Source: a virus. Taken from it: a stretch of 47,971 bases of DNA. This document shows, piece by piece, positions 1 to 47,971 of this stretch. The notes under the pieces were generated by a model, which was not told the DNA's origin, did no database searches, and was given only the letters and a program-made list of their open reading frames with translations. The stretch lies in the IMG/VR virus record IMGVR_UViG_3300036787_000035, positions 1-47,971 of that record. One strand, 5' to 3'. A program made the position numbers and the translations under genes. The number at the start of each line of letters is the position of its first letter. The stretch's first letter is position 1.

Positions 1-136
1 GCCATCTGCCTATGTTCTACCCACGGCGACTTCGACCGTGCTCGGAGGCGTGAAGCCGGATGGGACAAGCATCCTCAACACGGCGGGGGCGATCTCTGCA
101 ACAGCAGCAAGTGTGGGAGCGGATGCTTCCGGTGCG
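1..136. repeat. Left copy of terminal overlap
   Basis: These 136 bases match 47836-47971 except for T/G at position 97 and A/G at 106, both third codon positions and both silent. The fibre reading frame is continuous across the join. The simplest reading is a circular or circularly permuted genome whose assembly ends overlap, with two strain variants in the sampled population. A true tandem repeat inside the fibre gene is the alternative. Confidence 0.85.
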
Positions 137-3100
137 GCGGCAACGGCTCAGAGCAATGCCGAGACTTACGCGCAGAATGCCAGCCACATCAACACTGGAA
201 CCATTGGAGTGAGTTATCTGCCGACTGGCATTCCCATCGGCTCGGTTGGTTCGGCTGGACTGAGCGGAACACTCCCAATTGTAGTCGCGGCAACGGGAGC
301 GATCTCTTGCCCAACGTGCGGAACATCTACGGGAAGCGTAAGCAGCGTGACCTTCACGGGCGATGGCACGGTGGACAGTTCGACTCCGAGTACAGCGGTA
401 ACAACCAGCGGAACGGTCACGGCAACACTCAAGAATCAGGCGGCGAACACCGTTTTTGGCAACTTCACCGGCAGCAGCGCGGCTCCGACTTTCACGGCGG
501 CACCGACCTTCAGTATGGCGAACCTAACCGGCATGACCTCTGGCCAGGTGACTACCGCGTTGACCTACACTCCGGTTGCGCCAACCGTAACGACGCTTTC
601 CTATCTGACGACTGCGGCTGGGGGCGTATTTGGTACTGCGGCGTTTACCGCATCAACGGCCTATGATGCTTCTGGCGCAGCTTCCACGGCTCAATCGAAT
701 GCTGAAACTTACGCCTCCAACGCCAGCAACATCTCGTCTGGGACTGTGGGCTATTCCTACCTCCCTATCGGCACATCGGCAAGCCACGTCCCCTCGGGTG
801 GGGTCATTACGGCGGCAGGGCCGACGGGAAGCGCGACAGCGATACCAGTTATCACCTACAACGCAGCGGGGCAGTTGACAGCAGTGACGACCGCAACTCC
901 CACGGTTGCAGTGGTGAATGGAGTTAGCTACGGTTCCAGCCCTTCAACCAACACCGTACCGGTAGTGACCGGTACGAACACGGTGACGTATGAGGCGGTA
1001 CCGAACGCAGCCTTAGCAAACTCGGTGACTACGGTCAACGGCCAGAACTGCGCCCTGGGTGGAACCTGTACCATATCCGCATCTGCTGGAACGATCACCG
1101 TAGGCACCACGACGATTGCGGGTGGCACGACTGGCCACATCGAGTACAACAACAGCGGCGTGCTGGGCGAGCTAAGTACCTATGGAAGTGGCTCGGTGCT
1201 GCTTGGCAGCGGTGCGGTTGGGTCGGCGGCTTACACCGCGTCCACGGCTTATGCCACGGCGGCACAAGGCACGAAGGCGGACAACGCGGGGGCCGTGACA
1301 GGCGCGGTCAAGTCGAACGGCAGCGCAACATTCAGTCAAGCAGCATGTGGCGATCTGAGCAACGGAGCGAGCGGCTGTTCTACAACGGTAGGGACGGCGG
1401 CGACTCATGCGGCTACGGACTTCCAACTCGCGCTTACCAACCCAGTCACCGGACCCGGCAGCGCAACCGCCAATGATGCCGTAACCTTTACCGGAACAGG
1501 GGACCAGGTTCAGGATAGTGGGGTCGCAATTTATACCATCCCATCTTCTAATCTGAATTTAGGGGGCGGTTTGCCCTTGACGTATGGAGGAGCTAGTTCG
1601 ATTGCCATCGGTAATAGTAGCACTTTAGCAAGTTCTACCGGCACAGTGAACATTGCCATAGGTACATCAAACCTACTTGGTGCCTCTGGATCATTCAATA
1701 TCGCGATAGGTGCTGAGGCAATAGGTTACGGTGGCATAGAGACAGGTAGTAACAATATAGGCTTAGGGGACTCTGCCCTCTACAATCTTACAAGTGGGGG
1801 CAATAACATAGGAATCGGAAATAATACCCTAGCTACAAACTCTTCTGGGAGTTACAGTACCGGAATTGGAAGTGGGGCGCTTCAGTTCACTACTACGGGC
1901 AATGGTAATACAGCAGCGGGCTATTTAGCAGGAACTTTACTTCCTACTGGGTATCATAATATAACGGGTAGCTACGGGACTTTCCTGGGGCAGAACACAC
2001 AGGCAAGTGCGAATGGTAACACAAACGAAATTGTAGTAGGATCGACGGCAGTTGGAGCAGGTTCCAACACAGCAGTAATTGGCAATGCTGCGGTAACTGA
2101 TGAATACTTCGGTAGTGCAGCCGGATTAGCGACACTTCATGGAGCCGCTTTTACTGGCAACTCATCCACAGCCACAAACCTCAGCACCAACGGCACGGCA
2201 AACCAAGTCTGGGGGATGAACTCTGGGGCAACAGCGCAGGGATGGCAGACTCCGGGCAGTACCATGACCTACCCCGGAGCAAACACGATTGGCGTGGCGA
2301 ATAGTGGGAACACGGCGTGGCGCACTCCGCTATACAGCGATATAACGGCGCTGTTTGGTTCCGGCTCTTGCTCTGGCGCATTGATGTCCAGCGGGGGATG
2401 CACGGCTCTGCCTTCCGTAGGCACATGGGGCGCGTTGAATTATCCGACATGGACTACGGGCACACCATTCGTAAAGATGACGGCAGCAGGGACGTTTGCG
2501 CTGGACACAAATACTTACGGGACATTCACTTTGCCTTCGCTAACCTCTGGCTCCGTGTTGTTCTCAAATGGCTCAACCATCGCACAAGACAATTCCAATT
2601 TCTTCTGGGATGCGACGAATCATAGACTCGGCATCGGGACGACGGGGCCGAGTGGGCAGTTGTCTTTGGGAAATCCGTCTACTGATACTAATTTAAGAAC
2701 ATATGGTATTAGTGACCAAGGTGTTTTCAATTTTTACCAAGCTCAAAATTTCCCAACGGCAGGCATCTATGCACGAATACTTGACATCGTATCTGGTTCG
2801 CAAAATACACTATCGCAGATTCGTTTTCTCACGCAAAATGATGGTCTTAGTGGACCAACGGAAAAGGTCAGGATAGATAATAACGGCAACGTCGGTATCG
2901 GGACGACGAGCCCTGTACAGGCTCTTGATCTTGGCACTGGCGCATTGCGCACGGGCGGCCTGACTATCGCCGGAAATCCTACAGTCTTTGCCAACCCAAT
3001 CGTAATAAATGGGCAGACGCCGCCAGCCTTTATATATTTGGACAGCACCTATAATGTTTTAAGGATTGGTGCGCAGAGCACGTATACCACGCTCGCTTTT

Positions 3101-3700
3101 GAGCTGCCGGGTTCCCCAGCTTATGAGGATGTAATGCAATTAACCGCAACTGGTCTTAATCCGGCCCCCGCCTTCGATAATACGATTAACCTTGGGGTTA
3201 CGGGCCAACGTTGGAAGAGTCTGTGGGTTGGAACAGGTGGAGGTATTTTCCAAGGCAACGTCGGCATCGGGACGACTTCGCCAGCGGCGTTGCTATCCGT
3301 TGGTTCAAGTAGCCAGTTTCAAGTAAGTAGCACAGGTGTATCTTCAGCAGGAGCGGGCAGCACAGACTTGAATGGTAGCGGAGTACCAGAAGCCCACTGC
3401 CTTGCGGATGGGACGGGGTGCCCTGGTGGAACGCTCTACAACGCCGCCGGGACGCAACTGACATCTGCGCACACAGTGATGGGCTTGACGACGCTTTCTG
3501 GTGGTGCTGCAACGGTGACATTTAGCGGGTCAGCCATATTTACCAGTTCATCCTCTTATGCCTGTATGACGAGCGCAACAGTCAGCACCATCAATCTTAA
3601 CGCACTGGGAGTTACTTACACAAGTGGATCGTCGGTGACATTTTCAGATGATGGCGGTTTAGGTAGTGACGCAATTCGCTATATTTGCATTGGTAACTAG
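2..3700 (+). CDS. Giant tail fibre/adhesin, 3' part (gene starts at 47024)
   Basis: This is the continuation of the gene beginning at 47024; joined across the overlap the product is about 1503 residues. It is low in charge and rich in Gly, Ser, Thr and Ala. Repeats of the type AxxxxGAAxTAQSNAETYAxNAS occur near 110-240 and 661-775. A run of N-x-A-I-G units (about 1640-1940) resembles the head repeats of trimeric adhesins. Three VGIGTTSP-type repeats lie near 2630, 2890 and 3262, and the C-terminus ends in a small beta-rich tip (RYICIGN). No S74 chaperone motif was seen. The parts near 1530-2140 and 2680-3190 are visibly more AT-rich than the rest, which suggests module exchange. The family is clear as fibre/adhesin; the receptor is unknown. 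Confidence 0.85.
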   Translation, partial: PSAYVLPTATSTVLGGVKPDGTSILNTAGAISATAASVGADASGAAATAQSNAETYAQNASHINTGTIGVSYLPTGIPIGSVGSAGLSGTLPIVVAATGAISCPTCGTSTGSVSSVTFTGDGTVDSSTPSTAVTTSGTVTATLKNQAANTVFGNFTGSSAAPTFTAAPTFSMANLTGMTSGQVTTALTYTPVAPTVTTLSYLTTAAGGVFGTAAFTASTAYDASGAASTAQSNAETYASNASNISSGTVGYSYLPIGTSASHVPSGGVITAAGPTGSATAIPVITYNAAGQLTAVTTATPTVAVVNGVSYGSSPSTNTVPVVTGTNTVTYEAVPNAALANSVTTVNGQNCALGGTCTISASAGTITVGTTTIAGGTTGHIEYNNSGVLGELSTYGSGSVLLGSGAVGSAAYTASTAYATAAQGTKADNAGAVTGAVKSNGSATFSQAACGDLSNGASGCSTTVGTAATHAATDFQLALTNPVTGPGSATANDAVTFTGTGDQVQDSGVAIYTIPSSNLNLGGGLPLTYGGASSIAIGNSSTLASSTGTVNIAIGTSNLLGASGSFNIAIGAEAIGYGGIETGSNNIGLGDSALYNLTSGGNNIGIGNNTLATNSSGSYSTGIGSGALQFTTTGNGNTAAGYLAGTLLPTGYHNITGSYGTFLGQNTQASANGNTNEIVVGSTAVGAGSNTAVIGNAAVTDEYFGSAAGLATLHGAAFTGNSSTATNLSTNGTANQVWGMNSGATAQGWQTPGSTMTYPGANTIGVANSGNTAWRTPLYSDITALFGSGSCSGALMSSGGCTALPSVGTWGALNYPTWTTGTPFVKMTAAGTFALDTNTYGTFTLPSLTSGSVLFSNGSTIAQDNSNFFWDATNHRLGIGTTGPSGQLSLGNPSTDTNLRTYGISDQGVFNFYQAQNFPTAGIYARILDIVSGSQNTLSQIRFLTQNDGLSGPTEKVRIDNNGNVGIGTTSPVQALDLGTGALRTGGLTIAGNPTVFANPIVINGQTPPAFIYLDSTYNVLRIGAQSTYTTLAFELPGSPAYEDVMQLTATGLNPAPAFDNTINLGVTGQRWKSLWVGTGGGIFQGNVGIGTTSPAALLSVGSSSQFQVSSTGVSSAGAGSTDLNGSGVPEAHCLADGTGCPGGTLYNAAGTQLTSAHTVMGLTTLSGGAATVTFSGSAIFTSSSSYACMTSATVSTINLNALGVTYTSGSSVTFSDDGGLGSDAIRYICIGN

Positions 3701-3715
3701 GAGTAACTAGCACCA

Positions 3716-3756
3716 CCCTCTGGGCGGGTAAAGCGCAAGCCGAGAGGGGTATTTTT
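3716..3756 (+). terminator. Rho-independent terminator 1 after the fibre gene
   Basis: CCCTCT (3716-3721) pairs with AGAGGG (3743-3748), with additional GGC/GCC pairing inside, followed by GTATTTTT. It lies 15 bases after the fibre stop codon. Confidence 0.7.
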
Positions 3757-3757
3757 G

Positions 3758-3795
3758 GGGATACGGGCGCGATCAATTGCCCGTATCCCTTCTAG
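3758..3795 (+). terminator. Terminator 2 (11-bp stem) after the fibre gene
   Basis: GGGATACGGGC (3758-3768) and GCCCGTATCCC (3779-3789) form a perfect 11-bp stem with a 10-base loop, followed by TTCTAGTTT. It lies directly behind terminator 1. The convergent gene ending at 3818 may also use the stem, although no T-run follows on that strand. Confidence 0.75.
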
Positions 3796-3817
3796 TTTGT
3801 GAAGGTTACAAACTCGC

Positions 3818-3982
3818 TTAGTGTCCCTGTCTCTCCGTCAAATACCCCCATCTAAGCGTCACCCGCTCCCGCGGCAGGTCCAACCAGCACGGAGCATCTA
3901 CGCGATCAACCGGCAACTGCGAGCCCATCGTCCGCTCGCGCAGTTTCTTTTGGATCTGGTTGACTTGCTCTGCGACGGTCAC
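3818..3982 (-). CDS. Small hypothetical protein (54 aa)
   Basis: The start is a GTG at 3980-3982, preceded at normal spacing by AGGAG, which is why the longer in-frame extension up to 4102 is not used. The product begins VTVAEQVNQIQKKL, a short predicted helix, and has a tryptophan- and arginine-rich second half (WLDLPRERVTLRWGYLTER). I recognise no family. It converges on the fibre gene and is separated from it by two terminators. It is probably a small phage accessory protein read from the promoter at 4497-4526 or an unseen one nearer by. Confidence 0.5.
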   Translation of the reverse strand: MTVAEQVNQIQKKLRERTMGSQLPVDRVDAPCWLDLPRERVTLRWGYLTERQGH

Positions 3983-4149
3983 TGATTGTCTCCTAAAATA
4001 GTGCCGGCCTTTTCTGTTGCCAGGTAGAGCATCCGGCGTACCCCGACAGTTTTTAGGCTGCCATTTGCATCGGAGCAGTGCGGGGGCGGAAAGCCAACAC
4101 ATTGCTCTTTTGCTCGCTGTGACGTTTGGTCGCAGTTAGTTGCCGGGGA

Positions 4150-4189
4150 AGCGGCGAGAGATGGCCCCTACGAGTTGAGTCTCGCCGCT
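4150..4189. other. Perfect 10-bp inverted repeat (stem-loop)
   Basis: AGCGGCGAGA (4150-4159) and TCTCGCCGCT (4180-4189) are exact reverse complements around a 20-base loop. It sits in the 246-base gap 3983-4228 between two minus-strand genes, the rest of which shows nothing coding that I can support. No T-run follows on either strand, so a classical terminator is unlikely. An RNA structure in the leader of the 3818-3982 gene or a protein-binding site is possible. Confidence 0.5.
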
Positions 4190-4228
4190 CTCCGTAAGCC
4201 AACACAGTACCCGCAGTAATTGCCGCTG

Positions 4229-4489
4229 TCAAATTACTTTCCGCAACTGTTGAATGCGCTTCGCGATGTTCCGATAACTCACACCTTCTTTGCGTAGCTG
4301 TCTGATCTGATGGCGCTCGCGTAGCTTTTGAACCTGATCGCCGTTGTGCAAAATCACAATCTCAGGGCGTTGCTCTTTGAGTAGTGCGAGCGCATCTTCG
4401 AGCCTGTTCTCAAGCACTAGCACGCTGCGGAACGCATACATAAAGCGATCTTCCCAATTCATCTCGTCTAGCGGGTTGGGGGTTGCCAT
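4229..4489 (-). CDS. Small HTH-like protein (86 aa)
   Basis: The product is 86 residues. The first half is acidic (EMNWEDRFMYAFRSVLVLEN). The C-terminal third is basic and reads like a recombinase-type helix-turn-helix (QIRQLRKEGVSYRNIAKRIQ). The ATG at 4489 has no Shine-Dalgarno sequence but lies exactly where transcription from the promoter at 4497-4526 should begin, so the mRNA is probably leaderless. It is divergent from the AlpA-like and Fis-like regulator genes, a usual place for a regulator. A role as DNA-binding regulator is inference. A short orphan protein with no DNA role cannot be excluded. Confidence 0.6.
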   Translation of the reverse strand: MATPNPLDEMNWEDRFMYAFRSVLVLENRLEDALALLKEQRPEIVILHNGDQVQKLRERHQIRQLRKEGVSYRNIAKRIQQLRKVI

Positions 4490-4496
4490 ATCGCCA

Positions 4497-4526
4497 ACAG
4501 TACCCCGGTAACCAAAGTCACGTCAA
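4497..4526 (-). promoter_or_regulatory. Leaderless promoter for the 4229-4489 gene
   Basis: On the minus strand TTGACG (4526-4521), an 18-base spacer and TACTGT (4502-4497) are followed by 7 bases and the ATG at 4489. Two direct repeats GGTAAC start at 4507 and 4527, 20 bases apart, flanking the spacer and possibly marking a regulator site. Confidence 0.6.
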
Positions 4527-4573
4527 GGTAACTGGCGCTTGCGTGTTATGCCCAACGATAGAGGGTAATGGAC

Positions 4574-4579
4574 TACAAT
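4574..4579 (+). promoter_or_regulatory. Possible -10 box for the AlpA-like gene
   Basis: TACAAT is followed by 7 bases and then the ATG at 4587, the same -10 to start distance as at the other leaderless genes here. No good -35 box is visible upstream, so this is tentative and would need an activator. Confidence 0.35.
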
Positions 4580-4586
4580 GGAGTGT

Positions 4587-4778
4587 ATGAACCTTCCTGA
4601 AGTTGGTTTTGTGAGATTGCCCCAAATACTCGCCGTCATCCCCGTCTGCCGTGCAACCTGGTGGGCGGGCGTCAAAAGTGGCCGCTTCCCGGCCGGCCGG
4701 CTGCTCAGCCCGCGTATTCGGGTTTGGAGCGTTGAGAGCATACGGGCGCTGATCGCTGAGATCGGGGGCGCGGAGTGA
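4587..4778 (+). CDS. AlpA-like DNA-binding protein (63 aa)
   Basis: The protein has the AlpA/excisionase winged-helix pattern: VGFVRLPQILAVIPVCRATW, then WAGVKSGRFP, then a basic segment and VESIRALIAEI. In canonical members the helix-turn-helix reads S-x-S-T-x-Y/W and is followed by x-G-x-F-P, which is matched here. The ATG at 4587 gives the usual AlpA N-terminus; an ATG at 4578 adds three residues. The stop overlaps the start of the Fis-like gene (GTGA), so the two are coupled. AlpA proteins regulate phage genes or excision, and with no integrase in sight a transcriptional role is more likely. It is a candidate ligand of the TTACTAGTAA operators. Confidence 0.75.
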   Translation: MNLPEVGFVRLPQILAVIPVCRATWWAGVKSGRFPAGRLLSPRIRVWSVESIRALIAEIGGAE

Positions 4779-5062
4779 CGTGCGATGTGCGGCCATCAGT
4801 GCGCTGCTCATGCGGTCTAAATCAGTTTGTTCGAGCCTTCTGTGTACGATGCCGGCGGCCACTCCCGAAGCCGATCCTTGAACTTGGCGACACACTGCCA
4901 ACGATGGCAGAGCTTGAGATGCGACTGATCCATGAGGCCGTACGTCGATGCGACGGCGATAAGCGCCAAGCAGCCAAGCTGATCCAGATTGGAAGGGGAA
5001 CCCTCTATCGCAAGCTCAGGATACCGCGAAGCAAGGGAACGATTGCTTCTAAAAGAATTTGA
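4775..5062 (+). CDS. Fis-type HTH regulator with N-terminal zinc ribbon (95 aa)
   Basis: It starts at a GTG that overlaps the AlpA-like stop codon. Residues 10-30 contain paired cysteines (CSCG and CVRC) that probably bind zinc. The C-terminal half is a Fis-type helix-turn-helix: MAELEMRLIHEAVRRCDGDK then RQAAKLIQIGRGTLYRKLR, the DNA-binding module found at the end of NtrC-type activators. No AAA+ or receiver domain is present, so it acts alone. Its stop lies 9 bases before the first operator-bearing promoter, so it could control the early cassettes either way. The fusion of a zinc ribbon to a Fis domain is seen in other phage small regulators. Confidence 0.75.
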   Translation: MTCDVRPSVRCSCGLNQFVRAFCVRCRRPLPKPILELGDTLPTMAELEMRLIHEAVRRCDGDKRQAAKLIQIGRGTLYRKLRIPRSKGTIASKRI

Positions 5063-5071
5063 AAATAACTC

Positions 5072-5100
5072 TTGACATCTTACTAGTAACTTGGTAATAT
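5072..5100 (+). promoter_or_regulatory. Promoter P1 with TTACTAGTAA operator
   Basis: TTGACA (5072-5077), a 17-base spacer and TAATAT (5095-5100). The spacer holds the perfect palindrome TTACTAGTAA (5080-5089). An A-rich stretch (GAAAATAA) precedes the -35 box. The next ATG (5107) is 7 bases past the -10 box, giving a leaderless mRNA. Confidence 0.85.
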
Positions 5101-5106
5101 CTCTTT

Positions 5107-5502
5107 ATGGAAAACAAATTCAAGATCTTCGGCTTCACTGATGAGGTTACAAACTGCGATTGTTGCGGTAAGACTGGGCTCAAGGGAACCTTCGCCGTTG
5201 AGCTTCTCTCATCTGGTGAGATCCTTCATTACGGCTCGGTATGCGTTACCCGCAACACTGGCATCGCTCACCCGAAGACGGCGGCTGATGAGTACCGCGC
5301 CGAACGCACCAGGGCGGCTCAAGCAATCCTTCGCCAGTCCCCAGAGTACCGCGCCCAGGAAGCGAAGTTTGCTCAGCGCAACGCACTGCCGGCGATGGGC
5401 TTCCCGAAGGCTTACGAATTCGTAAAGGCCGAATGTCTGGCGCTTGACGCCGTTCGCGTTCGCCTGCAGGCCGAATATAAATTAGATTCATTATTATGTT
5501 GA
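5107..5502 (+). CDS. Hypothetical zinc-finger-like phage protein (131 aa)
   Basis: The N-terminus holds a CDCCGK motif (about residues 17-22), followed by a short beta region ending in YGSVCVTR. This pattern recurs in many phage proteins of unknown function that probably bind one zinc. The middle is an arginine- and glutamate-rich helix (about residues 60-95). There is no Shine-Dalgarno sequence; the ATG coincides with the predicted transcription start of P1. The stop codon TGA (5500-5502) lies inside the -35 box of the next promoter, so the gene forms a self-contained cassette. It is likely made early in infection, repressible through the operator. Confidence 0.8.
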   Translation: MENKFKIFGFTDEVTNCDCCGKTGLKGTFAVELLSSGEILHYGSVCVTRNTGIAHPKTAADEYRAERTRAAQAILRQSPEYRAQEAKFAQRNALPAMGFPKAYEFVKAECLALDAVRVRLQAEYKLDSLLC

Positions 5503-5527
5503 CAGCTTACTAGTAACTTGCTAATCT
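5499..5527 (+). promoter_or_regulatory. Promoter P2 with TTACTAGTAA operator
   Basis: TTGACA (5499-5504), 17-base spacer with the exact palindrome TTACTAGTAA (5507-5516), and TAATCT (5522-5527). Transcription should start near 5534, 23 bases before the ATG at 5557. The -35 box contains the stop codon of the upstream gene. Confidence 0.85.
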
Positions 5528-5664
5528 GTATCTGCAGTCGAGAAGATACCCCAAAAATGACAGTTACGAACTTCAACCCGAACGCTCAGCCTACCAAGCT
5601 CGCGAACGCCACGAAAGCATTTTGCTGTATCCTCTCGACTGCATATATAGATTACCAAGTTACT
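5511..5664. repeat. Inverted copy of promoter P2 region (arms 5511-5549 and 5627-5664)
   Basis: The right arm is the reverse complement of the left arm over about 39 bases with four or five mismatches. It carries the operator half-site, spacer end and -10 box TAATCT facing the opposite way, plus the leader up to GATAC. The arms are separated by about 77 bases. The right arm lacks a clean -35 box, so it is more likely a rearrangement scar than a working promoter. Confidence 0.75.
5528..5597 (+). repeat. 70-bp direct repeat, copy 1 (copy 2 at 5800-5869)
   Basis: The two copies differ at one base. Copy 1 covers the leader and first codons of the gene at 5557; copy 2 covers the last codons of that same gene and the first codons of the next. 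The same DNA is thus untranslated leader in one place and coding sequence in the other. Confidence 0.85.
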
Positions 5665-5832
5665 GGGGATCTCTTTCAAGAGATCACTCGTTACCTCAAC
5701 ACGCCGGAACTCACCTGCGAAGAGATGGCCGCCAGGATCAACGCCGCGAATAACTACGCCTTCGATGCTGCAACGTTGCGGCGGATCGCTGAGGCTCTTG
5801 TATCTGCAGTCGAGAGGATACCCCAAAAATGA
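5557..5832 (+). CDS. Chimeric small hypothetical protein (91 aa)
   Basis: The product begins MTVTNFNPNAQPT, identical to the next gene, and then KLANATKA, also shared but after a deletion. From about residue 22 it diverges: the segment across 5627-5664 is the inverted promoter copy read as protein, followed by an acidic helical body (LTCEEMAARINAANNYAFDA) and the end VSAVERIPQK. It appears to be a fusion of the start of the downstream gene with the body of another gene. GAGAAGATACC upstream gives only a weak ribosome site. The stop overlaps the next start (ATGA). Function unknown. Confidence 0.6.
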   Translation: MTVTNFNPNAQPTKLANATKAFCCILSTAYIDYQVTGDLFQEITRYLNTPELTCEEMAARINAANNYAFDAATLRRIAEALVSAVERIPQK

Positions 5833-6077
5833 CAGTTACGAACTTCAACCCGAACGCTCAGCCTACCAACCTTCTCACCGTTGCCGAATGGCGCAATCTC
5901 GCGAACGCCACGAAAGCGGCATCATGGAAGGCGGCCGTCAACGCCTGGGCTCGCCGGCGCGGGGGCGCTCTGGTGTTGCGGGCAGACGGTAGCCTTCGCG
6001 TGATCACTCTCCGCGGCTCGAAGCTCTCGCAGAGCACTTACAAGCCTGGCGCGTGGGCGTGGGAGGTAGCAGCATGA
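5829..6077 (+). CDS. Small hypothetical protein, paralogous N-terminus (82 aa)
   Basis: It starts MTVTNFNPNAQPT like its upstream neighbour and continues with LTVAEWRNLANATKA, then a basic W- and R-containing segment (NAWARRRGGALVLRADG) ending in AWAWEVAA. GAGAGG lies about 11 bases upstream of the ATG, and the start overlaps the previous stop by four bases. The stop overlaps the next start (ATGA at 6074), so the three genes 5557-6247 form one unit under P2. I recognise no family. Confidence 0.7.
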   Translation: MTVTNFNPNAQPTNLLTVAEWRNLANATKAASWKAAVNAWARRRGGALVLRADGSLRVITLRGSKLSQSTYKPGAWAWEVAA

Positions 6078-6247
6078 CCGCGAAGATCCTCTCTGATAGC
6101 TTGGCGATCCTGCTCGCGTCCCCCAGTAGCAAAGCCCGCCGCGCCGCGATGCACCTGGTATGCGCCCAGGTTGTAAAGGCCGCCCCAATCCCTTCGCCGG
6201 AAGAATGCGACGCGGAAACGCTCGAAATAAATGAAAATAACTCTTGA
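6074..6247 (+). CDS. Small hypothetical protein (57 aa)
   Basis: The ATG at 6074 is chosen because GGAGG stands seven bases upstream and the start overlaps the previous stop. The sequence is a short helix (ILSDSLAILLASPSSKARRA) followed by a possible second helix and an acidic tail (IPSPEECDAETLEINENNS). The DNA coding the tail (6188-6222) recurs at 6436-6470 in another frame. The stop TGA (6245-6247) lies inside the -35 box of P3. Function unknown. Confidence 0.65.
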   Translation: MTAKILSDSLAILLASPSSKARRAAMHLVCAQVVKAAPIPSPEECDAETLEINENNS

Positions 6248-6272
6248 CAGCTTACTAGTAACTTGGTAATAT
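6244..6272 (+). promoter_or_regulatory. Promoter P3 with TTACTAGTAA operator
   Basis: TTGACA (6244-6249), 17-base spacer with the palindrome at 6252-6261, and TAATAT (6267-6272). The 44 bases 6232-6275 equal 5060-5103 (P1 and its upstream A-rich element) except for one base, so P1 and P3 are recent duplicates. Confidence 0.85.
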
Positions 6273-6290
6273 CTCAACTTGGAGGATTCC

Positions 6291-6464
6291 ATGTACATTT
6301 TGTTTATCCCTGCCGCACTCAGCTTGCTCACCATCTTAGCCCTGACGATCAAAGATCAGATCGGCTCCAAACCCGATCTGCCGATGCTTGATCAGATCGA
6401 GCTGGCGCGCGTCACAGCAGCCCTGGGCCGCCCTGATCCCTTCGCCGGAAGAATGCGACGCTGA
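6291..6464 (+). CDS. Small membrane protein (57 aa)
   Basis: The ATG at 6291 follows GGAGG (6281-6285). Residues 2-20 form one hydrophobic membrane helix (YILFIPAALSLLTILALTI), followed by a short cytoplasmic or periplasmic tail (KDQIGSKPDLPMLDQIELAR). The last residues PDPFAGRMRR come from a DNA segment (6436-6470) that is 33/35 identical to 6188-6222, where it is read in another frame. This points to a frameshift or overprinting at this gene's 3' end. Expressed from P3 and closed by the terminator at 6535. Function unknown. Confidence 0.65.
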   Translation: MYILFIPAALSLLTILALTIKDQIGSKPDLPMLDQIELARVTAALGRPDPFAGRMRR

Positions 6465-6534
6465 GACGCTTCCCCCGTTCGCTCGCATCCAATCGCGCTC
6501 TTATGCACATCTAACCGGCTCCCCGAGTGCCGCC

Positions 6535-6560
6535 AGCCCCCTCAACTGAGGGGGCTTTTT
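6535..6560 (+). terminator. Strong rho-independent terminator
   Basis: GCCCCCTC (6536-6543), tetraloop AACT and GAGGGGGC (6548-6555) followed by TTTTT. It ends the plus-strand cassette cluster and separates it from the convergent terminase small subunit gene. The stretch 6465-6534 before it holds no gene I can support. Confidence 0.9.
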
Positions 6561-6596
6561 AGTGCATCGCTCCTACTTAGGGACTCGAAGCCGGCA

Positions 6597-7496
6597 CTAA
6601 GTGCCCTCGATTGTCTTACTTGGCAACGCCGCCGGCGATAATACCCCCGCAGATACCCCCAAAGTCGCAGCTCGAGCCCTCCGCAACCGCCCCCGCTCAA
6701 TGATGCCGGCAAGCTCATCGTCTGAGAGATCCTTAGCGCTCCCGCCCACCACCAGAGCCGCAGCCAGCTTTACATCGGCGCTGCTCTTGTTCTGCATCCC
6801 CAGGTAATCGGCGAGCGACTTGAGCGCTTCGGGCTGATCGTGCATCTTGATCTCAATCCCATCCTTCGTCTGCTTTACGCCAGCGAAGAGAGCCGCGGCC
6901 GAACGGCTCAGCTTGCGGGAGTCGGCGAGCCAGGTCCGCGGCAAGCCTTCGCCCTTGCACTTAGGGCAGTCAGGGTTAGGCTCGCGAGTCGGCGAGTACC
7001 CTAGGCCACCCTCGAAGGCCGGCGGCAGCAACATGCAAGTCAGAGCTTCGTTGAGCGCGGTAGCGTATTCGTGTTCCATCCATTCCCGTTTGTTATCAAT
7101 GCCCCAGCAATGCCGACAGCAGCCGATGCGGGTATGGATCAGATCTCTCGGGTCCGCGCTGGCGATCAACATCCATCGATTCAAAACCCATTCGGGGCTC
7201 AGGCTCGCGACACGGGCCAGGTCCGCCCGCTCAACCTCTATAGCTTCCTGTATCTCAACGTTCTGTAACAGACGCGAAGCGCCTTGAGCCGCTCCCTGCT
7301 CGCTGTAACCTGCCAATACGTAAGCCTTTGCACCATCAGTAATGCGAGCCTGATGGAAGACGAAACGTTTTTGACGATCACTGAGCATATCCCTGGCTTC
7401 CCACATTACCGCGCCGGGCATCCACAATGCAAACGGGCGCTTAGAATTACCCCGAATGGCTAGCGGTGTAATTACGGGGTAGTTATTGGGTGTCAT
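6597..7496 (-). CDS. terS: Terminase small subunit
   Basis: Residues about 38-95 match the Terminase_2 type DNA-binding region: LSDRQKRFVFHQARITDGAK then AYVLAGYSEQGAAQGASRLL and an IQEAIEVERADLA helix. The middle has cysteine pairs (CCRHCWG and CPKCKGEG), suggesting a zinc site that splits the protein. The C-terminus holds DDELAGIIERGRLRRARAA. It recognises phage DNA for packaging together with the large subunit at 44833. The two genes are far apart, with the fibre gene between them on the circle, although they are usually adjacent. The first 30 residues are not typical; a start at a later methionine near LSDRQ is possible. Confidence 0.8.
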   Translation of the reverse strand: MTPNNYPVITPLAIRGNSKRPFALWMPGAVMWEARDMLSDRQKRFVFHQARITDGAKAYVLAGYSEQGAAQGASRLLQNVEIQEAIEVERADLARVASLSPEWVLNRWMLIASADPRDLIHTRIGCCRHCWGIDNKREWMEHEYATALNEALTCMLLPPAFEGGLGYSPTREPNPDCPKCKGEGLPRTWLADSRKLSRSAAALFAGVKQTKDGIEIKMHDQPEALKSLADYLGMQNKSSADVKLAAALVVGGSAKDLSDDELAGIIERGRLRRARAATLGVSAGVLSPAALPSKTIEGT

Positions 7497-7715
7497 TGAT
7501 TCTATTGGAGTTACACCCTCTTTTCTCTATTACCCTTATATATATCAAATCAACACATAGAGAGAAATAAGGAGAAATAGAAATAGTACATACTAATAGG
7601 TAGGAATCATTACATACATAGATATGACGACATTTGATTTCGACAAACTTCGTTCCTAGAGCGCTACGGAAGTGCCTTCGGGGTGAGGGCGACGGGGTAA
7701 TCCTACATACGGTAT
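7497..7715. promoter_or_regulatory. AT-rich intergenic region, candidate origin or control region
   Basis: The part 7500-7640 is by far the most AT-rich stretch seen. It contains TATATATAT near 7540, repeated GAAATA units at about 7566-7590, two ACATAC units, and complementary segments (TCTCTAT with ATAGAGA; CCTTAT with ATAAGG) that can form nested hairpins. It separates the minus-strand terS from a plus-strand gene. I cannot tell whether it is a replication origin, a packaging site or only promoters. Confidence 0.4.
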
Positions 7716-7744
7716 TTGACAGATAATAATTCCCAGCGTAATGT
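7716..7744 (+). promoter_or_regulatory. Operator-free leaderless promoter
   Basis: TTGACA (7716-7721), a 17-base spacer without the TTACTAGTAA palindrome, and TAATGT (7739-7744). The ATG at 7752 is eight bases past the -10 box, so the mRNA should be leaderless. It should escape whatever binds the operators of P1-P5. Confidence 0.75.
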
Positions 7745-7751
7745 TTGACTC

Positions 7752-8429
7752 ATGGAAATAATTACGCGGCAGCAAGCAATAACGTTGGGGCTCAAAAAGT
7801 ATTTTACAGGTGAGCCCTGTAAAAATGGACACATCGCTGAGCGTTATTTGCAGAGCAGCACTTGTGAGATGTGCATCCGGGGATCAGCCGTAGCATACTC
7901 ATCTTCTGAGAGTGACGCTAACCGAGCGCGGCGGCTTGAGTTACAGGAAGAGCGGTTAGCTATCGAGCGCGAAAAGAGTGATCAGCGGCGACAGCGCATC
8001 GAACTCGCCAAAGCTCACGCTGAACTGCAAGAGCGTAAACTAGCTCTCCGCCCGAAGCCTAAGCGTCAAGATCTGGCCCCCATATGCATCGTTCTCCACT
8101 GGGACGACCGTGAGTATTTCAAGGCCAGGATGCTCGCTCTAGCAATGGAAATAGACCCTTCGATTCAAATGCCGGATCTTCTGACCAATAAATTACCAGT
8201 GACTCGCGGCCTTGAGCGGGATGCTTATTTCTTCAAAACGTTCAAGGCTAATCACCCCGAACTATTTGATCTGCAAAACTCTCTTGGGCGTGATCGCGAT
8301 GCCACGGGGACTGACGCCGACGATCTACACTTTCTCTCGGTGCAAGCTCGCATACGCGCTGAGGAAGCCGAAACCGCTCGGCATCTCGACGAAGACGACA
8401 ACGGCCGCCCCGAGAGGTTGGACGCATGA
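7752..8429 (+). CDS. Zinc-finger protein with coiled coil (225 aa)
   Basis: The first 45 residues have the pattern LGLKKYFTGEPCKNGH and CEMC (Cys23, His27, Cys38, Cys41), a zinc module that begins many phage HNH and endonuclease-VII-like proteins. It is followed here not by a nuclease but by a highly charged coiled coil (about residues 50-120, rich in R, E, Q and L) and a domain with IVLHWDDREYFKARMLALAM. The C-terminus is acidic. No catalytic motif is visible, so nucleic-acid binding is inference. Leaderless start from the promoter at 7716; the stop overlaps a 16-codon reading frame (ATGA). Confidence 0.7.
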   Translation: MEIITRQQAITLGLKKYFTGEPCKNGHIAERYLQSSTCEMCIRGSAVAYSSSESDANRARRLELQEERLAIEREKSDQRRQRIELAKAHAELQERKLALRPKPKRQDLAPICIVLHWDDREYFKARMLALAMEIDPSIQMPDLLTNKLPVTRGLERDAYFFKTFKANHPELFDLQNSLGRDRDATGTDADDLHFLSVQARIRAEEAETARHLDEDDNGRPERLDA

Positions 8430-8475
8430 TCAGGCTAGTCATCATCGTTTGCTTCGCGAAAGCTGACCGCTGGTG
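8426..8475 (+). CDS. Tiny hydrophobic reading frame (16 codons), possible coupling peptide
   Basis: The ATG overlaps the previous stop (ATGA) and the stop overlaps the GTG of the next gene (GTGA), giving an unbroken chain of coupled starts. The peptide would be MIRLVIIVCFAKADRW. It may serve only to carry ribosomes to the 8473 gene. Weak evidence. Confidence 0.25.
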
Positions 8476-8670
8476 ATCCCGCCCGTCAAATACTATCGCC
8501 GCGGCCGGCGCTGGGCGAAGGTGAGCCAGATCGCCGGTCCCGTAGATCAGAGCCCGTATAAATACGCCGTCGCCCTGGGCTTCAAACGTCAGGCACTCGG
8601 GGGCGACGTTGAGCTAACGATCCTTCGCCGGGACGCTGAGATAATGGCAAAGAATTGGATTGACAGATAA
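8473..8670 (+). CDS. Small basic hypothetical protein (65 aa)
   Basis: It starts at a GTG coupled to the preceding tiny frame. The protein is basic (VKYYRRGRRWAKVSQIAG) with a second half rich in beta-type residues (VALGFKRQALGGDVELTILR). I recognise no family; size and charge would fit nucleic-acid binding, but that is a guess. Its stop codon TAA (8668-8670) lies inside the operator of promoter P4. Confidence 0.55.
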   Translation: MIPPVKYYRRGRRWAKVSQIAGPVDQSPYKYAVALGFKRQALGGDVELTILRRDAEIMAKNWIDR

Positions 8671-8688
8671 CTAGTAACCTGGTAGATT
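8660..8688 (+). promoter_or_regulatory. Promoter P4 with operator variant TAACTAGTAA
   Basis: TTGACA (8660-8665), 17-base spacer with TAACTAGTAA (8668-8677, one mismatch to the consensus palindrome) and TAGATT (8683-8688). The ATG at 8695 is seven bases past the -10 box, again leaderless. Confidence 0.8.
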
Positions 8689-8694
8689 AGAGGA

Positions 8695-9423
8695 ATGATG
8701 AATATCAAGAGCCTGCTCAAAGCCAAAGCCCCCATCGTAGCGATCCCCGTAGAAGGGCACGCGCCGGCCTGCATTGACGGTAAGCGCCTGCGAGCCTGGG
8801 CGAAGGGCGTAACCATCCAATCGGTGAGGATCGTTGAGAGTGAGCACGAAATCGAAGGAATGGGTTTAGAGGAGGGGCATCCGCCCTTCGGCGTAAAGCT
8901 GCCGGTTGGTACCCGTCTGCTTGAAGTGGTGGGGCAGGCCGGCCACGTAAAGACGCGGGCGCGTTTCCTGATCATTGCCCGCGGCGCTGCGATCAAGACT
9001 CTCAGCGCTTGGAGTGACAAAGAGAGCGAGCGGCTTCAAAAGAGATCGCTTACCGGCGCGTTGACGACGGATCAAAGGAAGGCGCTCAAGCGGGCGAAGT
9101 TTGATGAAGACGGAGAGGGAATGATCCCCGTAATGGTTGCCGGCAAACTGGTAACAGATCCGAAGACGGAGCGGATGGGCGTACCCGTAAGCATCCACGA
9201 GTTTCCTCTCCTGAGCTTTGCGCTCATCCGCTTCGGGACCGTCGCTGATGATAACGTCCGTTTCACCATAACCGAGATCAACACCGGGCAACGCGGCGGC
9301 GCTGGCGATACCCCCAAGCAAGCGCTCTTAGACGCTCGCCAGAAGGCCGCCAAGCTCACGCCCGAACGGATCGGCAGTATTACCGCGAAATGTCTGGCTC
9401 CACTGGTAGAGCCTGATGTTTGA
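8695..9423 (+). CDS. Hypothetical protein (242 aa)
   Basis: The start at 8695 fits transcription from P4; a second ATG follows at 8698. The protein is soluble and mixed alpha/beta. Segments include VAIPVEGHAPACIDGKRLRA near the start, a basic stretch near residue 110-140 (LTTDQRKALKRAKFDEDGEG), and a C-terminal part with FTITEINTGQRGGAGDTPKQ. I recognise no domain and see no signal peptide or membrane segment. It is the largest product of the operator-controlled set. Its stop TGA (9421-9423) lies inside the -35 box of P5. Confidence 0.75.
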   Translation: MMNIKSLLKAKAPIVAIPVEGHAPACIDGKRLRAWAKGVTIQSVRIVESEHEIEGMGLEEGHPPFGVKLPVGTRLLEVVGQAGHVKTRARFLIIARGAAIKTLSAWSDKESERLQKRSLTGALTTDQRKALKRAKFDEDGEGMIPVMVAGKLVTDPKTERMGVPVSIHEFPLLSFALIRFGTVADDNVRFTITEINTGQRGGAGDTPKQALLDARQKAAKLTPERIGSITAKCLAPLVEPDV

Positions 9424-9448
9424 CAGCTTACTAGTAAATTGATACTCT
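9420..9448 (+). promoter_or_regulatory. Promoter P5 with TTACTAGTAA operator
   Basis: TTGACA (9420-9425), 17-base spacer with the exact palindrome at 9428-9437 and TACTCT (9443-9448). Transcription should start near 9455, giving a 20-base leader with AGGAGG before the ATG at 9475. Confidence 0.8.
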
Positions 9449-9474
9449 GTATCAGCGCTCAGGAGGCGCTCACA

Positions 9475-10107
9475 ATGATGCTCAAAACCACGCTCGCTCT
9501 ACTTCACAAGGCAAACGCCTGCTCTGCTGGATTACAAACTCTGACAGCTTCACTCGGCTCCAAGTGGACTGACGATAAAGAAATCAGTCTAAAACGCATC
9601 CTCAAATCCAACGGCTTAGATCATGCGATCTGGGCAATGCGAGCGACTACGGAGCCCTGTAAGCGAGCCATCGTTTTACTCTCTGTTGATTTTGCAATGG
9701 AAGTTCTGGGTAATTTTGAGAAGGCGTTTCCTGACGACAAGCGCCCTCGCGAAGCGCTGCAAGCCGCGAGCGATTTTATGGACGGAAAAATTACGCTTGC
9801 TCAGTTAGAAGATAAAAAGTCGGCGGCGCGCTCGGCGGCGCGCTCGGCGGCGTACTCGGCGGCGTACTCGGCGGCGGACTCGGCGGCGGACTCGGCGTAC
9901 TGGGCGGCGGACTCGGCGAACTCGGCGGTGGACTCGGTGGACTCGGTGGACTCGGCGGTGGACTCGGCGGCGTACTCGGCGCGCTTGGCGGCGCGCTCGG
10001 CGGCGCGCTCGGCGGCGGACTCGGCGGCGGACTCGGCGTACTGGGCGGCGTACTCGGCGGCTATTGAACGTCAGAAGGCATTATTTCTAAAGCGGGTGAG
10101 CAAATGA
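9475..10107 (+). CDS. Repeat protein with S-A-A tail, immunity-protein-like fold (210 aa)
   Basis: The ATG at 9475 follows AGGAGG (9461-9466) at good spacing; a second ATG follows directly. Residues 1-110 are helical and include KRAIVLLSVDFAMEVLGNFE and PDDKRPREALQAASDFMDGK. From memory this resembles phage proteins annotated as putative immunity protein, in which a helix ending near PxDxRPR-A is followed by long alanine-rich repeats. The tail (about residues 116-195) is a run of xSAA units with R, Y, D and W at the variable place. The DNA of this tail is a simple repeat and may vary in length by slippage. Stop overlaps the next start (ATGA). Confidence 0.65.
   Translation: MMLKTTLALLHKANACSAGLQTLTASLGSKWTDDKEISLKRILKSNGLDHAIWAMRATTEPCKRAIVLLSVDFAMEVLGNFEKAFPDDKRPREALQAASDFMDGKITLAQLEDKKSAARSAARSAAYSAAYSAADSAADSAYWAADSANSAVDSVDSVDSAVDSAAYSARLAARSAARSAADSAADSAYWAAYSAAIERQKALFLKRVSK
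9820..10065 (+). repeat. Degenerate TCGGCGGCG triplet-codon repeat
   Basis: About 27 copies of a 6-9 base unit (CGGCG plus TACT, GACT or CGCT) encode the S-A-A repeats of the 9475 gene. There are no conserved spacers, so this is not a CRISPR array. Confidence 0.85.
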
Positions 10108-10190
10108 TCTCAATCGCTTTCACCGTCGGAGTAGTGGCCGGCATCGCCGTAGGGCTCGCAGTTTCGCTCTTCATCAAGAGGATGGCCTAA
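10104..10190 (+). CDS. Single-pass membrane microprotein (28 aa)
   Basis: The ATG overlaps the previous stop (ATGA) and the TAA overlaps the next ATG (TAATG), so it is held between two coupled genes. The peptide is almost one membrane helix (ISIAFTVGVVAGIAVGLAV) with a basic end (FIKRMA). Its composition and tight fit support a real gene. Function unknown; small membrane proteins of this type occur in many phage early regions. Confidence 0.6.
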   Translation: MISIAFTVGVVAGIAVGLAVSLFIKRMA

Positions 10191-10375
10191 TGGCTCACAT
10201 CTCCCTTAGCGGCGCTTACTGGTGCGAGAATTGCCAGAGTGTTATAGACTCTGCGATTTCCTGCCCCGCTTGCGCTTCACCGCATAGTATCATCCCACTA
10301 GTAACCTGTCTGAATAAGGGGGCTCAAATTGAAGTACACGCCGCATTGGGATCTCACCACGATTCCCGACTCTGA
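10190..10375 (+). CDS. Small zinc-ribbon protein (61 aa)
   Basis: Residues 12-30 hold two cysteine pairs (WCENCQS and CPACAS) typical of a zinc ribbon. The remainder is short and may be only a tail, since the next gene starts inside it at 10329. Coupled to the preceding microprotein by TAATG. A small nucleic-acid- or protein-binding adaptor is likely. Confidence 0.6.
   Translation: MAHISLSGAYWCENCQSVIDSAISCPACASPHSIIPLVTCLNKGAQIEVHAALGSHHDSRL
10287..10315 (+). promoter_or_regulatory. Degenerate copy of the operator-promoter (P6)
   Basis: CCACTAGTAA (10295-10304) sits in the same relation to weak boxes GTATCA (10287-10292) and CTGAAT (10310-10315) as in P1-P5. The eight bases ACTAGTAA and the flank ACCTG match P4. 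It is probably decayed or weak, but the operator core may still be bound. Confidence 0.45.
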
Positions 10376-10538
10376 GTTTCGCAGCGAGCACGGGCGGCGC
10401 AACCGCGCCAAAGCGCCGAAGGCTACCAACGTCAAGCTCAAGCCGTGCGCTAAGTGCGGGACGCCACTCACAGCAACCCAACGCCGCAAGCCGTGCTCTA
10501 AGTGCGGCTACGTGCATCCGAGAAAGGCGGCTAGTTAG
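10329..10538 (+). CDS. Small zinc-ribbon protein (69 aa)
   Basis: It starts at a TTG preceded by AAGGGGGC at suitable spacing. The N-terminus (YTPHWDLTTIPDSEFRSEHG) and the C-terminal pair of CxxC motifs (CAKCGTP and CSKCGYVHP) are typical of a phage small protein family whose function is not known. It overlaps the 3' end of the convergent primase gene by eight bases, so no terminator fits between them. Confidence 0.7.
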   Translation: MKYTPHWDLTTIPDSEFRSEHGRRNRAKAPKATNVKLKPCAKCGTPLTATQRRKPCSKCGYVHPRKAAS

Positions 10539-12894
10539 AGCGCCCAAACTGATGAGCAGCGAACGGGAGCCCTACGGGGCTCTTATTTGCGTTGGCGGCT
10601 TCATAATGCTTCGTGGCTGCCGCGGCCGTCGGGATCTGCGAAGTCAGGGATCCGGCGAGTACGAAGAGCCGCGGCTTTGTGTTGTCGGGCAGCACGGGAT
10701 TGTTGGGGCGGCCGTCAGTGAGCGCGGGATGGTAGATATAACCCATCTGCTCAAGGATCTGTTTACGCTTCGAGTGTGATATCTTGTTTAGCCGCATCCG
10801 CTCTAGAAGGCGCTCAAGCCAGGTTGTAGATATCCAATCACCAGAGAAGCCCGGCAAGCCCTGGGCGACGGCTTCCGCGATCTCTTGCTCAAGGCTGCCC
10901 AGGCCGTCTTTGATGGCCTTAGAGGTGCTGGTGGTGACCGGCGCTCGCTGGCAGTCGCCGGCGGGATTCAACTCCGCGGGGATCGCGTAGGTAAATAGAA
11001 GCTCGTTGACTATCGCGTAGCCCTCTTCTCTAAGCCAGTTGTACAAGGCTACAAAGTAACTCTCCGTTAGTCCGTCCCGTCTCAGGTCGCTTGACTGTTG
11101 CTGAGCGCTAAAGAGCACGCAAAAGCGGCGATCATTCTCAGTCTTCCGGATCGCGTCAAGATGGTTGGAATTGAACATAAAGTTACCGCAAATATCCGAG
11201 ATGAATTGATCGATGCCCTTCGCTTCGATCTCGATTTTGTCCCCCGTGATCATCGGCTTCAAGTCTTCGAGGATCTCGCGCTTCGAGTCGGGAACATAAA
11301 TATCTTCGACCGCATAGAAGACTTTGTTAGCCATCCATGCATTGAAGGTTGCGGAGATCTTCGCTGCCTTCGGCCAATAGGTGTATCGAGTACCAACGGC
11401 CTGCTCTACGCATCGCGCAAAGAGCGTCTTGCCGTTCCCCTCAACGCCCTGCAGCAAGGGAGCCCATTGGAATTTGATTCCCTGATGTTGGACGCACGCC
11501 GCCATATACGAGAGCAAAATCGTACGGTCGCGCTCATCGGGCAGTACCTTCGCGAGATGGTTGAGGAAGGGACTGGCGTCGCCCACAACGCGCCGAATGT
11601 CGACGGGGATAAAGGTGTTGATAAAGGTCTGACCGTTGGCGTGTACGATGCTCCGCGCCGGTAGATTGGGCTTGAAGCATATCCCGTCTACCTCAGTGCA
11701 TTTGTAAACCTGGTTTTGCGTCCACGCTTCCCAGGCGTCCCGGGTTGTCTTCATATTCTGAGTATCGAGATTGAAATTGAAACCGCCGTATCGCACGCGG
11801 AAGGCGTCGGGCTTCATTAGCGAGCCGTCAGGCACTAAGGCTCTGTTTTGGCCGCTCACATAGACGCACTGCCCAAAGTGAGCCTGTTGCTTCTCAGAGT
11901 CCAGGAAGCCATCGCCGCCCCTGGGGGTGGGCGCATGGCTCACCGTGCCCGGCGGGGGCGGTACGGGGGCGCTGGCGGCATCAGAGAGTACCTCAAGCTG
12001 CCGACCACAAGCGCCCAGGATGGTGCGGGGGATATATCCCATACCCGGACCGGAGTACACGTCTGCGTTACGTTCCCACTTCTCCCTGACTAGCTTTGAG
12101 CCCCTCATCAATCGCTCGATACGAGCGCAATCTCCACCCGTCCAAAAGCTCAAGTGCTGAGCCAGGGCAGCATCGGCGGCGCTCGCGTCGTAGGCTCTCC
12201 CGTTGGCGTCAGGGTAGCTCACAGCGAGTACAGACTCGTTAGCGAGCCACAAGTCCGCAAAGGACGCCTTACCGCCGAAGGCGCTTGCCGTCGAGCGGCT
12301 CTGCATGGCGCGGCGCAACAACTCGCTATCCTCTAGCGGCCCGTTCCAATCTTCGCGGGGCTCGGTAGTCCATTCGCTCTCACCGACGCTCGAAGCGTCA
12401 GGGGGAAAGAACGTAGCAATCAGAGATGGAAGAGATACAGTATGGTCCGTCCCCAGACTTCCGTTTGTGAAGCTGGGAGCCGCATAAGGAGCGCCAATCG
12501 CGATGTATCTATCCTTGTGATAAAACTCGCCAATTCCGGCCGCCCTGCTCGCGTGCGGGGGCATCGCCCCGCTATAACGAAACCAGATGTGGATGCCCTT
12601 CCCACCGATGCTGATCTCAACATAAGCACCAGCAAGCATGGTGATCAATGTTTGAGCGATGAGGCTTATTTCCCCAGTCTGCGGATTGCGGCAACCGTCC
12701 ACATCGATCACAGCGATCTGCGATTGCTCCGTAAGAACAAAACCGATGCCCCACTCAGCGCCCCATGCCTGAGCAACACTGGATGCTGTTGCTACGTCTG
12801 TCCAATTTGAGGAATCGTGAGCGTTCGCGGGCTTGCCCGTGCGGTAGTCAACGGGAGCCTTGTCGGACCTTCGGTAAACGATGAATTGATTCAC
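10531..12894 (-). CDS. Bifunctional primase-polymerase / SF3 helicase
   Basis: The 787-residue product has an N-terminal archaeo-eukaryotic primase-polymerase domain with the D-x-D motif AVIDVDGC (about residues 62-69) and ISIGGKGIHIWFRY (sGxxxH-type motif). A C-terminal D5/DUF5906-type helicase follows, with Walker A LLQGVEGNGKTLFARC (about 480-495), Walker B-like FYAVEDIYV and a sensor region FMFNSNH. It should prime and unwind at the phage fork and works with the polymerase at 20667. Start is GTG at 12894, after AAGGGG. It is the last gene of the minus operon that begins at 16550. Confidence 0.88.
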   Translation of the reverse strand: MNQFIVYRRSDKAPVDYRTGKPANAHDSSNWTDVATASSVAQAWGAEWGIGFVLTEQSQIAVIDVDGCRNPQTGEISLIAQTLITMLAGAYVEISIGGKGIHIWFRYSGAMPPHASRAAGIGEFYHKDRYIAIGAPYAAPSFTNGSLGTDHTVSLPSLIATFFPPDASSVGESEWTTEPREDWNGPLEDSELLRRAMQSRSTASAFGGKASFADLWLANESVLAVSYPDANGRAYDASAADAALAQHLSFWTGGDCARIERLMRGSKLVREKWERNADVYSGPGMGYIPRTILGACGRQLEVLSDAASAPVPPPPGTVSHAPTPRGGDGFLDSEKQQAHFGQCVYVSGQNRALVPDGSLMKPDAFRVRYGGFNFNLDTQNMKTTRDAWEAWTQNQVYKCTEVDGICFKPNLPARSIVHANGQTFINTFIPVDIRRVVGDASPFLNHLAKVLPDERDRTILLSYMAACVQHQGIKFQWAPLLQGVEGNGKTLFARCVEQAVGTRYTYWPKAAKISATFNAWMANKVFYAVEDIYVPDSKREILEDLKPMITGDKIEIEAKGIDQFISDICGNFMFNSNHLDAIRKTENDRRFCVLFSAQQQSSDLRRDGLTESYFVALYNWLREEGYAIVNELLFTYAIPAELNPAGDCQRAPVTTSTSKAIKDGLGSLEQEIAEAVAQGLPGFSGDWISTTWLERLLERMRLNKISHSKRKQILEQMGYIYHPALTDGRPNNPVLPDNTKPRLFVLAGSLTSQIPTAAAATKHYEAANANKSPVGLPFAAHQFGRSN

Positions 12895-12909
12895 GCTTGC
12901 TTGAGCCCC

Positions 12910-12999
12910 TTATTCCAAGTTTCTAGCCCGAGCGCCATGCCCCTTACCGACGTAGAAGGGGGTGCCGTCTGGTCTGCAATGAATGTAGATGTAGAACAT
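12910..12999 (-). pseudogene. N-terminal relic of a GIY-YIG endonuclease (29 codons)
   Basis: The frame reads MFYIYIHCRPDG then TPFYVGKGHGARARNLE and a stop. F-Y-I-Y and F-Y-V-G-K-G at this spacing are the GIY and YIG strands of the GIY-YIG fold, here cut off 29 residues in, before the catalytic Arg helix and Glu. It lies in the only gap of the minus replication operon, between the TetR-like gene and primase, and looks like the remains of a homing endonuclease insertion. Confidence 0.7.
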
Positions 13000-13005
13000 T
13001 TTCGG

Positions 13006-13326
13006 TTACAGATCCATTACGCTGCGAAGGGCCTTTTGCTTGAGGGGTTCGGGAAGCCACTTCTTTACGGCGTAACCGTCGTGTGCGACAAGACTTTGGT
13101 AAATTATTTCCGTAATTTCGTCCCGAATCGCGGCTTTCATAATGACACGCCGCGCATCCTTCATATCGCCCAGGTAGCGGGATACTAATCCCTCAGAGCA
13201 GCCGGCAGCGTTGGCGATTACCTGGCGCGTAATCAGTGACCAGCCGCCGGGCTGCCTGGCGCTCTCGATTGCTGCTCTCAAAATAAGCTCGCGTCTGATG
13301 GTTGGTTTGAATCGCTTGTTGCTCAT
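13006..13326 (-). CDS. TetR-type HTH protein (106 aa)
   Basis: Residues 10-62 fit the TetR N-terminal DNA-binding domain: RRELILRAAIESARQPGGWS, then LITRQVIANAAGCSEGLVSR (the helix-turn-helix) and YLGDMKDARRVIMKAAI. The C-terminal ligand and dimer domain of full TetR proteins (about 200 residues) is missing, so it is a short phage form. It starts four bases before the methylase stop (ATGA). TetR proteins bind palindromes, making this one candidate for the TTACTAGTAA operators in the early region. Confidence 0.7.
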   Translation of the reverse strand: MSNKRFKPTIRRELILRAAIESARQPGGWSLITRQVIANAAGCSEGLVSRYLGDMKDARRVIMKAAIRDEITEIIYQSLVAHDGYAVKKWLPEPLKQKALRSVMDL

Positions 13327-14027
13327 GCTGCTCCCCTAACTAGAAACAATTTCTCTGTCATACCTTTGTTATCTCCGCGCCGCAAATCGGCCGGCTTCTC
13401 TTTGCGCCAAATCTCCATTGCGAAATCCGGCGCGGTGAACTCTGTAACCAGGACGGTGATACCTCGAAGAGCTACGGCTCTACACCAGTCCCAAAATAGC
13501 TTTGAATCGAACTGTCGGCCGCTCCCGCAACTGGTGGTATTTGCGTAAGGGGGATCGCAATAGATGAGATCAACACCTTCGGGCAGACCGTCAAGGTAAC
13601 TCTGATTTTTGAATTGAATACCTTGCAACAAAGGGCTTTGTTTGCGGGATGAGTTATAGACATACCCGGCATAGGAACTATGCCGGGTGTTTCGCGCAAA
13701 TCCGCCAAACCATTTACCTCCGAAAGAGCATCCATAACCGATGGCCGCCTTTGTCGCGTAGCACTCGCGAGTGAGAGGTACATAACTCTTGAGAAACTGA
13801 TAGTCACTCTCGGAAACCTCAGCCGGCGGAAGCCATCCGTCTCGAACGCACTCCAAAAACGAAGCGATATGAATGTCTAAATCGCTTCCAATTTTTACGG
13901 GAGCTTTGACGTATTGGATGACGGTCCCGGCTCCCACGAAGGGCTCCCAATAAACGCGGGGACTGAAGAGCGAGATAATGGCAGCCAGATCTTTCGCGAC
14001 TTTAGATTTACCTCCGACGTAGACCAT
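13323..14027 (-). CDS. dam: Dam-type (D12 class) adenine-N6 DNA methyltransferase
   Basis: Motif I is YWEPFVGAGTV (about residues 31-41) and the catalytic motif IV is DLIYCDPPYANTTS (about 153-166), with DPPY intact. The N-terminal YVGGKSKVAK matches the D12 family start. At 234 residues it is slightly short of Dam (about 280), as is common in phages. It probably protects phage DNA from restriction or marks it for packaging or replication. It abuts the nuclease gene upstream (TAA then ATG) and overlaps the TetR-like gene. Confidence 0.9.
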   Translation of the reverse strand: MVYVGGKSKVAKDLAAIISLFSPRVYWEPFVGAGTVIQYVKAPVKIGSDLDIHIASFLECVRDGWLPPAEVSESDYQFLKSYVPLTRECYATKAAIGYGCSFGGKWFGGFARNTRHSSYAGYVYNSSRKQSPLLQGIQFKNQSYLDGLPEGVDLIYCDPPYANTTSCGSGRQFDSKLFWDWCRAVALRGITVLVTEFTAPDFAMEIWRKEKPADLRRGDNKGMTEKLFLVRGAA

Positions 14028-14510
14028 TTATAAGCTACCTTCTGAGTTACAGAAAGCCGCATCGCCGCCGTCCGCTACCACCGCTTCCGCCCAGCGTAAC
14101 TGGGCCTTTTCGTGATCGTCGCCGGTGTATTGCCAGTCGGGACGCTTGCACTCACGGCTTACAAACTGGGCGATCATGCTCCCGACGTGCTCAGGTCCAA
14201 TCAGCACCGGCCGCCATCCGATCAAATCCCCCGACTTGATGCTCTTATTGAGAATGGCGCTATCATTCGCGAGCCCGTAGCGTACCGGCACGCCCCTGCT
14301 ATCTAAGAGCGCCCCAACGTTATTTCTCCAGAGCTTGAGCCCCTTGTGAGCGGCTTCGAGTCTCACTTTGGCTTGCACGGCTGCCTCACTGGTCGCCAGC
14401 ATTGTCGGAATTGCGTGAGCGCCTTCGAGATTGAAAATTGCGCGGAGTTCCCTGAGCGCGATCTCATTCACTCGGTTGCGAATGGCCCATTGGATGACCG
14501 ATCTATTCAA
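14028..14510 (-). CDS. VRR-NUC type nuclease
   Basis: The C-terminal 105 residues carry the VRR-NUC pattern: LKLWRNNVGALLDSRGVPVR, then GDLIGWRPVLI (catalytic D with the strand containing Q/E positions) and a final helix ending GDAAFCNS. VRR-NUC domains are PD-(D/E)XK nucleases acting on branched or flap DNA. The N-terminal part (RVNEIALRELRAIFNL) has no clear match. It overlaps the DUF4406-like gene upstream by eight bases. A role in resolving replication or recombination intermediates is likely. Confidence 0.8.
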   Translation of the reverse strand: MNRSVIQWAIRNRVNEIALRELRAIFNLEGAHAIPTMLATSEAAVQAKVRLEAAHKGLKLWRNNVGALLDSRGVPVRYGLANDSAILNKSIKSGDLIGWRPVLIGPEHVGSMIAQFVSRECKRPDWQYTGDDHEKAQLRWAEAVVADGGDAAFCNSEGSL

Positions 14511-14811
14511 AGATCACCGTCATTCCCAGAGCTTCAGCAACGCAATGCTCAAGCGAAGCGCCTTTTGATTTCTCCCAGCCCTTGAGCAGATAGATCGTGT
14601 CGCACTTGAGCATCTCTGCGAGATCTTTTCGCATGTAGTAATCCCAGGTTCTACCGAGTTCGGGGCAAATCTCAGCCGGGCTTACAGCATCAAAGCCTTC
14701 GTGCCTGAGAGTTTTAGCCGCCGCATGAAAAGCTGGGAAATTGAACTCTGGGGTTCCGGTCATCGGTCCTGCAATATAGATCATCACGGCTCGGTAATGC
14801 CTCTCACTCAC
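14503..14811 (-). CDS. DUF4406-like / nucleoside 2-deoxyribosyltransferase-like protein (102 aa)
   Basis: IYIAGPMTGTPEFNFPAFHA near the N-terminus and the end GWEKSKGASLEHCVAEALG match DUF4406, a family related to nucleoside 2-deoxyribosyltransferases. The AGPMTG loop would hold the substrate; the W-x-x-S-x-G-A-x-x-E motif carries the conserved glutamate. Phages may use it in nucleotide salvage or modification. Its start overlaps the helicase stop by four bases. Confidence 0.8.
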   Translation of the reverse strand: MSERHYRAVMIYIAGPMTGTPEFNFPAFHAAAKTLRHEGFDAVSPAEICPELGRTWDYYMRKDLAEMLKCDTIYLLKGWEKSKGASLEHCVAEALGMTVIFE

Positions 14812-16550
14812 ATTATCTCTAACGCTGTAGAAATAACGGTACCGTCAACGCCGTATTTCTGCAATTCCAAATTTACTTTGAGGGCTAACTCGCTGGCTTC
14901 CCGTGTCCCGAGAGTTTGGGCGTTTGCAACATCGATGCCGAAGCGGAAGAAAAACCGCCGGTAACTCTCGCTCTCTGAGTACCCGCGGGCGTGCTCTGTA
15001 CCTGCCCACCACGCGACCGCGTTACGCAAAGCTCTCTGTCCCTCTTGCCGTTCCGCGTGGCGCTTCCTTGCCCCCATTGCGGCGTAATGGTCTAAGCCCT
15101 GGGGCGCGTAGAAATCACCATCGATCCGAGCAATATCCCCGCGGAGCGCTGCGAGCGTCTCCGCATCCAATTCGGTGAGATCCCCGTCTACAAACTTGGG
15201 CTTACTTCGGCCGATGGCATCGGGAGCCATGTAATACCCGCAATATGGGCATTTCTTATAGAACGCTTCGTAAGGCTGTAGGCACGCAATACAGACGCGG
15301 ATAGGGATCGCATCGGAATCCTTCGCCCGTTTCTCTCGCCGGTCAAGCGTCCAATCGCGAGCCCTATCCGGCGGTCCATTGTGCCGAACGATGTTGTTTA
15401 CGTGATCCAAGATGATCGCCTTCGGCTTGACGCTTCGAGCGATCAACTCGCGGCGCTGCTCATCGGTGAAGGTTCCCCAGCGAGATTGAAGCTCATCGGC
15501 GATCATCAGCCGTAGGGCGCGGCCGAATTGCTGAGAGTAGAGCGCAAAGGATTGAGTCGGCCTGGCGAAGCTCACAACCTCTATCGCCGGCAGATCGAAG
15601 CCTTCGCCGAAGAGATCGACGTTTACGAGTTGAAGGATCTCGCGCCGCTTGAAGCGCCGAAGGATCGCGGCGCGGAGTGCATCGGGAGTCTTCGCGCTCA
15701 CCACTTCGGCCGGTACGCCCTGGGCTTTGAAGGCGTTCGCGATCTTGCCGGCTTCCTCAACGTCTACCGCGAATGTGATCCCCAGTTTGCCGGCGGCGAA
15801 TTGCAGATAGTGTTTTACAACGTCGCCCGTGATGCTCGAATCGTGAACGGCCTTCCGTACCTGATCAATATTGAAATCGCCGGTTGCTGAGCTTATCGCT
15901 ACGTTTGTGAGATCCAAAGTAGACTTCGGGCAGAGAAGACGGTAATCCGTCAGATACCCCATGTTGATAATGCCCCGCATGGATGGCGCGAGCACTAACG
16001 CGTCTGTGATGCCGTCGGCGTGCCGCCCCAGCCCCTTACCATCCGCTCGCGACGGCGTAGCGGTAGGGAAGAGCCCGCGGGCGTTGGGGAACATCTCAAC
16101 AACCTTCCCCCACTTGTTAGTTTTTAGTACGTGGTGCCCTTCGTCTTGGATCTGTAATCGCACCTGCAGAAACCAGGGCTCATTAGCCATCCGGATTACG
16201 GTATCAACGCCGCCCACGCCGGTTTTAGCGTTCGGATCGAGGAAGCTGTAACCGAGTTCGGCAACCTGCAGCGCCGTAATCACTCGCACCAGGGCGGAGC
16301 CTTTTTTCGCGCCAACTACGCGATGCCTGACGCCATTACGGGCAAGCGCTACGGCGATCTGACTCACAAGCTCTTGACGATGGGCAACCGCGATAGATGC
16401 CCCTGGTTCGTCATAAGCAATTTTGGAGAGCAGGACCGTCTTACCGCTGCCCGTGGCCGCCACTGGCATAACGTTGACCGCGCCGGCGTCCCATGCTGCG
16501 TAGCAATCGCGCTCTAAATCGACTTGGAAGGGGCGTAGGACGGGGGGCAT
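14808..16550 (-). CDS. SF2 DEAD-like DNA helicase
   Basis: The 580-residue product starts LRPFQVDLERDC (Q-like motif). It has Walker A ATGSGKT (residues 32-38), a DEGHH box near residue 134, TATPSR (motif III) and motif VI-like QQFGRALR. The C-terminal part has a zinc ribbon (CIACLQPYEAFYKKCPYCGY, near residue 430) and a helical tail typical of phage members. It is the first gene of the minus replication operon, divergent from 16690. A likely promoter lies at 16589-16617. It should act as replicative or recombination helicase. Confidence 0.9.
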   Translation of the reverse strand: MPPVLRPFQVDLERDCYAAWDAGAVNVMPVAATGSGKTVLLSKIAYDEPGASIAVAHRQELVSQIAVALARNGVRHRVVGAKKGSALVRVITALQVAELGYSFLDPNAKTGVGGVDTVIRMANEPWFLQVRLQIQDEGHHVLKTNKWGKVVEMFPNARGLFPTATPSRADGKGLGRHADGITDALVLAPSMRGIINMGYLTDYRLLCPKSTLDLTNVAISSATGDFNIDQVRKAVHDSSITGDVVKHYLQFAAGKLGITFAVDVEEAGKIANAFKAQGVPAEVVSAKTPDALRAAILRRFKRREILQLVNVDLFGEGFDLPAIEVVSFARPTQSFALYSQQFGRALRLMIADELQSRWGTFTDEQRRELIARSVKPKAIILDHVNNIVRHNGPPDRARDWTLDRREKRAKDSDAIPIRVCIACLQPYEAFYKKCPYCGYYMAPDAIGRSKPKFVDGDLTELDAETLAALRGDIARIDGDFYAPQGLDHYAAMGARKRHAERQEGQRALRNAVAWWAGTEHARGYSESESYRRFFFRFGIDVANAQTLGTREASELALKVNLELQKYGVDGTVISTALEIM

Positions 16551-16588
16551 TATGTAAGCTACCTGACGTTATGTTGACCGCTTCGTTA

Positions 16589-16617
16589 TTTGTATCGTGT
16601 ATCTCGGTATTTGTAAA
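16589..16617 (-). promoter_or_regulatory. Candidate promoter of the minus replication operon
   Basis: On the minus strand TTTACA (16617-16612), 17-base spacer and TACAAA (16594-16589). Transcription would start near 16582, about 30 bases before the helicase ATG. No TTACTAGTAA operator is present. Confidence 0.45.
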
Positions 16618-16624
16618 TTACATG

Positions 16625-16654
16625 TTGACGCGGGCGTTAGTAATGAGCTAAATT
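16625..16654 (+). promoter_or_regulatory. Candidate promoter of the plus replication operon
   Basis: TTGACG (16625-16630), an 18-base spacer and TAAATT (16649-16654). The spacer contains TTAGTAA, similar to a half operator. Start near 16661, before the GGAGG that serves the 16690 gene. Confidence 0.5.
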
Positions 16655-16689
16655 TCTCATATAAACCCTTGGGAGGGGAAATTATCTAT

Positions 16690-17391
16690 ATGCTGCAAAT
16701 TACTGTGGATCTATCTTTACTGAGCAAAGCCCAACGTGAGTCACTTAGCGGATTCATTCTCGATTTTCCCTATTCAGAGGAAGCTGCGGCAGAGATTCCG
16801 GCCTTTACAACTGGTGATGAGCCTGAGGATCTCGAAGCCGCGGCCGTCTTTGCTGCCCATCCGATCCCCGAAGCCGTAAACGTAGACGAAGAGCCCGTTA
16901 GCGAGCTTGAAGCTGCCGCAATCTTCGGCGTAACTGCGCCGGCTGCAGGTATCGCCCTGGTTCCCAACCCGCCGGTAGTGGCCGCCGTCGCTGAGAATGA
17001 TCGTCTCGATAGAACGGGCCTGCCCTGGGATGAGCGTATTCATGCGAGCAGCCGGGCGAAAAACGCTGATTCTACCTGGCGCAAGAAGCGCGGGATCGAT
17101 GAGGGTACCGTTGCGCTGGTTGAAGCCGAACTCAAAGCGCTGATGATGTTGCCCGCCGCTGCCGCTCCCGCGATCCCCGCTCCCCCAGTGCCGGCGGCCG
17201 TTGTAGAAGATCGCCAGTCATATGTAACGCTTCTCTCGGTTGCGTCGGCGGCGATCAATGCGAAGACGCTCACGAATGAGCAGCTTTCCGCGGCCGTTGT
17301 CGCTGTCGGCGTGCCCTCTCTGCCATTGCTCGCAAACCGGCTTGATCTGGTACCTCAAGTTATGGCAGCCGTGAAAGCGATAATCGGATGA
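16690..17391 (+). CDS. Phage replication-operon protein with PWDERIHA motif (233 aa)
   Basis: The ATG at 16690 is preceded by GGGAGGGG. The protein is rich in Ala, Val, Pro and Glu. Its most recognisable part, at about residues 115-150, reads LPWDERIHASSRAKNADSTW then RKKRGIDEGTVALVEAEL. This motif is frequent in phage proteins encoded next to DUF2800 and DUF2815 genes, as it is here, but I know no assigned function. Alanine- and proline-rich linkers separate it from a helical C-terminus. Its stop overlaps the start of the nuclease gene (ATGA). Confidence 0.75.
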   Translation: MLQITVDLSLLSKAQRESLSGFILDFPYSEEAAAEIPAFTTGDEPEDLEAAAVFAAHPIPEAVNVDEEPVSELEAAAIFGVTAPAAGIALVPNPPVVAAVAENDRLDRTGLPWDERIHASSRAKNADSTWRKKRGIDEGTVALVEAELKALMMLPAAAAPAIPAPPVPAAVVEDRQSYVTLLSVASAAINAKTLTNEQLSAAVVAVGVPSLPLLANRLDLVPQVMAAVKAIIG

Positions 17392-18518
17392 CTGTACATG
17401 CGTTTCTTCCCCCTTCTGGCGCGGCGGCCTGGTCTAAGTGTGCCCAATGGCCGAAAATGAATAAGGAGTTTTCCCAAGACGATACCCCCGAGAGCGTTGA
17501 AGGGACCGCGGCCCATTGGGTTGGTACTGAGATGTTGGCAGGCCGGTTGTACTCTGAGGGCTCAAGCGCCCCCAACGGTGTAATCATCACCGGCGAGATG
17601 CTCGACGGCGCGGAACTCATCGCGGAGACGGTTGCACGCCGGATCAATCCAATCACGCCGGGGATGCTTCATATCGAAGAGTGGGTTAGCATTCCCGAGA
17701 TCCATGAGGAATGCGGCGGCACTCCTGACGTTTGGACGTTCGATCTCGCTCGAATGCACCTTGAGGTATTCGACTACAAGTATGGTCACGGGTTTGTAGA
17801 TGAGTATTTCAACAAGCAAGGTTTGCTCTATGCGTCCGGAATTATCGAGACGTTGAAGCCTGCTCTACTGGGAGATCCTGCCAACATCTCAGTGAGCTTT
17901 ACCGTAATCCAACCCCGCTGCTATCACCGCGGCGAGCCCGTCCGAACGCACAATTACATATGGGGCGAAGTCACTGCCCGCGCCCATATGATCGCGATGC
18001 AGGCCGCGGCAACCCAGGCGTATAGCCCTAAGCCGATGGCTTCCACAAATCCCGAGTGCTGCCATTGTCCCGGCCGCCATGCGTGCGAAGCTCTGCAGAG
18101 AGCCGCATACAGTGACGCGGAATTTGCAACGGCTCGCCAACCTCATAACCTCACGCCCCAGGCTGCCGGCCTTGAACTCAGGATGCTCGAAAGGGCATAC
18201 GAGAGGCTAGGGGCTCGCGTTGAAGGACTTAGGGCGTTGACGCTCGCCAACCTGAGAGCGGGCGCGTCAGTGCCCTATTACGTCGCAGAGCCGGGCAAGG
18301 GCCGCCGCCAGTGGAATATTCCCATTGATCAACTCATAACTATCGGTCAAATGCTGGGAAAAAACCTTAGCAAACCCGGTGTTGTCTCGCCAGCTCAGGC
18401 GGATCGATTAGGACTTGACGAAGCCGTCAGTAATAATTACTCTTCAATTATTCCTGGCGCTGTAAAACTGGTGCCACAGAATAATACTGCTGCACGCAGA
18501 GTATTTGGGAAGGGTTGA
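17388..18518 (+). CDS. DUF2800 family RecB/Cas4-like PD-(D/E)XK nuclease
   Basis: The protein (376 residues) opens with LPPSGAAAWSKCAQWPKMNK, the typical start. It has the nuclease core CGGTPDVW and LEVFDYKYGHGFVDEY (D-x-K, about residues 120-135), then the QxxxY helix (NKQGLLYASG). Near 225-235 follows a cysteine cluster CCHCPGRHAC which, with an earlier Cys, may hold an iron-sulfur cluster as in Cas4/AddB. Such enzymes resect DNA ends for recombination. Coupled to the gene before it by ATGA and followed by the SSB-like gene. Confidence 0.85.
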   Translation: MTVHAFLPPSGAAAWSKCAQWPKMNKEFSQDDTPESVEGTAAHWVGTEMLAGRLYSEGSSAPNGVIITGEMLDGAELIAETVARRINPITPGMLHIEEWVSIPEIHEECGGTPDVWTFDLARMHLEVFDYKYGHGFVDEYFNKQGLLYASGIIETLKPALLGDPANISVSFTVIQPRCYHRGEPVRTHNYIWGEVTARAHMIAMQAAATQAYSPKPMASTNPECCHCPGRHACEALQRAAYSDAEFATARQPHNLTPQAAGLELRMLERAYERLGARVEGLRALTLANLRAGASVPYYVAEPGKGRRQWNIPIDQLITIGQMLGKNLSKPGVVSPAQADRLGLDEAVSNNYSSIIPGAVKLVPQNNTAARRVFGKG

Positions 18519-18612
18519 TTACTGCCATCCCTGCAATGTTGCTTTAGGACTTCTCAAAGACAACCTCGAAACCCTTCAAAATGCAATCAATTATCTAACT
18601 AAGGAGAAATAA
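18505..18612 (+). pseudogene. C-terminal relic of recombination endonuclease VII (about 32-35 codons)
   Basis: Between the nuclease and SSB genes a frame reads VDYCHPCNVALGLLKDN then LETLQNAINYLTKEK and TAA. This is the end of endonuclease VII (T4 gp49 type), in which the second zinc CxxC is followed by N-x-A-L-G and a helix with A-x-x-Y-L. The first zinc pair and the catalytic His/Asp region are missing. The only usable start is a TTG at 18505 without a clear ribosome site. The last codons double as the ribosome site of the next gene. Confidence 0.7.
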
Positions 18613-18613
18613 C

Positions 18614-19567
18614 TTGGCAGATCGCGTAAATATCAATCCACCGCAACTTCCCGTTGGTCGTATGGTGATGGGAAGCCTATACAAAGGGAGTACCACTGAT
18701 GCTGAGGGTAAACCCCTAGTCATCAAAAACGGACCAAACGCCGGCCAATCTCGCACCAACTTCTTTTTCGCGCTCGCGATTCCAAAGGGCGCTGAGCAGC
18801 ACTGGGCAGAGACATCATGGGGCGCAATCATCTGGGCAGTTGGCCACAAGGCGTTTCCACAAGCCGCCCAGAGCCCGAGCTTTGCTTGGAAAATCGAAAA
18901 CGGTGATTCTGCAGTCCCGAACAAGCGCGGCCGGAAGCCCTGCGATAACGAAGGTTGGAAGGGTCACTGGATTCTCAAGTTCTCTGGCGGCTTCGCTCCG
19001 AAGGTTTACCGCCCCGACGCGAGCGGAATGGTGCAAGTGATGGAAGTTGATTACGTCAAGCCTGGTTACTTTATTGAAGTGGCCGGCACGGTTGACGGGA
19101 ACGGCTCGCAGTCTCAGCCGGGCATCTATCTCAACCATTCGATGATTTGCCTCCGCGGATACGGTCCCGAGATCGTCTTCGGTCCCGATGTAAACGAAGC
19201 GGGCTTTGGTCAATCGGCGTTGCCTGCCGGCGCAAGCATGACGCCGGCAGCTTCTACGGTCCCTATGCCTGTGCCTGTGCCTTCCGCTACTGTCGCTGCC
19301 GCGCCGCCGCCCCCAATCCCGGTACAACCTAACCCCCAATTCCTGCAGGTACCGGCAAACCCTTCCTCGCCCGCCGCGATCCCGGCTATCCCGCCGTCCC
19401 CTGCGGTTGCTGCGGCTCCCCCGACGCCTCCACCGCCTGCTCCTGCATCCCCTTCTAGCGGTCCCCAGATGACCGCGAAGGCTGCCGGCGCTTCGTACCA
19501 GGCGTTTATATCGGCCGGTTGGACGCAAGCCAACTTGATCGCCGAAGGTTATATGACGATGGGCTAA
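18614..19567 (+). CDS. ssb: DUF2815 family single-stranded DNA-binding protein
   Basis: TTG start at 18614 follows AAGGAG with seven bases spacing. The first 190 residues match the DUF2815 (T7 gp2.5-like OB fold) pattern, including LPVGRMVMGSLYKGS, ALAIPKGAEQHW, GWKGHWILKFSGGFAPKVY and VKPGYFIEVAGTVDGNGS. Residues 205-280 are a long proline/alanine-rich linker (VPMPVPVPSATVAAAPPPP). The end KAAGASYQAFISAGWTQANL looks like a small helical module in place of the usual acidic tail. It coats single-stranded DNA during replication and recombination. A terminator follows. Confidence 0.85.
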   Translation: MADRVNINPPQLPVGRMVMGSLYKGSTTDAEGKPLVIKNGPNAGQSRTNFFFALAIPKGAEQHWAETSWGAIIWAVGHKAFPQAAQSPSFAWKIENGDSAVPNKRGRKPCDNEGWKGHWILKFSGGFAPKVYRPDASGMVQVMEVDYVKPGYFIEVAGTVDGNGSQSQPGIYLNHSMICLRGYGPEIVFGPDVNEAGFGQSALPAGASMTPAASTVPMPVPVPSATVAAAPPPPIPVQPNPQFLQVPANPSSPAAIPAIPPSPAVAAAPPTPPPPAPASPSSGPQMTAKAAGASYQAFISAGWTQANLIAEGYMTMG

Positions 19568-19575
19568 ACCCGAGC

Positions 19576-19611
19576 GCGGCTCTCAGATCATCGGGAGCCG
19601 CTTTCGTTTTT
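19576..19611 (+). terminator. Rho-independent terminator after ssb
   Basis: GCGGCTC (19576-19582) and GAGCCGC (19595-19601) pair around a 12-base loop and are followed by TTTCGTTTTT. It should reduce reading into the ParB-like and polymerase genes, leaving ssb as the most abundant message. Confidence 0.8.
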
Positions 19612-19627
19612 CACTGGGGCGCGTGCG

Positions 19628-19825
19628 ATGAGTTGGAAGCGTAGCAAGATCGTTCGGGAGTGCAAAGAGTGTAAAGCCGTCATCAGTCCTGGGGAGCGCT
19701 ACTGGCGCGAGCCGCGGCGTTTCGGCCTTCTCTCAATCCTTACCCGCATCCGTGGCGTTGTAGAGAAATCTGCACCATTTTGCAAAGAGTGCGGGCGAAT
19801 TTTGGAATATGAGAAAGAGGCTTAG
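19628..19825 (+). CDS. Small zinc-finger protein (65 aa)
   Basis: Two cysteine pairs, CKECKAVI near residue 12 and CKECGRIL near residue 52, frame a central basic segment (GERYWREPRRFGLLSILTRI). The first lines resemble phage proteins beginning RxCKxCxxxIxxGExYw. Probably a zinc-binding adaptor; function unknown. Its stop lies two bases before the ParB-like start. Confidence 0.65.
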   Translation: MSWKRSKIVRECKECKAVISPGERYWREPRRFGLLSILTRIRGVVEKSAPFCKECGRILEYEKEA

Positions 19826-19827
19826 AA

Positions 19828-20667
19828 ATGGCAGTACGGTTTGCAGTTGAGCATAAGCGAACCTCCGAGTATCGCTTCTACCCTGAAGACATTACGATCA
19901 AGCCCGATCTCAACGGTCGTCACGAAAAGCCTGAGATTGAATGGCTCATTACCGATATCCTGGCGCGCGGGCAGCATACGCCGGTTGTCATCCGCAACGA
20001 TGGCGGCGCGGCCGTCCTGGTTGCCGGCTTCTCTCGCTGGCGTGCGATCAGCGAGATCAACAAGCGCGGGCTCGCGCCGGTCAAACTGCAGGTTCGTTGT
20101 ACCTACGTGCAATGCAGCGAAGGCGAAGCGTTTCTGATCAACATCTCAGAGAATCGCTTTCGCAATCCCGCAACTCCCCTTGACGACGCTCACAACATCA
20201 AGCGGCTTCTCAACGTCTACGCGATGACGGATGAGCAGATCGCCGGCGTCTACTTCCCGACCGCGAAGACTGAGGGCGAACTCAAGGCCGCCCACAAGTT
20301 CGTAAAGGACCGCATCGCGCTTATCTCTCTGTCAGAGGAAGCCGCCGAAGCGGTGAAATCCGGCCGGGTCAAAGAGTCGGCGGCCGTTGCAATCGCGAAG
20401 CTCAGCAAAGCTCAGCAGCATGAGGTTTTGAAAAAAGAGGGCACTATCGAGCGGAGCGACGTAAAGAAACCGGGCGCGGTCAAAGTTCCGAAGCCGGTTG
20501 CTCGCGATCCCGAACTCATCCGGCGCGTTACTGCCGCCCTCGAAGACGTGGCCGGGATGCTCGCTGATGAAGAGTACGGGGAGTTTATCGAAGTTGATCG
20601 CAAGCTCTTGCTAGATCTTTATCTCTACGTTGAAGAGATCAAACCGAAGGCCGCGGCCGCTGCGTAA
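19828..20667 (+). CDS. ParB/Spo0J nuclease-domain protein
   Basis: The N-terminal half has the ParB CTPase/nuclease fold markers: QHTPVVIRNDGGAAVLVAGF then SRWRAISEI (the G-x-R-R-x-x-A box), and INISENRFRNPATPLDDA (E-N-x-x-R). The middle (LSEEAAEAVKSGRVKESAAV) resembles the helical part of ParB. The C-terminus is basic then acidic with no clear dimer domain. GAGG precedes the ATG. Phage copies sit in replication operons and may act in partition, gene control or nicking. The stop TAA overlaps the polymerase ATG. Confidence 0.85.
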   Translation: MAVRFAVEHKRTSEYRFYPEDITIKPDLNGRHEKPEIEWLITDILARGQHTPVVIRNDGGAAVLVAGFSRWRAISEINKRGLAPVKLQVRCTYVQCSEGEAFLINISENRFRNPATPLDDAHNIKRLLNVYAMTDEQIAGVYFPTAKTEGELKAAHKFVKDRIALISLSEEAAEAVKSGRVKESAAVAIAKLSKAQQHEVLKKEGTIERSDVKKPGAVKVPKPVARDPELIRRVTAALEDVAGMLADEEYGEFIEVDRKLLLDLYLYVEEIKPKAAAAA

Positions 20668-22661
20668 TGATCCCCGCTCCACCATCAGGTAAGCCGGTAG
20701 CATTTTACGACACAGAATGTTTTCCTAACTTTTGGCTTCTCAAGTTCCGTCCTCAGGGCGGCGAATGCTTTACGTTCGCGCTGAGGGCGGGCGAGAGGTT
20801 AGAGCCCGCGGCGGTTGCGAGCATCACCACGCTATTCCAGATCTTTACAACCGTGAGCTTCAACGGCAATTACTACGATGTACCGATGATCGCCGCGGCG
20901 CTCTCGGGCTATACCCCAGATCAACTCAAATGGCTCAATGATCAAATCATTGTCCAGAAGCTAAAGCCCTGGGAGTTAGGGCTCCCCGAGTGGCGGCCGG
21001 CTGATCACATCGATGTGATGGAAGTAGCGCCAGGCGCGGGCAGCCAAAAGCAGTACGCAGGTCGAATCCACTGCAAGACGATGCGAGATCTTCCCTACTC
21101 GCCGGATCAATACCTCACGCCTGCGGAGATCGCCGAAGTAGACGACTATTGCGGAAATGATCTCTCAGTCCTAGAGGGGCTATTCGATGCACTCGCGCCC
21201 CAACTCCACCAGCGCCAGGAGTTGAGCAAGCGCTACGGGATTGATCTGCGAAGTAAGTCAGATGCTCAGCTTGCCGAAGCCGTTCTAAAGCGCCGCTGTG
21301 AGCAGGCTCTAGGTCAGAAGATTTATAAGCCTGAGATTGACTGGAATCTGGTCTTCAAATACGAGCCGCCATCCTTCCTCAAATTTCAGACGGCACCTCT
21401 CATGCAGGCGTTCTCCCTGGTCAGAGAGGCCGTATTCCGGCTTGGCCCGAGTGGCTCCGTCGTCATGCCCGCCCAGCTAGACGGACTTGAGATCCAAATC
21501 GGCTCGTCGCGCTACCGGCTCGGGATCGGCGGCCTGCACTCCTCCGAGAAGCGCGTGGCGTACCGAAGCGACGAAAACGCTGTACTCAGGGATTCGGATG
21601 TTGCCAGCTACTATCCCAGTCTGATCTTGAACTCCGGAAAATATCCGAAGGCTCTCGGCCCCGCGTTCCTGCATGAGTATGCAGCGATCAAAGATGAGCG
21701 TCTGAAGGCGAAGGCTCTACAGAAAACACTTACTAAAGGAACTCCCGAATACACGAAGGCTGAGGTAGAGAACGAGGGCGGCAAGATTATGATCAACGGC
21801 GTTTTCGGGAAGACTGGGAGCCCGTTCTCCATCCTTTTCGCCCCTGAGATGCTCATTCAAACCACCATCACCGGGCAACTTGCGCTCATGATGCTGATTG
21901 AGTGGCATGAATCGAACGGCATCCCTGTTGTGTCTGCGAATACTGACGGGTTTGTGGCATTTTGCCCGCGCCATCTGCTCGCTTCGAGCGATCGGCTCAT
22001 CGAAGAGTGGGAGCGGAGCACGGGTTTGGAGATGGAAAGCAATACTTACAAGGCCATTTATTCCAAAGACGTAAATAATTACTTTGCAGTGAAGATCGAC
22101 GGGAAGGTAAAGCGCAAAGGGGAATACTCAAAGGCCGGCCTGGTCGAAAAGAAGAATCCCGATGTGGAGATCTGCTCAGATGCCGTGGCCGAATATCTCA
22201 GCAAGGGGACGCCGATCCTTTATACGCTCGCCGCGAGCCGGGATATCCGCAAATTTGTGACAGTCCGCAAGGTTGCCGGCGGCGCTGTGAAGCTCTGGGG
22301 CGAGGGACCGCTCAAGGGCACAAAGATACGCGATATGACGGCCACTCTGCAGGCTAACGGATGGGTGAAGAGCGGCCGTAAATGGCAGCGGGCGGGCGTG
22401 CTGGCGGATGCGGGGAGCGCTTACGCATCTTGCTTCACCCCGCAACGGCCCGAGTATATGGGCAAAGTGATCAGATTCTACTACTCGACATCCGCGCCCG
22501 GCTCAATCATCTACAACACTAACGGCAACACCGTAAGCCTCAGCTACGGCGCTAAGCCCTGCCTGACTCTGCCGGACTCACTGCCGGATGACATTGACTA
22601 CGCCTGGTATCTCGACAATTGCCACGCGATATTGAGGGACATTGGCTATGCAACTATATAA
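20667..22661 (+). CDS. Family B DNA polymerase with 3'-5' exonuclease
   Basis: At 664 residues this is a compact phage polymerase. Exonuclease motifs are visible: FYDTECFPNFW (Asp15, Glu17), VSFNGNYYDVPMI and YCGNDLSVLEGLF. Polymerase motif A is SDVASYYPSLI (near residue 314), motif B is KIMINGVFGKTGS (near 374) and motif C is VVSANTDGFVAF (near 416), where the usual D-T-D is N-T-D. This variant is, from memory, shared by related phage enzymes. The C-terminal 150 residues look family-specific. ATG overlaps the ParB-like stop (TAATG); the methylase fragment starts inside its 3' end. Confidence 0.92.
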   Translation: MIPAPPSGKPVAFYDTECFPNFWLLKFRPQGGECFTFALRAGERLEPAAVASITTLFQIFTTVSFNGNYYDVPMIAAALSGYTPDQLKWLNDQIIVQKLKPWELGLPEWRPADHIDVMEVAPGAGSQKQYAGRIHCKTMRDLPYSPDQYLTPAEIAEVDDYCGNDLSVLEGLFDALAPQLHQRQELSKRYGIDLRSKSDAQLAEAVLKRRCEQALGQKIYKPEIDWNLVFKYEPPSFLKFQTAPLMQAFSLVREAVFRLGPSGSVVMPAQLDGLEIQIGSSRYRLGIGGLHSSEKRVAYRSDENAVLRDSDVASYYPSLILNSGKYPKALGPAFLHEYAAIKDERLKAKALQKTLTKGTPEYTKAEVENEGGKIMINGVFGKTGSPFSILFAPEMLIQTTITGQLALMMLIEWHESNGIPVVSANTDGFVAFCPRHLLASSDRLIEEWERSTGLEMESNTYKAIYSKDVNNYFAVKIDGKVKRKGEYSKAGLVEKKNPDVEICSDAVAEYLSKGTPILYTLAASRDIRKFVTVRKVAGGAVKLWGEGPLKGTKIRDMTATLQANGWVKSGRKWQRAGVLADAGSAYASCFTPQRPEYMGKVIRFYYSTSAPGSIIYNTNGNTVSLSYGAKPCLTLPDSLPDDIDYAWYLDNCHAILRDIGYATI

Positions 22662-22890
22662 CTGCGATAACGTGATGGCTCTCAGTTGCCTTGTAGCGAG
22701 CGAGAGTGTACAGCTAACAGTTACGTCCCCTCCGTATGACAACCTCCGCGAATACAAGGGATTTTCTTGGAATTTTGAAGCTCTCGCCCGCGAGTTATAC
22801 CGGGTGACTAAGCCGGGCGGCGTTGTTGTATGGGTTGTCGCCGACGCCACGGTTGACGGCAGTGAGACGGGTAGTTCGTTCAAACAGTGA
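22648..22890 (+). pseudogene. Truncated DNA methyltransferase (N4/N6 type), 80 aa
   Basis: The protein starts LYNCDNVMALSC and has the catalytic motif TSPPYDNLREYKGF, then ALARELYRVTKPGGVVVWVV and DATVDGSETGSSFKQ, ending in TGA. This is the first third of a standard phage N4/N6 methylase; intact members run on from the same G-S-E-T-G-x-S-F-x-Q segment for another 150-200 residues with the SAM-binding part. The downstream DNA encodes something else, so the loss is a deletion, not one frameshift. It overlaps the polymerase end by 14 bases. Probably inactive. Confidence 0.75.
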
Positions 22891-23060
22891 GCAATCGCCA
22901 ATATTGGTACCTCAAGCAAAAATACGCACGCGAAGAGGCTGCCTGGCGAGCGTTCTTAGATGTGACTGGGCAGACGTATGCGGAATGGGAAGATGAGAGT
23001 TTTGAGCCTAGTTATTTAGAACGTGAGGGGGATACCAGCTTTGAACCTGCCAAACTGTAA
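22887..23060 (+). CDS. Small hypothetical protein (57 aa)
   Basis: GTG start overlapping the methylase-fragment stop (GTGA). The protein reads SNRQYWYLKQKYAREEAAWR then an acidic half (FLDVTGQTYAEWEDESFEPS). Basic at the start and acidic at the end, one long helix likely. No family recognised. The tight coupling and the next start 20 bases inside it support a real gene. Confidence 0.55.
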   Translation: MSNRQYWYLKQKYAREEAAWRAFLDVTGQTYAEWEDESFEPSYLEREGDTSFEPAKL

Positions 23061-23283
23061 AGCTCGCCGGCAACTTGATCAGATCGTTTGTGATACTTGC
23101 GGCCTGATATGGGATGCCGACGAAGAGCGCCCCGAGTGCCCTAAAAGAGGGGCGGCATCCAATGTTTCGCTGCGTCCCCAGTTGCCTCAAAGCCCGACAC
23201 AAACCCCTTTTTCTTTGTCGGATAGAGCCTCAGATGGAGCCAGTCTTTTCCTTCGGTCGATATGGCCGCAAAATTCCCGGTAA
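23041..23283 (+). CDS. Small zinc-ribbon-like protein (C-terminus uncertain)
   Basis: A TTG at 23041 follows GAGGGGG at nine bases. The first 35 residues contain C-x-x-C and C-P pairs (QIVCDTCGLIWDADEERPEC), a plausible zinc ribbon. Beyond 23141 the frame runs opposite the 3' end of the convergent membrane-protein gene and is low in information, so the tail may have been added by loss of an earlier stop. Function unknown. Confidence 0.4.
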   Translation: MNLPNCKARRQLDQIVCDTCGLIWDADEERPECPKRGAASNVSLRPQLPQSPTQTPFSLSDRASDGASLFLRSIWPQNSR

Positions 23284-23842
23284 TAATCGCTGAGTTGTGG
23301 ATGTTCGCCTTGAGATCCGGATCGGATACCAGCGCGTCAAAATCCAAGACTGATTTATTCATCCCAGCGTAAGCGGCGCTCTCCTGAGTGAAGAGATCCC
23401 CCTCATGCTGGTTGAAGAGGATGAGCGAACGCTCTACCTGCCCTGATGTGCCCCGCAACGTCGCCAGGGTGCGGTTAGTGTCGGCGAGCGTTCCGCACGG
23501 CCTTACGTCGGGGGGGAGCGGGCAGAGATCGTTTAGCCGATGGGATGTGAGATCGATTGTATCGTTGAGCTTGCCGGCGGTCCCCGCAAAGCTCGCCACA
23601 ACGGGCGATGCTGAGCGTAGGACGCCCGTAGCCGCGTCGCTGGTAGTTTGAACGTGCGTCAGAACGGCCGGAAGCCCCTGCAGCGCCGTAGACGCCGCGG
23701 TAATGGTTGCGTTGAGCTTTGTAACCGTGGGCGCGAGATCGGGGATCTCGGGGGCGGTCAGGACGCGATAACCGATAGAGCCCAAGCAAAAGACCGCCGC
23801 GAGAGCGACGGCCGTTGCTCGAAACTCAGACTGATAGCTCAT
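23141..23842 (-). CDS. Membrane-anchored helical protein (233 aa), lysis cassette candidate
   Basis: Residues 9-27 form one N-terminal membrane helix (TAVALAAVFCLGSIGYRVL). The rest is probably periplasmic: two long helical stretches (VTKLNATITAASTALQGLPA; ASFAGTAGKLNDTIDLTSHR), a short Cys-Pro loop (CPLPPDVRPC) that could be disulfide-bonded, and a basic end. The layout (membrane anchor plus coiled coil) would fit an inner-membrane spanin, but no outer partner was found. It is the last gene of the late operon and starts inside the stop of its upstream neighbour. Confidence 0.6.
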   Translation of the reverse strand: MSYQSEFRATAVALAAVFCLGSIGYRVLTAPEIPDLAPTVTKLNATITAASTALQGLPAVLTHVQTTSDAATGVLRSASPVVASFAGTAGKLNDTIDLTSHRLNDLCPLPPDVRPCGTLADTNRTLATLRGTSGQVERSLILFNQHEGDLFTQESAAYAGMNKSVLDFDALVSDPDLKANIHNSAIITGNFAAISTEGKDWLHLRLYPTKKKGFVSGFEATGDAAKHWMPPLF

Positions 23843-24234
23843 TACGCCGTTGCGTACTGATTCTGCAGGCTGGTAATAACGCCAGAGATCGCGCCAACGA
23901 TCCCCGTCGCCTTCGTGACGCTTGCCGGGTCCGTGATATGGCCCTCGGTGAGCAGTAGGCTCAAATTGCTCTTGATCGCAGCCAGGAAGGTACCGAGATT
24001 GACGGTATTGCCCGACTTGAGCAGGTTCGCGACGGTACCGAGATCAGCCTGCACTTCGGTAATGATCGGGGTTGCGATTGCGCCAGCGGCCGGATCGATC
24101 AGATCAAGCAAGATCTCCGCTTCGGGGGCAACGGTATTGAGGGCAGAGAGGGCCGTAACTTCGGCGGAAGGTGCATTCTTGAAAACCTTCGCGAACCAGC
24201 CTTTTACATCGTCAAGCACTGAGGTAACAGTCAT
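23842..24234 (-). CDS. Hypothetical helical phage protein (130 aa)
   Basis: The protein is helical and hydrophobic-rich without a clear membrane helix: VLDDVKGWFAKVFKNAPSAE near the start, then EAEILLDLIDPAAGAIATPI and VTKATGIVGAISGVITSLQN. Similar proteins of this size stand beside holins in other phages; their function is not known. Its stop overlaps the next start (TAATG). Confidence 0.65.
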   Translation of the reverse strand: MTVTSVLDDVKGWFAKVFKNAPSAEVTALSALNTVAPEAEILLDLIDPAAGAIATPIITEVQADLGTVANLLKSGNTVNLGTFLAAIKSNLSLLLTEGHITDPASVTKATGIVGAISGVITSLQNQYATA

Positions 24235-24260
24235 AATTATTATTCTCCGAGTGGCAACCG

Positions 24261-24506
24261 TTATTTTTGGTCGTCTGAGCCGATAGTAACGCGGGCGTCA
24301 GGAGTTGTCACATCGGCTTTTTGCGCCGACGCCTGAGCGTGGCCGGCGAACGCGCCCAGGGCTCCGCTCACCAGGTTGGAGCCAACGCCCAGGACTGCGA
24401 GCGCGATATTCTCGGGAGTCGGATGAAAGAGAGATGCGAGCGCGAGCCCGGCTCCCATGCCTGCCAGTATTACCGCCCAGAACGGCGAAGGAAGTTTGTC
24501 GAGCAT
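24261..24506 (-). CDS. Holin-like small membrane protein (81 aa)
   Basis: Two hydrophobic helices are visible, FWAVILAGMGAGLALASLF (about residues 9-27) and IALAVLGVGSNLVSGALGAF (about 34-53), followed by a hydrophilic tail (ASAQKADVTTPDARVTIGSD). Two helices, small size and a charged tail fit a class II holin, and the place at the end of the late operon fits lysis. No sequence motif proves it, and the neighbouring 24512 gene is a rival. Confidence 0.6.
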   Translation of the reverse strand: MLDKLPSPFWAVILAGMGAGLALASLFHPTPENIALAVLGVGSNLVSGALGAFAGHAQASAQKADVTTPDARVTIGSDDQK

Positions 24507-24511
24507 TGGGG

Positions 24512-24775
24512 CTACCTTCCTTTGAGCGAATTGAGGATGCCGCTATAGAGCGCGGTTACTAAACCCAACGCCAGTAGTCCCACGATCCCCGCCACGCCAC
24601 TATTAGCGAGCTTACGAAGCCTACGGCCAAAGCGGAGATCTTCGCGGAAACTTTCGATACTAGCGGCGTTGTCAACGTCTACCCCAAGCAAATAGAAAAC
24701 CTTCTTTACGGCGAGATCGGCCGCATCGACTACTTCGCTACTATGAGTCATTATTTCCCCAGGGGCCTGAGCCAT
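24512..24775 (-). CDS. Small membrane protein (79-87 aa), possible holin partner
   Basis: The start is either 24775 or the ATG at 24751, which has GGGGA just upstream. A soluble N-terminus (VFYLLGVDVDNAASIESFRE then DLRFGRRLRK) precedes one membrane helix (GVAGIVGLLALGLVTALYSG). Proteins with the F-R-E-D-L-x-F-x-x-x-L-R pattern and one C-terminal helix are common in phage late operons. It may be a membrane partner of the holin or of the packaged tail tip. Confidence 0.65.
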   Translation of the reverse strand: MAQAPGEIMTHSSEVVDAADLAVKKVFYLLGVDVDNAASIESFREDLRFGRRLRKLANSGVAGIVGLLALGLVTALYSGILNSLKGR

Positions 24776-24783
24776 ACCTCTAA

Positions 24784-25596
24784 TTATGTGCCGAGATATT
24801 CAGCCTGAGCAAATACATATGCCTGATTGCTCCCAACCTGCCCGGCGAGCACGGCCGCGCCTGGCGCTACAAGGAATGCTTCGAGGTAATCGCCGGCCGC
24901 CAGGTTGAGCACGGCATCAAAGGGCAAGCTCATATTTCCGTCGCTCACCTGGGGAGCCTGAAAGCATTGTTTTGCGATAGCTCCATTCTTGAAGATCTGA
25001 GTCGCTAGAAGCTGCCCGTCAGGGGCGGCGAGCATCACAGAGCCGGCCACTCGATACCGGCCGGCGTAGGGGGCAACGAAGCGATGATCGGTCACATCCC
25101 AGAGTCCGTCATCGAACTCGACGGTATCGAAGAGGATCTTCGAGGTTCCCAGGGCGAGCGTTTGCTGAGCAGAAGCGTAGACGCTTGATAGCACGCTCGC
25201 GCCCTCCGGTACCCAGCCCGCGCCGCCGGTGTCCGGATCGGTCACGTTGTTATCGACCGTACTCCGCCAGTAGCCCGCGCCGCTCGCCTGCAGGACTCGC
25301 GCCCCCGCTGGGTAGCCGCCAACGGTCGCAGAGAATACGGCATCGTAGGGGAAGCCAGCACCAGCGTTGTACCAGATGGACAGAGCTGAGATGGCATTGA
25401 GTGCCCCATTCATATCCAGACCGCTCGGGCCTACACCACCAGCAATCGGATCAGTACGAGTGAGTGGTGGGAATCCGTCAGTCCATGATGCCGCGCCGGG
25501 AGTAATGCCAATCTGCGAAGGCACTGGGATTACATTCTTGCCGCCCCCGGCTGCGAAAGCTTCAACTACTTTTGATGGTGCGCTGGCTAAGAGCAT
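24784..25596 (-). CDS. Tail fibre / receptor-binding protein (270 aa)
   Basis: The N-terminal 110 residues (AFAAGGGKNVIPVPSQIGIT, DGFPPLTRTDPIAGGVGPSG, LDMNGALNAISALSIWYNAG) are a conserved fibre attachment region, known from several phages with short fibres. Residues 140-270 form a beta-rich, C1q/TNF-like tip (FDDGLWDVTDHRFVAPYAGR, YRVAGSVMLAA, GSNQAYVFAQAEYLG). It follows the gpI-like gene, the normal position for a fibre. It probably binds the host surface together with the giant fibre at 47024. Confidence 0.8.
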   Translation of the reverse strand: MLLASAPSKVVEAFAAGGGKNVIPVPSQIGITPGAASWTDGFPPLTRTDPIAGGVGPSGLDMNGALNAISALSIWYNAGAGFPYDAVFSATVGGYPAGARVLQASGAGYWRSTVDNNVTDPDTGGAGWVPEGASVLSSVYASAQQTLALGTSKILFDTVEFDDGLWDVTDHRFVAPYAGRYRVAGSVMLAAPDGQLLATQIFKNGAIAKQCFQAPQVSDGNMSLPFDAVLNLAAGDYLEAFLVAPGAAVLAGQVGSNQAYVFAQAEYLGT

Positions 25597-26168
25597 TAGA
25601 TTACTATCGCCTCCGAAACAAAGGGTGCCTGATTGAATCCCGTAAACTTGGGGCTATTTGCTTCGGAGAATCCAAACACCGGGTAATCGATTATGGCGAG
25701 TGTAACACCCACTCCAGCCGGCCTAAGTAAGATGTCAGGCTCCGAAATAACTTGAATCTCCCAAGGCTCCAGTGGGAACTCGAAGGTATACCGCATCTGC
25801 ATGGAGCCCTGATCACTCACGTAGCAGCGCCCGCGCCCAGCAAAGAAGATATTCAGCATTTGATTGAAGCTGGGGGAACTTGTAATCGAGATGTTGCTCA
25901 GAGCTTTGATGAGAATGAGGGTGCGAAACTGATCGTCATTCAACACCGTGACTGGCTCGGTGTAGATATAGCGGCCGGTCGGAAGGCCGACGATGCTGCC
26001 CCAGATATCTAGCCCTAAGCCCACGGCGGTTTCCACATTCCAAATCGTGTCGAAGAATCCGTCGATATCAGCATCCACCCGGATGTACTCGTTCATGTTA
26101 CGAATGAGCGCGGTGAGAGCTGGGCTATTGCCGTACTGCGAAATGATGGTTTGCTCTATATTTTTCAT
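25596..26168 (-). CDS. DUF2612 family baseplate/tail protein (gpI position)
   Basis: MKNIEQTIISQYGNSPALTA then IDGFFDTIWNVETAVGLGLD and IWGSIVGLPTGRYI match DUF2612, a family at the fibre end of the baseplate. It sits between gpJ-like and fibre genes, where P2 gpI joins wedge to fibre. 190 residues, normal length. The start overlaps the gpJ stop by four bases. Confidence 0.85.
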   Translation of the reverse strand: MKNIEQTIISQYGNSPALTALIRNMNEYIRVDADIDGFFDTIWNVETAVGLGLDIWGSIVGLPTGRYIYTEPVTVLNDDQFRTLILIKALSNISITSSPSFNQMLNIFFAGRGRCYVSDQGSMQMRYTFEFPLEPWEIQVISEPDILLRPAGVGVTLAIIDYPVFGFSEANSPKFTGFNQAPFVSEAIVI

Positions 26169-27409
26169 ATGAGGCTAACCGTAATGTCGCCCGCGCTGAT
26201 CACGGGGGACTGATCGATACCCATGACGACCTGAGGCAGAGTTGGCGTGGCGACTCCAACAAGGACGCTCAGCACCGTGATGCCAGGCGCTACGCCGATG
26301 ACCGCGCCGTAATAGCTAGAGCCGGTGATCGCAGCGCCGATGCGAGCGGGGATCTGCCCGTTGCCCCCGTTGAATTGAGCAATGATAGCGTTTTGAATCA
26401 GGGTTACGATATCGGCCGGCAGCGTCGGGGAGTTGACGATTGACACTGCGAAGAGCACGGGGGTACTCGTAGGACGGTTGAACTTCACTGCGTAAGAGGG
26501 ATATGGACCGGGGGCATACTGAGGGCTCATATCGAAAACCGTCACTGAGGTATTTCCGTTGTAGTCGCAACCCGTGTCTTTCTTGGGCCAGATAGCATTA
26601 GCGATATCGGCATCAACCCCGCCAACCACTGCCACGTAAAGCGAGTGGGGGAGCATCGGATAGTTGGTAGATCCCTTATTGACCGTCAGCCCAGTGGGGT
26701 TGTCGATCACGTAGCAATCCAGCACGTTCGGCGCGTTGTCGAAGACGCCGGCCTGAATCGCCTGCACAGAGCCGCGGGCGTTACCTGCAACTGAGTTCTG
26801 GCGGCGTAGCTCAAACTCTTGAGGCGTCTCAACGTCGCGGCCCAATACGCCATCTGCTGGATTGGAAATTGCATCCCAACCGGGGACGGCCTGATATACC
26901 TGCGTGAGACTTCCGGCAGGGCAAGGGATCGGACCAGTCGCAAGATTCTGCCATGAACTCATAACCGAGCCCGTACCGGGTATTGTGACCGCCCCGAGCA
27001 AAGCATAAGTGTTGCCCGATGTATCTCGCGCGAGAGTTCCGGCTGGTACTACTCCCCCTGGGCCGGTGAGGATACAAGCAACCGCAGTACCTGCCGCTTG
27101 GAAGCGCGGAGCCATTCCAACTGTCAAACGTCCGATGGCATCCTGAAAGCGCCCCGTTGCGTACTGAGGATCAACCTGATTGCAGATGAGAGCGATCTCC
27201 GCATCCTTGTCGGAGATGATCGCCGCCGTACTCGACGCAAGCTGCCCTTGCGGAGTAGTCAGGCCGGGATTGAGCCCGCCCCCGAAAGCGTAATTCATAT
27301 CGATCTGCACACCTGCGAGAATGTCCCCATCCTCGGGGATGATCGGGCCTTGCGGCGTAAATTGGATCTGAGGTACCTGCGTGCTCGGAATGCCGGGGGG
27401 AAGTCCCAT
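26165..27409 (-). CDS. Baseplate wedge protein, gpJ/gp47-like
   Basis: 414 residues with the Baseplate_J pattern: QGQLASSTAAIISDKDAEIA near the start, VYQAVPGWDAISNPADGVLG and RDVETPQEFELRRQNSVAGN in the middle, then PHSLYVAVVGGVDADIANAI. It joins the gp25-like protein in the wedge that changes shape when the sheath contracts. Neighbours gp25 and gpI are in the usual order. Confidence 0.92.
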   Translation of the reverse strand: MGLPPGIPSTQVPQIQFTPQGPIIPEDGDILAGVQIDMNYAFGGGLNPGLTTPQGQLASSTAAIISDKDAEIALICNQVDPQYATGRFQDAIGRLTVGMAPRFQAAGTAVACILTGPGGVVPAGTLARDTSGNTYALLGAVTIPGTGSVMSSWQNLATGPIPCPAGSLTQVYQAVPGWDAISNPADGVLGRDVETPQEFELRRQNSVAGNARGSVQAIQAGVFDNAPNVLDCYVIDNPTGLTVNKGSTNYPMLPHSLYVAVVGGVDADIANAIWPKKDTGCDYNGNTSVTVFDMSPQYAPGPYPSYAVKFNRPTSTPVLFAVSIVNSPTLPADIVTLIQNAIIAQFNGGNGQIPARIGAAITGSSYYGAVIGVAPGITVLSVLVGVATPTLPQVVMGIDQSPVISAGDITVSLI

Positions 27410-27421
27410 TAGATTGCTCCC

Positions 27422-27772
27422 TTAGAAATTGACAATGGTTGTTTCCCCCGTGTCATCTGTAAAGTTGATTTGCCCCGAGACGCCCCGAGCATTGAAGGAA
27501 GTAATCGAGCACTCTGCGGTAACAACGCCCGGCACGGTTAGAGCCTGATCGCTTATAAGCTGAGTGAGCAGCGCCGCCGGCGGCAGCTTCCCCAGGACTT
27601 CAGAGAAATAGGGAATGCCCTGAGTCGTGTCATACCAAAGCTCTCCGAGAAACGTTTTGACCGCGCTTGCTACGTCCTGAGCCAGAGCATACGGGGGCGT
27701 CGCCATCGCGATATTCCCCGATGCGTCCAAAACTAAATCCCACTGCTCGGTGTCAAGCAAAAGCGTATTCAT
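27422..27772 (-). CDS. Baseplate wedge protein gp25/gpW-like
   Basis: 116 residues. LLLDTEQWDLVLDASGNIAM, then ALAQDVASAVKTFLGELWYD and TTQGIPYFSEVLGK match the gp25 family (R/Q-D-V/I-x-x-x-I-x-T-x-x-G-E-x-x). It starts sheath polymerisation. Its start overlaps the spike stop (ATGA). Confidence 0.9.
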   Translation of the reverse strand: MNTLLLDTEQWDLVLDASGNIAMATPPYALAQDVASAVKTFLGELWYDTTQGIPYFSEVLGKLPPAALLTQLISDQALTVPGVVTAECSITSFNARGVSGQINFTDDTGETTIVNF

Positions 27773-28548
27773 AGAGGCGGGCTCGTTTGCGTCCCCACGG
27801 CTTCGCTAGTGTGGACGTGAGTTTTGAGGCTCTTGCCGCCGGCAATTACATCGCCGGTAGTTGTAAGCTCCCCGCTCATCGTAGCATTGCCGCCGGTTGA
27901 CGCCAACGCGCCATCTAGGTTGATCTCGGGGGCTGCCAGAGTAATTGTGTCGGGGGCGGTAATGCTCACGTCGCCGCCGCTCTGAGTAAGCGCCCCCTCA
28001 ACAGTTACAGCGCCGCCTAGCGTGATTGTGGGAGCCGTGAGCGTGATCGCAGTCGGGGAAACGATGGTTATCCCGTCAGTTCCAAAGCGAACGTATTGCA
28101 CGGGCACGGCGTTGAGCATTCCGCCCAGATACATGCCGTCCGAGAAATCATACTGCCGGTAGCTGCCTGGGTTGGCCTGAGCCTTCGTGCTCTTCACCTT
28201 GCTTATATCGCGACTGGCGAAGACGGCCACGCCGATATCGCCGGGCTGAGGGTCCAAGATCACGGCGTTAGTTCCGCCCTGCATTCGCAGATAGGGGAGT
28301 CCGTAAATCGTAACGTGCGGCGTCGGGTTGGCGGGCACTGAGCCGTCAATTTGATTCACCAGCGGCGTTACATCCACGAAGCCAACCGGCGAGAGATCAC
28401 CCGCGTTTGTGCAAGCCTCTATTCGTACCAGCGTCCCGGTTTGCATTTTGGCGAGGGCAGCTTGGATAGCAAAAACGATGTTGTTGTACTCTCCCCAGGT
28501 GCTAGAGGGCCAAAGAGTACCGAGACTAATTGGAGATTGCGAAGCCAC
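27769..28548 (-). CDS. Baseplate spike, Gp138/gpV-like
   Basis: Residues 30-130 are an OB-fold region (GTLVRIEACTNAGDLSPVGF; VILDPQPGDIGVAVFASRDI). From about 165 on come short repeated beta units (PTAITLTAPTITLGGAVTVE; DVSITAPDTITLAAPEINLD), which build a triple-stranded needle. The C-terminus has HVHTSEAV, a His-rich tip that in related spikes binds a metal. It pierces the host outer membrane. The start lies 23 bases inside the hub gene. Confidence 0.9.
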   Translation of the reverse strand: MASQSPISLGTLWPSSTWGEYNNIVFAIQAALAKMQTGTLVRIEACTNAGDLSPVGFVDVTPLVNQIDGSVPANPTPHVTIYGLPYLRMQGGTNAVILDPQPGDIGVAVFASRDISKVKSTKAQANPGSYRQYDFSDGMYLGGMLNAVPVQYVRFGTDGITIVSPTAITLTAPTITLGGAVTVEGALTQSGGDVSITAPDTITLAAPEINLDGALASTGGNATMSGELTTTGDVIAGGKSLKTHVHTSEAVGTQTSPPL

Positions 28549-29443
28549 TGGGGTTTCCTCTCACTGTGCTCCACCAGGGGCCGCCCGGCTTCTCGCTCGA
28601 AAGACTGTGAGCGATTGAAAATGCTACCCATTGTCCGATTAGACTGGGCGCGAGAGCAGCGCCTTGAGTATCGAGAGATCCCATCGGGCGCGGCACCGAA
28701 CTGATTACCTTGAACGCCCCGTGGTAGACGATAGCCGGATTGAAAAGAGTTCTGATATTGATCCCATGATTGTCATACGTCGGGTATCCGATCATCCCAG
28801 TTTGAGAGGAGATCAGGGGGATCAAGCTCCCGCGTGGCGTATCTGCTGGCGCTATGAAGAGTACACCGTTATCAAGTCCCCATCCTATTCCCGCCTGCTT
28901 CGCTAGAGACTTTACTTGCTCGATTCCGGTGTTTGCCACGTAGGGATTTACGAGCGGGACGCTTACGCCGTTATTCTCAAACTTGTATCCCATCGTTGCC
29001 GCGAGTTGAGCCATCAGAGTGGCAACATCCACGGTGCCTTTGTAGCTAGTGGGAGGGATAGGTTGAAGCTGATTGATCACGCCAGCTTGAGCCTGTATTT
29101 GTAGGAAGACATCAGGCATCTGCTGATAGTTGCCCCAGGCGTTTACAATCTCTCCCGCAAATACTAGCGTCTCCTGCGCTCCGTCGATGGCATAAACCAA
29201 AATCGTATTACGATTGATATAGCGTGGTCCCCACGGGGTTGTTACCGCATTCATGTCACTTTGAGCCACGCCGTAAATTTGAGCGCAAAGAGTGGCGTTC
29301 ATCTGGCCGCCGCCTTTGTCAATTTCGGCAGTGGCACGAAGCCCCTCAAGAGTTACCTGGTTAGCAGAGCTTGAGCCGAAGCTCCCCGTCGCGAGCGTGA
29401 TGACGAAGCGAAGCTCTTTTTTATTTTGGAAGGAACCGATCAT
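28526..29443 (-). CDS. Baseplate hub protein (gpD/gp44-like)
   Basis: 305 residues. ELRFVITLATGSFGSSSANQ then VTLEGLRATAEIDKGGGQMN and LCAQIYGVAQSDMNAVTT match hub proteins of small Pam3-type myophages. QVKSLAKQAGIGWGLDNGVL is the second hub domain. The ATG at 29443 has no ribosome site and is the only gene in the tail operon with a 138-base gap in front of it; that gap carries the plus-strand promoter and gene at 29454-29691. Confidence 0.85.
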   Translation of the reverse strand: MIGSFQNKKELRFVITLATGSFGSSSANQVTLEGLRATAEIDKGGGQMNATLCAQIYGVAQSDMNAVTTPWGPRYINRNTILVYAIDGAQETLVFAGEIVNAWGNYQQMPDVFLQIQAQAGVINQLQPIPPTSYKGTVDVATLMAQLAATMGYKFENNGVSVPLVNPYVANTGIEQVKSLAKQAGIGWGLDNGVLFIAPADTPRGSLIPLISSQTGMIGYPTYDNHGINIRTLFNPAIVYHGAFKVISSVPRPMGSLDTQGAALAPSLIGQWVAFSIAHSLSSEKPGGPWWSTVRGNPSGFAISN

Positions 29444-29453
29444 AATTTAGCTA

Positions 29454-29483
29454 TTGACAGTACAGTCAACAATTCTCCATAAT
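29454..29483 (+). promoter_or_regulatory. Leaderless promoter with palindromic site
   Basis: TTGACA (29454-29459), an 18-base spacer and CATAAT (29478-29483); the ATG at 29491 is eight bases further. A 14/16 palindrome TTGACAGTACAGTCAA (29454-29469) covers the -35 box and could bind a dimeric repressor. Confidence 0.65.
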
Positions 29484-29490
29484 AAAAACC

Positions 29491-29691
29491 ATGATTACCC
29501 TCGTGCCCGCGCCCGATGAAAGCTCTAAGCGGTTCTTCTTTACCAGAATAGCATTTAGGATTATCGGGCTGCTAACCGGCGTCAGAATTGAAGTTGAACA
29601 CTCGCAACCTCCGCCGGTGTCAGGTAGACGAGTTGATAGCGGCTCCCGAGCCCGTCATAAGTCGGATCGTTACCCCCCTGAGTGTCCGTAA
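29491..29691 (+). CDS. Lone plus-strand small gene inside the tail operon (moron candidate)
   Basis: 66 codons. The first 30 lie in the intergenic gap and encode an amphipathic helix (SKRFFFTRIAFRIIGLLTGV). The rest runs opposite the 3' end of the plug gene and is basic and proline-rich. The evidence for a gene is its own strong promoter and the start codon placed at the predicted first transcribed base. Morons are short foreign genes with their own promoter in late operons, often active in lysogens. Alternatively the RNA itself is the product, silencing the plug or hub message. Confidence 0.5.
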   Translation: MITLVPAPDESSKRFFFTRIAFRIIGLLTGVRIEVEHSQPPPVSGRRVDSGSRARHKSDRYPPECP

Positions 29692-29905
29692 ATATCAGTT
29701 GCCCCACAAATCCAAGATAACCGGTAGGAACCAGTGGTACAACATCATGCGCGATCACGGCTATAGAGATATCAATGCCGTTTACGTTGAGATCCACGAA
29801 GAGCCCTTGCGTCTTCTGATAGATGGCGATCTGGCAACTTTGCCCAGCAAGTGTCACTTGCAATATCTGAGAGGGAACGGGTTGAGTAGATATTTGTTGG
29901 GGCAT
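29582..29905 (-). CDS. Baseplate plug protein (Pam3 gp18-like)
   Basis: 107 residues. QILQVTLAGQSCQIAIYQKT then GLFVDLNVNGIDIS and the end LGSRYQLVYLTPAEV match the plug family that closes the tail tube at the baseplate. It lies between the Dit-like and hub genes, as expected. One-base overlap with its upstream neighbour. Confidence 0.8.
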   Translation of the reverse strand: MPQQISTQPVPSQILQVTLAGQSCQIAIYQKTQGLFVDLNVNGIDISIAVIAHDVVPLVPTGYLGFVGQLIFTDTQGGNDPTYDGLGSRYQLVYLTPAEVASVQLQF

Positions 29906-30657
29906 CAGTGGAGCCCCAGTTTATTTGCAAGTGACTTAAACGTAGAAGTCGGCGGCGCTATCGGTTGCGTAGGTCCGTTACTCACTTGAGACGTAGCGCC
30001 GGGATCTTGGGGATTGACGATAGGAGTGACAGTCACGGTAGTAAATGCAGCTACCACGCCCCGAACTTGCTTGAGCGACACTTCGACCATAAGCAGCGTC
30101 GCGCCCCGCTCCGCTCGCCGCTGATAGCGATAGCGCTCAAGAGTGTAATTGGAATAGGTGATCTCGGGCGTCACGACGCTATAGGCGTTGATTGATTTGG
30201 TAGCAGCATCGATAGCGTTGAGAAACGTTGTCCGGTCACTCACGCTACCGGCGAGCGCTAGAGTCACCACGGGGTTGCCCGGCTTCTCTACTTTGTTGTA
30301 GCTGGCGAACGATCCCCCTTCAACGGGGAAATCGCTCACTACCATCTCTTTCATATAATCGAATCCAAAAGTGGAGAGGACCGCACTCGCGCCCGAGAGC
30401 AGGCTCAGTGCAGCGTTACCGATGGCTGCCAGGAGCGTTGCAGAACTGTTGGGGCTGATGCCAACCTGGTTGCCGGCTGCGTCGAAGATGCCCCACTGCG
30501 GAGCCTGTTGCAGCGCCGCGCCCAGGATGTTTTCGAGAGCGCCGATCCCGATTGTCACAACGGGTATCGGCGCAACCGCGCCCACCTGACGCAATAGCTG
30601 GGGCACGCCCGGGACCGCGGGAACGTTGGGGTACGGAATGTTTGTTGCCGGCGGCAT
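29905..30657 (-). CDS. Distal tail / Dit-like baseplate protein (250 aa)
   Basis: Residues 95-200 show the Dit-like pattern: VVSDFPVEGGSFASYNKVEK, PGNPVVTLALAGSVSDRTTF and NAYSVVTPEITYSNYTLERY. The N-terminus is proline- and hydrophobic-rich (VTIGIGALENILGAALQQAP) and the C-terminus proline-rich. It joins tube to hub. It follows the tape measure directly with a one-base overlap. Confidence 0.8.
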   Translation of the reverse strand: MPPATNIPYPNVPAVPGVPQLLRQVGAVAPIPVVTIGIGALENILGAALQQAPQWGIFDAAGNQVGISPNSSATLLAAIGNAALSLLSGASAVLSTFGFDYMKEMVVSDFPVEGGSFASYNKVEKPGNPVVTLALAGSVSDRTTFLNAIDAATKSINAYSVVTPEITYSNYTLERYRYQRRAERGATLLMVEVSLKQVRGVVAAFTTVTVTPIVNPQDPGATSQVSNGPTQPIAPPTSTFKSLANKLGLH

Positions 30658-32438
30658 TAGTTGAGCCCCGCATTAGCCTGGCTGGTGAAGAGGAAGTTCA
30701 TGCCCCGAGCGATGCCGTTCGCATCAGTGGCAGCCGTGTAAACCTTGATCTCTCCGATATGGTTTGTAACGCTGCTATCGCTCGAAGACACGCCAGAGCC
30801 CGCCGGCGTGGGGCTCGCCGCCGCGATTGCGCCGGTTGCCCCGCCGACGCCCGCGAGCGCCAGAGCGAGAGATGAGCGCAGTCTCGCTTCGCCGTCTGCG
30901 TCTGCCGGCCGCTCATACATCCGTGACACAATCGCGCCGGCCTGCCCTGCGTTAGTAGCCCCGCGGAGCGCATCTCCCGCCCTCTTCTCACCGTGAGTAA
31001 GTTCGTACTGAGCAAAAGCCAATTGCTCAGGGAGAGTAGATGACTTGATACTGTGCCCGGCAAATTTCGCAAAGTTGGCTTGCCGGTCTGAGTGCCACTG
31101 CCCTAAACCGTATGCGTGACCGCCGTCCCCCGGTGCCTTAGTTCGGCCGACACTCTCGCGCATAAAGTTTGCAGCAATGCCGGCGGCCTGAGCGGAACTC
31201 CATCCTTGCCCCTCGAAATACTTTTTGATCTGCTCACCAGTGGCCGCGCCCCCGGGCTCACCGCCGCCCGGACTCGCCCAGCCCGCGGGGGCGTTGTCCT
31301 TGAGTTGGGTGTACCCCGAGCCTGGGGCGTGATTGTTTGCAGGCTGGCTCTTGAGCCCGATCACTCGCGCTATGGCGTCGCCTAGAAGAGTGATGGCCTT
31401 CGTAGCCATCCTAATCTCAGGCTCCCACTTCGCCCAGTCGATAAAGGATGTACCGCCGCGCTTCCATACCTGATAGTCCTGCCAGAGCAGCGCGATGCCA
31501 GCGGCGAGCGCGAGTACGGCAACCACTGCGAGATTGATCGGGGCAGTTATGAGCGCGATTGCTCCCAGCCCGACCGCCATCACCTTCAGGAAGTCCGTTA
31601 CGAGTTCCTCATTGTCGAGTACCCAGTTGCCCAGGCGAAGGAAGAGATCAGCGAGTCTCTCAAGCGCCGGCGCTGCCTCAAGCATCAGCGCATTCCCAAG
31701 CGCCGTAAACTTTTGCTTCGTCTCCACAATCTGAGTCTGTAGCTTCTGGGCGGCTTCGGCCTGCTTCTGCGTGACCGCCGTACTTTCCTTCTGGCGCTTG
31801 ATCGTTAGCTCAAGCTCTTTGCGCCCCTGCAAAAGCAGGTTCATGGTCCCTTGATCGATCCCCATCATCCGGCCCATGTTGTTTGCGGTTGTCCGGTCCA
31901 TACGAGAGAAGCGATCTGCGAGATCCAAAAGAATTGCGTCAACCGGCCGCGCCTTGCCGTTCACGTCGGCGAGCGATACCCCGAGCGCTGAGAAATAGGG
32001 GATCAGAGAGGATTGCCCGGTTAGACGAAGCTCCGTCTGCGACATTGAGAGCATGTCTAGCGTGCCCTGCAGCCCCGCCGCGCTCCCGCCGAGCTCTTCG
32101 GAGGCTTTCCCCCACGCTGAGATAGTTGAGACGCCTAGACCGAGATTCTGAGAGAGTCGTAGCAATGCGGCGTTGGCATCGATGAAGTCGGATGCAAACG
32201 CCTTGATCGCCATCGTTCCGGCGATGAGCGCGAGGAAGCTCCCCAGCGTGCGGGTTAGCCCGCCGACTCCGACCGCCGCCTCTTTGCTGGCGACGCCGAT
32301 CTTCCTTACGCCGCCCTCAGTCTTTGCAGATTGCCCCTCAACTTCTTTTAGCTTCTTGCCCGCAGAGCCGCTCTTCGCATCCAAGTCTTTGGAGTCGAGG
32401 CCTAGGCTGACTACTAAAGAATCTATGATTGTAGGCAT
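30657..32438 (-). CDS. Tape measure protein with tail lysozyme domain
   Basis: 593 residues. The start IDSLVVSLGLDSKDLDAKSG is typical of tape measures. Two hydrophobic stretches occur near 62-82 and 285-320 (VMAVGLGAIALITAPINLAV). The C-terminal part (about 400-540) is a phage tail lysozyme domain: KYFEGQGWSSAQAAGIAANF, MRESVGRTKAPGDGGHAYGL, GQWHSDRQANF, with the catalytic Glu in MRES. Length implies a tail of roughly 85-90 nm by the usual 1.5 Å per residue rule. GAGAGG precedes the ATG at eight bases. Confidence 0.9.
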   Translation of the reverse strand: MPTIIDSLVVSLGLDSKDLDAKSGSAGKKLKEVEGQSAKTEGGVRKIGVASKEAAVGVGGLTRTLGSFLALIAGTMAIKAFASDFIDANAALLRLSQNLGLGVSTISAWGKASEELGGSAAGLQGTLDMLSMSQTELRLTGQSSLIPYFSALGVSLADVNGKARPVDAILLDLADRFSRMDRTTANNMGRMMGIDQGTMNLLLQGRKELELTIKRQKESTAVTQKQAEAAQKLQTQIVETKQKFTALGNALMLEAAPALERLADLFLRLGNWVLDNEELVTDFLKVMAVGLGAIALITAPINLAVVAVLALAAGIALLWQDYQVWKRGGTSFIDWAKWEPEIRMATKAITLLGDAIARVIGLKSQPANNHAPGSGYTQLKDNAPAGWASPGGGEPGGAATGEQIKKYFEGQGWSSAQAAGIAANFMRESVGRTKAPGDGGHAYGLGQWHSDRQANFAKFAGHSIKSSTLPEQLAFAQYELTHGEKRAGDALRGATNAGQAGAIVSRMYERPADADGEARLRSSLALALAGVGGATGAIAAASPTPAGSGVSSSDSSVTNHIGEIKVYTAATDANGIARGMNFLFTSQANAGLN

Positions 32439-32513
32439 CCGGACGCCCTCTCACGCCAAGCTACCTTTTCTTCAGAAGTCATATTGGCGTATCGTTCGCG
32501 TTGGAGATCGAGT

Positions 32514-32723
32514 TTATGTCTGTCTGTTGGCATCGTCTACAATCACCACTTCCAACATGTTGTGAGCGTCTTCCACTCCATAGCAAGTCTGTAACTCATG
32601 CAGCGTCGCCATGCGCCGGGAGATCAGTATCCCAATTATCTTCGGGACGTTGCTGTAGCTCGCCGGGGGGCGTCCTTCGCCGCCGGCCCGTGTCCTAAGA
32701 TTGAGGGGGCGACGGCTTGCAAA
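32514..32723 (-). CDS. Tail assembly chaperone, -1 frameshift extension
   Basis: This is the part read after a -1 slip at 32721-32729 from the chaperone gene at 32636-33103, giving a fusion of about 127 + 69 residues. The extension is basic and proline-rich (ASRRPLNLRTRAGGEGRPPA) then RRMATLHELQTCYGVEDAHN and MLEVVIVDDANRQT. The latter resembles the second half of G-T or E-E' chaperones of other myophages. An independent start at the ATG of MATLHEL is the alternative. Confidence 0.75.
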   Translation of the reverse strand, partial: FASRRPLNLRTRAGGEGRPPASYSNVPKIIGILISRRMATLHELQTCYGVEDAHNMLEVVIVDDANRQT

Positions 32724-33103
32724 AAACCCATATGCAACTCCCACCACTCCAAACGCAGACTGAGCCGCGTTGCAATCTCTTCGATATCGTCCTCAATGAG
32801 TGAACGCACAACCTGAGTCTTTTTGGCATCGGGAATGATTTGAACGCAGGCCATCATTTCCTCAAGCAAGGGGGAGAGGACTTCCCAGCGAAGACTACTC
32901 AGCGCCCTGAGTCCCAACTCAGCAAGCCCGGCCATTCCGAGCTCTGCAAAGTTTTCGGGGATCTCCGCGTTATTCGCCATCAGTGCGAGCAGAGCCCGCG
33001 CCGCCCACGACTCCCCCTGCGCTGCGCCCATCTCAGTTATGAGGAAGCGCTTGCCGAGATCGCGGCCCTCTTGCGTGACTGTATAACTCGCCGTCTTTCT
33101 CAT
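32636..33103 (-). CDS. Tail assembly chaperone (G/E-like, zero-frame product)
   Basis: 155 residues: YTVTQEGRDLGKRFLITEMG, then ARALLALMANNAEIPENFAE and EEMMACVQIIPDAKKTQVVR match the short chaperone that binds the tape measure before tube assembly. The zero-frame end after residue 127 (QAVAPSILGHGPAAKDAPRR) is basic and unconserved in look, as usual for this class. ATGA overlap with the lysozyme gene. Confidence 0.85.
   Translation of the reverse strand: MRKTASYTVTQEGRDLGKRFLITEMGAAQGESWAARALLALMANNAEIPENFAELGMAGLAELGLRALSSLRWEVLSPLLEEMMACVQIIPDAKKTQVVRSLIEDDIEEIATRLSLRLEWWELHMGFLQAVAPSILGHGPAAKDAPRRATATSRR
32721..32729 (-). promoter_or_regulatory. Programmed -1 frameshift slippery site
   Basis: On the minus strand GGGTTTTTT; the zero-frame codons ATG GGT TTT TTG give the heptamer G GGT TTT (X XXY YYZ). 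The -1 frame is open from here to 32514 and encodes the expected chaperone extension. Confidence 0.8.
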
Positions 33104-33561
33104 GCCGATACTCCCTGCGTATCAAATAGAACTTCCTCAGCCTTCCGGCGTCGGAGCAATCCTGCCATCACTACGCCGCCCGCACGATCCCACATCTCGA
33201 AGGCTGATGCTGCGCCAGCGTAATCCCCAGCGTTGAGCCGCTCCCTCGCGGTGGATTCCTGCCAGCGCGAGCAGCCGATGTTGTAAGTAAGATCCGTGCA
33301 AGCGTCAAACTCGTCCTGGGTTACGGTCACATGCAGCGAGAGATTGACGCATCGCGCCGCACTCTCAAGGCCGCCCGCCAACTGCAAGAGCGCTTCATCG
33401 CGGGTACACGTCATACCCTCAGTTACCTTCGCGCCGCTCCAATATGTTGAGCCAAATCCCATTGTCCATACGTCCGGGGGATCTTCCGGATGATGCACCG
33501 AAACGGGCGAGTACCCCTCAAACGATGCTGCGAAGGCCGGCGCATTTTTGCTGTAATTCAT
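33100..33561 (-). CDS. Endolysin, GH24 (T4-type) lysozyme
   Basis: 153 residues. FAASFEGYSPVSVHHPEDPP then DVWTMGFGSTYWSGAKVTEG show the catalytic Glu (about residue 15), the D/T-bearing W-T-x-G-x-G segment, and QDEFDACTDLTYNIGCSRWQ is the conserved Q-x-x-x-L-x-x-F-x-x-N-x-G region. It cleaves peptidoglycan. No signal peptide. Its place between the tube and chaperone genes, not near the holin, is unusual; it may be a virion lysin or the lytic endolysin. Confidence 0.88.
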   Translation of the reverse strand: MNYSKNAPAFAASFEGYSPVSVHHPEDPPDVWTMGFGSTYWSGAKVTEGMTCTRDEALLQLAGGLESAARCVNLSLHVTVTQDEFDACTDLTYNIGCSRWQESTARERLNAGDYAGAASAFEMWDRAGGVVMAGLLRRRKAEEVLFDTQGVSA

Positions 33562-33597
33562 TAGTTACCTAAACCCCCATCGTTTCTTCTGTCATAT

Positions 33598-34032
33598 TTA
33601 CAGGAGAGTGGGCACCAGACTCTCCCACACAATTGCAAACTCCATCGGCTGCAAAACCTTGCCGGCGTCCGGAAGGGGCTTCACTGCCTGCAGCACGCCG
33701 CGGGTACCGATGAAGGATTCACCCGTGGACGGCAGATCAATCGTGCCGTTTATGTAATACACATCCCGCGCCGCCCGAGTCGCGGCCTGAATGGTTTTGA
33801 AGATCTGCTTACTCGGGGAGTCGGCCTGCAGGCTGATCGTCTGCTTTACAGCCATCGGGGTATAGCCGGCGGTCAAGCGGCCATCTACGCCCATCTGAGT
33901 CTCTGCCAGGTCGAGGTTATCGCTGCTCCAAGCCTTCTCTGCGGAGTATCCCTTCAACTGCTGAGGGATAGGAAACAAGCCGGGGACAGAGATCGTGAAT
34001 ACGGAATTTGCTGAGGTTATCGAAGTGTCCAA
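33598..34032 (-). CDS. Tail tube protein (DUF3277-like)
   Basis: 144 residues with QQLKGYSAEKAWSSDNLDLA, TQMGVDGRLTAGYTPMAVKQ and LPDAGKVLQPMEFAIVWESL, a pattern shared by tube proteins that follow DUF3383 sheaths. Start is a TTG at 34032 with AGAGG eight bases upstream. The leader and the first codons are copied in the tandem duplication 34051-34608. Confidence 0.82.
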   Translation of the reverse strand: MDTSITSANSVFTISVPGLFPIPQQLKGYSAEKAWSSDNLDLAETQMGVDGRLTAGYTPMAVKQTISLQADSPSKQIFKTIQAATRAARDVYYINGTIDLPSTGESFIGTRGVLQAVKPLPDAGKVLQPMEFAIVWESLVPTLL

Positions 34033-34050
34033 AATGCTGCCCTCTTTCAG

Positions 34051-34311
34051 TTACAGAATGTCGATGCTTGCCATCGTTATGGTTTGGACCGCGTCACCAT
34101 CGGCGTACCAGAGGTTGACGATAGGGCTGCCGCGGAGCCCGCGAACCTGAGCGCCAGGGTCAAGGATCTGCAGGTAGTTGCCGGCCGTCTGAATCACGCT
34201 TGCAGCGTCTACGCCGGCGGCCTGGTTGACTTCGGAGATCTGCTCATCCGAAAGCGTAACGCCCGTGCGAATGGCTCCGAAGGCGAGCGCCGCATTGATC
34301 GAAGTGTCCAA
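34051..34311 (-). CDS. Free copy of the sheath C-terminal domain (86 aa)
   Basis: The product is nearly the same as the last 85 residues of the sheath protein (NAALAFGAIRTGVTLSDEQI; AASVIQTAGNYLQILDPGAQ; ending MASIDIL) but begins with MDTSI, the first codons of the tube gene, and has that gene's TTG start and ribosome site. DNA identity to the sheath end is roughly 88 percent, yet no stop has arisen, which suggests selection to keep the frame. It could cap or decorate the sheath or compete with sheath subunits. A decaying duplicate is the alternative. Confidence 0.75.
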   Translation of the reverse strand: MDTSINAALAFGAIRTGVTLSDEQISEVNQAAGVDAASVIQTAGNYLQILDPGAQVRGLRGSPIVNLWYADGDAVQTITMASIDIL

Positions 34312-34608
34312 AATGCTGCCCTCTTTCAGTTACAGAATGTCAATGCTTGCCATGTTGATAAATTGGACCGCGCCGCCGTCGCTATACCAGAAGTTGACGA
34401 TAGGGCTGCCGCGGAGCCCGCGAACCTGAGCGCCAGGGTCAAGGATCTGCAGGTAGTAGCCGGCCGTCTGAATCACGCTTGCAGCGTCAACGCCGGCGGC
34501 CAGGTTGACTTCGGAGATCTGCGCGGCCGAAAGAGTAACTCCCGTGCGAATCGTTCCGAAAGCAAGCGCCGCATTGATAGGGTCCATCAGCGCCGAACGA
34601 AGCAACCC
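34051..34608. repeat. Tandem duplication, unit 279 bp (34051-34329 and 34330-34608)
   Basis: Both units hold the sheath 3' end, stop and the start signals of the next gene. Identity is highest in the middle (near 34115-34190 almost perfect) and lower at the ends. Confidence 0.9.
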
Positions 34609-35853
34609 GTAACCGGATGGGGTATAGGGGAAGTCTCCGATGTTGGTAAGCAACGTGAGCATCGCCAACTGAAATTGTGCGTTGAGGTAAATCTGATTGA
34701 CGAAGGAATCGATGAAACCGAACTCGCCCGGCATCTGCCCGTTGTAGAAGAAAACGAAGCCATCATTCGCCGTCGCATACGATCCGTAGAAGCTGTAACC
34801 GTTCGCGAGCAAATTCTGAGAGATCTGATCGTCTGCAACCGTGGGAGCCATCCCCGACTGAGCAAGGAAGGCGAGAGTAACGCGCCCGTTGGTTGCGCCG
34901 GAGTTGATCGAAGCAATCGCGCCGGCCACGAACGTAGCGACGTTGAGCGCGAGCGCGGCGAGAGTGGTGCCGCTCGCGAGAGCTAACGCCGGATCTCCGG
35001 AGATGCACGCAACGCCGTTCCACTGAGCGGCCTTCGTTACCGCGCCGAAACAGGTTGTATTTCCGAGTACCGATGCGTTCGGATCGGAATCCCAACCGAG
35101 ATACAGATATTCAAGGTTGGCCGCATTGAACCAGGCCGCGAAGCCTTCCTTATCGCTGAGAGTCGGCTCCCATAGCGTTACAACGCTCGCGAAGTTCTGC
35201 GTCACGCGCACGGCGTTCGCCATTGCGGTAGCCGGCGTATCGAGCGCGGCTCCCTGCGAGAGAATCGCGCCGGTTGCCTGAGTCAGATTGAGCCCGGCGG
35301 CGAGCGTCCCGCTTGCGAAAGTGATCGTCTCCGTTGCGCCGGTTGCCGTGGTGGTGATCACGAACGCACTGGTAACGGGATTCCACGCAACGGTGAAGGG
35401 GGGAGTTGTGAAACCGGCTTGAATGAGAGTAGCCGCGCCGCTGAAACTGCCGGCGGTAGACAGATCAATCGCGGCCGAAGTCTCTACCACGCCGGCAACG
35501 GTGAGGATGAGCGTACCGCTCAGCACTTCAAGCTGTGCCAGGCTCAATCCGGCGAGCGATCCGCTCTGCAGGAAGGCGGAGCGAGCGGCAAGATTGAAGG
35601 GAGCGAAGATCATCCCGCCAGGCTTGATCGTGGAATTGCTGTAGCCGGCGAAATAGATCTTTGCTAGGGCGGCTTCGGCGGATGCTGGACCGAAGAAATT
35701 TGCTACCGCCGTGGGGCTCGCGAAGTTGAAAGCCGAAGCCGTGGGCATCGCGGTATTTTGAGTGAGGAAGAGCCCATTCATCACCAGCGACGTTCCGCCG
35801 CTATTCACAACGCCGGGGTTTACTCTTGCAATTCGAGACGCGGGAATAGTCAT
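34330..35853 (-). CDS. Tail sheath protein, DUF3383 family
   Basis: 507 residues. IPASRIARVNPGVVNSGGTS, ASPTAVANFFGPASAEAALA, YFAGYSNSTIKPGGMIFAPF at the N-terminus and GFVFFYNGQMPGEFGFIDSF, VNQIYLNAQFQLAMLTLLTN in the C-terminal half match DUF3383 sheath proteins. It forms the contractile outer tail. The presence of sheath, gp25 and gpJ makes this a myovirus morphotype. ATGs and stops overlap with the neck gene by one base. Confidence 0.9.
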   Translation of the reverse strand: MTIPASRIARVNPGVVNSGGTSLVMNGLFLTQNTAMPTASAFNFASPTAVANFFGPASAEAALAKIYFAGYSNSTIKPGGMIFAPFNLAARSAFLQSGSLAGLSLAQLEVLSGTLILTVAGVVETSAAIDLSTAGSFSGAATLIQAGFTTPPFTVAWNPVTSAFVITTTATGATETITFASGTLAAGLNLTQATGAILSQGAALDTPATAMANAVRVTQNFASVVTLWEPTLSDKEGFAAWFNAANLEYLYLGWDSDPNASVLGNTTCFGAVTKAAQWNGVACISGDPALALASGTTLAALALNVATFVAGAIASINSGATNGRVTLAFLAQSGMAPTVADDQISQNLLANGYSFYGSYATANDGFVFFYNGQMPGEFGFIDSFVNQIYLNAQFQLAMLTLLTNIGDFPYTPSGYGLLRSALMDPINAALAFGTIRTGVTLSAAQISEVNLAAGVDAASVIQTAGYYLQILDPGAQVRGLRGSPIVNFWYSDGGAVQFINMASIDIL

Positions 35854-36368
35854 TATTGCGAAGCCTCCATAATATTTACCGCCAAAGTATTAGCGGACTG
35901 TTGCGGAATACTTACAGTCGGATTGTACTGCAAGCTCGCCGTAAGCGTCCAACGGGTTTCGTATTGTTGCTCACCCGTGGTAAGCGGCATCTGATGACCG
36001 TCCGAACAATACAACGGTTTTATGCCATCGGGAAATTGAGCCGGCGCGTAAGGACTCCGGTAAATAGTTGTTACGGCTGTACACCAGTCGCCCGAAGCGG
36101 GACCGCGGAAGTCAATTTGAATATCGATCCGCTTTGGTCCGGTAATGTCCGTTTGCGCGTTGGCTCCGTTGTCTACGTCAATCGGAGTCTCTAGCGGTAC
36201 CTGCAGAATTTCGGTGAGTTCCACGTAAGGCGCGGCCGGCGGAGCAACGCGATTCACCTGGGCGCGGATGATCTGTGCGGCTCCTACGAATGGCTGCAGG
36301 AATGCGCCCAGGGCTTCGATTACGGCGTCAATGCTGATCGAAGCCAGAAAGGGTATAGGCGCGGGCAT
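35853..36368 (-). CDS. Neck / tail terminator protein (171 aa)
   Basis: The ATG at 36368 overlaps the upstream stop (TAATG); the product starts PAPIPFLASISIDAVIEALG and includes APYVELTEILQVPLETPIDV and IQIDFRGPASGDWCTAVTTI. This fits the phage neck terminator family that ends tail growth and joins it to the head. Position just before the sheath agrees. Confidence 0.75.
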   Translation of the reverse strand: MPAPIPFLASISIDAVIEALGAFLQPFVGAAQIIRAQVNRVAPPAAPYVELTEILQVPLETPIDVDNGANAQTDITGPKRIDIQIDFRGPASGDWCTAVTTIYRSPYAPAQFPDGIKPLYCSDGHQMPLTTGEQQYETRWTLTASLQYNPTVSIPQQSANTLAVNIMEASQ

Positions 36369-36760
36369 TATGATCCCTCTTGCAATACCACGACAGCTTT
36401 TGCCCAGAGCGGCCACGTCTCTAAAATCTTCACGCAAAGCCAGGTACCAACGAAGGCGGCCGGCGCGGGCGGCGCGATAATTACGAGATCTCCGCCGGTA
36501 CCGTTCGGGCGTATCACTCCCGCCAGGTTGCCGCGGAGATAGATCCCGCGGATAACTCCCTGCAGGTTGAGCCCTTCGATCTGCCGAAGCTCGGAGCCGT
36601 CAAGCGCTTGAAGCTGAGCCGGTCCCGAGACGGGCGCGGCGTAAGCGGGAACTTGCTTGAGCCCCGCTCCCACGGTATAGCCCGTTGATCGCTTGACGCT
36701 CACGATCATGTTGGGGTTGATCGCATTGCTGGCGGAATTTGCCACTGATCTCAAATCCAT
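36368..36760 (-). CDS. Head-tail joining protein-like (130 aa)
   Basis: Proteins like this occur between capsid and sheath genes. Visible segments: INPNMIVSVKRSTGYTVGAG, ALDGSELRQIEGLNLQGVIR and FVGTWLCVKILETWPLWAKA. Beta-rich, no membrane segment. The assignment to a neck role rests mainly on gene order. Confidence 0.65.
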   Translation of the reverse strand: MDLRSVANSASNAINPNMIVSVKRSTGYTVGAGLKQVPAYAAPVSGPAQLQALDGSELRQIEGLNLQGVIRGIYLRGNLAGVIRPNGTGGDLVIIAPPAPAAFVGTWLCVKILETWPLWAKAVVVLQEGS

Positions 36761-36987
36761 TAGAGAGCCTCACGAAAGTCGCGAGCGGCCTCAAGGCACT
36801 CTTGCACCGAAGTCTTTTGAACGCCAGGGAGACAATTGAATTCCTCAACCAGCGCCGTCAATGCGAAGACTGCGTCTGAGTAAAGTTCGTAGCTCACGTA
36901 TTCGCCGTCGTCAGTTTCCTCCATAACGTGATCGCTGCCCTGATACCCGCAATCCACTTTGAGCAAATCGAAGCGCTTGATTGTCAT
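36760..36987 (-). CDS. Small acidic hypothetical protein (75 aa)
   Basis: Acidic, probably one alpha/beta unit: DCGYQGSDHVMEETDDGEYV and YELYSDAVFALTALVEEFNC. No family recognised. It overlaps both neighbours (four bases upstream, one base downstream) within the neck gene cluster, so a structural or assembly role is possible. Confidence 0.65.
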   Translation of the reverse strand: MTIKRFDLLKVDCGYQGSDHVMEETDDGEYVSYELYSDAVFALTALVEEFNCLPGVQKTSVQECLEAARDFREAL

Positions 36988-37520
36988 TTGATCACCCTAT
37001 ATCCCGTGCTGTTGAGCATATGGCCTGTCCAATCGAGCGGCTTTGCCTGAGTCCCGCTCGCCAATGTAGCGGTGCCGTCCGCAACCGCTCGCTGTGCAGC
37101 CAATACGTCCTTGAGTGTAATTTTTTCAGGGCTATTTCCAAACTTAGCGCGGAGAGCAAGAGTGGTATCCGATAATGGGGCAACGTCCGCACTTCTAATG
37201 CTGTCGATCAAAGCTCCCTGAATATCCTCGCCCATCATGACCATTATTTTTGGCCCGTCCCCATCGGTAGCCTTTACCAAAGCTGCCATCTTTGCAGGCC
37301 ACGAGGGGGACTCTTTTGCGATCATCGGTCGAAAAAACGGACGTGGAGGTGCGGGAAAGTTCCCCCCGTGCCCGAACTCATTCCAGAAGGCGACGGATGC
37401 GACGGGCGTACCGTCCGAATAAATTGCCCCCTCAAGGAATCCAACCTCAAGGGATGCGCTCATTTTCACGGCGATGGCCTTGATCTTCCTCTCTACGTTT
37501 TGGGATATTGGGAGTTGCAT
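36984..37520 (-). CDS. Neck protein, HK97 gp10-like (178 aa)
   Basis: VGFLEGAIYSDGTPVASVAF then WNEFGHGGNFPAPPRPFFRP is the hallmark of gp10-like neck proteins (W-x-E-F-G...P-x-R-P-F-x-R). The C-terminal half has RAKFGNSPEKITLKDVLAAQ. It joins connector to tail terminator. Adjacent to the DUF4054-like gene upstream without gap. Confidence 0.82.
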   Translation of the reverse strand: MQLPISQNVERKIKAIAVKMSASLEVGFLEGAIYSDGTPVASVAFWNEFGHGGNFPAPPRPFFRPMIAKESPSWPAKMAALVKATDGDGPKIMVMMGEDIQGALIDSIRSADVAPLSDTTLALRAKFGNSPEKITLKDVLAAQRAVADGTATLASGTQAKPLDWTGHMLNSTGYRVIK

Positions 37521-37949
37521 CTAATACCCCCAGCGCCGCCCCTGGTTGGGATCGGTTGGGCGGGAACGATAACGCATACCCCGTAGGCTCGCCGTAGCTT
37601 GCCAGAAGGCCGCGCCGTATTGGGTTTGTTGGAACCATGCGCCCGTGCCCGGCGTGGGCGGTACGCCCTCAAAGCTCGCGGATACGGTCCCCTCTGCCGC
37701 CTGGCTTACTCTCCCCACTGGCTGAGCCTGTCCGTCTGCGCTGAGATCGCCTGAGAGAGAAGAGATGTGCGCCACAAGCATGTTGAGCAGCATCCCGCGT
37801 CTCCCCAAGTCCTGAATGGGGCTGCAGTCCGTGTTGGATAGATACAAGCCCGCTTCCACGAACAATGCCGCAAGCCTGGTTGGACTCACGGCATTGAACT
37901 GCGGATATCGAGCTTGGAAGTTCGCCAAGTTGAAGACTGCAACGGCCAT
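37521..37949 (-). CDS. DUF4054-like head-tail connector (142 aa)
   Basis: FNLANFQARYPQFNAVSPTR then LAALFVEAGLYLSNTDCSPI and GMLLNMLVAHISSLSGDLSA match DUF4054, with the typical tail ending AFWQATASLRGMRYRSRP. It binds beneath the portal. Gene order (capsid, connector, gp10) is usual. Confidence 0.85.
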   Translation of the reverse strand: MAVAVFNLANFQARYPQFNAVSPTRLAALFVEAGLYLSNTDCSPIQDLGRRGMLLNMLVAHISSLSGDLSADGQAQPVGRVSQAAEGTVSASFEGVPPTPGTGAWFQQTQYGAAFWQATASLRGMRYRSRPTDPNQGRRWGY

Positions 37950-37951
37950 CG

Positions 37952-38185
37952 TTACCCTTCGGTTACGGCGGTGAAGTCAACGTAAAATTGTGCGCCGATT
38001 GGTAGCTGCTCAACCGCCGCCGGGTTGGTGATGGTCATCTCAATACTTCCGCTCGGTGTTGCCGCCGAATAGCTATTGTCTTCGGGGCTATTGCTGTATA
38101 CCGCTCTCAACTTCACATTGACGTAAGTGCTTGTCGCACTCAGGTTCGTGACGGAACTTACCATAAACTTCCCGCGGACGCTCAT
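37952..38185 (-). CDS. Hypothetical structural protein (77 aa)
   Basis: A beta-rich short protein: VSSVTNLSATSTYVNVKLRA then SGSIEMTITNPAAVEQLPIG and QFYVDFTAV. The pattern suggests a small capsid-associated or connector protein, from context only. ATG is preceded by the stop of the 33-residue gene two bases away. Confidence 0.65.
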   Translation of the reverse strand: MSVRGKFMVSSVTNLSATSTYVNVKLRAVYSNSPEDNSYSAATPSGSIEMTITNPAAVEQLPIGAQFYVDFTAVTEG

Positions 38186-38187
38186 TG

Positions 38188-38289
38188 TTATTTTCTCCCG
38201 TCGTAATAATCCAAGTTAGGTTTAGCCTTGATTCGCACTCCTCCGACTTGCGGGGGAAGAGTCCGTTTCGTAGGCCGCTTCTCGCTCAT
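38188..38289 (-). CDS. Very small basic protein (33 aa)
   Basis: The ATG lies two bases after the upstream stop and the TAA two bases before the next ATG. The product is basic and proline-containing (MSEKRPTKRTLPPQVGGVRI). No family recognised. Its exact fit between two genes and clean codon use argue that it is real; it may bind capsid or DNA. Confidence 0.6.
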   Translation of the reverse strand: MSEKRPTKRTLPPQVGGVRIKAKPNLDYYDGRK

Positions 38290-38291
38290 TG

Positions 38292-38630
38292 TTACTTTGC
38301 GTCGGCTTTCTTTACGCCGCTCGCCCTGGGATCTTTGCCGTCTGTCGCCATCGGCTCGAAGCCTGTTTTTTCCTTGCGGAGTTCTTTCGCCTTCGAGATT
38401 GCTTCCGTCTCGTTGCGAGCCTCAAAGATCGCGCCAGTCTTGAGCGGCGTAAAATCCTTGTACTTTGCTTTCCACGCTTCCCAGAAATCGGCATCGACTT
38501 CGGTTGATACGTGGGTTGAGCCGATGATCTTCGAGCTATGCAAGCCCGCGAGAGTCACGCTCTCTCCGCTGATCGGGTGAGTCAAAACCAACCCGTTTGG
38601 AAGCCTGCAGCCAATAACAATCTTTGCCAT
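38292..38630 (-). CDS. Head-associated hypothetical protein (112 aa)
   Basis: The ATG at 38630 (MAKIVIGCRLPNGL) is chosen because GAAGGGAA precedes it; a longer extension is not needed. It begins with a short beta strand, has WEAWKAKYKDFTPLKTGAIF in the middle and ends in a lysine-rich tail (ASGVKKADAK). Such proteins follow the major capsid gene in related phages; function unknown. Confidence 0.65.
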   Translation of the reverse strand: MAKIVIGCRLPNGLVLTHPISGESVTLAGLHSSKIIGSTHVSTEVDADFWEAWKAKYKDFTPLKTGAIFEARNETEAISKAKELRKEKTGFEPMATDGKDPRASGVKKADAK

Positions 38631-38654
38631 AAAATTCCCTTCGTTATGTAATTT

Positions 38655-38682
38655 GAGGGCTGAGGATATTCCCCCAGCCCTC
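38655..38682. other. Stem-loop between capsid gene and next gene
   Basis: GAGGGCTG (38655-38662) and CAGCCCTC (38675-38682) pair exactly around 12 bases. On the transcribed (minus) strand no T-run follows, so a partial attenuator or mRNA-stabilising hairpin behind the highly expressed capsid gene is more likely than a full terminator. Confidence 0.6.
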
Positions 38683-38713
38683 TTATTACTGTACACCGTC
38701 AACAGTTACCGAG

Positions 38714-39745
38714 CTATACGCCGAGCATCGCCGCGATAAACATTGGGCGATAAACAATGCTTCCGAAAGTTCCCTGCGATTTCTTCTGCTTGAAGGCGCT
38801 CATCTCGATAACAATCGGGTGAGCCCGCAGTTTCTCGGTGAAAGCGACTTCAACGGTACGCTGCCCTTCAACTTCGTCAACGATGAGTTGCACAAGGTTG
38901 CCCGCCGCTGTCGAGTATTCCGGAGCCGTCATGATTCGCAGGTTGGGGAAGTTATCCTTGATCGTCGTCTTGACGTTGACGTTGAACTGAGTGACTTTAC
39001 CGAGGTTGACGATCGCGCCAGAAGACAGCGCGAGCGTCATCTTTGCATCCATCTCAACCAGAGATGTATTTCCGGTCTGCGCCTGCAACTGAGTGAAGAG
39101 CGCGAGGATATCGGCGTAGATCCCGAGAGCATCCTTGTTCGCCCAGGTAATGTTTCCGCCCTCGTTGGTGGGGGCGATGGGGGCGTAAAGGTTGGGATCG
39201 TTGAGCAAGCCGTAATTCTGCAGGCCGGCCACGCCGTAGAAGTACGTCTTGTTCTGGAATTTGTTGAGGGTGAGAACGCTCGCGATGTTGACGCGATTCG
39301 CCCAGTCGATTTTCGCAAGAGCCGCCTTCGCGAGTTCCTTCTCGCCCCACTGAGTAATCACCTGGTAGTGATAGCTCTGACGCTGGGGAAAGTTGGTATT
39401 CGCGCCGGCCACGCCGTTATTGCTGTAATCGCCGTAGCTCGAAGTCTCGCCGGTTGATTCCACAACGGGGAACATCGCTGTATCCGTTGTCCAATCGCCC
39501 TTTTTGACTTCCTCTCCGACGATCTCCGCGGCCTTCATCGGCGCAACCAGGATCTCAATCAACTTGGGATCGATGTACGTCGAAAGAAACGCGGGGATAC
39601 CGGCGTTGCTGGTTGTGATTAGTGCCGGCTGAGCGTCCATTGCGACACGGATGCTGTGAGCCACGTTCGGCAGTTGCAACATGGCTTCCGTGCCCATGAA
39701 GTGAATGCCGGCGTCCATTGCGAGCGCTACGAGTATTGGGTCCAT
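38714..39745 (-). CDS. Major capsid protein (DUF2184-like)
   Basis: Start at the ATG of MDPILVALAMDAGI, eight bases past the cement gene's stop. 343 residues with LITTSNAGIPAFLSTYIDPK, LIEILVAPMKAAEIVGEEVK, KGDWTTDTAMFPVVESTGET and the end FAAM-like GSIVYRPMFIAAMLGV, matching DUF2184 capsid proteins of the HK97 fold. It forms the head shell. The hairpin at 38655 follows. Confidence 0.9.
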   Translation of the reverse strand: MDPILVALAMDAGIHFMGTEAMLQLPNVAHSIRVAMDAQPALITTSNAGIPAFLSTYIDPKLIEILVAPMKAAEIVGEEVKKGDWTTDTAMFPVVESTGETSSYGDYSNNGVAGANTNFPQRQSYHYQVITQWGEKELAKAALAKIDWANRVNIASVLTLNKFQNKTYFYGVAGLQNYGLLNDPNLYAPIAPTNEGGNITWANKDALGIYADILALFTQLQAQTGNTSLVEMDAKMTLALSSGAIVNLGKVTQFNVNVKTTIKDNFPNLRIMTAPEYSTAAGNLVQLIVDEVEGQRTVEVAFTEKLRAHPIVIEMSAFKQKKSQGTFGSIVYRPMFIAAMLGV

Positions 39746-39752
39746 GACTGGC

Positions 39753-40658
39753 TTAGTTCCCCCACGTTGAGATTTTGACAAGCTCGCCGACGTTGACAGC
39801 GGACTTGGCTACGAACTTCGTGAGGACGCCGCCGGCAACCGTGAGCGCCGTAGAAGCCGCGTAAGCAGTTGCCGGGATGTTGAGCGTATACACGCCCACG
39901 CCGCCCGCCGCGCCGCTAACCTGCGATGCGATGGTTGCGCCTGCAGGTACGTCGGTCCCGGTAATGCCGTCGCCAACTGCGAGCACGCCGGTTGCAACTG
40001 CGGAGACGTTGAGCACGTTGCCGAAGCTGGTTACGGTTACGCCCGCTGCCGTTGTCGCAACGCTGGTGGTATACGTTCCCGCGCCGCCGGTTGGACCGCT
40101 CACCTGGGCGAGAATTGCGGTCCCGGCAGGTACGCCAGTACCCAAGATCACGTCTCCGATGGAGATCAGCCCGGTTACTGCAGTGACCGCCAGGCTGGTA
40201 CCCGTGCCCGTCGCCGTGAACGTTGCGCCGATTGCGCCGGTTGCAGTCGAGCCGGCGGGAGCCGCGCCCATGTAAACGGAGCCGTCTGCGTAGCTCGCGT
40301 AAACCGAGCCGCGGAGAGTGGAAGCCTGCCCGTTCGCCTTCGCGAAGAAACTGCCGGCGTTATGGAGAGTGACGGGGAAGCCAGCCAGGATCAGGTTGGA
40401 CGCTTCCCCCAAGTATGCAGTAATCAGCGCTGCACCTTCCTGGCGGTGAACGAAACCATCCGGCGCGGCCGCGCCTTCTCCGTAATTCGTGACTGTCTTA
40501 CCGTCTGCCGAAACCCAGGCAAAGCGGCCGACTGTCACTCCAAGGGGACCGGCCACAAGGCCGCCTTCCCCAGCGGGTACAGTTGCGCGAGGATTCGCGT
40601 CGGCGAAATCTCCCTCAACTGCGAGCGGGTTGTAAAGATTGACGGACTTCTGAAACAT
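39753..40658 (-). CDS. Capsid cement/decoration protein with duplicated module
   Basis: The N-terminal 100 residues (LYNPLAVEGDFADANPRATV; GGLVAGPLGVTVGRFAWVSA; ALITAYLGEASNLILAGFPV) match the structural cement family encoded before DUF2184 capsids. Residues 150-270 are two tandem copies of a 55-60 residue beta module (ISIGDVILGTGVPAGTAILA and LAVGDGITGTDVPAGATIAS). Such modules stand out from the capsid surface. It stabilises the head and may display the extra domains. Confidence 0.82.
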   Translation of the reverse strand: MFQKSVNLYNPLAVEGDFADANPRATVPAGEGGLVAGPLGVTVGRFAWVSADGKTVTNYGEGAAAPDGFVHRQEGAALITAYLGEASNLILAGFPVTLHNAGSFFAKANGQASTLRGSVYASYADGSVYMGAAPAGSTATGAIGATFTATGTGTSLAVTAVTGLISIGDVILGTGVPAGTAILAQVSGPTGGAGTYTTSVATTAAGVTVTSFGNVLNVSAVATGVLAVGDGITGTDVPAGATIASQVSGAAGGVGVYTLNIPATAYAASTALTVAGGVLTKFVAKSAVNVGELVKISTWGN

Positions 40659-40717
40659 TTTTGGTCCTCCGGTTTACTGCTTTGCTTCGGTTACAAAAAG
40701 GCGCGGCGTTCTGCGGT

Positions 40718-41944
40718 TTATCCCTGACGGAAACGGCTCGCGTTCGGGAACCTGGCGGCAGCGCCGGCGGAGTCCTGAGCGATAGCGACGGGGGCGGAAG
40801 AGCGCGACTGGGCCAGAGTGAAGAGCGACTTGAGAGCCGGCACGCCAGTAACGCCGGCGCGGTCAACCTTCAAATGATCCAGAGCAAAGCCGTAAATCTC
40901 TTCGGCTGAGTCCTGGGCGATCACATCGCCGACAACCGGCCGAACGGCAATGCGGGCTTCGTTCGCGGCGCGGAGATCCTTGCGGAAGCTGTCCATTGCG
41001 CCTTCGAGTTTCTTCTCTGCCTTCTCTTCGGCGTCCTCAGCGATCTTCTTTTTCTTCTCTTCCTCTTCGTCGGCGGCATCCTGGGCGACTTTCTTACATT
41101 CCTTACAGTCGCAATCCTTCGGATGTTCGTCGGCGTCTTCGGCAACTTCCTTTTTCTCTTCGTCCAATGCCAGCAACGAATCGAAAACGGCGGTGATCGC
41201 CGCGGGCTTGAGATCGGCGTCCATCGCGATCAGCTTCGCGCTTACGTCGGCCTTGTTGAAGGTTTTCTTGACGGCCTGCCCTACCAAAGTGGGGAGCGCG
41301 GAATCGAGCGCCAACTTTGCGGACATACCTCCGAGAGTCGCGATAAGGGCAGTGCCCAGTTTGGTAGGTTTCGGCATTATTTTGATCTCCTGATCTGCAG
41401 CTATTACGTCACTTCCCGCACGGCCATCCTCAACGATTGCAAGATGATCGGCTTGAATATCGGTCATAATTCCGTCGTACCGCTGTCCCTCAAAGATGCC
41501 GGCAGTCATCACGGCAACGTAGCGATACGCGCAACTCCATTCGTGCAGAGTCTTCGTCTCGATACCGGCGATAGCCGTCTCATCCCAGAGACATACATCG
41601 GCGTCGAGATAGGGGGACTCAAAACTGATATCCGATCCCGTTGTCCCTACCGTGATCATCTTCGGGGGATCGGTATTGAGAATCGGCTTATGCTTGATCA
41701 GAATTTGAATACGCTCGAAGGTGGGAGCGGCTTTCGCAAGCTCTTCGGGCGAACGGAGCATATAATAAATCCTCTGAGGATCAAGCCCCAGAGCCGCGCT
41801 ATTCGGGATCTCCATACCGAAATAGGGGTTTACCGTCGCCTTCGTAATGTGAGTTTTGCTGATATGCAGCCGGCCGTTTGCGTCATACGAACGCGCCGAA
41901 GCGTCAAGCGCTACGGAAACGGCGGGATTGAGATCCTGAGGCAT
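40718..41944 (-). CDS. DUF2213 family prohead protease/scaffold
   Basis: The first 200 residues match DUF2213: SARSYDANGRLHISKTHITK, TVNPYFGMEIPNSAALGLDP, QIKHKP-like ILIKHKPILNTDPPKMITVG, and EWSCAYRYVAVMTAGIFEGQ. The rest is a scaffold-like, highly charged helix (about 255-330, EEEKKKKIAEDAEEKAEK) with a Cys cluster (DCDCKECKK). The joint protease-scaffold gene precedes cement and capsid as in related phages. Start at ATG 41944 preferred over one at 41965. Confidence 0.85.
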   Translation of the reverse strand: MPQDLNPAVSVALDASARSYDANGRLHISKTHITKATVNPYFGMEIPNSAALGLDPQRIYYMLRSPEELAKAAPTFERIQILIKHKPILNTDPPKMITVGTTGSDISFESPYLDADVCLWDETAIAGIETKTLHEWSCAYRYVAVMTAGIFEGQRYDGIMTDIQADHLAIVEDGRAGSDVIAADQEIKIMPKPTKLGTALIATLGGMSAKLALDSALPTLVGQAVKKTFNKADVSAKLIAMDADLKPAAITAVFDSLLALDEEKKEVAEDADEHPKDCDCKECKKVAQDAADEEEEKKKKIAEDAEEKAEKKLEGAMDSFRKDLRAANEARIAVRPVVGDVIAQDSAEEIYGFALDHLKVDRAGVTGVPALKSLFTLAQSRSSAPVAIAQDSAGAAARFPNASRFRQG

Positions 41945-42016
41945 ATTACGGAAAGCATTGCACAATTATTTTCAAGTTGCAAATGTTATTTTTATCGTAT
42001 ATTATTGACGGCTTTG

Positions 42017-42814
42017 TTACTTAGCGGATCTGGCAGCGAAAGCGGGGATCACTGAGCGGCCGGTACAACGGCAGTTGATCAACTCTCCAGGGAAGATCCA
42101 CTTCTTTTCGTCGCTATCCCACATTCCCTGAGCTACCTTGTACGTCTTGCCATTCATGGCAACGTGAGTAGGGCGCGGCGTCTTGCCGGCGTGCGAGTGC
42201 ATCCATACGGATTCCACGATCCCTAACTCAGTCTGGCGCGCCTGGGTAACTACTGCGTTGGCTTTGTTGCTCTGATCAAGCGAGATGAGTACGGCGCGGT
42301 TAGCGGCTCTCGGGTAAAGCCGCTTGAGGGCAGTCACCATCTGCTGTAAGTCGCGGCCGGCGGTATAGGACCGCATCGCGATTCCCTCAACTTGCTGCAA
42401 ATACTGTTGAGGGATCGAACGGATCAAGCCGATATTCTCAGCGAGCGAAGCCTCATACGCTTCCCGCATCACGGGAGTCATCTCAAATTTGACCGTCCAA
42501 CCGGCATCTTTTAGAGCCTGGCGCATCGCGGAATCTGTAGCCTTGAATTGCCCTTTGAGGTAGGCTTCGGCGATCTTCGGCGCGGCATCCTCGAAGCGCT
42601 TGATCCAACGCTTCCCCAGATCGTCGAAGCTGTATTCCCAGTCGGGGCTCGCGTCCTGGGCGAGTAGCGGGGGAGCCTGGCGGTACGTCGCAGAGATCCA
42701 ATGCAGAATGCTCGCGTCCATCTCATCTATCAAAGCCATCATGCGGCGATGGTAGAGAGCGGCGATGCCGCGGTTGGCGTGTACCGCACGCACAACTGTG
42801 GGTTTAGTATCCAT
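42017..42814 (-). CDS. MuF/SPP1 gp7-like head morphogenesis protein
   Basis: 265 residues. The C-terminal third has HSHAGKTPRPTHVAMNGKTY then GMWDSDEKKWIFPGELINCR and CTG, the phage Mu F-type minor head protein signature with its metal-binding-like Cys/His. The N-terminal part is helical. It accompanies the portal in early head assembly. It overlaps the fibre-like gene by 11 bases. Confidence 0.88.
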   Translation of the reverse strand: MDTKPTVVRAVHANRGIAALYHRRMMALIDEMDASILHWISATYRQAPPLLAQDASPDWEYSFDDLGKRWIKRFEDAAPKIAEAYLKGQFKATDSAMRQALKDAGWTVKFEMTPVMREAYEASLAENIGLIRSIPQQYLQQVEGIAMRSYTAGRDLQQMVTALKRLYPRAANRAVLISLDQSNKANAVVTQARQTELGIVESVWMHSHAGKTPRPTHVAMNGKTYKVAQGMWDSDEKKWIFPGELINCRCTGRSVIPAFAARSAK

Positions 42815-43334
42815 CGGCTATCCAGCCAACGGGAACGGCGTTTAGTGAAGAGCAACCAGATCCGCTAATGTTGATGGAGCACCGTATTACTACGGTAGCG
42901 CCGCTAGTCGTTCCGCTCTTCGTGTAAGTAACGTATGCGTCGTCTGTGCTGTCAGGTTGACTCTGTCCAGAAACCAACAGACTTTGCACGACAGTTGTAA
43001 ATGCCGTGGGGAAAGTGATCGTACCGCTCGAAAGCGTTCCGCCTGATGACGCCGTGGTGATCGTTCCCCAGGCGTGTATTGTACCGTCTGAGTATCGGAT
43101 ATAGCAGCCGTTAGCGTTGCAAGTGCGAACAGGAGCCGCCGCGCCGCATGACGCCTGGTAAGTGCCCACGGTCCCGTTACCGCATAGTGTGTAGTTATTC
43201 GGGGCAGCGCCGGCCACTGTGTAGCCCGTAAGCGCGTCAACGATCAAACCTTTTACGTTGACCGCGGCAAAAGCAACCGTGACGCAAACTAGCAGCATGA
43301 GCCCCAACAAAACCTTCTTATTCATCGTCTTCAT
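42804..43334 (-). CDS. Secreted gp53-like fibre domain protein (176 aa)
   Basis: The N-terminus is a clear signal peptide (basic MKTMNKK, hydrophobic VLLGLMLLVCVTVAFA, AxA cut site). The mature part includes LTGYTVAGAAPNNYTLCGNG, then CYIRYSDGTIHAWGTITTAS with four spaced cysteines, and the C-terminal pattern of gp53-like tail fibre tips (D-G-x-I-x-x-W-G; TFPTAFTTVVQSLLVSGQ). It stands between portal and MuF genes, overlapping both, an odd place for a fibre. GAGGGG lies ten bases before the ATG at 43334. Secretion implies a role at the cell envelope or disulfide-bonded folding outside the cytoplasm. Confidence 0.75.
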   Translation of the reverse strand: MKTMNKKVLLGLMLLVCVTVAFAAVNVKGLIVDALTGYTVAGAAPNNYTLCGNGTVGTYQASCGAAAPVRTCNANGCYIRYSDGTIHAWGTITTASSGGTLSSGTITFPTAFTTVVQSLLVSGQSQPDSTDDAYVTYTKSGTTSGATVVIRCSINISGSGCSSLNAVPVGWIADGY

Positions 43335-44826
43335 TGTCTGTATTCCCCTCATTTGGAGTTGCAATTTCAAGGCTCATATCTAGCCCCTGGTACCCGCTAT
43401 CCGGATCTCGCGCCAGGCGTTCGCGCTCTTCCTCCGGAGAGATCACGCCGCGGTCAATGTAAGTTCCGGCCGTGGTGCTGTCGGCCGTCCGGATCTCCGC
43501 GAGTTCTTTCTTTGTCATCTGCCGCAACGGGACAAACGCAAAAGTAATATCGGGATCAATCTCGCCATACATCGAAAGTTGTAGAACCTTGAGCACTGTT
43601 TCTATCGGCTCGCGATCATAGGCTTCTTGCAGAGCGGCGTTCCAATCCTCAAATGTGCTGATCTCGCCCTCACTCGAAGCGTTTAGCCCGCTCGGAGAGA
43701 TGCCAGTAAGGATGATCGCCGGGGTACGGCTAACGGAACACATCTGCTCTTGAGCTTGCGCTTGAAGCTCATGCAGGCCGCCCAGGGGCGTGTTTACTTG
43801 CACTAGCTCTTCGCTGTCCTTATCGAGCAGCATGAGCCCTTTGTTGCTTCGGCCGGCCGTAAATAAATCGGCGCGTTCAAAGAGATCGGTACCATCGGCG
43901 TCCGGTCCATCTCCGCCCTGTAATACTTGCCCCATGCTGGTTTTGAGAGCAGTGATTGAGAAGTTATTGATCAGATCTGAGACGCTCTGGCGCGTGCGAA
44001 GCCAATTGTCAACATAGGGCTCTGCAAGTTGGCTCAAGCTCATGCCGCTGAAATTGAAGGCGGGCTTGAGTATGTCCGGAAGTTCCCGCGTGATCATCGT
44101 CATCATCCGGCTCGCATGAACTTCCTTCCCGAGCATCCACCACTTAGAAGGCTTGTAGAAATCCGCGGCCGTTGGATCAAGAGCGTTGTAAGCGCTGGGC
44201 GTTGTCCAAATGGGCTCAACATTCGTAACGCTGTCGAAACTGCCCTTTTTGATTGTCTTATTGCTGAGGATGAGCGGAAGGGAGTCATCAGCGCCCTTGA
44301 TCTTGATAAAGATCTGCCCGCGGCCGTAAAGACAATCCTGCTCTGCCGCTCGCCGAATAACCTTTTGCAGTTTGATATCTTTGAGCGCTTGAGTAAGTTC
44401 GGTGATCCTCGTCTTCGTCTCATCGCCGGCGGTATCCGTGCTATTGAGCACGATCCATTCCCGCGTGCGTTCTGTCGCCAGGGTGGACGCAAACGCCCGA
44501 TATTCGGCGCGAGTCGCGAGCATAGCGAGATAGGGGTATCCCGGGAAGCCGGCGGAATCACCATAAGCGTAGCCGGCCGCGCCTGGTACCCCATTCATCG
44601 CGGAGAAATTCGCATCCATCGCGATCCCAGATTTCGCAGTGGCGGGCACAACTCCGGGCATCAGATCGGGAGCCTTGACGGGATAGCAATAGCTCTTGCG
44701 GCCGCCCGTCTCTTTCGCCTTCGCGAGAGCCCGCGCTAAGCCCTCCCCACGTTCGGGGGCGGGTGTCACTGAGAACGGCGCGGGTGTCTTACGGAAGCGA
44801 TCCCACAAATTACGGAGCCAGGTCAT
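43318..44826 (-). CDS. Portal protein (DUF1073 family)
   Basis: 502 residues. KLQKVIRRAAEQDCLYGRGQ, NVEPIWTTPSAYNALDPTAA, SRMMTMITRELPDILKPAFN and GLHELQAQAQEQMCSVSRTP match DUF1073 portals. It forms the ring for DNA passage and head-tail joining. DUF1073 members are sometimes named after the anti-CBASS protein Acb1 in databases; here full length and position show a portal. Confidence 0.9.
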   Translation of the reverse strand: MTWLRNLWDRFRKTPAPFSVTPAPERGEGLARALAKAKETGGRKSYCYPVKAPDLMPGVVPATAKSGIAMDANFSAMNGVPGAAGYAYGDSAGFPGYPYLAMLATRAEYRAFASTLATERTREWIVLNSTDTAGDETKTRITELTQALKDIKLQKVIRRAAEQDCLYGRGQIFIKIKGADDSLPLILSNKTIKKGSFDSVTNVEPIWTTPSAYNALDPTAADFYKPSKWWMLGKEVHASRMMTMITRELPDILKPAFNFSGMSLSQLAEPYVDNWLRTRQSVSDLINNFSITALKTSMGQVLQGGDGPDADGTDLFERADLFTAGRSNKGLMLLDKDSEELVQVNTPLGGLHELQAQAQEQMCSVSRTPAIILTGISPSGLNASSEGEISTFEDWNAALQEAYDREPIETVLKVLQLSMYGEIDPDITFAFVPLRQMTKKELAEIRTADSTTAGTYIDRGVISPEEERERLARDPDSGYQGLDMSLEIATPNEGNTDNEDDE

Positions 44827-44832
44827 AGATTA

Positions 44833-46296
44833 TTACCTTATCCCAAGTGCCTTGTTTATGGCATTCCGATTTATTTTGAGCCTTCCGAATAAGGGATAGA
44901 GCCGGCGGAGCGCCTGAGTCGTACTATCCACTTGATCATCATGGGCGGCCGCCGGGAAGGTAGTCATCTCGGAGACGTAAGCCTTTATCCACGGGCAAAG
45001 AGCTTCATTAGGAAGCCATACGTTGAGCGCTTCCCAGTAGCATGTAACCGCATGGGCGCGGGCGAGCTTCGAGCCGTCGGGCTCAATCGGGATGATGCCA
45101 GGCACCTGAGCCTTGAGCACGTCAATAACTGCCGGTCCGTTAGCCTTGTCCTCAATCAGCACCTCGCGAATCTGCGGCCATTTTAGTTTCTGGGTAACGA
45201 TGGCTTTGCATGTAACGCTGAAACTCATGCGAGCGCGGATCTGATCAAGTAGATAACTGTTGGCTCCCTTTTTGCCCCATACCTGCCCGACTACGAAATC
45301 GGTCCCGTCCGTGTCTTTGAAAGTGCAATCCCAAGACGCTATTACCTTGTCAAATTTCTTCGGCAGATCGTTCGGGTTGTAATACTGAATACAAAAATCC
45401 TTGAAGACGTTGCCGCCCAGAGCCTTCGGGCTCTGCTGATACAAGCATGAAAACCAATAATCGGAAAAAAGAGCTTTAGTCTCATATAGTTTTTCGAGAC
45501 TGTGAAGCTCGGGAACGAGAGCACCTTCTGGTAATTTGGGGTTATATCCGACTTCATCGGGCAGGTTGATCGCCGGGAATCGCAAATGAGTAAGACGGGG
45601 ATCGCCGGCGAAGTGATCGATGATGCGCCCAACCAGATCATCGACCGCCCAAGATGTAGCCATTATGACTTGACCTGAATTTTGGGAAAGCCGCGTTGTA
45701 AAAGTAGCTTGATACCAAGACCATAGCCCCTCTTTAGTTGTAACGCTGAGCGCTTCCTTTTCGTTTTTGATTGGATCATCGATGATTCCAATGGTCGCGC
45801 TCTTGCCAGTAAGACCGCCCCCGACACCCACCCCCAAATAACTGCCAGTGCCACCTGGCGCAGTAAAATCTCCCATTCGGTTTACGTCGTATTTCTTCTT
45901 TTCTTCCGGGGCTGGAAATAGCTTTTGGTGCTCAAGCGAGTTGATATTTCGGCGAACATCTTGCGCCATTGCTCCAGCCAATTCATCACCATAACTGCAA
46001 GCCGCAATGCGCCAATCGGGGAACCTGCCAAGTAAATAAGCCGGTAGTTTGCGAGAAGCTATTTCAGATTTTCCGCTCTGCGGGGGAGCTTGAAGAATCA
46101 AAACCGGACGCTTGCCCGCTTGCACATCAGTTATAAATTTGTCAATCGCCGCGCATACTCGTTCGGCAAATGTCGATGTTTTATAACCAAGCATCGTGTA
46201 TTTGATATACCCGTACATCGTCTTCTGCCCGTTGCGACGGGCGAATATCTCTTCGGCAGCGGCTTCCTCGGTTTCGTCCTCAGTAATGGAAATCAT
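44833..46296 (-). CDS. terL: Terminase large subunit
   Basis: 487 residues from the ATG at 46296, which overlaps the upstream stop (ATGA). ATPase motifs: Walker A LQAPPQSGKSE (about residues 69-79), Walker B ATIGIIDDP, coupling motif ATSWAVDD. Nuclease motifs: VIASWDCTFKDTDGTDFVVG, VLIEDKANGPAVIDVL and AAHDDQVDSTTQAL with three acidic residues. It cuts and pumps DNA into heads. Translation appears coupled to the GIY-YIG endonuclease instead of to a small terminase. Confidence 0.93.
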   Translation of the reverse strand: MISITEDETEEAAAEEIFARRNGQKTMYGYIKYTMLGYKTSTFAERVCAAIDKFITDVQAGKRPVLILQAPPQSGKSEIASRKLPAYLLGRFPDWRIAACSYGDELAGAMAQDVRRNINSLEHQKLFPAPEEKKKYDVNRMGDFTAPGGTGSYLGVGVGGGLTGKSATIGIIDDPIKNEKEALSVTTKEGLWSWYQATFTTRLSQNSGQVIMATSWAVDDLVGRIIDHFAGDPRLTHLRFPAINLPDEVGYNPKLPEGALVPELHSLEKLYETKALFSDYWFSCLYQQSPKALGGNVFKDFCIQYYNPNDLPKKFDKVIASWDCTFKDTDGTDFVVGQVWGKKGANSYLLDQIRARMSFSVTCKAIVTQKLKWPQIREVLIEDKANGPAVIDVLKAQVPGIIPIEPDGSKLARAHAVTCYWEALNVWLPNEALCPWIKAYVSEMTTFPAAAHDDQVDSTTQALRRLYPLFGRLKINRNAINKALGIR

Positions 46297-46970
46297 TTGA
46301 CGAATGCCCAGGTCAGGCCACCGCAAGCTGATGGGCGATGGCCATTACAGACGTTGCTGATATTGCTTGTAGCCGCTTTCGGGAAGCCGTTCTTCCGAGC
46401 CCATGTGGCAGCAGCACTAACCGAATCAAAGATCATGCCGTTGGAGCAAGTAACGGCCTTTCGCATGGAAGCGCTACGCTCGGCAAAATCTGAGGGAGCG
46501 GTTATATTGCGAGCCTTTTGAGAAGCACTGAGTTTTGCGCGAGTTTCTTCGGACGGTCGGCGTGCTCTGAGTCTGACTCGGGTTTCTTCTGATGGCCGAA
46601 TCCCCTTATGCGATGCCGCTATTTTCTGTTTATGCTGAGCACTCTTGGGTTTACCCTTGTGACGCTCGCTGATCTTCCGGCAAATCTCTTCCGAAGCACC
46701 CGAGATGCCTTCGCCGCCGTCTGTAAGGTTACAGAGAGCCGCCCGGCCGCAAATGAGAATGATCGACTTCTCTAGGTCAAAAGCCGCCTTTTCGCTTAGT
46801 CCGTCCGCGAGAATAATGACGGAGAATCCATACTTGGATGCAACCCGTTGCCAGTGAGGATTGCGCCCAGTTGCGAGCCAAGCGCGCCGTCGCTGCCCTT
46901 TGCCGATATAAAAGACCTCGCCCGCCTTACGCGGGGATATCGTTTTGTGGGCGTAAACGTAAAACTTCAT
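46293..46970 (-). CDS. GIY-YIG homing endonuclease with NUMOD repeats
   Basis: 225 residues. KFYVYAHKTISPRKAGEVFY then IGKGQRRRAWLATGRN give the GIY-YIG catalytic start (Y4, Y20 region, Arg in RRRAW), and SEKAAFDLEKSIILICG holds the catalytic Glu. DNA-binding repeats follow: NUMOD3 units (ISERHKGKPKSAQHKQKIAA; GIRPSEETRVRLRARRPSEE) and a NUMOD1-like end (FDSVSAAATWARKNGFPKAA). It appears intact. It is a free-standing mobile gene placed before terL, a usual target for phage homing genes. Confidence 0.9.
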   Translation of the reverse strand: MKFYVYAHKTISPRKAGEVFYIGKGQRRRAWLATGRNPHWQRVASKYGFSVIILADGLSEKAAFDLEKSIILICGRAALCNLTDGGEGISGASEEICRKISERHKGKPKSAQHKQKIAASHKGIRPSEETRVRLRARRPSEETRAKLSASQKARNITAPSDFAERSASMRKAVTCSNGMIFDSVSAAATWARKNGFPKAATSNISNVCNGHRPSACGGLTWAFVK

Positions 46971-46976
46971 GGATGC

Positions 46977-46982
46977 ATAATA
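46977..46982 (-). promoter_or_regulatory. -10 box for the late/GIY-YIG gene, leaderless position
   Basis: On the minus strand TATTAT is followed by six bases and the ATG at 46970. No good -35 box is seen, as expected for a late promoter that may need an activator. It would head the whole late operon. Confidence 0.4.
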
Positions 46983-47023
46983 TCAGTCCGCAACGTATAA
47001 ATAATAACGGAGGGCTTCAAATA

Positions 47024-47971
47024 ATGAGAACTAAGATTTTACTCGCACTCGCGTTGTGCTTTGGTTTAGGGGCTCCCGCCGCTCGCGCTCAGTTGGCGAG
47101 CCCTTACAGCAATTCGGTTTTCCCTGCGAAGATCTTTACCGCCACGGGGCAAACCAGTACCCCATTTCAACTCAACGGCCTGGTAGTGCCCTCAACCGTC
47201 GGAAGCTCTTTCGCGTCGGGGACAATCGCTGTAACCGGAACTTCCCTGACAACTGCAACCTTCGCCGTGTTGGGGAGTAGCGACAACGGAGCGACTTACT
47301 ACTCGATTCCAATCACTGCGGTAACGCCAGGCGCAACCCCAACCGCAACCGTGACAGCGACCGCGAACGGGCTTTATCAAGTCAATCTCGCCGGCCTGAC
47401 TCATATCAAATTCGTGACTTCGGGAACGTTCACGGCAACCAGCGTAAGCCTTACGCTCACTGCCAGCCCTAACGCGATGGTTGCGCGGGGGGCTTCAACT
47501 GGCGGAGGGCTGAGTGCGGTCACGGGCACGGCCCCGGTGGATTGCACGACGAGCGGATCGAGCGTAGATTGCGCGATGGCTCAGGCTACTTCATCGGTGG
47601 ACGGCTACCTATCGCACATTGACTGGGCCGCATTCAATGGGAAGCAGAATGCACTCGGATTCACTCCATACAACGCAACCAACCCGAGTGGGTACATCAG
47701 CGGCATCACCGGCTCGATGGTGACGACGGCTTTGGGATTCACCCCATACAGCGCCGCGAATCCCTCCGGGTATATCACCAATGCGATTACGTCACTGCCC
47801 AGCCTAAGTCTGCCCTACTCGCAGGTGAGTGGGACGCCATCTGCCTATGTTCTACCCACGGCGACTTCGACCGTGCTCGGAGGCGTGAAGCCGGATGGGA
47901 CAAGCATCCTCAACACGGCGGGGGCGATCTCGGCAACAGCGGCAAGTGTGGGAGCGGATGCTTCCGGTGCG
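47024..47971 (+). CDS. Giant tail fibre/adhesin, 5' part with signal peptide (continues at 137)
   Basis: ATG at 47024 with GGAGG ten bases upstream. The N-terminus is a signal peptide: basic MRTK, hydrophobic ILLALALCFGLGAP and an A-R-A cut site before Gln. The mature start is beta-rich (LASPYSNSVFPAKIFTATGQ), then come collagen-free fibre repeats: two copies of ALGFTPYxAxNPSGYI (about residues 215-245) as in many phage fibres. 316 residues in this part; with the rest about 1503. A hydrophobic, cleavable signal is unexpected for a tail fibre assembled in the cytoplasm. A weak -10 box (TATAAA, 46996-47001) precedes it; divergent from the GIY-YIG gene with only 53 bases between. Confidence 0.85.
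   Translation, partial: MRTKILLALALCFGLGAPAARAQLASPYSNSVFPAKIFTATGQTSTPFQLNGLVVPSTVGSSFASGTIAVTGTSLTTATFAVLGSSDNGATYYSIPITAVTPGATPTATVTATANGLYQVNLAGLTHIKFVTSGTFTATSVSLTLTASPNAMVARGASTGGGLSAVTGTAPVDCTTSGSSVDCAMAQATSSVDGYLSHIDWAAFNGKQNALGFTPYNATNPSGYISGITGSMVTTALGFTPYSAANPSGYITNAITSLPSLSLPYSQVSGTPSAYVLPTATSTVLGGVKPDGTSILNTAGAISATAASVGADASGA
47836..47971. repeat. Right copy of terminal overlap
   Basis: Same sequence as 1-136 apart from two silent differences. It closes the genome into a circle of about 47835 bases when merged. Confidence 0.85.

What the first reader, a model, noticed from the sequence alone, without database searches (positions are those of the whole stretch)
5072..10315. A dispersed family of five near-identical promoters with a palindromic operator in the spacer
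TTGACA, a 17-base spacer and a -10 box recur at 5072, 5499, 6244, 8660 and 9420, each with TTACTAGTAA (one mismatch at 8668) at the same place in the spacer; a sixth, decayed copy lies at 10287. All face the same way and precede small early genes. A protein bound there would block polymerase at all five, so this looks like a phage regulon with one master repressor acting at many single-gene promoters. No classic CI-type repressor is visible. Candidates in the genome are the short TetR-like protein (13006-13326), the AlpA-like and Fis-like proteins (4587-5062) and the small HTH protein (4229-4489); a host repressor is also possible.
Basis: partly seen in the sequence, partly recalled or inferred. 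Interest (0 to 1): 0.75.

Follow-up and report, generated by a model that had tools for sequence, protein, structure and literature searches.

The report
Shared repressor-site promoters in a phage
A phage and its relatives switch on many small early genes from near-identical promoters that all carry the same mirror-image DNA site between their two promoter boxes, so one still unidentified protein could probably shut them all at once; sister phages use the same layout with a different mirror-image site.

Summary
The window is a complete, circularly permuted phage genome (136-bp end overlap). Five TTGACA-N17-TAnnnT promoters carry TTACTAGTAA (one TAACTAGTAA) at one fixed register; 0.35 palindrome matches are expected by chance. 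The "sixth copy" at 10287 is not above chance.

The family is real and conserved. It recurs as 24 distinct sites in eight phages, always with TTGACA (once GTGACA) as the left arm, and in none of 27 other records. In relatives the palindrome widens to 18 bp (CACRYTACnnGTARTGTG). Sister phages with the same replication genes lack it but have at least 21 promoters with a different palindrome (GATAAATWATTTATC) in the same place; a third operator (TTGAC-N6-GTCAA) lies over the -35 of replication promoters.

Best reading: a dispersed operator regulon in which one protein occludes host sigma70-type early promoters, often leaderless ones. No integrase is present in the window or near-complete relatives, so early-gene shut-off fits better than lysogeny. 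The repressor is unidentified. Dispersed phage operators are known, so this is a variant, not a new kind.

The parts
5072..5100 (+). promoter-operator 1: TTGACA TCTTACTAGTAACTTGG TAATAT; ATG at 5107, 6 nt after the -10 (predicted leaderless)
5499..5527 (+). promoter-operator 2: TTGACA GCTTACTAGTAACTTGC TAATCT; ATG at 5557
6244..6272 (+). promoter-operator 3: TTGACA GCTTACTAGTAACTTGG TAATAT; SD and ATG at 6291
8660..8688 (+). promoter-operator 4: TTGACA GATAACTAGTAACCTGG TAGATT; ATG at 8695, 6 nt after the -10 (predicted leaderless)
9420..9448 (+). promoter-operator 5: TTGACA GCTTACTAGTAAATTGA TACTCT; SD and ATG at 9475
10287..10315 (+). claimed decayed sixth copy; not above chance
7716..7744 (+). 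sigma70-type promoter of the same region WITHOUT the palindrome (internal control); ATG at 7752, 7 nt after the -10
5107..5502 (+). early gene of site 1, 131 aa, unknown function
5557..5832 (+). early gene of site 2, 91 aa; its start region is duplicated at 5829 (74 bp, 97% identical)
6291..6464 (+). early gene of site 3, 57 aa
8695..9423 (+). early gene of site 4, 242 aa; 45% identical relative lies under a site of the same family in G007
9475..10107 (+). early gene of site 5, 210 aa, Imm5-like with Ala-Ser repeats
10329..10538 (+). zinc-ribbon protein, 69 aa; candidate regulator or conserved regulon member; relatives lie downstream of an operator-promoter in G009, G020, G021, G047, G050
19828..20667 (+). 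ParB/Noc/KorB-like protein, 279 aa; candidate repressor
13006..13326 (-). TetR-like protein; in all sister phages, so disfavoured for this operator
4578..4778 (+). AlpA-like protein (Pfam below cut-off); shared only with G007
4775..5062 (+). Fis-type HTH_8 protein; found in no relative searched
4229..4489 (-). small HTH_38-like protein (below cut-off) with its own promoter at 4526- and no operator; found in no relative searched
18415..18443 (+). replication-module promoter with the second operator type (TTGACGAAGCCGTCA over the -35)

Best explanation
The element is a dispersed operator regulon. Each copy is a strong host sigma70-type early promoter whose -35/-10 spacer is filled by a palindrome; in several copies the ATG sits at the predicted transcription start (leaderless). 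A dimeric protein bound there would cover the DNA between the -35 and -10 boxes and exclude RNA polymerase, so a handful of small early genes fire together on entry and are shut together. In this phage and its near-complete relatives, which lack an integrase, the likeliest role is timed early-gene shut-off by a phage protein rather than lysogeny. Shown: the sites, their register, their conservation, their absence elsewhere, and the parallel family with another palindrome. Inferred: protein binding, repression, timing. Unresolved: which protein; I rank the ParB/KorB-like protein (about 0.30), the zinc-ribbon protein (about 0.20), a host protein (about 0.15), AlpA-like (about 0.10), TetR-like (about 0.08), other (about 0.17).
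For: Palindrome confined to these promoters and more conserved than any flank. Same cassette in G007 (8 copies) and G003. Generic dyad in 24 distinct sites over eight phages, none in 27 other records. TTGACA is the left arm in 23 of 24, and 23 of 24 have an ORF start within 90 nt on that strand, so the sites are directional promoters and not simply protein-binding palindromes. In G047, G021 and G020 the palindrome grows to 18 bp even at the cost of the -10 box, as expected of an operator. Sister phages keep the layout with another palindrome. Promoters without the palindrome exist. Spacing is a normal 17 bp, so no activator is needed to fix the promoter. No integrase in the window, G020, G021, G047 or G048.
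Against: No expression or binding data. No protein is shown to bind. Correlations between operator type and genes reflect one clade (support 100/100), hence one event. Some near-identity within a genome could come from recent duplication: sites 1 and 3 share 43 of 44 bp. In the window the outer CA..TG arms coincide with the -35 and an extended -10, so only the 10-bp core is independent of promoter function there. In G020, G021 and G047 the -10 is poor (GAAGCT, GAGGAT), so some copies may be weak promoters.
Confidence: 0.72

Rival explanations
1. The repressor is the phage's ParB/KorB-like protein (19828-20667), made from the replication operon and closing the early promoters once replication genes are on, as KorB does on plasmid RK2.
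For: Genuine ParB/Noc/KorB family: HTH_ParB over the Pfam cut-off, PDB profile hits to Noc and ParB at 5e-8, fold hits to ParB, Noc and KorB including the KorB-KorA complex. Among phages of this backbone it is in all near-complete operator-bearing ones and in none of seven operator-free ones.
Against: Also in seven otherwise unrelated phages without the operator (G043-G046, G051, G053, G054). Not found in G009, which has one site (partial record). One clade, so one event. In the type II phages a different ParB-like protein is missing from two of six. No dyad is seen before its own operon.
Confidence: 0.3
2. The regulator is the 69-aa zinc-ribbon protein (10329-10538), an early product that represses its own regulon.
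For: In every operator-bearing record long enough to judge except partial G007, and in no operator-free record apart from G048, which has only a degenerate site. In G009, G020, G021, G047 and G050 it lies downstream of an operator-promoter; G009 is an otherwise unrelated phage that shares just this gene and one site.
Against: No known DNA-binding domain; zinc-ribbon Pfam matches all below cut-off. A monomeric zinc ribbon does not predict a palindrome. It may simply be a conserved target of the regulon. Not found in G007 (partial record).
Confidence: 0.2
3. A host repressor (for example a LexA-type or other global regulator) recognises the palindrome, tying phage early genes to host state.
For: An unrelated integrase-bearing phage (G009) has one site of the same kind, as expected of phages sharing a host factor. 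No single phage gene is proven.
Against: The promoter-operator pattern is in none of 84,980 species genomes, though that pattern demands TTGACA and the host may be unsampled. Palindromes differ between phages with the same replication genes.
Confidence: 0.15
4. The palindrome is not an operator: the promoter cassette was copied around the early region and the spacer sequence is inherited baggage or a promoter-strength feature.
For: Sites 1 and 3 share 43 of 44 bp and other early-region segments are duplicated.
Against: Core conserved between phages whose proteins are 40-74% identical, while flanks are near random. Symmetry is kept and extended when sequence changes (CACATTACTAGCAATGTG, CACACTACGAGTAGTGTG). 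Sister phages have a different palindrome at the same place.
Confidence: 0.08
5. Lysogeny-type master repressor: these are immunity operators as in P1 or phiC31.
For: G007, with eight sites, encodes an apparently intact tyrosine integrase.
Against: Window and near-complete relatives have no integrase or serine recombinase. No CI-like gene was seen among the proteins scanned. The ParB-like gene could serve a plasmid-like prophage, but no ParA was seen.
Confidence: 0.2

Closest known systems
SPbeta MrpR (YopR) and the SPBRE element (PMC10516654)
   Same: One phage protein binds a short conserved element in about ten dispersed phage promoter regions of mostly unknown genes; the element was found in silico long before the protein.
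   Different: SPBRE is a 15-bp motif serving lysogeny, bound by a tyrosine-recombinase fold. Here the element sits in the -35/-10 spacer, is palindromic, lies in integrase-free phages, and the protein is unknown.
Cluster A mycobacteriophage immunity repressor and stoperators (PMC9283540, PMC6550527)
   Same: Many near-identical repressor sites spread over one phage genome.
   Different: Stoperators are asymmetric sites at which the repressor also terminates elongation (PMC9283540). Here sites are symmetric, inside promoters, and each starts a gene.
P1 C1 operators and phiC31 CIB inverted repeats (from memory, not tested)
   Same: One repressor at many dispersed promoters; CIBs are conserved inverted repeats near early promoters.
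   Different: C1 sites are asymmetric; both serve lysogeny. Sequences not compared here.
RK2 plasmid KorB/OB and KorA/OA (PMC11790492)
   Same: A ParB-family repressor and palindromic operators on one replicon; a ParB/KorB-fold protein is a candidate here.
   Different: The OB oligonucleotide TTTTAGCGGCTAAAA is unlike TTACTAGTAA; long-range silencing needs a CTP clamp, not tested here.
MerR-family spacer operators (from memory)
   Same: Palindrome between the -35 and -10 boxes.
   Different: MerR promoters have overlong (19-20 bp) spacers that need untwisting; all spacers here are 17 bp.

Membership tests
Dispersed phage repressor-operator regulon (SPBRE/CIB/C1 kind) | Near-identical operator at several dispersed promoters of one phage, above chance | tested here: met
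   5 sites, 0.35 expected; 24 sites in eight phages
Dispersed phage repressor-operator regulon (SPBRE/CIB/C1 kind) | One phage-encoded protein binds all copies | not testable with these tools
   Needs a binding assay; candidates only from distribution
Dispersed phage repressor-operator regulon (SPBRE/CIB/C1 kind) | Temperate phage; repression keeps lysogeny | tested here: not met
   No integrase/recombinase in window, G020, G021, G047, G048; present only in partial G007 and G009
MerR-type activated promoter | 19-20 bp spacer | tested here: not met
   17 bp at all sites
KorB/ParB regulon | ParB-family protein encoded | tested here: met
KorB/ParB regulon | Operator resembles parS (TGTTTCACGTGAAACA) or OB (TTTAGCSGCTAAA) | tested here: not met
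   Compared by eye: the core TTACTAGTAA shares no such half-site; OB from PMC11790492, parS from memory
KorB/ParB regulon | ParB-like gene and operator always occur together | tested here: inconclusive
   Together within this backbone; gene without operator in seven unrelated phages; site without the gene in partial G009
Stoperator system (Cluster A mycobacteriophages) | Asymmetric sites, mostly outside promoters | tested here: not met
   Symmetric, all inside promoters
Host LexA regulon | Same site before host genes | not tested
   Host unknown; only the promoter-bound pattern was searched in genomes, none found

The most novel reading that the evidence does not exclude
A CTP-clamp (ParB/KorB-type) or zinc-ribbon protein acts as the common off-switch of virulent-phage early promoters, and related phages swap the whole spacer palindrome together with its reader, so that early-gene control (and perhaps exclusion of co-infecting relatives) is set by an exchangeable operator cassette.
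Probability: 0.2. Interest if true: 0.75.

Novelty: new variant of a known kind. Interest (0 to 1): 0.5.

Why it matters
It gives a compact, testable set of promoters (about 38 bp from -35 to a leaderless ATG), a defined operator and only a few candidate readers. Lineages with the same replication genes but different palindromes in the same slot offer a natural experiment on how phage operators and their readers change together.

Tried and rejected
Named-phage DNA match: none over the half searched. Promoter pattern in bacterial genomes: none. Host by prophage search: only two distant Novosphingobium relatives (45-47%), not enough to name a host. TetR-like protein as reader: its relatives in marine phages show no such promoter family and it is in all operator-free sister phages. 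AlpA-like relatives in other viral contigs (L031-L041): no palindrome family, though some contigs are cut near the gene. A divergent repressor gene in G007 next to its first site: no ORF there. A 26-bp dyad across -35 and -10: dropped as a firm claim for the window because the outer arms equal the -35 and extended -10; kept as 18 bp in G020, G021 and G047. Single matches of the first pattern scan (L009, L010, L012, L013, L018-L020) have no promoter context; L016, an AT-rich contig, does look promoter-like but was not followed up. Independence of the gene-operator correlation: rejected, one clade. LexA literature term search returned nothing useful; the phiC31 search found no held paper.
Full report
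WHAT THE WINDOW IS. Bases 1-136 nearly repeat 47836-47971 (one search lists shared 16-mers; one search shows both ends, with the tail-fibre reading frame open on either side), so the record is a complete, circularly permuted phage genome. TerL, sheath and primase relate it to Bcep781-like and other phages at under 60% identity; no named phage matches at DNA level over the half searched. No integrase, serine recombinase or tRNA was found. The host is unknown.

THE OBSERVATION. The palindrome with up to one mismatch occurs only there; 0.35 expected. Of seven strict TTGACA-N17-TANNNT promoters in the genome (0.165 expected), five carry the palindrome and two (7716 +, 4232 -) do not. The sixth copy at 10287 is not above chance.

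CONSERVATION. A scan of 2.9 million viral contigs found the cassette in the same phage (L014/G006), in G007 (IMGVR 3300044691_000169, eight copies) and in G003 (one copy). G007's structural proteins are mostly 57-80% identical to the window's, and the genes under its sites are mostly different; three early proteins have relatives in the window: AlpA-like, the site-4 protein (45%) and the 5829 protein (69-70%). Information is 1.65 bits per position in the palindrome against 0.28 and 0.39 in the flanks.

VARIANTS SHOW THE OPERATOR. Relatives found through the sheath and ParB-like proteins carry altered sites: G021 TTGACACATTACTAGCAATGTGAGAAGCT, G020 TTGACACGTTGCTAGTAATGTGCGAAGAT, G047 TTGACACACTACGAGTAGTGTGAGAGGAT, G050 TTGACAAGCTACTAGAAGCCTGTTATTCT. 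Sequence drifts but symmetry stays and even extends to 18 bp, while the -10 decays. A 12-position dyad test finds 24 distinct sites in eight phages (nine records; G049 repeats a G047 site) and none in 27 other records; L231, a further relative of G050, adds three. The left arm is TTGACA in 23 of 24 and GTGACA in one, so the sites are directional promoters.

A PARALLEL FAMILY. G017, G018, G022, G025, G026 and G028 share primase, helicase and polymerase with the window but have no TTACTAGTAA promoter. They carry at least 21 promoters of the form TTGACR-TA-GATAAATWATTTATC-TATAnT or close variants, again with the palindrome in the spacer. A third palindrome, TTGAC-N6-GTCAA, lies over the -35 of replication-module promoters: 26 copies in the 13 backbone genomes counted that encode the TetR-like protein, where permuted half-sites average about 0.06 per genome, against one copy in 13 other phage genomes, four of which are marine phages that also carry a TetR-like relative (window 18415). 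Because the TetR-like protein is in all 13 backbone genomes, it is the natural candidate for that site, not for this one (inference).

WHO READS IT. Profile of every window ORF against relatives: within this backbone, the genes in G020, G021 and G047 and in none of seven operator-free sisters are the ParB-like gene and the zinc-ribbon gene (other hits are antisense or repeats). ParB-like: Pfam HTH_ParB over cut-off, PDB profile hits, a usable model (pLDDT 80) and fold hits to ParB, Noc and KorB. But seven unrelated phages have it without the operator. Zinc-ribbon: found with the site even in the otherwise unrelated G009 and located downstream of an operator-promoter in five relatives, but it has no recognised DNA-binding domain. 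The replication tree puts window, G020 and G021 in one clade (100/100), so these correlations count as one event. AlpA-like is shared only with G007; Fis-like and HTH_38 were found in no relative.

HOW IT MOST LIKELY WORKS. A dimer on the palindrome would cover the spacer and exclude polymerase; a 17-bp spacer argues against the MerR style of activation. Without integrase, shut-off of early genes is likelier than lysogeny. At 5072, 8660, six of eight G007 sites and one G020 site the ATG is 6 nt beyond the -10, which predicts leaderless mRNAs, a known mode in Deinococcus-Thermus and mycobacteria (PMC12340547, PMC3898074).

KNOWN RELATIVES. SPbeta MrpR/SPBRE, stoperators and KorB work alike in using one protein at many dispersed sites. 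Membership fails on lysogeny, symmetry or operator sequence as listed. Verdict: real, ordinary in principle, a new variant in layout and in lineage-specific palindromes; reader unknown.

Noticed in passing
5107, 8695, 7752, 4489 (-); L021 sites: Predicted leaderless genes: ATG 6-7 nt after a TAnnnT -10 box, in the window and in most G007 copies.
   Followed up: partly
18415-18443 and sister phages G016-G028, G020, G021, G048: A second dispersed operator, TTGAC-N6-GTCAA, overlaps the -35 of replication-module promoters and tracks the TetR-like protein within this phage group.
   Followed up: partly
G017 L149-L151, G018 L163-L164, G022 L152-L154, G025 L155-L156, G026 L157-L159, G028 L160-L162: At least 21 promoters with a GATAAATWATTTATC-like spacer palindrome; all six phages also encode a 52-aa HTH-like protein (G017 28226-28384 -), a possible reader.
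   Followed up: partly
9800-10080: The site-5 gene has an in-frame 12-bp tandem repeat (CGGCGGCGxxCT) encoding Ala-Ser-rich repeats on an Imm5-like protein.
   Followed up: no
5527-5600 and 5799-5872; 6178-6222 and 6426-6470: Recent duplications in the early region, 97% and 91% identical, the first covering a gene start.
   Followed up: no
L143/L168 (G009), site at record position 29460 (-): An otherwise unrelated integrase-bearing phage has one operator-promoter followed by a 137-aa gene and a zinc-ribbon gene, suggesting horizontal transfer of the cassette or a shared host reader.
   Followed up: partly
L016:2676 (-): An AT-rich contig has TTGACATATTACTAGTAACACATTATAAT with a second ACTAGTAAC downstream, a promoter-like match in an apparently unrelated genome.
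   Followed up: no
22642-22890: An 82-aa N6/N4 methylase fragment 73% identical to part of a 255-aa methylase in G021.
   Followed up: no
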